A stretch of DNA of 36,537 nucleotides, taken from IMG/VR virus record IMGVR_UViG_3300042691_011145, positions 1 through 36,537 of that record. The stretch is one strand, 5' to 3'. This DNA comes from a virus. Every line of letters begins with the position of its first letter. The first letter of the stretch is position 1. Positions 1 through 36,537 of this stretch are shown here, one piece after another. The position numbers were made by a program, and so were the translations under genes. The notes under the pieces are model-generated. The model worked only from the letters and a program-made list of their open reading frames with translations. It did not search any database and was not told the DNA's origin.

Positions 1-837
1 TTGAGCCAGTTGAACCTGCGGAACCCGATGTTCCACTTGAACCTGCCGAACCACTTGAGCCAGTTGAACCTGCCGAACCACTTGAGCCAGTTGAACCTGC
101 GGAACCCGATGTTCCACTTGAACCTGCCGAACCACTTGAGCCAGTTGAACCCGATGTACCACTTGAGCCAGTTAAGCCAGATGAACCACTTGAACCTGAT
201 GACCCCGATGTACCACTTGAGCCTGTTGAACCACTTGAACCCGTTGAACCCGATGTACCACTTGAGCCAGTTAAGCCAGATGAACCACTTGAACCTGATG
301 ACCCCGATGTTCCACTTGAGCCTGTTGAACCACTTGAACCTGATGACCCCGATGTTCCACTTGAGCCTGTTGAACCACTTGAGCCCGTTGAACCCGATGT
401 ACCACTACTTCCTGTTGAACCACTTGAGCCCGTTGAACCCGATGTTCCGCTAGAGCCTGTTGAACCACTTGTTCCACTACTTCCTGTTGAACCACTTGAA
501 CCCGTGGAACCAGATGTTCCACTACTTCCTGCTGAACCACTTGAACCCGTTGAACCCGCAGAACCACTTGTTCCGCTAGAGCCTGTTGAACCACTGGTTC
601 CACTACTTCCCGTTGAACCACTTGAACCTGTGGAACCAGATGTTCCACTACTTCCTGCTGAACCACTTGAACCTGTGGAACCCGCAGAACCACTCGTTCC
701 ACTTGAACCTGTGGAGCCAGAACTTCCACTCGATCCTCTTGTTCCAGATGATCCACTTGTTCCACTACTACCATTTTGTCCTGATGTTCCACTACTTCCG
801 TTTTGGCCAGATGTTCCACTTGAACCAGAACTTCCAT
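1..837 (-). repeat. Collagen-coding Gly-X-Y repeat block 3 (partial)
   Basis: Degenerate 9-base units encoding Gly-X-Y triplets, e.g. GSSGTSGSAGSTGS, all in the frame of the gene starting at 4159. The block runs off the left edge, so its length is a minimum. Confidence 0.85.
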
Positions 838-3800
838 CTTGGCCCGGGACACCACCCACATTTATTTGCCAACTTGTTATACCCGTACCACTACCATATG
901 TAGTAGTTACATCTATTGACAATTGGTCTGTTCCGTCATTATATGAAATAACAGTACCTTCCATTCTATTTGCATAGTTTGCAGAAGATGCTGCAATTAC
1001 TGTTTGTCCGTTTGTATATGCTAATCCACTATCTGCTACCGTAAAGTTTTTAGTACCCGTACCTATGTCATTTGATGTAGTGGATGTTGTTGCATATCGG
1101 TCTCCGTTTAGACCGGATGAACCACTTGAACCTGTTGAACCACTTGTTCCACTACTTCCAGTTTGTCCAGATGTTCCACTTGAACCTGCCGAACCACTTG
1201 AGCCAGTTGAACCCGCTGAACCAGATGTTCCACTTGAGCCAGCTGAACCAGATGTTCCACTTGAGCCAGTTGAACCCGATGTTCCACTACTTCCTGCTGA
1301 ACCACTTGAGCCGGTAGAACCGGATGAACCACTAGAACCCCTAGTGCCGGATGAACCTGAAGTACCGCTTGAACCCGCTGAACCAGATGTTCCACTTGAA
1401 CCTGCCGAACCCGATGTTCCACTTGAGCCTGTGGAACCCGATGTTCCACTTGAACCTGTTGAACCAGATGTTCCACTTGAACCTGCGGAACCCGATGTTC
1501 CACTTGATCCCGTTGAACCCGATGTTCCGCTACTTCCGGTTGAACCACTTGAACCTGCTGAACCAGATGTTCCACTACTTCCGTTTTGACCAGATGTTCC
1601 ACTTGAACCTGCGGAACCCGATGTTCCACTTGAACCTGCCGAACCACTTGAGCCAGTTGAACCCGCGGAACCACTTGTTCCACTTGAACCTGCCGAACCA
1701 CTTGAGCCAGTTGATCCCGTTGAACCCGATGTTCCACTTGAACCACTTGAACCAGTTGAACCACTTGAACCTCTCGTGCCAGAAGAACCCGATGTTCCAC
1801 TTGAACCGGAAGTTCCGGATGAACCATTTACACCACTAGTTCCACTACTTCCCGTTGAACCACTTGAACCTGCCGAACCCGATGTTCCACTTGAACCTGC
1901 CGAACCCGATGTTCCACTTGATCCCGTTGAACCCGATGTTCCACTTGATCCCGTTGAACCCGATGTTCCACTTGAACCACTTGAACCAGTTGAACCACTT
2001 GAACCGGTTGAACCTGCTGAGCCCGATGTTCCACTACTTCCTGCTGAACCCGATGTTCCACTTGAGCCTGCTGAACCACTTGAACCTGTTGAACCAGATG
2101 AACCGCTGGAACCTCTTGTACCTGATGAACCTGATGTTCCACTTGAACCACTTGTTCCACTACTTCCCGTTGAACCACTTGAGCCAGTTGAACCACTTGT
2201 TCCACTACTTCCGGTTGAACCGCTTGAGCCAGTTGAACCAGAACTTCCACTAGAACCTCGTGTGCCGGATGAACCTGATGTTCCACTTGAACCACTTGTT
2301 CCACTACTTCCGGCGAATGAAGATGATGCTATAATAGTAGATATATTATTTGCACCACCAACCCAAACATATCCTTGTTGTAGAGATGCTGTTAGAACGG
2401 TTCCTATTGATAAAGAATTTGATACAAAAAGACTACCCGTAATTACTGCACTTCCACTAAATGGAAATCCTGCTCCTCCTGCGTTTAAAGCATAACTTGC
2501 TGTGAGTGCTAAACTCGCAGTTCCATAAAAGTTGTCAGCCCATATATCTTTTTCAACACCTATACCACCAGCTACCCTTAGTATACCGGTTGTTCTTGAT
2601 GTTGCGTTTGTTGTTCCTGTTAGGATAATAGAACCACTTGTAGTATTTCCATTGGATGTTACTTGTTGTAAGTTACCGACATTTGTTGCAGTTGCTACAA
2701 TGCCTGTTAATCCACTACCATCGCCATAAAATGCTCTTGCTCGTACATCTAAACCGAATCCTGCACCACCATCTACAATCAATGCACCTGAACCTGTATC
2801 CGTTGCATTAGTAGTATTAGTTATGCTGACTACATTAGTCGTTGTACTACCTAAATCGGTAACCTCTTGTAGAGTTTGTAATGATGTGTTTACATCAATA
2901 GTCGGATCACTCTGTAATACCCATTGAACTGATGTACCATCATTAAGTCTTATATATGTTTTGCCTGTATCCAAATCATACCAAAGGTCATTTTCTTCCG
3001 GCGTTACAGGAGGATTTATAGATGCTGTTATTGCCGCACCACCATTAAGTGCATAAGACGCAGTTAATGCAAATGATGAAGTTCCTAAAAGACTACCTGT
3101 AATTGAACCACTAACACTTACAGACCCTGTTACTATTAAACTACCACTAATTACAGCTGAACCTGTAAAGGGGAATGCTCCAAATCCGCTAGTACCGGAT
3201 GTTCCACTTGAGCCCGTAGAACCACTTGAGCCAGTTGAACCGCTACTGCCGGTTGAACCCGATGAACCACTTGAACCTCGTGTACCAGATGAGCCAGATG
3301 TTCCACTTGAGCCTGCTGAGCCTGATGTTCCACTTGACCCGGTTGAACCACTTGAGCCCGTTGAACCACTTGAGCCTGATGTTCCACTTGAACCAGATGT
3401 TCCACTTGAGCCTGTTGAGCCAGAACTTCCACTTGAGCCTGTTGAACCCGATGAACCACTTGAACCTCTCGTTCCGGATGAACCAGATGTTCCACTTGAG
3501 CCTGCTGAGCCTGATGTTCCACTTGAACCTGCCGAACCACTCGTTCCACTTGAACCTGCTGAGCCTGATGTTCCACTTGACCCGGTTGAACCACTTGAGC
3601 CCGTTGAACCACTTGAGCCTGATGTTCCACTTGAACCATTTTGACCCGTTGCACCACCTAAATTTAGTTGCCAACTATTGTATGTACCGGCGCCTTCAAA
3701 ATAAGTTGTAAATATTTCCAATTGGCCTGTAACGGAATTATATAATTCAACTTCACCTTCAAAATAAATGTGATAATCATGTGAAACTATTACAGTTTGT

Positions 3801-4159
3801 CCTACAGTATATGAAAGGTCAGCAGATGCAGTTAAGGTAATTAATTGACCATATGTAGTTGGAATTGTTAATGTATCCGAACTATTACCTCTGTATATGT
3901 CTCCACTAAGTCCACTGGTACCACTGGTTCCCGATAGAGAACTACTTTGTACTTGTACACTTTCACCATTTGCACCACCTACCCAAATATATCCTTCTTG
4001 TAACGATGCTGTAAATGCTCCACTTACATAAAGACTTCCTGTAATTACTGCTGAACCGTTAAATGGAAATCCAGCGCCGGTTCCTCCACCACTTCCAGAG
4101 GCTAGTGCCGCCAAATATGAACCACTTTCTATTTGTTTTAATCTAATCAGTTCGGCCAT
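1..4159 (-). CDS. Giant collagen-like Gly-X-Y fibre protein (C-terminus beyond window)
   Basis: One open frame runs from ATG at 4159 to the left edge, at least 1386 residues; I checked the non-repeat stretches and sampled repeat lines and saw no stop. Residues 1-170 are a non-collagen head (GFPFNGSAVITGSL, then TASLQEGYIWVGGAN, then a beta-type domain). Gly-X-Y blocks follow at about 172-325, 616-1018 and 1108 onward, mostly GSS, GTS, GSA, GST with occasional GTR, GQN and GVN, and almost no proline. Residues ~326-616 are phage-fibre-like, with PEENDLWYDLDTGKTYIRL and GGIGVEKDIWADNFYG. Residues ~1018-1107 hold a second copy of the beta-type domain. It is probably a virion fibre or head/tail decoration; Gly-X-Y proteins usually trimerise. 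Exact role and C-terminus are unknown. The plus-strand open frames here are repeat artefacts. Confidence 0.85.
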   Translation of the reverse strand, partial: MAELIRLKQIESGSYLAALASGSGGGTGAGFPFNGSAVITGSLYVSGAFTASLQEGYIWVGGANGESVQVQSSSLSGTSGTSGLSGDIYRGNSSDTLTIPTTYGQLITLTASADLSYTVGQTVIVSHDYHIYFEGEVELYNSVTGQLEIFTTYFEGAGTYNSWQLNLGGATGQNGSSGTSGSSGSTGSSGSTGSSGTSGSAGSSGTSGSAGSSGTSGSAGSSGTSGSSGTRGSSGSSGSTGSSGSSGSTGSSGTSGSSGTSGSSGSTGSSGSTGSSGTSGSAGSSGTSGSSGTRGSSGSSGSTGSSGSTGSSGSTGSSGTSGTSGFGAFPFTGSAVISGSLIVTGSVSVSGSITGSLLGTSSFALTASYALNGGAAITASINPPVTPEENDLWYDLDTGKTYIRLNDGTSVQWVLQSDPTIDVNTSLQTLQEVTDLGSTTTNVVSITNTTNATDTGSGALIVDGGAGFGLDVRARAFYGDGSGLTGIVATATNVGNLQQVTSNGNTTSGSIILTGTTNATSRTTGILRVAGGIGVEKDIWADNFYGTASLALTASYALNAGGAGFPFSGSAVITGSLFVSNSLSIGTVLTASLQQGYVWVGGANNISTIIASSSFAGSSGTSGSSGTSGSSGTRGSSGSSGSTGSSGSTGSSGTSGSTGSSGSTGSSGTSGSSGTSGSSGTRGSSGSSGSTGSSGSAGSSGTSGSAGSSGTSGSAGSTGSSGSTGSSGSSGTSGSTGSSGTSGSTGSSGTSGSAGSSGTSGSAGSSGSTGSSGTSGVNGSSGTSGSSGTSGSSGTRGSSGSTGSSGSSGTSGSTGSTGSSGSAGSSGTSGSAGSTGSSGSAGSSGTSGSAGSSGTSGQNGSSGTSGSAGSSGSTGSSGTSGSTGSSGTSGSAGSSGTSGSTGSSGTSGSTGSSGTSGSAGSSGTSGSAGSSGTSGSSGTRGSSGSSGSTGSSGSAGSSGTSGSTGSSGTSGSAGSSGTSGSAGSTGSSGSAGSSGTSGQTGSSGTSGSTGSSGSSGLNGDRYATTSTTSNDIGTGTKNFTVADSGLAYTNGQTVIAASSANYANRMEGTVISYNDGTDQLSIDVTTTYGSGTGITSWQINVGGVPGQDGSSGSSGTSGQNGSSGTSGQNGSSGTSGSSGTRGSSGSSGSTGSSGTSGSAGSTGSSGSAGSSGTSGSTGSSGSTGSSGTSGSTGSSGTSGSAGSTGSSGSAGSSGTSGSTGSSGSTGSSGTSGSTGSSGTSGSTGSSGSTGSSGTSGSTGSSGSTGSSGTSGSSGSSGSTGSSGTSGSSGSSGSSGLTGSSGTSGSTGSSGSTGSSGTSGSSGSSGSSGLTGSSGTSGSTGSSGSAGSSGTSGSAGSTGSSGSAGSTGSSGSAGSSGTSGSAGSTGS
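1107..2312 (-). repeat. Collagen-coding Gly-X-Y repeat block 2
   Basis: About 130 consecutive Gly-X-Y triplets dominated by Ser, Thr and Ala at X and Y, with scattered GTR, GQN and GVN. It is bounded by non-collagen modules on both sides. Near-identical long DNA stretches within it make recombination and assembly errors likely. Confidence 0.85.
3184..3648 (-). repeat. Collagen-coding Gly-X-Y repeat block 1
   Basis: About 50 Gly-X-Y triplets, containing an internally duplicated stretch: the pattern with a GTR triplet near 3280 recurs near 3465. Same frame as the gene starting at 4159. Confidence 0.85.
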
Positions 4160-4161
4160 CT

Positions 4162-4752
4162 TTATATAAATTTACCTATTACTTTAATTTCAGACAATCG
4201 TAAATCATCATATTGTATATATTCCTCCGTTAAAGTAATAACTATGTCATTATTTATTTGTTTTACCATAAATATATCGGGAAGACGAACTCCGTTATAA
4301 TAAATTTCAAAATCTTTGTCTGAAACAGCTTCTGTTCCGTAATCTATTATAGTACCCGATATAAATAATTGATTTGTTTGAGCATCAAATGATGTGATTG
4401 TTTTTTCTATATTTCTAGCACTGTACTTAAAAATGTCTTCCCTAAAATCCAACACAATCTTATCCGTATTTGTAATAGTAGGTGTTGATATTTGCGAACG
4501 TGTATTTGAATTTACAGGCTTTACAGGTTCTATTATGTTTTGAAGACTTCCAGTTATGTCAATCGTTTGTAAATTTATAGCGTTTACTATTGTACTTTTT
4601 ATAGTTTTCCTAACACCACTTTGAAATATTTTTTCAGATGGTATTTCAATTTGTAGTAAACTACCCGTAATGTCAGTTGGTTCTAAATTTTTTGTATTTA
4701 CAACAGTTGACATTTGTCTTTTTCTGCTATATGACTGAAATCTATTCGGCAT
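4162..4752 (-). CDS. Structural protein of unknown function with C-terminal beta module
   Basis: 196 residues, ATG start at 4752 overlapping the upstream gene by 11 bases, so translation is probably coupled. The first part holds two similar segments (NLEPTDITGSLLQIEIP and NLQTIDITGSLQNIIEP), an internal duplication. The C-terminal ~85 residues contain FEIYYNGVRLPD and end in IKVIGKFI, resembling the C-terminus of the gp15-like protein upstream (VKVYINGVRM, then ITGKFIEL). It lies between tail-completion genes and the collagen-like fibre gene, so a tail or fibre-attachment component is plausible. I do not recognise a family. Confidence 0.75.
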   Translation of the reverse strand: MPNRFQSYSRKRQMSTVVNTKNLEPTDITGSLLQIEIPSEKIFQSGVRKTIKSTIVNAINLQTIDITGSLQNIIEPVKPVNSNTRSQISTPTITNTDKIVLDFREDIFKYSARNIEKTITSFDAQTNQLFISGTIIDYGTEAVSDKDFEIYYNGVRLPDIFMVKQINNDIVITLTEEYIQYDDLRLSEIKVIGKFI

Positions 4753-5074
4753 ATTGTATTGAACCTTGTAGTATTAATACATCTTCTTGATCTATAAGAT
4801 AAGATATTCTATTTTTTATCAATTTTACAGTAATTGAATTTGTGTCAGATTCTAATATAAAATCATCGTTTGATATATAGACATTATTAATAGTTAATCT
4901 AACCGAATCTTTAGGGTCTATATTATTAATCATTTCATAAAAAACATTTGGAAATGTGTATCCAATTTTTTTGAATATGTAATAATTTATGTCTCCTAAA
5001 TCGTGAGCATTCAATCGTATTCTATTATTAGAACGATATAATTTTTTTGTTATGTCCAATACAGATCTTTTCAT
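4742..5074 (-). CDS. Small conserved-looking virion protein
   Basis: 110 residues. The ATG at 5074 shares its A with the upstream TAA (TAATG), which fixes the start. The N-terminal half is mixed helical with RSNNRIRLNAHDLGDINYY. The C-terminal half (VRLTINNVYISNDDFIL, then DVLILQGSIQYAE) looks like a degenerate copy of the beta module at the ends of both neighbouring proteins. No family recognised; tail/neck accessory protein is inferred from context only. Confidence 0.7.
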   Translation of the reverse strand: MKRSVLDITKKLYRSNNRIRLNAHDLGDINYYIFKKIGYTFPNVFYEMINNIDPKDSVRLTINNVYISNDDFILESDTNSITVKLIKNRISYLIDQEDVLILQGSIQYAE

Positions 5075-6204
5075 TACAATTCAATAAATTTACCGGTTAT
5101 TGTTACTTCATCTGATGAAGTAATGCTGTATCCTATATTTCCTGCATCAAAATTTATAGTAAGTGTACTAGTTTCTGCGGAATATGTTGCGGTAAAATTA
5201 TTAGATTGTATCATTCTTACTCCATTTATGTATACTTTTACATCATAAGTAATACTACTTATGGTTAAACTTCCCGTTATTGTTCCGGCAAGAGCTATTG
5301 GAGTTTTTACCAATCTAACGCCGGTAAAAGTTATTGTATTATTACTTACAGGATTCGCAGACTCTGAATTATTTAATGATAGAAAATCTATTAAATCTTT
5401 GTTGTCGTAATAAGATGATGGTTTTATAAATACAGATTCCAACCTTCCGTTTGCAGTAACATCAGTTTCGGTTGTTATGACTGTACCTACCCTAGTAATA
5501 TTTCCACCTTTTTTAATTGTGTCTTGACCATCAAATTTTTCAGGAAGAAGATATGCTTTAACATTCAAGTTAAATTCAACTCTGTTAATTCTTTCTGTTC
5601 CATCTCCAACTTCATTTATTATATTATAATCAGAAATTACAGTATTGAACTTAAATTTATGTTTATCACCCCAATATTCATCCGATGCGAAAGTCAAAGA
5701 TTCTACTACCGTATTTAAGTGTTCTGTAAAGTTTGTCCAAGCCATACACTCATAATTTATCTCTACATAATCCGGCATAGTAATATTATATACATTATAT
5801 TTAGGTTTTATAGTTGAACCCAATATTGAGAATCTGTCGTATTTATTTTGCTTTGAATATTTGGTAATACTTCTATACGAAACATGACGATTAAGCATTG
5901 CCATATTTTCATTTTTAGCAACACTAGTTCTACGTATCATCATTAAAGGTAACTGAATTTTACCAGCAGAATCTCTGTATACTCCTTGGCGTCTAGCGCC
6001 TACCCATCTTTCAGAATTTCCGTAGATAACCGGTATAGTTATAGATTGATTATTTTGTTCTAATTTAGGTAATACCACTTCTTCCAAATACGACATTATA
6101 GCATAGTCAATGTCGTATAATGTAATACTTTGCTTTACATCACCCTTTTCAGACTTAGTTTGAAAGTTTCTACCAGATTTTCTTAAAGGATCTATTGCTG
6201 CCAT
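5074..6204 (-). CDS. 15: gp15-like tail-completion / sheath-stabiliser protein
   Basis: 376 residues, ATG at 6204. The N-terminal ~220 residues follow the T4 gp15 pattern: SITIPVIYGNSERW (54-67), a basic middle with QLPLMMIRR, then PDYVEINYECMAWTNFTEHLNTVVESL near 144-170 and NRVEFNLNVKAYLLPE near 207-222. T4 gp15 caps the tail tube and sheath and joins tail to neck. It follows gp13- and gp14-like genes, as expected for a 13-14-15 block. T4 gp15 is about 270 residues; here residues ~222-376 form an extension ending in the VKVYINGVRM / ITGKFIEL module shared with the next two genes. The assignment rests on remembered family patterns, not a search. Confidence 0.7.
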   Translation of the reverse strand: MAAIDPLRKSGRNFQTKSEKGDVKQSITLYDIDYAIMSYLEEVVLPKLEQNNQSITIPVIYGNSERWVGARRQGVYRDSAGKIQLPLMMIRRTSVAKNENMAMLNRHVSYRSITKYSKQNKYDRFSILGSTIKPKYNVYNITMPDYVEINYECMAWTNFTEHLNTVVESLTFASDEYWGDKHKFKFNTVISDYNIINEVGDGTERINRVEFNLNVKAYLLPEKFDGQDTIKKGGNITRVGTVITTETDVTANGRLESVFIKPSSYYDNKDLIDFLSLNNSESANPVSNNTITFTGVRLVKTPIALAGTITGSLTISSITYDVKVYINGVRMIQSNNFTATYSAETSTLTINFDAGNIGYSITSSDEVTITGKFIEL

Positions 6205-6210
6205 TTATAA

Positions 6211-6666
6211 TTAATTTATTCGTTCTTCTATACCAAGTGTAGTCTTATTTGTCAAGAATGTATTTACAACTATACTAAAATTGTTTTCAGGTAAACCACC
6301 AGCGTATTGAATTTCGTAAGTGTAATTTATTTCATAATAATGCGTATCAAAATATATAACATCACCTACTTGTGGATATGAATTTTTTTCTTCACACGCA
6401 AATCTATCCAATTTAAATGTAATAGCTTGGTTAGACTCGGGTCCAAATCCTTCATAGTTTATTACGCCAGGGTCCTTATCAATTAAAGCATATAATTCAA
6501 CTCCTTTATGCCAAGTTTTTTCTACTGATTCTCCATAAAGATTTACCCGTGTTGCATTCAAATTAACTTTATATAATACGATAACATTCTGAACCACATC
6601 GTCCACAAGTTCTCGGGCGATATGTTTGAAAAAAGCTACATCTCTTGCGGATACAAATTTTGGCAT
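6211..6666 (-). CDS. 14: gp14-like neck / head-completion protein
   Basis: 151 residues, ATG at 6666, directly after the gp13-like gene. It resembles the T4 gp14 core: LYKVNLNATRVNLYGES, a Gly-Phe-Gly stretch (YEGFGPESNQ), then YPQVGDVIYFDTHYYEINYTYE, the counterpart of the gp14 GDLIYFP...FEINWVE segment. gp14 helps form the neck on which the tail docks. It is shorter than T4 gp14 (~256 residues), lacking the acidic C-terminal tail. Gene order supports the call; sequence similarity is moderate. Confidence 0.62.
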   Translation of the reverse strand: MPKFVSARDVAFFKHIARELVDDVVQNVIVLYKVNLNATRVNLYGESVEKTWHKGVELYALIDKDPGVINYEGFGPESNQAITFKLDRFACEEKNSYPQVGDVIYFDTHYYEINYTYEIQYAGGLPENNFSIVVNTFLTNKTTLGIEERIN

Positions 6667-6667
6667 A

Positions 6668-7861
6668 TTATCCTACATAAAGTTTAAGTGGAATTTTTTT
6701 CAGCATATCTTGATGTTGGTCTGCTACATTCTTTTGTATTTCAAATTGATTTTTTCTACTCAATTCTTCAAGATTTTCCCTTAGTTGGGTTATCAATGCA
6801 TCTTTTTCAACTTGAGCTTCTGACCTTAATGCGGCACCATCCAGAGATATTTCAGCATCAGGTATAGGAATATTACTATATTTTTCACGAACTGCACCTA
6901 ACAATTCTTTTGCTAATGCTAGAGTATATTTTCTAATCCACTGTTTACCAACATCATTTATGTCTGAATATTGAATGAAATCATATCCTATATCGGAATA
7001 ATCTGATATAGAATTTCCGGCAGAATCTACTGTAGATGTTTTTGAATTTAGGTCATCTCTCTTAAAGTATTCAAAATATATTTTTCTTACAGTATTAACC
7101 GTGGGAACAGGAAATACTTGTAGTTTATTATTTACAATATTAAATGTGAAGGCTGACTTACGAATCATATCGTTAAACTCAATATGTTGCATACGTAAAA
7201 CATCTTCATACACCGGCATCATAAGAAATTGTGCCGCCGGTGAAAAATTACCAAATCCCAATTCACTTATAAGATTTAGTGTTCCTTGTGCACCAACCGA
7301 GTATGGGTCAAAGAAACGAGTGATTGCCGGTATTTGTTCAAAGAATACTCGTGTAACATCAAACACCGATGAGCCAGTTATTAGTGAACTTAATGATTGG
7401 CCAGTACTAACATCTATACCAGATGTAGTTAAATCGTAATTTTGAACTGACGAGGTGACATTTATATATGCTTTTTTAATATCTACACCTCCACCAACTC
7501 CTGCTAATGTTCCATAGTCTTGAGACATACGGAATATCATTGCAACGGATGTTCCATCTACTAATTTTTGCGAATAATTTGTTACATCTGTTTTAGGTTT
7601 TCCCCTCAGTAACATTAAGTTATTCCTTATGTTAAATTGGTTAACTTGTGCAGAATACTCACTAACTGCTTCTTCAAAACAAGCGTAAAAATTTTGGTCA
7701 ATTAATTCTACATCAACAATTGGATATCCCAATCGTTTTGCACACCAAACAGCTGTTTTTGGGCCATCGTTTATAAAATCACTATCGGAATCATATATAC
7801 CAAACGGAGTACTTCCAGATATTGCAGATCCACTTCCCGGCCATTTTAAGTTTAGAGACAT
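6668..7861 (-). CDS. 13: gp13-like neck protein
   Basis: 397 residues, ATG at 7861 after an A-rich leader without Shine-Dalgarno. CAKRLGYPIVDVELIDQNFY (residues 40-59) matches the N-terminal T4 gp13 pattern. QWIRKYTLALAKELLGAVR, then IPIPDAEISLDG and AQVEKDALITQLREN, ending KLYVG, match the gp13 C-terminus. gp13 assembles on the filled head after packaging and forms the neck with gp14. It is longer than T4 gp13 (309 residues). A promoter-like box inside an inverted repeat lies just upstream, so this gene may begin its own transcript. Confidence 0.8.
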   Translation of the reverse strand: MSLNLKWPGSGSAISGSTPFGIYDSDSDFINDGPKTAVWCAKRLGYPIVDVELIDQNFYACFEEAVSEYSAQVNQFNIRNNLMLLRGKPKTDVTNYSQKLVDGTSVAMIFRMSQDYGTLAGVGGGVDIKKAYINVTSSVQNYDLTTSGIDVSTGQSLSSLITGSSVFDVTRVFFEQIPAITRFFDPYSVGAQGTLNLISELGFGNFSPAAQFLMMPVYEDVLRMQHIEFNDMIRKSAFTFNIVNNKLQVFPVPTVNTVRKIYFEYFKRDDLNSKTSTVDSAGNSISDYSDIGYDFIQYSDINDVGKQWIRKYTLALAKELLGAVREKYSNIPIPDAEISLDGAALRSEAQVEKDALITQLRENLEELSRKNQFEIQKNVADQHQDMLKKIPLKLYVG

Positions 7862-7874
7862 AAGAAATTGTTTA

Positions 7875-7913
7875 CGTTACTCTGTATAAATATAAAAAAA
7901 TAAAAGAGTAACG
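7875..7913 (-). promoter_or_regulatory. TATATTTATA box within a 9-bp inverted repeat
   Basis: Perfect inverted repeat CGTTACTCT / AGAGTAACG (7875-7883 and 7905-7913) with a 21-nt AT-only interval holding TATATTTATA in the sense direction (7885-7894). It lies about 15 nt upstream of the gp13-like ATG. No U-tract follows the stem on the minus strand, so I favour a promoter/operator or leader hairpin over a terminator. Confidence 0.4.
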
Positions 7914-7936
7914 AGTTTTCTTATATCAACATATAT

Positions 7937-9163
7937 TTAATGAGTTGTTTCTTCCCAAGATAAAGAACGCCATATAGAGTTACCTCCGCCCGTTACACCA
8001 TCTACCGCTACACAAATTGTAAATTCTTGACCAACCTGTGTTAATCCATTTCTTGTTAGTTGATAAGCAAAAATATTATTACCTGATAAATTTATAGCAG
8101 AGCCCGCTTGTTGTGTCTGTGAAAAAAATCCTGCCTGAACAATTGAACCCGTTTGAAATGATGTTCCTGTTAGATTATACTCTACGCTGGCACTAACACT
8201 ACTTGAAACCCATGTTCCACCGGATGTAGTTCCACCATTCACTATCCAATATCCGTAGTTACCAGATTCCTTTGCCATGATTGATAGTGCAGTTGGAACA
8301 GCAATACTATCTAAGTATCCATTCTTTAACCGAATAGATACTACAGGATAATAAGTATTTGGCGATACTATAGTATATGGGGATGCTATACTCGTTTTTG
8401 TTGAATCTTGTGTTCCTCTTAGTTCATATCCACCTTCCGATATAACAGATGAACATATTTGCTTCATTCTACTTGTTGTTCCCGTTGCGGCAACATTAGT
8501 TATTTCGTATCGTATAGGTAAACAGGCAGTAGTTATGTATGTTTTTGTTATTAAATTTGCATGGTGAAATACATGAGAGGTGTATAATTCTCCGTTTACT
8601 ACGAATCCACATCTAACCGAACCTACTCCTAACCATTCAAAATCTTGCCAAAAAATTTGAGATTTTGAAAAATCTAAGGTGACACCCGATGGGCCGTTTC
8701 CATCCATTTTGTCAACATTCCATACGGATTGTGATACCTCCGTCTCTGTCGTTGTACCACTAACAGAACTCCTCTCAACCAAATGTACAAACGAACCACT
8801 TAATTGTAGATAACATCCGTTTTGTGCACCGAAATATCCGACTCTTTGCCTTAATCCTGTTTTTGCAGGTTCAAATGTAACCGTGTTTAGAACAAGAAGA
8901 CTTTTTCCGGGTTGATATGCGAATACTCTACTTGTTTCCCTAATTACCTCACTCCCAATTGTACCATTTACCTCCAAATCAATCAGACCTTCGTTTGCGT
9001 TAAATGTGGTAGTACCCGACCCAGATGTAAACCATAGTCCATTATCATGGTATCTATGACTTGAATCAAATAGTGTAAATGGTTCTGAGACTCGTAGACG
9101 ATTGAATGCATCAAAGTTTGGTGTGTAAGCGAATTTGACTTTATCAGTATAGGTATATGACAT
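7937..9163 (-). CDS. Conserved phage virion structural protein
   Basis: 408 residues, ATG at 9163. It opens with FDAFNRLRVSEPFTLFDSSHRY (residues ~18-39), followed by FAYQPGKSLLVLNTV and RQRVGYFGAQNGCYLQL. This family is common in T4-like and other marine phage virion clusters, usually labelled only 'structural protein'. It is beta-rich with no signal peptide or membrane segment. It sits between gp23 and gp13; a head fibre, decoration or whisker-like protein is possible. I know no characterised function. The last residues (SIWRSLSWEETTH) are followed by a 75-base gap with the promoter-like inverted repeat. Confidence 0.75.
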   Translation of the reverse strand: MSYTYTDKVKFAYTPNFDAFNRLRVSEPFTLFDSSHRYHDNGLWFTSGSGTTTFNANEGLIDLEVNGTIGSEVIRETSRVFAYQPGKSLLVLNTVTFEPAKTGLRQRVGYFGAQNGCYLQLSGSFVHLVERSSVSGTTTETEVSQSVWNVDKMDGNGPSGVTLDFSKSQIFWQDFEWLGVGSVRCGFVVNGELYTSHVFHHANLITKTYITTACLPIRYEITNVAATGTTSRMKQICSSVISEGGYELRGTQDSTKTSIASPYTIVSPNTYYPVVSIRLKNGYLDSIAVPTALSIMAKESGNYGYWIVNGGTTSGGTWVSSSVSASVEYNLTGTSFQTGSIVQAGFFSQTQQAGSAINLSGNNIFAYQLTRNGLTQVGQEFTICVAVDGVTGGGNSIWRSLSWEETTH

Positions 9164-9166
9164 AAA

Positions 9167-9712
9167 TTATATTGTTTTCCATGAATTGTTTCTGTATAAG
9201 AAGGTCAAAGACATTCTGTCTATCTTCATTAGAATATCATTGTGACCATTTATTGTTTGACTATCTGCTCCGTGTACAAATATACCACGATTTCCATAAC
9301 TAATACTACCCGTTTCATCCGCAATACTTAGGAATCGACCATCGTCTGCAGGAGATGTACAAAGTGGGAGTGCTATACTACAAGTTCCTGTCGTATAAGT
9401 TACTCCGTAGTATTGATAATCAAAACTTGCGGAATAGGTTGCTGTGTTTATTTCTTTGGTTTGGTATATAAAACCATTTTTTGCTTGTATAGTGCCTGTA
9501 ACTTCAAGATTTCCCGATATGATTTGGTTTCCTATAAACGTGTTTGATCCTGTAGTTGCTAAAATACCTTCCGAAACATATCCTTGCTGTCCGTTTGTTT
9601 GTCTAGTAAGAACTAATGCGTTAAAATCATGCTCATATTGATACAAATCCATTGCCTTTGCTTCAATAGTTACTTCTGTCGGAACACTAGCTCTGGGTCC
9701 TCTAAAAATCAT
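9167..9712 (-). CDS. Short fibre-like virion protein
   Basis: 181 residues, ATG at 9712, first gene after the gp23 terminator. Residues ~58-78 (FIGNQIISGNLEVTGTIQAK) are the repetitive beta style of phage fibre stalks. The C-terminal ~80 residues (GRFLSIADETGSISYGNRG, then SQTINGHNDILMKIDRMS, ending NNSWKTI) resemble the beta tip found at the ends of many phage fibres. It is followed after 3 bases by the 408-residue structural protein. A TATACTTATA box lies 14-23 nt upstream. Probable virion fibre; target or attachment point unknown. Confidence 0.65.
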   Translation of the reverse strand: MIFRGPRASVPTEVTIEAKAMDLYQYEHDFNALVLTRQTNGQQGYVSEGILATTGSNTFIGNQIISGNLEVTGTIQAKNGFIYQTKEINTATYSASFDYQYYGVTYTTGTCSIALPLCTSPADDGRFLSIADETGSISYGNRGIFVHGADSQTINGHNDILMKIDRMSLTFLYRNNSWKTI

Positions 9713-9725
9713 ACTAATCTTTTTA

Positions 9726-9735
9726 TATAAGTATA
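9726..9735 (-). promoter_or_regulatory. TATACTTATA box downstream of the gp23 terminator
   Basis: Sense-strand TATACTTATA followed by TAAAAAG, between the terminator at 9741-9777 and the ATG at 9712. The position fits a promoter that restarts transcription after gp23. It belongs to the recurring TATAYTTATA set. Confidence 0.45.
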
Positions 9736-9740
9736 ACTAT

Positions 9741-9777
9741 ACAATAAAAAAAGAGGGAGGATTTCTCCCCCCTCTTT
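9741..9777 (-). terminator. Intrinsic terminator after gp23
   Basis: On the minus strand AAAGAGGGGGGA pairs with TCCTCCCTCTTT around a GAAA tetraloop: a 12-bp stem with one G-U pair (9750-9777). A U-rich run TTTTTATTGT follows. It lies 28 bases after the gp23 stop, a classical place to insulate the highly expressed capsid gene. Confidence 0.88.
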
Positions 9778-9804
9778 ATTTTGAACTATCAGTTCAGTCT
9801 GCTA

Positions 9805-11430
9805 TTAGAGGCTTTCAAGACCACCAACAACAATCTTACCGTAGAACTCAGGACGAACAATCTTCTTAGCGTAGCGAGTCATTACGCCTCTACGAGGAGT
9901 AAAGTTCGTAGGATCGTACACTAGAGGAGTCATGATGAGCGGTACATACGGTGCGTAAACTGCTCCTGTTTCAAAGAAGTTAGAACCTTTGAAACCAAGA
10001 AGAATTACATTCTCAGTCATGTAAGGGTTCTTATACACATCGTAACGGTTAGAAATCTGACCGATGTTAGTTACACCTGCTGCGAATTGCAATGCATCCT
10101 TACCAGGATTTGCAGAGAATCCGTTCATAGACTCAAGGATAGTTGCTACGTTAGGAGATACAACGATAAAGTTTGCACCACCTCTCATAGTTAACTGATG
10201 AATCTTGTTAGAAACTTTCTGCAATTTGATACCAAGAGTTTGGAACCAAGTGTTCTTCTGATATGCAGAAGCTGCTGCTGCGTTTGAATCAATTATAAAC
10301 GAAGCACCATCCCACTCGTATCCAACTTTTGCTGACCAATACTCAGTAGTCAATGCGTTCTGCTGAAGCATCTCAAGGATTTCTAGGTCGATTTCAAGAG
10401 AGATGTATTCAGAAAGCATCTGGGTCAATTCTGCTTCAGCATCAATTGAATGGTATGCATTCAAGTCTTGTGCTAATTCAGGAGTCCAGATAGCCTTTAA
10501 CTTACGAGTCTTAGCCACGATAGGCTCACTCTTAAGTTCAAGTTCAATTTCTGTGATAGGAAGGTCGGAACCTTTATCTTCGAAATCACCACGGTTGTAA
10601 TCAACTGGCTGTTTTACATACTTCAACTGACCATCAACAGCTGTTGCGCCAGCGTAAGTACCTGCAGCTGCTACTTCTGCGATAAATACTACGTTTGAAC
10701 CATTCTTTACAGTGAATTGAGGATACTGAGTGTAGCCTGAACCTGATTGTGCAAAGTCAAATACACGAACTGCATTGAAATCTGCATCAGAAGGAATAGC
10801 TACAGTCAATTTCTTCATCTTACCAGCTGCATAAGATGCGGAAATGGTAGTGTTGCTAAGGTCAAAAGCGATGTCTGCTAATGAAGCAGATGCTAAAGTT
10901 GCACTTAAGCTAGTAGCGGCATCGTTAATGGTATATCCAAAACGACCTGCACCATAAAGACCACCATCTGTGTTTTGAGTAGAACCAAGCTTATAAGTGC
11001 TTGAATCTAAGTTGTCCAAACCAACTGAACCAGTTCCACCATAAAGTGAAGAACCAGAAGCAGGACGATTAACGTCTTTACCTGCGGTTGAACCATATTT
11101 GAAGTCCATGTAGAAGATAAGACCTGAAGGTAAGTTCATAGGCTGTACACTAACGAACTCTTTCGCTGCGATGCTACCGAAAATACGGCGAACAAGAGGA
11201 AGAGCTACACCAGCCCATTCTTCAGAACCTGCGGAGGTACCTGTACGAGTTGCTTCATCAAGCAATTGTTTTGCTTGGTTTTCAAGAATCACGGACATTC
11301 CGTGCTTCTGAGTTTCAGACTTAATGCCTTCTAAAAGGCCAGTCTTTTCCCACTTGCTCTTAAGACCACGGGTCTGCTCAAGCATTACGCTCTGGGGATT
11401 AGCGCCATTCATTAATTTTCTAACGTCCAT
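9805..11430 (-). CDS. 23: Major capsid protein (gp23-like)
   Basis: 541 residues, ATG at 11430, preceded by an A-rich leader without Shine-Dalgarno. EWAGVALPLVRRIFGSIAAK (71-90), FVSVQPMNLPSGLIFYMDFKYG (92-113) and FTPRRGVMTRYAKK near the C-terminus are gp23 family hallmarks. It forms the hexameric capsid lattice. The N-terminal region should be removed by the prohead protease: LLDE-A at residues 56-60 fits the T4 (L/I)-x-E cleavage rule and lies where T4 gp23 is cut (after residue 65). LLEG at 32-35 is a second candidate. It follows the scaffold gene and ends before a strong terminator. Its DNA looks visibly more GC-rich than its neighbours, consistent with codon choice for high expression. 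Confidence 0.95.
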   Translation of the reverse strand: MDVRKLMNGANPQSVMLEQTRGLKSKWEKTGLLEGIKSETQKHGMSVILENQAKQLLDEATRTGTSAGSEEWAGVALPLVRRIFGSIAAKEFVSVQPMNLPSGLIFYMDFKYGSTAGKDVNRPASGSSLYGGTGSVGLDNLDSSTYKLGSTQNTDGGLYGAGRFGYTINDAATSLSATLASASLADIAFDLSNTTISASYAAGKMKKLTVAIPSDADFNAVRVFDFAQSGSGYTQYPQFTVKNGSNVVFIAEVAAAGTYAGATAVDGQLKYVKQPVDYNRGDFEDKGSDLPITEIELELKSEPIVAKTRKLKAIWTPELAQDLNAYHSIDAEAELTQMLSEYISLEIDLEILEMLQQNALTTEYWSAKVGYEWDGASFIIDSNAAAASAYQKNTWFQTLGIKLQKVSNKIHQLTMRGGANFIVVSPNVATILESMNGFSANPGKDALQFAAGVTNIGQISNRYDVYKNPYMTENVILLGFKGSNFFETGAVYAPYVPLIMTPLVYDPTNFTPRRGVMTRYAKKIVRPEFYGKIVVGGLESL

Positions 11431-11450
11431 TTTGTTTTTTGTTTTGTTTA

Positions 11451-12734
11451 TTATCTAATAATACCTGCTAACTTTTTAAATCTAGCAGAAAAATCAGCAC
11501 CTTCTGCAATTACTTGCTTAGCTGCTGCCGGCTTAGTTGATTTAACAACTTTGCTAGCGATTCCTTCTGTGATAGATTTTTTAGCAACTTTTTGAGATGA
11601 ACCAAACTTTAAGTTTTCAGCTAAAGTTGAGTAAACAAGTTTAACTTCACGAACTGATTTGGTTCTGTCAAGAGTTTCAATAACTTTAACCTTCTGTTCG
11701 TTGGTTAGGTTATGTGCTCTAAACAATTTGTTTGCGAACAATAATTTCGCATTTAGAAGATTAACTTCATTGATAGTGCCACGAAGAGAATTAATGGTTT
11801 CGTAAGCTTCTTTTAATTGATTCTTAACTTCTTCCATGTCTTCTTTTTCTTTCTTCTCTTCTTCTTCACCTTCTTTGAGGTCAGCTTCCATTTCCTTAAG
11901 GATTTCTTCAAGGTCAATAACTTCATCAGTTTCTTCCTTTTTGTCTTCCTCTTCTTCCGCCATTACAACTTTAGGATCTTCTCCTTTGTCTGTTCCTGCG
12001 GGTTCACCGGATGAAAGTGCATCTTCTTGCATTTCCTCTTCACCAGCTTCTGCTTCGGGAGCTTCTTCTGCGTCTACGGAAGCTTCTAACTCACGAATAA
12101 TAGATTCAAGGTCTAAACCATCTTCGTCTTCTTCGGTGTCTTCTTCTTCCTCACCAGTAACTTCGTACTCTTCTTCGTCTTCGTCATCATCGGGTTCGTC
12201 TTCTCCCATATATGCGTCTGCCATGGGCTCTTCTTCCGTCTCCGCTGATGGCTCTTCTGCTTCAGTTTTTTCCTCCTCAGATTCTGCGGAATCTAATTCA
12301 GCTAAACGCTTAAGAAGTTTTTCACGAAGTTGTGCAACAGAAAGGTTTTCATCAGTTTCCATGTCAACTTCATCCTCTTCGGCTCCGTCCATTTCATTGA
12401 TGTCCTTTACTTTTTTGTACTCACCTTCAGCACCAGGTGCTGCAGATGTTTTTTTGATACCCACCGAAAGATCCGTACCAGCTTCTAGCTTGCTAGGTTC
12501 TTTAGGTGCTTTTGCGGTGCCAGTTCCTATTTCAGATGAACTGAGCTCCTCGTTTGCCATTTCGGTTTCCTTTTCCTCTTCGTCTTCCATCTCTTCTCTC
12601 AATTTCTTGGAAAGAATAGATTGTAAACGTGGAGTGAAGGCTTCCTCAAGAGCAATTTTTGCATTTGCTAGAGCAGTTTCTTTAACAGCTTTAGCGTCGG
12701 CGATAGCCTCTTTTAACAATTTTGAGTTTGCCAT
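11451..12734 (-). CDS. 22: Prohead core scaffold protein (gp22-like)
   Basis: 427 residues, ATG at 12734. The helical N-terminus (LLKEAIADAKAVKETALANA) and a very acidic, low-complexity middle (~50-310, rich in Glu/Asp) precede a conserved C-terminal part. That part contains INEVNLLNAKLLFANKLFRA, then LTNEQKVKVIETLDRTKSV and ends DFSARFKKLAGIIR, typical of gp22 scaffolds in T4-like phages. It assembles inside the prohead and is then degraded by gp21. (L/I)-x-E sites such as LKE-A (7-10) and LEE-A (29-32) fit. It sits directly before gp23, as in T4. The Ser-rich frame on the opposite strand is a shadow of the Glu/Asp codons. Confidence 0.9.
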   Translation of the reverse strand: MANSKLLKEAIADAKAVKETALANAKIALEEAFTPRLQSILSKKLREEMEDEEEKETEMANEELSSSEIGTGTAKAPKEPSKLEAGTDLSVGIKKTSAAPGAEGEYKKVKDINEMDGAEEDEVDMETDENLSVAQLREKLLKRLAELDSAESEEEKTEAEEPSAETEEEPMADAYMGEDEPDDDEDEEEYEVTGEEEEDTEEDEDGLDLESIIRELEASVDAEEAPEAEAGEEEMQEDALSSGEPAGTDKGEDPKVVMAEEEEDKKEETDEVIDLEEILKEMEADLKEGEEEEKKEKEDMEEVKNQLKEAYETINSLRGTINEVNLLNAKLLFANKLFRAHNLTNEQKVKVIETLDRTKSVREVKLVYSTLAENLKFGSSQKVAKKSITEGIASKVVKSTKPAAAKQVIAEGADFSARFKKLAGIIR

Positions 12735-12814
12735 TTTGTTAATTGGTTTGTTTTACTCTCTGAAGTCAATAGATTGTGGACTCCAATAATTTTATGTCGG
12801 TTGTTCGGTCACTC

Positions 12815-12824
12815 TATAAGAATA
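12815..12824 (-). promoter_or_regulatory. Candidate gp22-gp23 promoter box (TATTCTTATA)
   Basis: Sense TATTCTTATA followed by GAG, downstream of the 12841-12869 terminator and about 80 nt upstream of the scaffold ATG. It is a one-mismatch member of the recurring TATAYTTATA set. The gap 12735-12908 holds no gene; it contains this box, the terminator and another box. Confidence 0.4.
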
Positions 12825-12840
12825 GGTATTCATTAACCAA

Positions 12841-12869
12841 CAAAATTAAATCCCACATTGGAGTGGGAT
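12841..12869 (-). terminator. Intrinsic terminator after bS21
   Basis: Minus-strand ATCCCAC / GTGGGAT stem (7 bp, 6-nt loop, 12850-12869) followed by the U-rich TTAATTTTG. It lies about 40 bases after the bS21 stop and separates the upstream prohead genes from the gp22-gp23 unit. Confidence 0.7.
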
Positions 12870-12875
12870 ATTTAC

Positions 12876-12885
12876 AATAAGTATA
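12876..12885 (-). promoter_or_regulatory. TATACTTATT box between bS21 and its terminator
   Basis: Sense TATACTTATT immediately downstream of the bS21 gene and upstream of the terminator hairpin. If active, its transcript would meet the terminator within tens of bases, an attenuator-like layout. It may be a chance match in AT-rich DNA. Confidence 0.25.
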
Positions 12886-12908
12886 AGATTTTTTTGAAAA
12901 CGATAGAT

Positions 12909-13115
12909 TTATTTATCTTTTTCAGATTGTGTTCTTTTTTTCTGACGATACACTGCGTCTTTTATTTGGGTTCTGCGTTTAACAGATGGTTTTACATACT
13001 CCGTTCTTTCACGAAGTTCTTCTACAACTTTTTGAGTTATAAACTTTCGTTTCCATTGACGTAGGGCTTTTTCTATATTACCACCGTCTACTTTAACAAC
13101 AATTCTTTCAGTCAT
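12909..13115 (-). CDS. rpsU: Ribosomal protein bS21 homologue
   Basis: 68 residues. The ATG at 13115 overlaps the ferritin-like stop (TAATG). Residues 6-59 follow bS21: VKVDGGNIEKALRQWKRKF (7-25), VVEELRER (30-37), KPSVKRR (42-48), then AVYRQKKR. The length is normal for bS21. bS21 binds the 30S platform near the anti-Shine-Dalgarno end of 16S rRNA, and several aquatic phages are known to carry it. Here it sits between head genes and is followed by a terminator. It could replace or compete with host bS21 to bias initiation toward phage mRNAs; that role is inferred. No Shine-Dalgarno precedes it. Confidence 0.9.
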   Translation of the reverse strand: MTERIVVKVDGGNIEKALRQWKRKFITQKVVEELRERTEYVKPSVKRRTQIKDAVYRQKKRTQSEKDK

Positions 13116-13645
13116 TATACAAAATACATTTCTTCGTAGTGTAAAACATCTAATAAATTAGTAGGGTCTATTAACTGAGCCGCATTCAATAAATCGGAAT
13201 ACTCAGCTACAGATTTTGTCTGTCCCTCTCTAAATTCTTGTAAAAAATCAAAAGTTGACAAATCGTTCTGAAATACTTTTAGCGAATCTGCGTTGTATTT
13301 TTCCCAAAGATTATATTCCAAAAGATAAGCCTTATTAACAATATCAATTAAGCCCGAAAATGCTATGTTGGGTTTAACCGCCGGTAATGTTGGTGTTACA
13401 TTCCAATCTACAAGATACTTTTGTAACTTCTCGGCGTGTGTTAATTCGTTTGCCGCTTCTTTTTCAAAGAAAGCAGCTGCTCTATTATAACCAACTCCTT
13501 TGCAAAAGTTAGTAGCACTTCTATAGAAAAAATGAGCAGTATACTCATCAAACATTCTATCGGTAAGTATAACTACGGATGAACTTACCAATACTTTTGG
13601 TAATATTGCTTTTGCTGCAGTAAGTGCTTTTATATTTGTTGCCAT
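13115..13645 (-). CDS. Ferritin-like four-helix protein
   Basis: 176 residues, ATG at 13645. It matches the ferritin/Dps-like diiron pattern: E34 in MFDEYTAHFFYRS, E67 and H70 in the ExxH of AANELTHAEKL, E110 (or E115) in LLEYNLWEKY, and E140/Q142 in FREGQTKSVAEY. Spacing is close to ferritin E27, E62/H65, E107 and Q141. The length suits a bacterial ferritin subunit, and I see no signal peptide. It is translationally coupled to bS21 and embedded in the prohead gene cluster. Possible roles are iron storage or detoxification in the infected cell, or a virion component; the sequence does not decide. Confidence 0.78.
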   Translation of the reverse strand: MATNIKALTAAKAILPKVLVSSSVVILTDRMFDEYTAHFFYRSATNFCKGVGYNRAAAFFEKEAANELTHAEKLQKYLVDWNVTPTLPAVKPNIAFSGLIDIVNKAYLLEYNLWEKYNADSLKVFQNDLSTFDFLQEFREGQTKSVAEYSDLLNAAQLIDPTNLLDVLHYEEMYFV

Positions 13646-13647
13646 TA

Positions 13648-14445
13648 TTATTTATGAGATTTATAACCTTTTCCTTTCATCCAATGCGCCAATGCCCAAG
13701 GATTATCTACACCGGGCTCATCTTTCATAGCCTTTACAGTTTTTTCCCAACCCTCAGGTGCTTTTTCTTTTATACCAAGTCTTTCTTTCATAACTGCTTC
13801 AGATACTTCAGCTATTTCAAAATAACGTGATAAAACGTGACCCATATCTTCATATAATGCTTCAAGACGTTGTTCTTGTTCTTTAGCTATCATAGCTTCT
13901 TTTGTAAAAGATTCACAAAGTGATTTTAGTTCTTTCATATTACGTTTAATCGTAACACGGTCGAACCAATCACCTCCTTCACGGAGTGTATACTCCTGTG
14001 CTGCATCTGCTATCGCACCTAATGTTTCTGCTGTTTCACGAATGTCTGATTTACGAGATATGCCTTCACGATGATTTCCATAAGTAGATATAATCTCAAG
14101 GAAATGCTTTTTTATCTCATTAGGAAGTTTTTCATTATCTTCCGATTCTTTTATTAAAGACGATAATTTTTGAATATCTTCTTTTTGTAAAATACCTTTT
14201 TTCTTTATCTTTTGGATAGCCATCATTAATTCTTGCTTATCCATACCGAGTGCATCTATAATTTTTGCAACTATAAGTTGCTCTTTTTTTCTATTTAATT
14301 TATATCCTTTAATAGCTGTCACCACTTTATCTAAAAAGCGAGTTACTTGTACTGGTAAATTTACGTCTAAATCTTCCAGACCTTCCTCTTTTAAAGTTAG
14401 TCTGTTTTCTTTTATTTTCTTATTTACAAGAGATGATAATTTCAT
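13648..14445 (-). CDS. Conserved prohead-cluster protein of unknown function
   Basis: I choose ATG 14445 (265 residues) rather than the in-frame GTG at 14469, because the upstream gene stops at 14459 and the ATG follows 13 bases later. The protein is mostly helical and charged. A central part (YGNHREGISRKSDIRETAET) precedes WFDRVTIKRNMKELKSLCES. The C-terminus (PEGWEKTVKAMKDEPGVDN, PWALAHWMKGKGYKSHK) is a recurring peptide at the ends of various uncharacterised phage proteins in my memory. It lies between gp21 and gp22, so a prohead core or assembly role is plausible. No enzymatic motif seen. Confidence 0.75.
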   Translation of the reverse strand: MKLSSLVNKKIKENRLTLKEEGLEDLDVNLPVQVTRFLDKVVTAIKGYKLNRKKEQLIVAKIIDALGMDKQELMMAIQKIKKKGILQKEDIQKLSSLIKESEDNEKLPNEIKKHFLEIISTYGNHREGISRKSDIRETAETLGAIADAAQEYTLREGGDWFDRVTIKRNMKELKSLCESFTKEAMIAKEQEQRLEALYEDMGHVLSRYFEIAEVSEAVMKERLGIKEKAPEGWEKTVKAMKDEPGVDNPWALAHWMKGKGYKSHK

Positions 14446-14458
14446 ACCTTTATTTATT

Positions 14459-14764
14459 TTAAAATGCACTTGATACTTTCATATAAGTATTAGCGTCATA
14501 CTTATTTTTTAATGTTTCTAACAAACCATTCAATATTGAACTTCTATATTTACCCAATTCGTATGGCATACTTTGTTCTATATGGTGAATATCATTTATA
14601 GCATCTAAAATTTTTACAGATTTATTATCTTTTAAAAATTTTGCTAATACCAATATAGATGCAGTATGGTCATTCATATCTGTTTTTTTAGATATGTCTT
14701 TAATCAATTTTTCTATTTTTGGGTCTTCTGCTACTTCAGATATTAATCCTTTTAATTTTAACAT
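14459..14764 (-). CDS. Small helical prohead-cluster protein
   Basis: 101 residues, ATG at 14764, just after gp21. It starts MLKLKGLISEVAEDPKIEKL. The I-S-E-V at residues 8-11 resembles a prohead-protease-type site near an N-terminal targeting helix, as in T4 internal proteins, but that is only a resemblance. The rest is a helical bundle-like sequence with no recognised family. Confidence 0.65.
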   Translation of the reverse strand: MLKLKGLISEVAEDPKIEKLIKDISKKTDMNDHTASILVLAKFLKDNKSVKILDAINDIHHIEQSMPYELGKYRSSILNGLLETLKNKYDANTYMKVSSAF

Positions 14765-14770
14765 ATATTA

Positions 14771-15367
14771 TTAGTTTAATTCTATTAGTATTTCTCTCAT
14801 AAGGTCTTGTGATTTACACCACTTACCACATTCTTCAAGCATGGTCTTATGTTCAACACTCTCCTTCAAATTCATAGGTGACATAAAAGCACCATAAGTA
14901 GATGGATTAGAAACAAAGTCCCATCCAACTAACTCAAAATCTTCTTGCACAAGTACTGTACCATCGTGCATTTCTTTTACTGTTCCCAATCCACGAGAAC
15001 TGATACCCAATCGTATATTATTTTTTATAAGTTCACGAAGAATATTCCCAGCTGGTGTTGATAATATTTCTACTACACCAACAACATCGTCTCCATCCCA
15101 CCATACTTCACGGATGTTATGAGATACATTTTTAAGGTTAATAATCGGAGATTCAGGATGGTCAAGTTCACCTAAAGCTCTACGTTCCTTTATGAGTTGT
15201 TGATATTTCTTTACTTCTCTTTCAAGTATTTCTTTAGGATAACGTCTCTTATTTTGATTTGGCGCACCAGCTCTTTGTAATATACCTTTAACCAAAAGCG
15301 TTCCATTAGATTCTTCTTGAACCTTTGCTTCAAACAAGTGAGTTTCTATAAGAAGATTTTTATTCAT
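14771..15367 (-). CDS. 21: Prohead protease (gp21-like)
   Basis: 198 residues. The ATG at 15367 overlaps the previous stop (TAATG). Family hallmarks are RAGAPNQNKRRYPKEILERE (32-51), GELDHPE with candidate catalytic His70, and RLGISSRGLG with candidate catalytic Ser123 or Ser124, followed by LVGWDFVSNPST. This serine protease is built into the prohead core, digests scaffold and internal proteins, and trims gp23 after (L/I)-x-E. Length is close to T4 gp21 (212). Position between portal and scaffold genes matches T4. MNLKESVEH near the end could be a self-cleavage site. Confidence 0.93.
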   Translation of the reverse strand: MNKNLLIETHLFEAKVQEESNGTLLVKGILQRAGAPNQNKRRYPKEILEREVKKYQQLIKERRALGELDHPESPIINLKNVSHNIREVWWDGDDVVGVVEILSTPAGNILRELIKNNIRLGISSRGLGTVKEMHDGTVLVQEDFELVGWDFVSNPSTYGAFMSPMNLKESVEHKTMLEECGKWCKSQDLMREILIELN

Positions 15368-15558
15368 TACTTTTTCTTATTTTCGGTTTTACCTTTCCAA
15401 GCTGCGTCAATTTTATTAAAGAATGCTTTTTTCTCAGCATCACTCATTTTTGTAATTGACTTTCCTGCTTTATCTAAAGCCTTTTTAAAGAAAGCTTGAT
15501 ATTCCTCTTCTTCTTTTATTACCTCACGTATTACTGCTCTTAGTTGTTCTAGTTTCAT
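15367..15558 (-). CDS. Small conserved charged protein
   Basis: 63 residues, ATG at 15558, overlapping gp21 at TAATG. The N-terminal helix LRAVIREVIKEEEEYQAFF is followed by KALDKAGKSITKMSDAEKKA and FFNKIDAAWKGK. Similar short proteins next to gp21 recur in marine T4-like phages in my memory. The helix followed by an acidic run might be a prohead core-targeting signal; function is unknown. Confidence 0.7.
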   Translation of the reverse strand: MKLEQLRAVIREVIKEEEEYQAFFKKALDKAGKSITKMSDAEKKAFFNKIDAAWKGKTENKKK

Positions 15559-15559
15559 A

Positions 15560-16129
15560 TTATTCTGATATTTTTCTAAGTTGTTGTTCTAATTTAATAA
15601 GTCTCTCTTTTATCTTATAAATATTGTGATTTGTTCGTTTCCAAAAATCTTGATTACTCATACCATTTTCTTGCTTCAACCTACCATACCAATTGAGAAA
15701 TCTTTCTATTTCATTTAATTGCTTATTTATATTTGAAATACCACGTCCTATTTTAGCTCTAGCAGGCAATTCTTCTTTTTTCAATTCTAACCAACGATTT
15801 TCTGCTAATTGATTTATTTCTTCAACTACTGTATAGCCGGTTAAAGATGCTTGTTTTTTAGCTTTTTTCTTTTCTGAGCCTGGTTTACTAAATGCTTTTG
15901 GTGTTAAATATCCCTGAACATTTGCTGTAGTATTCATTTCTCTTACAATACCACGAATATATTCTTTTAGTTTATATAAATCTTCGGTAGTCATCATGTC
16001 TTCAACATCTTCAACATCCATATCCTTAGCCATAGTTTTAGCCGGATCAGTTATTCCTTTAACTTTTCCTTTTTGAGCTGCTCTTACGAGTCTCATTAAT
16101 TTTGCCTGGTCTTCTGAGTGTGCTGGCAT
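15560..16129 (-). CDS. Conserved phage protein with MPAxSxxQ N-terminus
   Basis: 189 residues, ATG at 16129. The start MPAHSEDQAKLMRLVRAAQK resembles the N-terminal module of small phage proteins grouped, from memory, as DUF3008 (MPAKSxxQ..M). Next come an acidic segment (DVEDVEDMM) and LKEYIRGIVREM, then a basic patch (EKKKAKKQ). The C-terminal half is helical and probably coiled coil (NINKQLNEIERFLNWYGRL, IKERLIKLEQQLRK). Located between portal and protease, where T4 has the core proteins gp67 and gp68, so a prohead core role is plausible but unproven. Confidence 0.7.
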   Translation of the reverse strand: MPAHSEDQAKLMRLVRAAQKGKVKGITDPAKTMAKDMDVEDVEDMMTTEDLYKLKEYIRGIVREMNTTANVQGYLTPKAFSKPGSEKKKAKKQASLTGYTVVEEINQLAENRWLELKKEELPARAKIGRGISNINKQLNEIERFLNWYGRLKQENGMSNQDFWKRTNHNIYKIKERLIKLEQQLRKISE

Positions 16130-16130
16130 A

Positions 16131-16388
16131 TTATGCTAAAATATAGACTGTACCTGCTGAAACTTCAACTTTTTTTACATGACATGGGAATGGTTGTCCA
16201 GCTGCAATGTCTGCTATTGACATAGTTACATTTGGTGCATAAACACTGTTGTTTAATGAACCACTTTTTGCTTCTAAATAAAGTACACCAGCTCCACTTG
16301 AACTTCTTAGTATTCCCCATGCTCTGTCTAAAGAACCGGTTTGACCGGAACCAACAGTTAATGCATTAAACGCTCTATAATTTGTCAT
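16131..16388 (-). CDS. Small beta-rich protein
   Basis: 85 residues, ATG at 16388, overlapping nothing but only 1 base from the previous stop. It has small residues and beta character: ALTVGSGQTGSLDRAWGILR, GVLYLEAKSGSLN, then CHVKKVEVSAGTVYILA. One Cys, no membrane segment or signal peptide. A decoration-like or trimeric surface protein is conceivable from size and composition. I do not recognise the family. Confidence 0.65.
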   Translation of the reverse strand: MTNYRAFNALTVGSGQTGSLDRAWGILRSSSGAGVLYLEAKSGSLNNSVYAPNVTMSIADIAAGQPFPCHVKKVEVSAGTVYILA

Positions 16389-16389
16389 T

Positions 16390-17259
16390 TTATTTCAATT
16401 TAGATTTTAGTTCTTTAACCAATTCATACGCCATCATAAGTGCAGATAGGTGATTTTCTTTTATAATCTTTGTAGATTTTATTTTTTTTATGTTATCTAT
16501 TGTTTCCGATAACTTTATTTTAGTCACTTTATCTTTTATTTTTGGTTGTACTTCTTTGAGTGATTTTAACAAAGTATTAACTTCACCAATGACGTATTTT
16601 GTTAAATTACCCGTGTTATTAATATTATTTATGTACTCTCTGAGTAGTACTTTTTGTTCGTTTGTTAGATTCTTATACTTTTCATTAAATTTTTCAACTA
16701 AAAATTTGTAAGTAATAGACCTAACATCATCTGTTTGTTTTTTGTATTCTTCTAAAGCTAAGTCTTTTAGTCTTGATTCTTTATTTTTTACAGATGAATT
16801 TATAATAGTTTCTGTTATAGTAAATCTAGCACTTAAAATGTCTACAGGATTATAATTATCCTTATCTATTGCATTTTCAAAAATTTTGTAAATAGAAGCT
16901 AATAATTTGTAATTTGATATGGGAGACTTTACAAAATCATCTATGTTGTAGCTAGACTTTATTTCTTTAATCAAATTATACTTTTCTTTTACTAACTTCT
17001 TTTCATCTAATTTTTTACGAGCTTCGCAAACAGTGTCTATAAACTTTTCAGCTTTTACTTCTGATGCATATTTCTCGTTAACTAAGAACTGATATAACTT
17101 TAGTTCCTTTGATAACTCTTTTTTAGAGTTGAAATATTCTTTTAGAATACGTTCTGCTATTGAACGGTTTTCAGATAATATATCTGACGTTACTTGTCTA
17201 ACTAAGAGTTCAAACAAGAAGCCCGTATTTTTAAACTTTGAATGCTTTATCTTTTTCAT
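16390..17259 (-). CDS. Conserved helical protein downstream of portal
   Basis: 289 residues, ATG at 17259. The N-terminus KHSKFKNTGFLFELLVRQVT is a pattern I associate with proteins beside gp20 in marine T4-like phages. The rest is highly helical, Lys/Glu-rich and coiled-coil-like. NNTGNLTKYVIGEVNTLLKS lies near 215-235 and LSALMMAYELVKELKSKLK at the C-terminus. Position after portal suggests a prohead core or initiation component; no catalytic motif is seen. A TATATTTATA box lies 20-29 nt upstream. Confidence 0.72.
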   Translation of the reverse strand: MKKIKHSKFKNTGFLFELLVRQVTSDILSENRSIAERILKEYFNSKKELSKELKLYQFLVNEKYASEVKAEKFIDTVCEARKKLDEKKLVKEKYNLIKEIKSSYNIDDFVKSPISNYKLLASIYKIFENAIDKDNYNPVDILSARFTITETIINSSVKNKESRLKDLALEEYKKQTDDVRSITYKFLVEKFNEKYKNLTNEQKVLLREYINNINNTGNLTKYVIGEVNTLLKSLKEVQPKIKDKVTKIKLSETIDNIKKIKSTKIIKENHLSALMMAYELVKELKSKLK

Positions 17260-17278
17260 TAAAAATAGATTTCTACTA

Positions 17279-17288
17279 TATAAATATA
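17279..17288 (-). promoter_or_regulatory. TATATTTATA box between portal gene and 289-residue gene
   Basis: Sense TATATTTATA followed by TAG in the 45-base gap after the portal stop, 20 nt upstream of the next ATG. Member of the recurring late-gene motif. Confidence 0.4.
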
Positions 17289-17304
17289 TCTTTATATCAC
17301 TTTA

Positions 17305-19059
17305 TTACTTTTTAGTCGTATTTTCCGTTAATATAATCTTTTTTCTATTACCTTCCATATCTTTAAATATTTCTTCGTAATAGCTTTTTCTCGGTTTATA
17401 GTTAACAGAACCCTCTTTTTGCTTCAAAGTCTTAATTCCTAATGGGTCTCTTCCCATGGGATGGTCATCTTTTCCGTATCTTACAGCGTCTTTAGGACGA
17501 CCAACTTTACCATCCTCTTCTAACTCAGACTTTATTTTCTGAATTTCTTCCTCTACATTCGTAGGTGCTTCTGTTCCCGTTGGTTTAGCTGGGTCTACAC
17601 CTTGAGTTTCTATTTGTGATAATCGGAATGCTTGTTTTGTATCATCTAATACCTGTAGAGTTATATCATTTTGTTCATCCTTTGCCATACCCATGATTGT
17701 ATGATACATCCATTCTTTTGAAAACATCTTAGTACCTTGCATGGATTGTATTAACTGTACTTTTGAACTATATAATTCAACTCTTTCTTGCTCATATATT
17801 TTTGATGGTATAGTAAGTTCAAGACTAAAATCTGTTAAAGATGAATCTGTAATACCTTGTGAATATAAATGTACAATAGCTATCTTCGTAAGTTCTGAAA
17901 TCATTACGCGTTGAATACGTTCTATAGTTTTTGCAAATCTAACATCTTGTGCAGCTAAAGTTGCTTTTCCATTTACATCTTCTTCATATCCCAAAAATGC
18001 CTTTGGTATTTTAAGTGCTGCCATCAACTTACCTTTTAGGTAATTAATGTCTTCTACCATATTATACTCCAAACCCTTTAATGTATCTATGCTAGTTCCG
18101 GTATCACTACCACGAACAGGCATATAATAATCTTCTATGAGGTTTTGTATATTGAATTTTAAATTGTAGTCACCCGTTTTTTCATCAACAAATGGTGTCT
18201 TTTTAGATGAGTTGATAATTTTTTGCATATAGTTATCAACTTCGTTTGGAGGAATATTACCAACGTCAATTTTAAATATTCTCTTTTCAGGTGCTCTCAT
18301 AATACGATGAATCAACATCGCATCTTCCATTAACATCAACTGCTTCCATACACGGCGACATCCTTCAATCATAGACTTGCCATATGGGAGAAAATTTGAA
18401 TCAGAATATAGTCTGAAGTGTGCTACCTCAAAATTTTCGTATTCTTTTTTCTGTGCACCCAACGCACTTGTTGTATATGGATTTTGATATGGTGCATTAA
18501 CAAACTTTACTAATTGAGGATTTTTAGGGTCAAAGTTTTCAATACGACTTGTCTCATATACGGATAGTGGTCTTACATCAATTATACCAATTTCAGGCGC
18601 CATCTCTAATTGAAGAAACAGGTCTCCATACTTTACAAGATTACGAGTCCATGGCCAAAGATTAAACTCAACATTAATTATATCATAAAATAAATTTTCA
18701 AGAATTTGTTTAACCTTATCATCGGGATGATGTATTTTCAATACACTTCCGAATTCATTCTTTGCAGTACATTCATCGGCATACAAGTCTAAAGCGGAAC
18801 TGATAATTGGGTCATGATCCATAGAATCATAATCTCTAAACAAATCTATTCTAATTTGTTGATATGCCATTGATGATTCAACCGTACCTAAATTAGATTG
18901 GTTGGTGACACGCATTTTTAAAAACCTATCAACTAGGTTTGTTGTCATGTTTTGATACTCATCGGTATCAATAACTTTGACTCCTTTAGGTGTTTTCCTA
19001 ACTATCGTGTTGGTTGAAAATAACTTTTTTAGTCTTGTAAAAATTGATGTATCGGCCAT
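17305..19059 (-). CDS. 20: Portal vertex protein (gp20-like)
   Basis: 584 residues, ATG at 19059 without Shine-Dalgarno. gp20 hallmarks are DPIISSALDLYADECT (~83-98), HRIMRAPEKRIFKIDVGNIP in the middle, and YYMPVRGSDTGTSIDTLKG. DINYLKGKLMAALKIPKAFL and KATLAAQDVRFAKTIERIQR follow. It forms the dodecameric ring at one vertex through which DNA is packaged and ejected, and it nucleates the prohead. Length is close to T4 gp20 (524) with a longer, charged C-terminal tail (~485-584, rich in Lys/Glu/Pro). It lies four genes before gp21. Confidence 0.95.
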   Translation of the reverse strand: MADTSIFTRLKKLFSTNTIVRKTPKGVKVIDTDEYQNMTTNLVDRFLKMRVTNQSNLGTVESSMAYQQIRIDLFRDYDSMDHDPIISSALDLYADECTAKNEFGSVLKIHHPDDKVKQILENLFYDIINVEFNLWPWTRNLVKYGDLFLQLEMAPEIGIIDVRPLSVYETSRIENFDPKNPQLVKFVNAPYQNPYTTSALGAQKKEYENFEVAHFRLYSDSNFLPYGKSMIEGCRRVWKQLMLMEDAMLIHRIMRAPEKRIFKIDVGNIPPNEVDNYMQKIINSSKKTPFVDEKTGDYNLKFNIQNLIEDYYMPVRGSDTGTSIDTLKGLEYNMVEDINYLKGKLMAALKIPKAFLGYEEDVNGKATLAAQDVRFAKTIERIQRVMISELTKIAIVHLYSQGITDSSLTDFSLELTIPSKIYEQERVELYSSKVQLIQSMQGTKMFSKEWMYHTIMGMAKDEQNDITLQVLDDTKQAFRLSQIETQGVDPAKPTGTEAPTNVEEEIQKIKSELEEDGKVGRPKDAVRYGKDDHPMGRDPLGIKTLKQKEGSVNYKPRKSYYEEIFKDMEGNRKKIILTENTTKK

Positions 19060-19102
19060 TATGTTTTATTTTAATTTGTTAATATACAAAAAATATTTTG
19101 AA

Positions 19103-19537
19103 TTACCATTTTCTACAAGACCAATATCTAGCTTTATGTCTTGGGCCTGGATTATCACAATTATGTCTTGCTCTAAAATTTGCTCTTCTGCCAGGGTTAT
19201 TTTTTTTAATTTTGACACCTTTTTGACCGAAATTTACTTTTACAACATTTCCTTGTGGATTCTTTACATATACCTTAAATTTTTTAACATCACCAGCCAT
19301 TGGCTTTCCAAGCTTAACTTTACGACCTTGATACTCAGCTTCAAAAACACAACCACAACCAGCTTCATTTAATTGTTTTGTATATTCACGCATAAAAATT
19401 ATAAAATCTTTTACGTCATCGTGATTTTCAACATCATATTCATATGGCTCAACTTGACCATAATTTATATCAACATCCGTATCCCTACGATTTGGATGGT
19501 CTACTACGTTATGACTTTCTTTTTTTACTTTTTTCAT
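19103..19537 (-). CDS. Conserved basic phage protein (KNPQG / RARHNCDNPG family)
   Basis: 144 residues, ATG at 19537. The N-terminal half is acidic and variable. The C-terminal ~80 residues carry a strongly patterned motif set: YQGRKVKLGKPMAGDVKKFK, VYVKNPQGNVVKVNFGQKG, then RRANFRARHNCDNPGPRHK and ending RYWSCRKW. I recall this block from many T4-like marine phages, always of unknown function. Basic residues with two paired Cys suggest nucleic acid or metal binding, but this is a guess. It sits between gp17 and gp20, where T4 has the tail sheath and tube genes. Confidence 0.75.
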   Translation of the reverse strand: MKKVKKESHNVVDHPNRRDTDVDINYGQVEPYEYDVENHDDVKDFIIFMREYTKQLNEAGCGCVFEAEYQGRKVKLGKPMAGDVKKFKVYVKNPQGNVVKVNFGQKGVKIKKNNPGRRANFRARHNCDNPGPRHKARYWSCRKW

Positions 19538-19552
19538 AATTAAATAGTTTTA

Positions 19553-20242
19553 TTATTTATTAGGTACACAATTTGGAACCATTTTTCCATTTTTCATTTT
19601 ACCACCAACGGCAGTATATCCTTTCCAACACTCTTCGCACAATCCATTCATATCACCTTCATTACATTTTTTCCAACCACCACCTTTAGATTTGTAGTTT
19701 TTTGCAGCCCAACCATTTGCATACGCTGAAGGATATACATCAAATTTTTTCTTGGCAGCCGCTTTAGAAGCTGACCATTTAGCCGCATCTGTCGGACAAT
19801 TCTTTTCTAAAAATAAGTTTAACTTTTCTTCAATATTCATTTCGTTCACGGATTTTGATTTTGTATTTTTACCAGCTTGTCTTGCTTTTCTACCGGCACA
19901 ATGTGCTTTTTGACTAAATCCTTTGGGGTTGTTACAGTCAATACTTTTTTTATATTTTTTTGTCCAATCTTCGTTTTGTGGTTTTGTACTAACGTATATT
20001 GGTTTTTTACCTTGGCTACCTGATTCTTTACCACCCCTATCTGCTTTGTTTTGAGCTGCTCTCTTTCTTTTAGTTGCGGATTCTTTTTCTTTTTTAGTCA
20101 TACCTGCTGCTTTTGCCGCAGGTACACATTTTGCATATCCACTCTTTTCACCAGATGTTCCGCATGGAGGATGTTTACCATCAACTTTTTTGCCGATGTT
20201 TACCCATTTTTGTTTAAACCATTTACGAAGATCTTCATTCAT
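19553..20242 (-). CDS. Conserved Lys/Cys-rich phage protein (DUF5872-like N-terminus)
   Basis: I choose ATG 20242 (229 residues); the longer frame starts at TTG 20278 inside the terminase gene and adds 12 unrelated residues. The N-terminus LRKWFKQKWVNIGKKVDGKH, then PPCGTSGEKSGYAKCVPAAK, matches what I remember as DUF5872. A Lys-rich central part follows (KKSIDCNNPKGFSQKAHCAGRK). The C-terminal part has KKFDVYPSAYANGWAAKNYK and ends CWKGYTAVGGKMKNGKMVPN with CVPNK. All are recurrent modules in phage proteins of unknown function. Multiple Cys pairs suggest zinc binding. Confidence 0.75.
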   Translation of the reverse strand: MNEDLRKWFKQKWVNIGKKVDGKHPPCGTSGEKSGYAKCVPAAKAAGMTKKEKESATKRKRAAQNKADRGGKESGSQGKKPIYVSTKPQNEDWTKKYKKSIDCNNPKGFSQKAHCAGRKARQAGKNTKSKSVNEMNIEEKLNLFLEKNCPTDAAKWSASKAAAKKKFDVYPSAYANGWAAKNYKSKGGGWKKCNEGDMNGLCEECWKGYTAVGGKMKNGKMVPNCVPNK

Positions 20243-20246
20243 ACTG

Positions 20247-20256
20247 TATAAGTATA
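20247..20256 (-). promoter_or_regulatory. TATACTTATA box immediately before ATG 20242
   Basis: Sense TATACTTATA followed by CAGT and the ATG. It is so close to the start that a transcript from it would be almost leaderless. The same CAGTATG arrangement occurs before the 28713 gene. Confidence 0.4.
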
Positions 20257-20262
20257 AAGAAT

Positions 20263-21873
20263 TTAACCAAGTAACCAAGTTATATTCTCTTTTTCATTAT
20301 TTTTCCCGGTTGCAATTTCGTATGGACTACCATTTGCCATATTTCCAGTATACATTCCTATATGTTTTTGAATGTGAGATGCACCTAACATACTTTTTGT
20401 TAAATCTATTCCCTCTTGACGAAGACGTAATGCTGTATTACGAACCCACAATCCGATTGCCATTGCCATAGTTAAGTCGTCATTGTATCCTTTCATTGCT
20501 TCTGCTCTTCCCGCATTCCAAATAAAAGTAAATAACTCTTCTACAAGACGAGATGATCTGATTAGAATATCTTTATTATTTATATAGGTGTCTAATGATG
20601 AGATAATAAGTGGACGAGTTCTTGACGTGGTTGAAAAACCAGCAACCATCTGTCTTTCTTCTCTATAATGTTTATTCGTTATTTGACGTTCAACATCTAT
20701 GTATCTTAAATCATTACTCATATAAAATAGGTTACCATAACCTCTGTCTATGATTTGTTGAATTGTTGCCCATCCTACATTTGAATTTTCTACTACAAGT
20801 AAAGCATTATTATATTCAGTCGCAAGTGCTGTTAAAAAGTTACCAAAATCTTTGGTTTCAAGTTTGCCACGATATTCTGCTACTTGTGAACAATCTTCAA
20901 TGTCTATGACCTGTGCCGTTGAAAAGTCACTACCATCACCTCTAGCAACGTCAGCCACAACCATATACTGACGACTATAGTTTGGATGCTCCCATACCCA
21001 AAGATTTCCATCAAATCCACGTTTTTCTACAGGCTCCATTACATAAGTTTCTTTATACCACATTAATAATTGTGGGTCAATGACAGTATCACCAGAACTC
21101 ACAAAGTCACAATCACATTCTTGTGCTGCTCCTTTTATTCCTAATACTCGTGTCTGCTCGTCTCTCCATTCTTGATTTCTTTCGGGATGGACTGTCCAAT
21201 GTAGTTTGATATTGTTAAATCCGTTTGTTTGGTTTTCACCCTCAACCCACATTTTATGAAACCAATTACCAACACCATTTGGAGTAGAAAGTACAATTGC
21301 ACTACCACCTGTTGAAAGTGTTGATTGTGCTGATAACCATATTTCATCAATGTCACGAATAAATGCTGCTTCGTCCACTACAAGAAGAGACAATGCTTCA
21401 GAACGACCTGCGTCAGGGGAACTTGCAATTGCTTTTACTTGTGAACCATTTTTTAATTTAAGTGATAGTTTGTTATCTTCAACCGATGCGTTATTTCCAT
21501 CCCTCAACCATATAGGAAGAAGGTCGTGCATGACACGAACTTTTTCAACAAGATTTTTTGCTACTGTTACTTTGGTAGCAATAACTAGTGCATTAAAATC
21601 TTCGTTAAATAGCATTTTCCAAAGTATGTATCCTGCTGAAAGTGTTGATAATCCGAGCTGACGTGATTTTAGAATGATATTAAAACGATTATTTTTAAAA
21701 TCGTTCATACAATTTTCTTGAAACGGATATAAATGAAAAGGTATCTTTCCTCGTGTCGGATGTTGAATGACACAATACTTTTTCATAAAATGTATAGGGT
21801 CTAACGCACATCTACGATATTCATCTGCGATTATCTCTTTAAGAGTTTTTTGTGGTTGACCTTGAACTGCCAT
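20263..21873 (-). CDS. 17: Terminase large subunit (gp17-like)
   Basis: 536 residues, ATG at 21873 just after the upstream stop. ATPase domain: the deviant Walker A SRQLGLST (70-77), Walker B LLVVDEA (163-169) and coupling motif LSTPNG (195-200). RNase-H-like nuclease: first acidic residue in VVADVARGDGSD (D308), second in VVENSNVG (E362), third in YNDDLTMAMAIG (D465/D466). It pumps DNA into the prohead through gp20 and cuts concatemers. Length is a little below T4 gp17 (610). The preceding gene may be its small-subunit partner. Confidence 0.96.
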   Translation of the reverse strand: MAVQGQPQKTLKEIIADEYRRCALDPIHFMKKYCVIQHPTRGKIPFHLYPFQENCMNDFKNNRFNIILKSRQLGLSTLSAGYILWKMLFNEDFNALVIATKVTVAKNLVEKVRVMHDLLPIWLRDGNNASVEDNKLSLKLKNGSQVKAIASSPDAGRSEALSLLVVDEAAFIRDIDEIWLSAQSTLSTGGSAIVLSTPNGVGNWFHKMWVEGENQTNGFNNIKLHWTVHPERNQEWRDEQTRVLGIKGAAQECDCDFVSSGDTVIDPQLLMWYKETYVMEPVEKRGFDGNLWVWEHPNYSRQYMVVADVARGDGSDFSTAQVIDIEDCSQVAEYRGKLETKDFGNFLTALATEYNNALLVVENSNVGWATIQQIIDRGYGNLFYMSNDLRYIDVERQITNKHYREERQMVAGFSTTSRTRPLIISSLDTYINNKDILIRSSRLVEELFTFIWNAGRAEAMKGYNDDLTMAMAIGLWVRNTALRLRQEGIDLTKSMLGASHIQKHIGMYTGNMANGSPYEIATGKNNEKENITWLLG

Positions 21874-22541
21874 TATTTTACTATTAGTTCGGAATGCTTT
21901 AGTTCAACTAACTTATCTTCAAGTTTAGCTTTTCTTTCTATCAATAATTCTATTGCATGCGAAACCTGTTGAATATCATTAATTAAATCTTGACGAACTT
22001 TTTCTGGTTCAATTTCCCATTTCCATGTTTCAATTTCACCTCTTTCGTTTACAAATTCAATAGTATCTTTAATACCATCTAGAGCAGCTTCATATCTTTG
22101 CTTCAATTCTCTAGCATAAGCTAGTTTATTACGAGTCATTTTGTAATCCTCATAAAACGGATATGTCCCATCTACTTTTAGTTGTGTTTCATATTTTTGT
22201 AAACAATCAACGCACATTCCTGTTTTTATTATTATTTTTTTGTCTATTTTAGAAAATATTTTAGTCTGACAATCTGTACCTTTGCATTCTTTTAATGAAG
22301 AAAGATATTGTCTGACATCATCTAATTTACTAACTGTGGTTTTATATCCATCTTTTTGTTCCCATGTTACCCCACTTGAGTCAGTCCATGTTTCTCCTAT
22401 TTCTCTTTTCTTTAACTCATCACCTTCGTAACCAAATGTTTTTTGAGTGTTACCATCTCTACCAAAAACAGTGTCTATGACTTTTTTGCGAGTTGGATGA
22501 ATGTACTTATTTTTTTCTTCAAATGATTTTCTTTTTGCCAT
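21873..22541 (-). CDS. Zn-knuckle/coiled-coil protein upstream of terminase (possible small terminase)
   Basis: 222 residues, ATG at 22541, ending where gp17 begins. The N-terminus KYIHPTRKKVIDTVFG is conserved-looking. Cys86, Cys91, Cys110 and Cys113 form a likely zinc site (CX4C ... CX2C). YPFYEDYKMTRNKLAYARELKQ and the C-terminal ~100 residues are helical and coiled-coil-like. I recall similar proteins upstream of gp17 in other T4-like phages. Position suggests gp16 (small terminase), but T4 gp16 has no such zinc site, so this remains a positional guess. Confidence 0.7.
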   Translation of the reverse strand: MAKRKSFEEKNKYIHPTRKKVIDTVFGRDGNTQKTFGYEGDELKKREIGETWTDSSGVTWEQKDGYKTTVSKLDDVRQYLSSLKECKGTDCQTKIFSKIDKKIIIKTGMCVDCLQKYETQLKVDGTYPFYEDYKMTRNKLAYARELKQRYEAALDGIKDTIEFVNERGEIETWKWEIEPEKVRQDLINDIQQVSHAIELLIERKAKLEDKLVELKHSELIVK

Positions 22542-22563
22542 AATAAATTGTTTGTAACCTGTA

Positions 22564-22573
22564 TATAAATATA
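22564..22573 (-). promoter_or_regulatory. TATATTTATA box upstream of the packaging module
   Basis: Sense TATATTTATA followed by TACAGG, 23-32 nt upstream of ATG 22541. The sequence from box to start (box, CAG, GTTAC, AAACAATTTATTATG) closely parallels that of the gp13-like gene (box, CAG, GTAAC, AAACAATTTCTTATG). Confidence 0.5.
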
Positions 22574-22575
22574 TA

Positions 22576-25500
22576 TTACTTTTTCCGAATTATTTCCAAT
22601 AGTTTATTGGTATATTTTTCATACTCTTTATTAGTGTTCAAAGTTTCCTTTATGAAATCCGTTTTGAGCTTTTCTTCTTGTCTTGGTACATTTTCATGAC
22701 TATACCAAACTGTTACAAGTTCCGCGTCCTCATCTCCAAATATTGCATCAGCAGTTGGAAAGTCAGTCTGAGTATATCCACCATTTGTGAACCACTTATC
22801 TGTTTTGTTTACATTATCATTTCTACCCAATATTCTAGTTTTACCTTTTGGTAAAAAAGCACCATCTGGCTGAGCATCTGAACCAGCTAATGCACTTACT
22901 TCATTTAAAGATTCTTTTTTAGTTCTGAATGTTGCCGCTGGTCTACCATTGATTGTAGGCATATCGTGGTGATCCTTACCAATATCTTTTACTTTTACTT
23001 TTTTATTTTTGAATTTACCCATTAGTACAGTGTCTCCAACATTTACCGGTAAATTTATATCTTCTTTAAACTGAGTTTTAAATTTTACAAAAAAGGTGTT
23101 AGGACTTTGTTTTGGCTCATAATCAATTTTATCAAATTGAGCTATTTGAGATTTTGTACCTTTAAATTTTGTTCTAAAAGTGTTAGCCTCTTTTTCACTA
23201 TTAAAAATGAAAGTATAAGTTTTGTCGTGTGTATCGTATTTAATCGATTGTAAAGATGGATAACTTGCTTTTATTTTTTCTTTCATTTTAGCAAATGTAG
23301 AGTCAATCGTATCATCTACAATTGCTTCTGACATATTTTTCGATTCAACCTCACCGGTTTCCGGATTGTGATGAGCAAATGTTTTATGCCAAATTTTAGC
23401 TTTTTGTATTGCTCTGGCAGGATTTAATTTATCTATTTTTTGTTGTGGAGTTAAATTTCTACTAAAGATACCAGTAGTAGGTACATAATGTTCTTCCGAA
23501 GATTTTACCTTATCATTTGAATTTTTTTTTTGAGTTGATTCGGTATATATCTTTTTTTGCAGTTTACCATACTCACGAAGTAGTATTCCTGCTACAGAAT
23601 TTGCTTTATTTTCAATTTCAGAGCCCGTTTTTCCGTCATTCTCTATATTCTTTATGAGATTCATTTCATATTGTTTATGATGAACCATCTCATGTGCAAT
23701 AGTTCTTAAAACATCTGCTATCAGTCTTCCCTCCATAACAACATATATTTCTTTAATGTGCGGAATATACCCACCTAATGAAGGTTGTTCTGCTTCTGGT
23801 AAAGATTTGTTACTTAAAATTTTTACACGGGGCCTTTCTTTTAATTTCAGTCTTTCTGAACACCATTCAACAAACTCTTTTACAAGTTTTAAACGAGAAT
23901 GTGATTGAGCTTCGCTGGCGTCTTCTTTTAACATTTTAGAAAAAGATTTTGCCATATCAGCTGCTGCATCTTTTGTTTTATCTATTTCTTGTTCTCTATC
24001 AGACCCTTCTTTCAATTTTTTGAACATAACAGCTTTTTCTAACATCTCAGCATATTGCTCTTCAGTCATCTCGTATTTTTCAATCTTTGGTGCAGCTTTT
24101 GAAGCTATCAACATAGCCGAAGCTAATGAATTTCTTGATGCTTTTTTCATGTCCTCTTCACCAACTTTTTTTCCTTCAACTAATATGGTTTTATTTAAAT
24201 AATTGAAATGTTCGGACATCATCTTATATTCTGCTCTTTCACTTTCAGATATTGCGCCTAACAATGAATGCATTCCTATTGCACCACCGCCAATCTTTTC
24301 AGCATCTGGAGCGTGTAATCCTAATGATTCTAATGTACCATGACCTATCATTTCACCTCCAAAATACGAAATACCATTTACTATTTTACCATGCAATCCC
24401 ATTGCGTCAAATGCATAATGTAATGCTTCGGTTGGTGCGTGTGCTACACTAGCTGCAGTGTGGCCTATCTTTTCACCAACGTGAAGAACATGATGCCCAA
24501 CTTCAGCTGCTGCGTGACCGGCTACTTTACCGGCCGCGGCTGCACCTTTTCCAGCGGCAGCAAGTCCTTGTGCTGTCATTTCTCCTATTTTTCCTTGAGT
24601 AGACAACCATTGCATACCATTATGTGCAGCATCTGATAAAGCTTGAGCACCTTTAGCTAAAGTTGATGTAGTAGCTGATGCAGCTGTACTTCCTCCAACT
24701 TTAGTCATCAATCCTTTTAAGAACGGGCCACCGTAAGCAGCAGCTACTGACATAGCTGCCATCTTCATCATACTCACGCAAGCTTTTTTATTTGCTTCAT
24801 GTTCTTTAATTACATCATCTTTTGCTTTAACTTTCTTTGTTCTTGGATTATCAGAACTTTCTGGTTTATGACTATCAAAATGGTCATTAGGAACCTCTAT
24901 TTCTGATTGATAAAAATCGTGTTTAGCTTTTTCCTTTTCATACTTTTTAGTTTCTTTCTCATATTGTTTATCGTTTTTAAACTTAGGGTCGTTACGATCG
25001 GGTTCTTTTGGTTGTTCTTTGTCTACCCATACTTTTTTGGGCATTCCAAACATATTTCTTTCAGGCTTACCTGTTTTAGGATCTCTAACTACTACTTCCT
25101 CTTGAAAATCACCACGTGTCACGTGTTCACTATGTTCTTTTCCTTGTGAATCTTTCCAAGTTCGTTTTTGTGACAAAGGATGTCTAAGATGTGCTAAATT
25201 ATTTACAGCACTTCCTGTTCTTTTAACTGTGTCTACTATATGATGTACTGTATGTGCTACATTATGCGGAAATGCTTTAGCAAATTTGACCATAGCATTG
25301 TCCTGATTTGTTACAAACTTTGTAATACCAGCCGCCATCTTATCTGCTAATTTTCCTACATTTTTAGGATTAAATCCTTTTACAAGACCAAGTGTTAGTA
25401 CATTTGCTACACCACCTAAAGTATGACTTACAGCTCTTGTTACCAATCTTGTTGCATTTCCAAATATTGCTCTAGCTATATTTGATTTTGATTTTTTAGT

Positions 25501-28500
25501 ACCATCTGGGTTTTTAAATCCAAAGGCTTCGTTTTTTAATGTATCAAAAGCTTCAGCTTCTTCTTTTTCCATTTGAGCTTTTGCAGCATTTTCTCTGTCA
25601 GCTATCTCTCTCGCTTTTTCAGCTTTCTTTCTCTCTTCTGGTGATAGTTTTGCTAATCTTTCCTCAGCGTCTTTTTCAAATTTAGATTCTTTTTCCTTTT
25701 CTGCTTTTTCTTTTTTTTCTTTCTCCTCAGCTTTATCCGCATCTGATTTAAATTCTCCTGCTTTTATTGCCTGTGGATTTTGAGCTCTATCTTGTGGTGA
25801 TGGTGCGGGTGGTTTTTGTTGACCTTTTTTGCCAGGTTCTTTTCCTGCACCAGCTGCTGCCGGTTGTCCGGCAGCAGGAGCTGCTCCAGCGGCTGCAGAT
25901 GCGCCCGGTGCTGCAGGTTTAGGTGCGGCTCCTGCACCTTTTTCTTTTCTGTTTTCTTCTTCAGCTTCGGCAGGTGTTAGTGGTCTAATTTTACCATCTT
26001 CACTTTTGTGAGTTATAGGGCCAGATTTATCTTTTGCATATCTACCATAACCACGATATACTAAACCCATTTTTTCCGCTTCTGAGGGTTCTTTTTCTTT
26101 TTTAGGTTTTCCACCCTCCTCATCCGCTTCATCAATAGAATGCGTATCTATGTATTCTTGAACTTCTTCTTGTATTATATTGAATAAAAATGGTACTAAA
26201 GGAGAATCATTATCATTAAAAACATGATACCTAGCTATCGGATTATAAATTTCTGAATCTTCTTTTAACGATTGAATTTTTCTAGTGTCTTTTGTATTAA
26301 CAGATTTTATTTCTTCTGCTACGACCGATTCTCCGAAATAATCGGAAGCCCATTCATTAAAGATAGTTTCATCTACCAAAGAAATATTTTCATTAACCGA
26401 TTTTTTTTCTTTTGAATTTAGTTTCTTTCTCATATTTTTTACACGTTTTGGGTTAGGTGCGCCATTTATATATCCGGCCGGCGATGTTAACCCAGTAAAT
26501 ACTCCACCCGGAAAATTCTCATTTTTGGTTTTCAATGCTTTTTTAATTTCATCCTCTGCTGCTCTTCTTACTTTACTACCTTTTTTATATTTTAATGCAC
26601 TGCTAACATAAATTTTATTACCAGTCTCTGGATTTTTTATTTTAGTTTTTAGTACATCCTTTAATTTTTTACGAGTATCTTTATCTAAACTTACCGATTT
26701 TTCTTTTTTATCTTTCTTACCGGTGTCAGTTTTTTTAGTTATTGCTTTTGCTGTTTTTTTTTGTTTTTCAATTTTTTCTATTTCTACTTTAGCTTCTTCT
26801 GCTTTGGTGGTTTTTTTAACTATTTTATTATATATGTCTTTGTTAAATTTACCATATACTTGTGTAAATATATCTCTTTTTTCACTATCTGATAAAAATT
26901 CATTACCGAACGTAGCACGTAATTGTGTTCCACTTATATTACCACCATTAACTTTGAGTTGCATTTCAGGTGCTATTATATAATAACCTTCTTCTTTATA
27001 ATTTTTATGTGTTCCTTTAGGCGTTTTATCATAATTTTTAAAGTATTTACCACCTTTGTCTAATCGTTCTGCATCTTTCTGACTAACAGCCGTGACATAT
27101 GCCGTGTCTTTGCCCGCACCTTTTAATACTTCTACGGGCTGATATGGATTTTTAACTTGAACAACATGGTCTTTCGGTACATCAAACATAGATGTAATTA
27201 TTTCCTGTTTTTCACTAAATTTAAATGGTGAACGGACTTCATCTGTTACATCTGATGACGCTATATACACATTATCTTTTCCAAATCTTTTGACAAGTTC
27301 TTGATAAACACTATAGTGACCTGCATGAAATGGTTGAAATCTTCCAGCAAATACTGCTATAGTTCTCTTTGGTTGCTTTTCTGCTTTTTTCTTTTCGTCT
27401 TTTTTTGCTTCTTTTTTATATTTTTCTTTTGGCTTTGCTTCTGGTTTTTCGTCTTTTGGTTTGTCAAATTTGAAAGTACCATTTATTTGATTAATAGGAG
27501 CAAATGCACCTGTAAACTTATATGGCTTTCCCTTATACATAAAAACCACACCTTCGGAAGGAACTACATTGTCCATTCCAATTTCTTTCAGCCTATCAAG
27601 TTCTTTACGTAATTTTGCTAATTTAGCAGGATCTTTACTATCCTTTATTGCTTTTATAGCTGTAGCTACATCTTTTTTTACCTGTTTAGATGTTTCGGGG
27701 TTATTGGATGCAACAAAATTAGTAGCTCTTTTTAAAGTCTGTGCTCCAGCTTTTAAGAATGTATTCTCAATAGGTCTTATCATTGACTTTTGAGACTTTT
27801 CTAAAGAAGATTTTTCGTAGTTTCTAAACCATGCTTTTTTCTTATCGTCTTGAAATCCATTTACACCAAATCCTTTATCACCATCTGCCCACCTTTTAAT
27901 AAGTCCACTCTTTTCAGATTTTGTAAATTTAAAGCCGGATTTTTTTTCTTCTTTTGAAATTTCACGTTCCCACCATTTTTTTCTATAATCTGACAATTTT
28001 GACTTATCAGATAAACCAAATTCTTTTGCCGATTTATCTAAATTAGAATTATACTCTCGTGCTTTTTTCTTGTTCTCTTGCTCATCGGCACTACTAAATA
28101 CAATAGATTGTGCACCAGCTATGCCAAATGTTTTTTGTCTATCTGCTCCTACCTTTTTTACTGCTTCTCCAAAATCTCTACCCTCTTGTGCATTACGACC
28201 AGTTTCATTACCATCTTTATCGTAAGATATAGTACCATGCATTACAAGTACACTCTTTCCATATGGTATTACATTCTGAGTATCTGGTAGAATTACTTCC
28301 AAACTCATAAACTTAGACCCATTTCCAAACATTTTTTTAACTTGTTCTGAGCTAAGTTTTTGTACAGCTGCTTCAAGGTCTTCTGCTGCACCTGTAAACG
28401 CTTTTTCTATACCACCACGACCAGCAAATTGCTTTCCTATTCCATCCCTGTCTAATGCATTTTCTCCACGATTTCGGACATGACCTTTATTCCTAGCAAA

Positions 28501-28713
28501 TACGATTTTACCATCTTTAACGCTAAAAGCGATATTTTGTCCATCTAATTTTTCAGTAACAGGTGCTTCTTTATCCAAACCACCAATAAGACCTCGGTTA
28601 ATCATTTCTTTCATGTCACCAAAAGTCAAATCTGCATCCTCAAATGGATGGGCTAAGTGGCCTGCGGCTCCTCCTTCGTTTAACAGCATAATTTCTTCAT
28701 TTTTGAAATCCAT
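22576..28713 (-). CDS. Giant multi-enzyme protein: KxDG ligase-like + HxGH NMNAT-like + HExxH metallopeptidase-like
   Basis: 2045 residues from ATG 28713; ATG 28689 (MLLNEGGAAGH) is an attractive alternative start. Residues ~14-410 resemble a covalent nucleotidyltransferase of the RNA/DNA ligase class: EKLDGQN with candidate Lys55, ARNKGH (73-78), FMSLEVILP (135-143), SEGVVFMYKG (386-395) and KF at 399-400. Residues ~450-625 form an NMN-adenylyltransferase-like domain: AGRFQPFHAGH (456-466) and ISGTQLR (593-599). A Lys/Glu- and Ala/Pro-rich region follows (~630-1500). Residues ~1600-1720 look like a zinc metallopeptidase: HEMVH (1674-1678), with E1699 or E1701 as third ligand. Several (L/I)-x-E sites lie between domains. 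Role unknown; RNA/NAD-related repair or an ejected head protein are possibilities. Confidence 0.85.
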   Translation of the reverse strand: MDFKNEEIMLLNEGGAAGHLAHPFEDADLTFGDMKEMINRGLIGGLDKEAPVTEKLDGQNIAFSVKDGKIVFARNKGHVRNRGENALDRDGIGKQFAGRGGIEKAFTGAAEDLEAAVQKLSSEQVKKMFGNGSKFMSLEVILPDTQNVIPYGKSVLVMHGTISYDKDGNETGRNAQEGRDFGEAVKKVGADRQKTFGIAGAQSIVFSSADEQENKKKAREYNSNLDKSAKEFGLSDKSKLSDYRKKWWEREISKEEKKSGFKFTKSEKSGLIKRWADGDKGFGVNGFQDDKKKAWFRNYEKSSLEKSQKSMIRPIENTFLKAGAQTLKRATNFVASNNPETSKQVKKDVATAIKAIKDSKDPAKLAKLRKELDRLKEIGMDNVVPSEGVVFMYKGKPYKFTGAFAPINQINGTFKFDKPKDEKPEAKPKEKYKKEAKKDEKKKAEKQPKRTIAVFAGRFQPFHAGHYSVYQELVKRFGKDNVYIASSDVTDEVRSPFKFSEKQEIITSMFDVPKDHVVQVKNPYQPVEVLKGAGKDTAYVTAVSQKDAERLDKGGKYFKNYDKTPKGTHKNYKEEGYYIIAPEMQLKVNGGNISGTQLRATFGNEFLSDSEKRDIFTQVYGKFNKDIYNKIVKKTTKAEEAKVEIEKIEKQKKTAKAITKKTDTGKKDKKEKSVSLDKDTRKKLKDVLKTKIKNPETGNKIYVSSALKYKKGSKVRRAAEDEIKKALKTKNENFPGGVFTGLTSPAGYINGAPNPKRVKNMRKKLNSKEKKSVNENISLVDETIFNEWASDYFGESVVAEEIKSVNTKDTRKIQSLKEDSEIYNPIARYHVFNDNDSPLVPFLFNIIQEEVQEYIDTHSIDEADEEGGKPKKEKEPSEAEKMGLVYRGYGRYAKDKSGPITHKSEDGKIRPLTPAEAEEENRKEKGAGAAPKPAAPGASAAAGAAPAAGQPAAAGAGKEPGKKGQQKPPAPSPQDRAQNPQAIKAGEFKSDADKAEEKEKKEKAEKEKESKFEKDAEERLAKLSPEERKKAEKAREIADRENAAKAQMEKEEAEAFDTLKNEAFGFKNPDGTKKSKSNIARAIFGNATRLVTRAVSHTLGGVANVLTLGLVKGFNPKNVGKLADKMAAGITKFVTNQDNAMVKFAKAFPHNVAHTVHHIVDTVKRTGSAVNNLAHLRHPLSQKRTWKDSQGKEHSEHVTRGDFQEEVVVRDPKTGKPERNMFGMPKKVWVDKEQPKEPDRNDPKFKNDKQYEKETKKYEKEKAKHDFYQSEIEVPNDHFDSHKPESSDNPRTKKVKAKDDVIKEHEANKKACVSMMKMAAMSVAAAYGGPFLKGLMTKVGGSTAASATTSTLAKGAQALSDAAHNGMQWLSTQGKIGEMTAQGLAAAGKGAAAAGKVAGHAAAEVGHHVLHVGEKIGHTAASVAHAPTEALHYAFDAMGLHGKIVNGISYFGGEMIGHGTLESLGLHAPDAEKIGGGAIGMHSLLGAISESERAEYKMMSEHFNYLNKTILVEGKKVGEEDMKKASRNSLASAMLIASKAAPKIEKYEMTEEQYAEMLEKAVMFKKLKEGSDREQEIDKTKDAAADMAKSFSKMLKEDASEAQSHSRLKLVKEFVEWCSERLKLKERPRVKILSNKSLPEAEQPSLGGYIPHIKEIYVVMEGRLIADVLRTIAHEMVHHKQYEMNLIKNIENDGKTGSEIENKANSVAGILLREYGKLQKKIYTESTQKKNSNDKVKSSEEHYVPTTGIFSRNLTPQQKIDKLNPARAIQKAKIWHKTFAHHNPETGEVESKNMSEAIVDDTIDSTFAKMKEKIKASYPSLQSIKYDTHDKTYTFIFNSEKEANTFRTKFKGTKSQIAQFDKIDYEPKQSPNTFFVKFKTQFKEDINLPVNVGDTVLMGKFKNKKVKVKDIGKDHHDMPTINGRPAATFRTKKESLNEVSALAGSDAQPDGAFLPKGKTRILGRNDNVNKTDKWFTNGGYTQTDFPTADAIFGDEDAELVTVWYSHENVPRQEEKLKTDFIKETLNTNKEYEKYTNKLLEIIRKK

Positions 28714-28718
28714 ACTGA

Positions 28719-28726
28719 TAAATATA
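28719..28726 (-). promoter_or_regulatory. TATATTTA box before the giant gene
   Basis: Sense TATATTTATCAGT directly before ATG 28713. If this is a -7/-10 element, the transcript would begin near that ATG, which favours use of ATG 28689. Confidence 0.4.
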
Positions 28727-28741
28727 ATAAACTATTTGTTT

Positions 28742-29824
28742 TTACTTAACGTGTTCTATAAAGTTCAAAGCAGATTCTATTACATCATCCATGTCATAAT
28801 ACTTATACTCCGCTAACCTTCCTCCAAAATATACATTGGACAGTTTATCAGCATCACTCTTATATTTTTTGTATTTTTCGTTGTTTTCTAAATCATTTAC
28901 AGGGTAATAGGGGTCGCTTACATTTACTTTATATTCAACAGGATATTCGTAAGTTACCCACGTTACATCGGATGTAACGAATTCAAAATGTTTGTGCTCT
29001 ACTACTCTGGTATATGGTATATCTTTGTTAGTGTAATTTACAATAGCACATCCTTGAAAATTGTCCGTGTATTTTTTTTCATGCGTAAATTCAACTGTTT
29101 TGTATTCTAATTGACCATATTTGTAATCAAAGAATTTATCAATAGGGCCGGTGTAAATTAAATTCTTATAACTCGGTAATTTGTTTGTAAAAAAATCTGT
29201 GTTTAGTTTTACCTCAATACCATCTAACAATTTTTCAAATATTTGAGTATACCCTCCTACTGGTATTCCTTGATACTTATCATTAAAGTAATTATTGTTA
29301 TATGTAAATCTTACAGGTAATCTGTTTATAATTTCTTTTGGTAAATCCTTTGCTTCCTTTCTCCATTGCTTTTCAGTATATCCTTTTATTAATTTATCAT
29401 ATACTTCTTTTCCAACTAGTTTTAATGCCTGTTCTTCTAAATTTTTAGGATTCTCTACATTCAGTTTTTGTTTTGAAATGATATCCATAGCCTCTTGTGG
29501 TGTTGTAACACCCCAAAGTTGATTAAATGTCCACATATTAAATGGTAATGAGTATAACTTACCATCATAATTAGCTATGGGATTTAATATAAAATTATTA
29601 AACTCTACAAATTGATTTATCCATTTCCAAACTTTTTCATTTGAAGTATGAAATATATGGGGGCCGTAATAGTGAACATTTATACCATCTCTATTTAATG
29701 TATAACAATTTCCACCAATATGGTTACGCTTTTCTATAACACAAACATTATATCCTTCTTTTTTTAGTTCATGTGCACATATTGAACCAAAAAATCCTGA
29801 CCCTACTATTAGATAGTCATACAT
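28742..29824 (-). CDS. glf: UDP-galactopyranose mutase
   Basis: 360 residues, ATG at 29824, 4 bases after the fucose synthase stop. The FAD-binding Rossmann start has GSGFFG (8-13), VCVIEKRNHIGGNCYT (27-42) and then HYYGPHIFHTSNEKVW. This flavoenzyme converts UDP-Galp to UDP-Galf, the donor for galactofuranose in bacterial surface glycans. Length is typical (~365). It is the last gene of the glycan cassette. No obvious dedicated galactofuranosyltransferase is visible, so one of the neighbours, an enzyme outside the window or the host may use the product. Confidence 0.93.
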   Translation of the reverse strand: MYDYLIVGSGFFGSICAHELKKEGYNVCVIEKRNHIGGNCYTLNRDGINVHYYGPHIFHTSNEKVWKWINQFVEFNNFILNPIANYDGKLYSLPFNMWTFNQLWGVTTPQEAMDIISKQKLNVENPKNLEEQALKLVGKEVYDKLIKGYTEKQWRKEAKDLPKEIINRLPVRFTYNNNYFNDKYQGIPVGGYTQIFEKLLDGIEVKLNTDFFTNKLPSYKNLIYTGPIDKFFDYKYGQLEYKTVEFTHEKKYTDNFQGCAIVNYTNKDIPYTRVVEHKHFEFVTSDVTWVTYEYPVEYKVNVSDPYYPVNDLENNEKYKKYKSDADKLSNVYFGGRLAEYKYYDMDDVIESALNFIEHVK

Positions 29825-29828
29825 AAAT

Positions 29829-30728
29829 CTATTTTCTTAAAGTGTTATAGTTTTCGTTAAACCACTTTATAGTTTTTTCCAATCCATCTTCTATTCTAGT
29901 AAATTTATAATCACCTATTATACTTAACAATTTTTTATTATCCGATGGTTTTCTAAGTTGTCCATCTGGTTTGTCTGTTCTGTATATTATCTCACCTTTA
30001 TAGTTCATGCATTCGGTTATGATATTTACTATATAAGAAATGGGATACTCTACTGAATTTGATATAACCACAGGCGTTGTATCTGTATAATTATCTATTA
30101 ATAAATTTGTTATTTCTGCTACATCTTTTGAGTAAACGAATTCTCGCATAGGTGTTCCAGTTCCCCATATTTCTAATGGCGTTTCATTTATTTTGGATAA
30201 ATAACATTTATGTATTAACATTGGTATTACATGACCATTTTCTAAATGAAAATTATCATTTTCACCATATAAATTACAAGGTATTACTGAAAAATATTTA
30301 GTACCATATTGTTGATTGTATGCTTGTATTTGAACATCTGCCATTCTCTTAGCATAAGAATATCCAAAATTTGATGTATGTGGTGGGCCCAAATGAATTT
30401 TAGTTTCATCTATGGGATATTCAATTTCATTGGGAAAAATACAAGTTGACAAAAAACAAACCATTTTCTTGACATTGTTTTGATAGCAAGCATCTATTAC
30501 ATTTGTGTTAATTAAAAAATTATCATTAAAAAAGTTTACTGGATATTTTATATTAGCTAATATTCCACCAACTTTTGCAGCGGTATGAATTACTACATCT
30601 GGTTGATGTTTTTGCATTATACTAAAAGTATTTTCTTTTACTCTTAAATCAATTGATGAATTGACTTTAATTGCATTTTCAAATTTTGAACCTACTAATC
30701 CGGTTCCTCCTGTTACTAGTTTTTTCAT
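29829..30728 (-). CDS. fcl: GDP-L-fucose synthase
   Basis: 299 residues, ATG at 30728. Extended SDR with GGTGLVG (7-13), AAKVGGILAN (50-59), STCIFP (94-99) and the catalytic YSYAK (123-127), then PCNLYGENDNF. It performs epimerisation and reduction of GDP-4-keto-6-deoxymannose to GDP-L-fucose. The preceding enzyme, GDP-mannose dehydratase, is not in this window and must come from elsewhere in the phage or the host. Two fucosyltransferase-family genes (GT11, GT10-like) lie upstream in the same cassette, so donor and users are encoded together. Confidence 0.92.
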   Translation of the reverse strand: MKKLVTGGTGLVGSKFENAIKVNSSIDLRVKENTFSIMQKHQPDVVIHTAAKVGGILANIKYPVNFFNDNFLINTNVIDACYQNNVKKMVCFLSTCIFPNEIEYPIDETKIHLGPPHTSNFGYSYAKRMADVQIQAYNQQYGTKYFSVIPCNLYGENDNFHLENGHVIPMLIHKCYLSKINETPLEIWGTGTPMREFVYSKDVAEITNLLIDNYTDTTPVVISNSVEYPISYIVNIITECMNYKGEIIYRTDKPDGQLRKPSDNKKLLSIIGDYKFTRIEDGLEKTIKWFNENYNTLRK

Positions 30729-30729
30729 T

Positions 30730-31497
30730 TTAGATTATAATAAAATTTTTACCATATATGTCATAGAAATCTTTAAACCCATCGGGACCAAACCACAAGT
30801 TTGGTGCGAATATTTTTTTATTTTTATGGTTAGATAACCAAGCTCCCCACCAACTAAATGTACTGTTAGCTATTATATGATGATGGCATTTTGATATCAT
30901 ACACATATCCACTTCTAAATCATTACTGAAATAGTCAATGTTTTCAGCTTTTATGTTTTGTTTACACCACTCTATGTCATTTGAAAAACATAAAAATTGT
31001 ACATCATCAAAATAATTCATAGCAATATTGTAGTAATCCAAACTACACAAGGGATGTATTTTTGGATATGCCATATAATCACCTCTTCTGACATGAATTG
31101 ATACAAGAGTTTTATTTTCATATTTTTTTAGTTTATCTAAAACATTATCTTGTATATGGTTTTTGAATGTAAATTCTTTTCTTATTATATCTTCGCAATG
31201 TGTAAAATATTTTTCTGTTTGAAAGTATCCTGCAAAATTAGTATCTTCTTTTATGTCAAAAACTTTTTCGTCAAAATGAAAATGTTTTTCGCAATATGTT
31301 TGCTTATACTTAAATTCGTCAACAAATACATATTCGTTCATATCAAAAAAATCAAATAAATAAGATTGCTTTCTCATTTGATTTTCAAAAAGTATATCGC
31401 ATCCTAATTTATATTTCACCCCAACCAATTGTGCATATTGAAACATTTGATTACCCAATTGTCCTGCTTTTCCTATTACATCGTGTGTTATGTTCAT
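30730..31497 (-). CDS. GT11 alpha-1,2-fucosyltransferase-like enzyme
   Basis: 255 residues. The ATG at 31497 overlaps the GT25 stop (ATGA). GT11 motifs are GQLGNQMFQYA (12-22), SIHVRRGDY (133-141, the GDP-fucose binding motif) and HHIIANSTFSWWGAWL (206-221). GT11 enzymes usually add alpha-1,2-fucose to galactose. Length is slightly short but all motifs are present. No membrane segment, so it is probably cytoplasmic and would act on phage proteins before assembly or on lipid-linked host glycans. Confidence 0.9.
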   Translation of the reverse strand: MNITHDVIGKAGQLGNQMFQYAQLVGVKYKLGCDILFENQMRKQSYLFDFFDMNEYVFVDEFKYKQTYCEKHFHFDEKVFDIKEDTNFAGYFQTEKYFTHCEDIIRKEFTFKNHIQDNVLDKLKKYENKTLVSIHVRRGDYMAYPKIHPLCSLDYYNIAMNYFDDVQFLCFSNDIEWCKQNIKAENIDYFSNDLEVDMCMISKCHHHIIANSTFSWWGAWLSNHKNKKIFAPNLWFGPDGFKDFYDIYGKNFIII

Positions 31498-32183
31498 AAC
31501 TTCATATTTGAATTATATCTACCATCTATAGATGGTTTATAGTCTACTACTCTATCTTCTAAATTTGAAAAACTTTTTCTTTGCCATGCTAAGTTTTTTA
31601 AGCACATATAAATTTTATTATCTTGAGATTCTTCTGATAAAGATGCTACATATCCATCAAAAAATGGAAATGCTTTAAAGTTTATGTTCAATAATGTATC
31701 GTAAAATGTATGATTAACTGCATAAGCATGTGTAGTTAATGAACCCAAAGATTTTCCTATGTATTCTGTTTCTTTTTTATACGCCAATGGATTAGTACCT
31801 ATATAAAACATATTCCAATCAAACTTTTTTAAGTCATTTAAAGCATGATTTAATTCTTTTAAAATACCTGTGTGGAATACGACATCATCTTCAAATACTA
31901 AAACATTTTCATATCCCATTATTTTTGCTCTTAAAATTACATTTATATGAGATAACGTACATGATTTTGTAAACCTAGCATATTTTGGCCTATCATCGTG
32001 ATATGCGTTACAACCATCCTTTACCAAGGATAAATTTTCTTGCTCAGTTAGAGTTATAGCTCTAAACCTTTCTGCTTTTATTCCGTATAAAGAAAATTGT
32101 TCCTCGATATCTATTTTTCTATCAATTCTACTTTCTAAATTTATATAGAATATTTTTTTAAAAAAATCAAATGGATTGTCCAT
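31494..32183 (-). CDS. GT25-family glycosyltransferase
   Basis: 229 residues, ATG at 32183, overlapping the GT10-like gene by 17 bases. YINLESRIDRK (13-23) is the GT25 N-terminal signature, followed by SCTLSHINV (74-82) and the donor/metal motif VFEDDV (96-101). GT25 contains bacterial LPS beta-galactosyltransferases, animal procollagen galactosyltransferases and a mimivirus collagen glucosyltransferase. The acceptor here cannot be read from sequence; a collagen-like protein is encoded in the same late region. The normal ~100-residue C-terminal part is present but weakly conserved. Confidence 0.85.
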   Translation of the reverse strand: MDNPFDFFKKIFYINLESRIDRKIDIEEQFSLYGIKAERFRAITLTEQENLSLVKDGCNAYHDDRPKYARFTKSCTLSHINVILRAKIMGYENVLVFEDDVVFHTGILKELNHALNDLKKFDWNMFYIGTNPLAYKKETEYIGKSLGSLTTHAYAVNHTFYDTLLNINFKAFPFFDGYVASLSEESQDNKIYMCLKNLAWQRKSFSNLEDRVVDYKPSIDGRYNSNMKL

Positions 32184-32997
32184 CCTTAAAATAATTTAAG
32201 TATACATAATCTTCAAATGTAGAAAATTGTTTTACTTTTTCAAAATTTTCTTTAACTGCTTCTATTTTTGAGTAATATAATTCTTCATTTATAGAACGAA
32301 TATCAAAATCTTCTTCCAAAAAGATTATACCATCTTTATTGAAAAAATCTGTTATTTTCTTGCTTCCTAAATAGATTGGTATCGTTCCTGTTGCAAAGCA
32401 ATCTAATACTTTTTCAGAGAATAATCCATCATATACTCCATTTTCAATGGCGACTGAAAACATATAATCCACTAATCCTTCTTCTTTATTAGTTATTCCC
32501 CTCCAATATCCACCATACATATCTATGTCATCTTTGAGTTTATCAGCCCATTTTAATCTAGTTATATGACCTTCGCACATTGTTTTAGCGGAAGTTATCA
32601 TTGATACTAATTTAGTTTTAGGATGAACTTGTTTGTCTTTAATCCATGTTCCTGTAGGTGGTGCAAATTTAAATTTTGGATGTAAAGACAATAATTCATA
32701 ATCATGTACAAAAAATGTATCAAAAATTTCCACATATTTTTCCCATTCATTTTTAACACCCTCGAATATATGCGGTATGATAGCTTTAGATTCGCAAATA
32801 GCTCCATATTTTTTTTTAGATAATGTATCGTTGATAACTGTTGGAATTGCGAAATTCATATAAAAAGAATCTTCATACAAATGTGTGTCACAATTCCATT
32901 TCCAATTAACATAAGATGGTACTTGACCATGCGTTGAATATCCTAAATTTCCTCCCCACATATGAGAAAAAGGGCTGCCGTATATATTAAATTCCAT
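32167..32997 (-). CDS. GT10-like (alpha-1,3-)fucosyltransferase
   Basis: I choose ATG 32997, which overlaps the upstream TGA (TGATG); the longer frame begins at a TTG 6 bases earlier. 276 residues. The C-terminal signature YMFSVAIENGVYDGLFSEKV (178-197), then CFATGTIPIYLGS (200-212), matches the GT10 donor-binding region (FxxxxEN ... EK ... AGxxPVYLG). The N-terminal half is divergent. GT10 enzymes transfer fucose to GlcNAc in Lewis-type glycans. A different GT-B family with the same C-terminal logic cannot be excluded. Confidence 0.72.
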   Translation of the reverse strand: MEFNIYGSPFSHMWGGNLGYSTHGQVPSYVNWKWNCDTHLYEDSFYMNFAIPTVINDTLSKKKYGAICESKAIIPHIFEGVKNEWEKYVEIFDTFFVHDYELLSLHPKFKFAPPTGTWIKDKQVHPKTKLVSMITSAKTMCEGHITRLKWADKLKDDIDMYGGYWRGITNKEEGLVDYMFSVAIENGVYDGLFSEKVLDCFATGTIPIYLGSKKITDFFNKDGIIFLEEDFDIRSINEELYYSKIEAVKENFEKVKQFSTFEDYVYLNYFKDGQSI

Positions 32998-34907
32998 CAC
33001 CAATAAAGTAATTTAGTTGATCCTGAGTTATATTCTTTTTCTTTACAAGAAAATACTTGTTTAAAATCGTATGAATTTAAACTATCTATATTATAGATAC
33101 TACTAATTTCATTGTAGCATATATAACCATGTTTAGAATTATTAAGTATATTATTTATGTAATACATTTGATATTCACGTGTACATTCTGATATTGCAAA
33201 ATTACTAATTACAATATCGTATTTTTGTTCGTATTTTTTATTAGTACTAGCTTCATAAAAATTTACATTATTAATATTACACTCTTTTAAATATCTTTTA
33301 GTAAGAGGTAAAACTTCTACCAAGTCTACAATTGTATAACTAGCTACATTAAAAATTTTGTTTATCAATACACATTGTCCACCATATCCAGCGCCAATTT
33401 CTATAATATTTTTATTATCTAAAGACCCAAACAATTCTACCAATTCGGTTAATACTTTAGCGTATCTTAATGAACTAGGTGAAACTAATCCTATGAGTCC
33501 ACCAAAATTATAAAGTTCTGGATTACCTATAACATCATTTGAACGAATACCATCTAATAGTTTAGACATGAACTTAGGAGTCATTAAAAAACTATCCATT
33601 ATGTATGGTATATAATAGTCTCTAGCTGCATCAATAGTTACGTGTTCTAAAACTTTTTTATATTCATGATTTTGTCTGAATGTTGAAAAAATATTATTAT
33701 CATGTTCTGAATTTTTACATATATTTCTGTATTCAGCATATTGTTCTGTATCTGTTATACTACTCGGATACTCTTTTTTAACAACATCCAAAGTATTGGA
33801 AATTTCTAAAGTGTTTTCATGATATGATTCTAATAAATTAGTCCAATGTTTTCCTATAATGTCTATAGAAAAATTATCTTTTATTAAATTTTTTGCTTTG
33901 TCTCTAAGTTGTTGTTTTTCTTCCGGATGATTATCTAAATGAAGCAATATATTTTTTATGTTTTCGGTATATGACATATAAGGTATATCACACGATACCC
34001 TTTCTTCAATCATTCTAGTCATATCAGTTTCAGGTGGAAACTCTATAAATACACATCCATCTGAGAAATATTCTGGAATAGCTCCTAAAGGATATGTAAT
34101 TACTATTACTCCCGCTGCTATAGCTTCTGCTACTGCACATGAGAATGTATCTTTGTAAAGACAACTACTTCCGTCATATAATGGAAAAATGAAATAGTCG
34201 TGTTGAACCATTTTATCAAATAATGCCTGTTTATCTATTGAGTTTTTATGATTCGTGTAATCTACACTATACATTTTTTCCCACCCAAGTTCATCTAAAA
34301 CATTCTGAGCTACAACTCCACCTCTACTCCATTGTGCATGAAAAATGCAAGAATTCTTTTTCCTTGTGAGATTTTTGTTGATAGAATTATCCATCAAATC
34401 CGTCATTATAGGATTTGGTATGATAACAGATTTATGAAATTGCGTTTCTTTTGTAAAATTATTTAGGATAATCTCTTTGGTTTGATTATAAGACCAATTT
34501 GATATATTGACGCAGCTAAATTTTAAATTATACTTATTTACATATTGTATCATTTCATATATACCATATGCCCAAGCCATATGATACCAATATATTAAAC
34601 CTGTTGTTACTTTAAATGGTATTTTATCATAATCGGTAAACCATAAACACGATACTAAAAAATCTACTTCAGAATCTACCAATCCTTCATAATCAAAAGC
34701 AGTATATTTTACACCCCTACATTGTTTTTTATCTGTATTTTCTAATACAATAGTTACATCATAATTATTTTTTGCCAAGTATTCCGCGACCATTATAACT
34801 GATTGGTCTGTACCGGATGATGGTGCTCCTCCATAACGAATCGTATCTCCATTTAAAATTTTAGGTCTTATTTCAGTACCCGGTATTAGGAATACAATTT
34901 TTTTCAT
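32997..34907 (-). CDS. Fusion: GT4-type glycosyltransferase + sugar O-methyltransferase
   Basis: 636 residues, ATG at 34907. The N-terminal ~380 residues are GT-B/GT4-like: GGAPSSGTDQSVIMVAEYLA (26-45), FPLYDGSSC (241-249) and FSCAVAEAIAAG (255-266) with Glu261 as the expected donor-binding acid. The C-terminal ~190 residues form an AdoMet methyltransferase: IEIGAGYGGQ (502-511), VDLVEVLPLTKRYL, then NFAISECTRE. This resembles the NanM-type 'putative sugar O-methyltransferase' family. The pairing suggests that one polypeptide adds a sugar and methylates the glycan, often a capping step. Confidence 0.82.
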   Translation of the reverse strand: MKKIVFLIPGTEIRPKILNGDTIRYGGAPSSGTDQSVIMVAEYLAKNNYDVTIVLENTDKKQCRGVKYTAFDYEGLVDSEVDFLVSCLWFTDYDKIPFKVTTGLIYWYHMAWAYGIYEMIQYVNKYNLKFSCVNISNWSYNQTKEIILNNFTKETQFHKSVIIPNPIMTDLMDNSINKNLTRKKNSCIFHAQWSRGGVVAQNVLDELGWEKMYSVDYTNHKNSIDKQALFDKMVQHDYFIFPLYDGSSCLYKDTFSCAVAEAIAAGVIVITYPLGAIPEYFSDGCVFIEFPPETDMTRMIEERVSCDIPYMSYTENIKNILLHLDNHPEEKQQLRDKAKNLIKDNFSIDIIGKHWTNLLESYHENTLEISNTLDVVKKEYPSSITDTEQYAEYRNICKNSEHDNNIFSTFRQNHEYKKVLEHVTIDAARDYYIPYIMDSFLMTPKFMSKLLDGIRSNDVIGNPELYNFGGLIGLVSPSSLRYAKVLTELVELFGSLDNKNIIEIGAGYGGQCVLINKIFNVASYTIVDLVEVLPLTKRYLKECNINNVNFYEASTNKKYEQKYDIVISNFAISECTREYQMYYINNILNNSKHGYICYNEISSIYNIDSLNSYDFKQVFSCKEKEYNSGSTKLLYW

Positions 34908-34913
34908 AAATAA

Positions 34914-36179
34914 TTAATTTGGTATACACACAAAATTTTCTTGTCTAGTTCCCCATTCACCATTTTTGTAATGCGGATACATAACCCATTTCTTAGGTGG
35001 ATCTATACTCATAAATACAAAAGTATATGAATTATTATATAGTTCAAATATATCTTTGTTTTTATGAAAATCAAAATCTATTCGTTTAATAGTTTCTTTA
35101 TCTGATTCTACTCCAAGTGCTATGAAATCTATTTCTCCTTTTTGTAAATCATTTCGTAATATTGAGATATCCCATATACATTTAACTATGTATCTAGTTT
35201 CTGCTTTTACAAATTGTTCTTCCCATGGTGTTGGATTAGGTGGTTCTTTTACATCTAATGTATATTTTTGTATTTTACATTTTTTAAAATCAAATCCACC
35301 ATACACTTCATAATCATGTAAAGTCCTAATATCTCCAAGACCATAGATACCCATATCTATACCATAGTCTTCTGTACCAAACAATTGTCTTACTTTATTC
35401 CTAGCATAAATGTCTCTCTCACCACTAGTTTTTTTAGTTTCACTTTTAGTACCATGGTCTTCCCAATGTTTTGGCCTATATGATCTAGTATACTCATGCC
35501 ATAGTATCATTCTGTAAGGACTAAAAAAATCATACCCATGTGTATATGCCCGTAAACTCAAAGAAGTCTCTTCGGTATAACCTCCAAAATAAATGTCAGG
35601 ATCATACGGAACTTCTTTTATAAATTTTCCTTCAGTAAACAAAAAATGTCCACTAATAGTTCTAGCTCTTATTATCCAATTTAAAGATTCATAATTCTGA
35701 ATAAACCATGGCATACTCATCAACAGTTTGTCATCGCTAAATTCGTACTGAGACATTAGACATGGAACTTTATTCCATTCTTCTTCAGGAGTTGTTGGAT
35801 CAAATGGAGTGCAATATGTAGTTATTATTGGTTTATCTGATAATAGTAAAGCTTGTTTATAATCTTCTAACAATATCTCATCCCAATGTTTTACAAATCT
35901 ATGATGAGAATCAATTTGTAATGTATATTTTTCATTCTTATATAAGAGATTAGTTTGATTTCTTGCCCATCCAAGTCCTTCACTTTTTGAATAGTGAAAT
36001 TTTTTAATTCTAAATTGTTTATTCTTATCGTATCTATTTATATCTTCTGTTTCATCGTGTTGCCAGCATATACCAAAAACTAATCTTTTTGGGTATTTTG
36101 CTTTTGCTAGCATATCTTCAATAGTCGGAATCAATTGATTATCTCTATAAGAAGCTATTTGTACAAATATTTTATCCAT
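34914..36179 (-). CDS. GT60-like polypeptide GlcNAc transferase
   Basis: 421 residues, ATG at 36179. IFVQIASYRDNQLIPTIEDM (4-23) is the start typical of the GlcNAc (Skp1-GlcNAcT, GT60) family. It is followed by GLGWARNQTNLLY (68-80), LQIDSHHRF (87-95, a DxH version of the metal motif), SGHFLF (176-181), and YFGGYTEETSLSLRAYTHGY (197-216) with WHEY (227-230). Characterised GT60 enzymes attach GlcNAc to hydroxyproline of Dictyostelium Skp1 or to Thr of trypanosome mucins. First gene of the cassette, immediately after a Thr/Pro-repeat protein. The acceptor is inferred. Confidence 0.85.
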   Translation of the reverse strand: MDKIFVQIASYRDNQLIPTIEDMLAKAKYPKRLVFGICWQHDETEDINRYDKNKQFRIKKFHYSKSEGLGWARNQTNLLYKNEKYTLQIDSHHRFVKHWDEILLEDYKQALLLSDKPIITTYCTPFDPTTPEEEWNKVPCLMSQYEFSDDKLLMSMPWFIQNYESLNWIIRARTISGHFLFTEGKFIKEVPYDPDIYFGGYTEETSLSLRAYTHGYDFFSPYRMILWHEYTRSYRPKHWEDHGTKSETKKTSGERDIYARNKVRQLFGTEDYGIDMGIYGLGDIRTLHDYEVYGGFDFKKCKIQKYTLDVKEPPNPTPWEEQFVKAETRYIVKCIWDISILRNDLQKGEIDFIALGVESDKETIKRIDFDFHKNKDIFELYNNSYTFVFMSIDPPKKWVMYPHYKNGEWGTRQENFVCIPN

Positions 36180-36192
36180 AACTAATTTTTTT

Positions 36193-36223
36193 TAAATATA
36201 ACCATTTTTTTCTTTTTTACAAA
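36193..36223 (-). promoter_or_regulatory. Bacteroidota-type promoter before the glycan cassette
   Basis: Minus strand: TTTG (36220-36223), 19-nt spacer, TATATTTA (36193-36200). This fits the Bacteroidota consensus TTTG-N(17-23)-TAnnTTTG at all but the last base. It lies 13 bases upstream of ATG 36179 in the 60-base gap after the Thr/Pro-repeat gene. It is the only site here with a good -33 element. Confidence 0.5.
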
Positions 36224-36239
36224 AAAAATACAAATTTAA

Positions 36240-36537
36240 TTACGCGTTACAAGCTGCGGCGTTACAATCTGCTACACCTGTCAATGTTCCTACGTTAGCT
36301 GGACCCGGATCTGTGCCATCACTGCTATCAACAGTAAAGCAAACTCCATTATCTGAGTACGTAGCCCCTACGGATAATGTTTGAGATGTTATTACCTGAC
36401 CCGGTCCAGTAACACAAAATGTAACACTATATGCATTAAATGCTGGTGTAGGTGTAGGAGTACGAGTTGGTGTAGGTGTAGGAGTACGAGTTGGTGTAGG
36501 TGTAGGAGTACGAGTTGGTGTAGGTGTAGGAGTACGA
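36240..36537 (-). CDS. Thr/Pro-repeat protein with Cys-containing C-terminal domain (N-terminus beyond window)
   Basis: The last 98 residues of a gene entering from the right edge; stop TAA at 36240-36242. The visible part starts with tandem TRTPTPTP repeats, a mucin-like linker. A ~67-residue domain follows: AFNAYSVTFCVTGPGQVITS, TLSVGATYSDNGVCFTV, ending GVADCNAAACNA. It has four Cys that could form two disulfides. Such P/T linkers and small Cys domains occur in phage tail or fibre proteins, so a virion surface protein is likely. The Thr-rich linker is a plausible O-glycosylation substrate for the cassette that follows. Confidence 0.75.
   Translation of the reverse strand, partial: RTPTPTPTRTPTPTPTRTPTPTPTRTPTPTPAFNAYSVTFCVTGPGQVITSQTLSVGATYSDNGVCFTVDSSDGTDPGPANVGTLTGVADCNAAACNA
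36445..36537 (-). repeat. 24-bp tandem repeat encoding TRTPTPTP
   Basis: About 3.9 copies of a 24-bp unit (GGTGTAGGTGTAGGAGTACG then AGTT on the plus strand), nearly identical, continuing past the right edge. Each unit encodes 8 residues. Copy number may vary by slippage. Confidence 0.9.

Follow-up and report, generated by a model that had tools for sequence, protein, structure and literature searches.

The window analysed here, a 36.5-kb viral fragment (36,537 nt) of a T4-like freshwater phage, probably carries a phage-encoded, cytoplasmic, mucin-type O-glycosylation system that acts on a Thr/Pro-repeat (T/P) protein. This reading builds on gene content and order, on the predicted fold and the motif of a GT60 enzyme and on the recurrent pairing of GT60 and Thr/Pro genes in other phages. 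Homologues of gp17, gp20, gp21 and gp23 (Pfam and phrog profile matches) indicate a T4-like late region. The genes are read from high towards low coordinates: the T/P ORF at the contig end is followed by seven sugar genes and then by the packaging/head operon, and promoter and terminator scans gave signals no better than chance. Both contig ends lie in repeat-containing ORFs, the T/P ORF and a collagen-like ORF, each of which is incomplete. The features are as follows:

36444..36537, minus strand: 24-bp tandem repeat coding for RTPTPTPT (3.9 copies, 100% matches; the contig ends inside the array)
36240..36536, minus strand: Thr/Pro-repeat protein with RTPTPTPT repeats, C-terminal 98 aa, truncated at its 5′ end by the contig end; proposed acceptor
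34914..36179, minus strand: GT60-family enzyme, polypeptide HexNAc-transferase-like, proposed initiator (PF11397, 8.6e-64)
32997..34907, minus strand: GT4-type glycosyltransferase fused to a sugar O-methyltransferase (GT4 match weak, below Pfam cut-offs; TIGR04371, 69 bits, cut-off 44)
32167..33003, minus strand: GT10-like protein, fucosyltransferase family (PF00852, 3.1e-6, 27.4 bits, just above the cut-off of 23.9)
31494..32183, minus strand: GT25-family glycosyltransferase (PF01755, 8.8e-15)
30730..31497, minus strand: GT11-family protein, fucosyltransferase family (PF01531, 5.5e-31)
29829..30728, minus strand: GDP-L-fucose synthase-like epimerase/reductase (PF01370, 1.8e-48; best NCBIfam match NF047922, GDP-L-fucose synthase, 4e-71, 240 bits, below its cut-off of 500)
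28742..29824, minus strand: UDP-galactopyranose mutase (UGM), which makes UDP-galactofuranose (TIGR00031, 2e-120, 402 bits, over the cut-off; PF03275, 1.3e-73)
22576..28713, minus strand: 2045-aa multidomain protein with a nucleotidyltransferase domain, outside the cassette (PF01467, 4e-7; phrog_395, 6e-13)
20263..21873, minus strand: gp17-like large terminase, genome context (PF03237, phrog_2)
2..4159, minus strand: collagen-like Ser/Thr-rich protein with Gly-X-Y repeats, running off the contig at its 3′ end, rejected as acceptor (PF01391, 6.9e-117)

All seven contiguous glycan genes that the preliminary description had placed after the Thr/Pro-repeat protein are present and co-oriented on the minus strand (36179-28742), with gaps of at most 60 bp and several overlaps; the gene for the 2045-aa protein begins 28 bp past the last of them. 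The T/P ORF lies 60 bp upstream of the GT60 gene on the same strand, and its repeats are followed by a Cys-containing C-terminal domain of ~65 aa that had no homologue among the loci compared. Among related phages the constant core of the cassette is GT60, GT4 and UGM: a GT4 homologue, mostly without the methyltransferase, adjoins 47 of 49 window-like viral GT60 genes and UGM lies near 38 of the 49, with GT25 near 30/49 and GT11 near 21/49. No GDP-mannose dehydratase, a fucose-precursor enzyme, was found within the window, and the corresponding search with PF16363 gave hits in 2/18 records of relatives; since the phage gene is this rare, GDP-fucose supply probably depends on the host. The fucosylated, possibly O-methylated glycan suggested earlier is plausible, but it would vary across relatives and the window carries no fucose-precursor enzyme of its own.

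The GT60 protein belongs to PF11397 with 216.6 bits at a cut-off of 21, and it has no strongly hydrophobic segment. Its structure was predicted with a pLDDT of 92: the top 29 structural matches of the model were polypeptide GalNAc-transferases (Z 18.7–22.6, rmsd 3.2–3.9 over 260–282 residues), compared with Z ≤16.2 for other GT-A enzymes. The modelled fold is closest to that of the mucin-initiating polypeptide GalNAc-transferases, and several of the solved GT27 complexes that it matched contain mucin peptides. Residues D90, S91, H92 and H228 are invariant among 88 non-redundant GT60 homologues. The DSH triplet aligned with the motif of GalNAc-T7 in a sub-threshold profile alignment (E = 0.37), the sole PDB profile match, and a search of PDB with the single protein sequence gave no match; H228 is presumably the downstream metal-ligand His of the GT27/GT60 fold. 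Among solved folds the animal GT27 enzymes come closest (Z up to 22.6), and they share the DSH-type metal motif, but the phage protein shares only ~15% identity with them, has no lectin domain, belongs to another CAZy family and probably uses GlcNAc as donor. Of cultured phages, three jumbo phages infecting Xanthomonas/Stenotrophomonas have a GT60, which is 34% identical and comes without the cassette. Bacterial chromosomes often contain GT60 homologues but seldom with an adjoining T/P tract (4/86), so that the family may have other acceptors as well.

In viral genomes GT60 is linked to Thr/Pro tracts. Two overlapping samples showed a T/P-tract ORF less than 500 bp upstream on the same strand for 14/37 and 29/80 viral GT60 genes (36–38%), compared with 22/567 and 54/994 other genes on the same contigs (4–5%). 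When loci were chosen by UGM, the tract lay directly upstream of 12 of 14 GT60 genes but only 24 of 1149 other genes on those contigs, and (TP)4-coding DNA occurred in 41/55 whole records with GT60 versus 6/41 without. P values for such comparisons assume that contigs are independent and are therefore overstated. Among the nearest relatives by terminase, 21 whole records had no GT60, and 0/80 terminase-relative loci had a T/P tract. The co-occurrence of T-P protein and cassette in related phages, which the preliminary description had put forward as a check, was borne out by both the adjacency and the (TP)4 counts. Furthermore, by their N-termini the GT60-linked T/P proteins belong to about 13 unrelated families, and at least 15 changes in the pairing occurred along the GT60 tree (mean of 28 after shuffling), which argues for repeated pairing and not mere inheritance. 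In a sample of T/P patterns chosen blind to glycosyltransferases (n = 65), GT60 shared first place among the Pfam families listed for the next gene (3/65) and was the sole glycosyltransferase family there.

The association is far from universal: over 60% of viral GT60 genes have no T/P tract directly upstream, and over 90% of the sampled phage T/P proteins have no adjoining GT60, so that T/P tracts must also have other uses. Ser/Thr-richness in general was rejected as the linkage signal because the non-T/P genes upstream of viral GT60 showed no such enrichment. Prolyl hydroxylation before glycosylation (Skp1-like) seems less likely, with PF13640 in 1/26 GT60-containing records, yet a 2OG oxygenase gene comes next after 3/65 randomly sampled T/P proteins. 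A signal-peptide-like N-terminus was found in 0/38 T/P proteins and a virion annotation in none of those examined.

The cassette could instead alter the host LPS/O-antigen or capsule during infection, for example in order to block superinfection, with the Thr/Pro fibre as a mere neighbour; we consider this unlikely. The GT25, GT11, GT10, GLF and fucose-synthase families are indeed common in LPS and capsule loci, Pfam calls GT25 'LPS biosynthesis protein', and glycan genes are gained, lost and swapped within the corresponding region of related phages. However, we found no flippase, polymerase, ligase, lipid-carrier glycosyltransferase or gtrA/gtrB-like membrane protein in the cassette by Pfam and hydrophobicity on the visible contig: the single strongly hydrophobic 19-residue window in the cassette proteins belongs to the GT4 protein (mean 1.87). 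A gtrABC-type O-antigen seroconversion cassette was rejected on the same contig, where its flippase and membrane-bound lipid-linked glucosyltransferase were not found. The predicted GT60 fold is of the polypeptide-transferase type, and the T/P linkage tracks GT60, not UGM cassettes generally: a tract was present at 15/18 UGM loci with GT60 but at 7/61 without. The target is probably a protein and not host LPS.

Less likely still, the acceptor would be another virion protein, either the collagen-like Ser/Thr fibre or tail fibres, and the Thr/Pro protein incidental. GT60 and long Ser/Thr Gly-X-Y runs do occur together in the window and in records G042, G046, G094 and G054. Tail fibre genes adjoin some of the T/P or GT60 loci: a Gly-X-Y tail fibre gene immediately precedes the T/P gene in L086-L090, and tail fibre genes precede several GT60 genes that have no T/P tract. 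Yet such runs were not significantly tied to GT60 (6/50 records with GT60 vs 2/41 without, p = 0.29), collagen-type homologues are also present in the relatives G003 and G018 that lack GT60, and Ser/Thr-rich Gly-X-Y runs within ±10 kb of GT60 loci numbered 0/41 and 0/78. The collagen-like gene, which the preliminary description put downstream of the cassette, lies ~24 kb away with the whole head operon between. Its ORF has 285 Gly-X-Y triplets, mostly GSS, GTS, GST or GSA, of which at least 284 contain no Lys. Collagen galactosyltransferases of family GT25 require hydroxylysine; as the runs are practically free of Lys and the window shows no gene for a lysyl hydroxylase, such an activity is not supported for the phage GT25. 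Mimivirus, whose L230 (hydroxylase-GT25) glycosylates the virus's own Gly-X-Y protein at hydroxylysine, resembles the window in combining such a protein with a GT25-related enzyme, but differs in these same two respects. Of the glycan envisaged at first on virion fibres, the GT60-initiated modification of a phage protein was thus retained, in line with the T/P linkage and the polypeptide-transferase-like model, while the collagen-like target was given up.

T4-like phages glucosylate their DNA, but a modification of phage DNA bases by these glycosyltransferases as in T4 is highly improbable, as thymidylate synthase/hydroxymethylase PF00303 occurred in 4/26 records with GT60 vs 1/8 without, the predicted GT60 fold resembles polypeptide transferases and we know of no DNA-modifying precedent for GT60, GT11 or GT10. 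Hypermodification of DNA with diverse glycans by viral glycosyltransferases is mentioned in PMC12619734 (citing Pyle et al. 2024).

For the glycosylation of the Thr/Pro protein we propose the following pathway, in which sugar identities, acceptor threonines, virion location and biological role are predictions. Late in infection the GT60 enzyme would transfer HexNAc (GlcNAc by family precedent) onto threonines of the Thr/Pro-repeat protein encoded upstream. The GT4 enzyme would extend it, most likely with Galf from the UDP-galactofuranose that the mutase supplies; more hexose and fucose may then come from GT25, GT11 and the GT10-like protein, with the methyltransferase fused to GT4 possibly capping one sugar. 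Judged by the lack of a signal peptide and of any clear membrane anchor, both the enzymes and their acceptor probably stay in the cytoplasm, and the product would therefore most likely be a glycoprotein of the virion tail region; the genes upstream of viral GT60s include some for tail fibre proteins. It could form a stiff, sugar-coated stalk that serves in shielding, receptor contact or protease resistance.

In Dictyostelium and in T. cruzi, with its pp-alpha-GlcNAcT, GT60 enzymes start mucin-type glycosylation (PMC3188802, PMC8724618). The likeness to these protist systems comprises the PF11397 family, Thr-rich mucin acceptors and the absence of a ricin-type lectin domain in both; in addition, core 2 of T. 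cruzi mucins, galactofuranose on GlcNAc-Thr, matches the phage core of GT60 and UGM (PMC3769586). However, protist GT60 modifies secreted proteins in the Golgi, whereas the phage system is encoded in a single operon, probably cytoplasmic and, as far as its genes tell, distinguished by GT4 and by fucose and O-methyl decoration; here sugar and linkage are predicted. Mycobacteriophages also decorate virion proteins by phage-encoded glycosyltransferases (Freeman et al. 2023, cited in PMC12619734), as proposed here. In that source their acceptors are the C-terminal ends of capsid and tail-tube subunits, and its account of them mentions neither a Thr/Pro mucin-like acceptor nor a mucin-initiator enzyme. 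We found no published account of a phage system like the present one and no paper joining GT60 or PF11397 with phage.

Few cases of virion glycosylation in phages are known, and sequence seldom reveals what the acceptor is. The pairing of a mucin-initiator fold with a Thr/Pro repeat recurs in metagenomic phages and yields a testable enzyme–acceptor pair: one soluble enzyme and a short TPTP peptide (e.g. RTPTPTPTRTPTPTPT). Because it recurs in many unrelated phages, such phages probably make mucin-like, sugar-coated proteins, and the pairing is a ready marker for them. The system would also allow mucin-type O-glycans to be made in the cytoplasm, in a manner compatible with bacteria. More tentatively, Thr/Pro protein, GT60, GT4 and UGM may constitute a widespread, self-contained phage mucin system, repeatedly built around unrelated tail-region proteins; this might be the first case of prokaryotic viruses encoding mucin-type O-glycoproteins in their entirety, and such phages could be a reservoir for protist GT60, with a bearing on the origin of the protist enzymes.

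Every annotated gene of this 36.5-kb fragment of a virus record is encoded on the minus strand, and transcription therefore proceeds from 36537 towards 1. The features discussed here are:

36536-36240, minus: Thr/Pro (T/P)-repeat ORF, truncated by the contig end
36179-34914, minus: GT60
34907-32997, minus: GT4 + sugar O-methyltransferase fusion
33003-32167, minus: GT10-like
32183-31494, minus: GT25
31497-30730, minus: GT11
30728-29829, minus: GDP-fucose-synthase-like
29824-28742, minus: UDP-galactopyranose mutase (UGM)
22576-28713, minus: 2045-aa nucleotidyltransferase-containing protein, next after the mutase
then, minus, in this order: gp17 terminase, gp20 portal, gp21 protease, gp23 capsid, neck genes
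4159-2, minus: collagen-like ORF, truncated by the opposite contig end

Within the cassette (GT60 through mutase), intergenic gaps do not exceed 60 bp, with overlaps between several of the genes. The T/P ORF carries 3.9 perfect 24-bp repeats encoding RTPTPTPT; the assembly ended within them, leaving the final 98 codons of the gene visible. Since its terminase is ∼53% identical to those of Flavobacterium phage immuto and Microcystis phage Mel-JY01, the window comes from a T4-like phage; its host is uncertain but may belong to the Bacteroidota. The 2045-aa protein, whose homologues sit before the terminase in relatives, is a mosaic: KLDGQ at the N-terminus resembles the active-site motif of ATP-dependent ligases, residues ∼443-641 form a cytidylyltransferase/NMN-adenylyltransferase-like domain and AHEMVHH near the C-terminus is a zinc-metallopeptidase-like HExxH (motifs spotted by eye). 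At 13115-13645, within the head operon and between scaffold-region genes, is a protein with a ferritin-like domain (PF00210, 1e-16).

A T/P tract was defined as a 30-aa stretch with T+P ≥60% and T and P each ≥25%, and direct upstream pairing as a tract gene <500 bp from GT60 on the same strand. Tracts lay directly upstream of 14/37 GT60 genes in a first sample, 29/80 in a second, profile-drawn sample (sharing contigs with the first and not fully independent) and 12/14 in a mutase-chosen sample; the remaining genes on these contigs gave 22/567, 54/994 and 24/1149, respectively (Fisher 1e-9 to 1e-17, with contigs not independent of one another and many records being fragments). Among terminase relatives lacking GT60, none of the 80 loci contained a tract. 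With near-identical enzymes removed, 35 of 88 GT60 genes, the window's among them, showed the pairing, and its state changed at least 15 times on the GT60 tree versus 28 times with shuffled labels. The T/P proteins fall into ∼13 N-terminal families (single linkage, window fragment counted), which leaves the tract as their common feature.

The preliminary description had proposed, as a check, asking whether the cassette and Gly-X-Y or T-P proteins co-occur in related phages. Co-occurrence held for the T/P protein, with (TP)4-encoding DNA in 41/55 records with GT60 versus 6/41 without (p=4e-9; the reversed pattern, a composition control, matched one record only), but not for Ser/Thr-rich Gly-X-Y runs (6/50 versus 2/41, p=0.29); the ±10 kb GT60 loci contained no such runs. 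The collagen-like protein does not share the T/P protein's linkage to GT60. The preliminary description's analogy of GT25 to collagen galactosyltransferases also lacks an acceptor residue, because the window protein's Gly-X-Y runs are almost free of Lys and Pro.

When viral contigs (L123-L242) were drawn by the T/P DNA pattern alone, the commonest Pfam families of the next gene (n=65) were GT60 and 2OG-Fe(II) oxygenase, 3 each, with no other GT family among those listed; neither GT60 nor the oxygenase was listed for 65 genes picked at random from these contigs. For most T/P proteins there is no accompanying GT60, and the majority of viral GT60 genes are without a tract directly upstream. The oxygenase genes, as frequent after T/P proteins as GT60, possibly mark a separate prolyl-hydroxylation pairing. 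Five further phage loci (L261, L263, L266, L268, L269) hold a different glycan island without GT60 (mutase, GT2+GT4 fusion, UDP-GlcNAc 2-epimerase, several GT2). An 801-931 aa T/P protein is encoded a few kb away in the opposite orientation, and the arrangement may represent a further mucin-like system that uses a different initiator. Tract genes also directly precede four bacterial GT60 genes (L348, L349, L357, L343; Sphingomonas, Vicinamibacterales, Planctomycetaceae, Jiulongibacter), the Sphingomonas one carrying a glycoside-hydrolase-like domain.

The AlphaFold model of the window GT60 (pLDDT 92) matched polypeptide GalNAc-transferases at Foldseek ranks 1-48 and in the best 29 VIA-align entries (Z 18.7-22.6), other GT-A enzymes following after a gap (Z ≤16.2); the match spans residues 1-328, all but the C-terminal ∼90. 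D90-S91-H92 and H228 are invariant across 88 homologues, and the only match in a PDB profile search, GalNAc-T7 (non-significant, E=0.37), aligned its DAH motif to DSH. The predicted fold is that of polypeptide transferases, although sharing a fold is not proof of activity; for a lipid-linked sugar or DNA as acceptor, no comparable precedent is known.

A window-like GT60 with sufficient flanking sequence was present in 49 viral loci (two samples summed, some contigs in both); 47 of these had a GT4 homologue nearby, 38 the mutase, 30 GT25 and 21 GT11, whereas GT60 loci on bacterial chromosomes (n=66) had neither GT4 nor mutase. GT60, GT4 and UGM thus constitute a phage module, the remaining GTs being variable. 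Several divergent T4-like records (G036, G037, G041, G046, G027) carry the module upstream of their terminase, yet GT60 was not found among the closest relatives by terminase, covered by 21 whole records (terminases 83-100% identical; among these relatives the record identical to the window ends before the cassette), so the module is gained and lost. At the cassette's position in the near terminase relatives L009 (1923-3852), L028, L040 and L059, two tandem epimerase-like genes precede the 2045-aa homologue, probably another swappable sugar module.

We propose that GT60 would add HexNAc to Thr within the T/P tract, that GT4 would attach Galf from UDP-Galf supplied by the mutase, and that GT25, GT11, GT10 and the methyltransferase would complete the glycan. 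Because none of 38 T/P proteins has a signal-peptide-like N-terminus and GT60 has no strongly hydrophobic segment, the reaction would be cytoplasmic, the product leaving with the virion. No T/P protein carries a virion-protein annotation; tail fibre genes adjoin some of the viral GT60 and T/P genes, consistent with a virion product. Among the closest known kinds is protist mucin glycosylation, which uses the same enzyme family and works like the proposed phage system: GT60, a relative of the GalNAc-transferases of animals, initiates mucin glycans in Dictyostelium and T. cruzi (PMC8724618, PMC3188802). A close parallel to the proposed chain is offered by T. cruzi mucins, where a GT60 enzyme makes alpha-GlcNAc-Thr and core 2 then receives beta-Galf (PMC3769586). 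The other closest kind is phage virion glycosylation, of which the cassette is likely a member.
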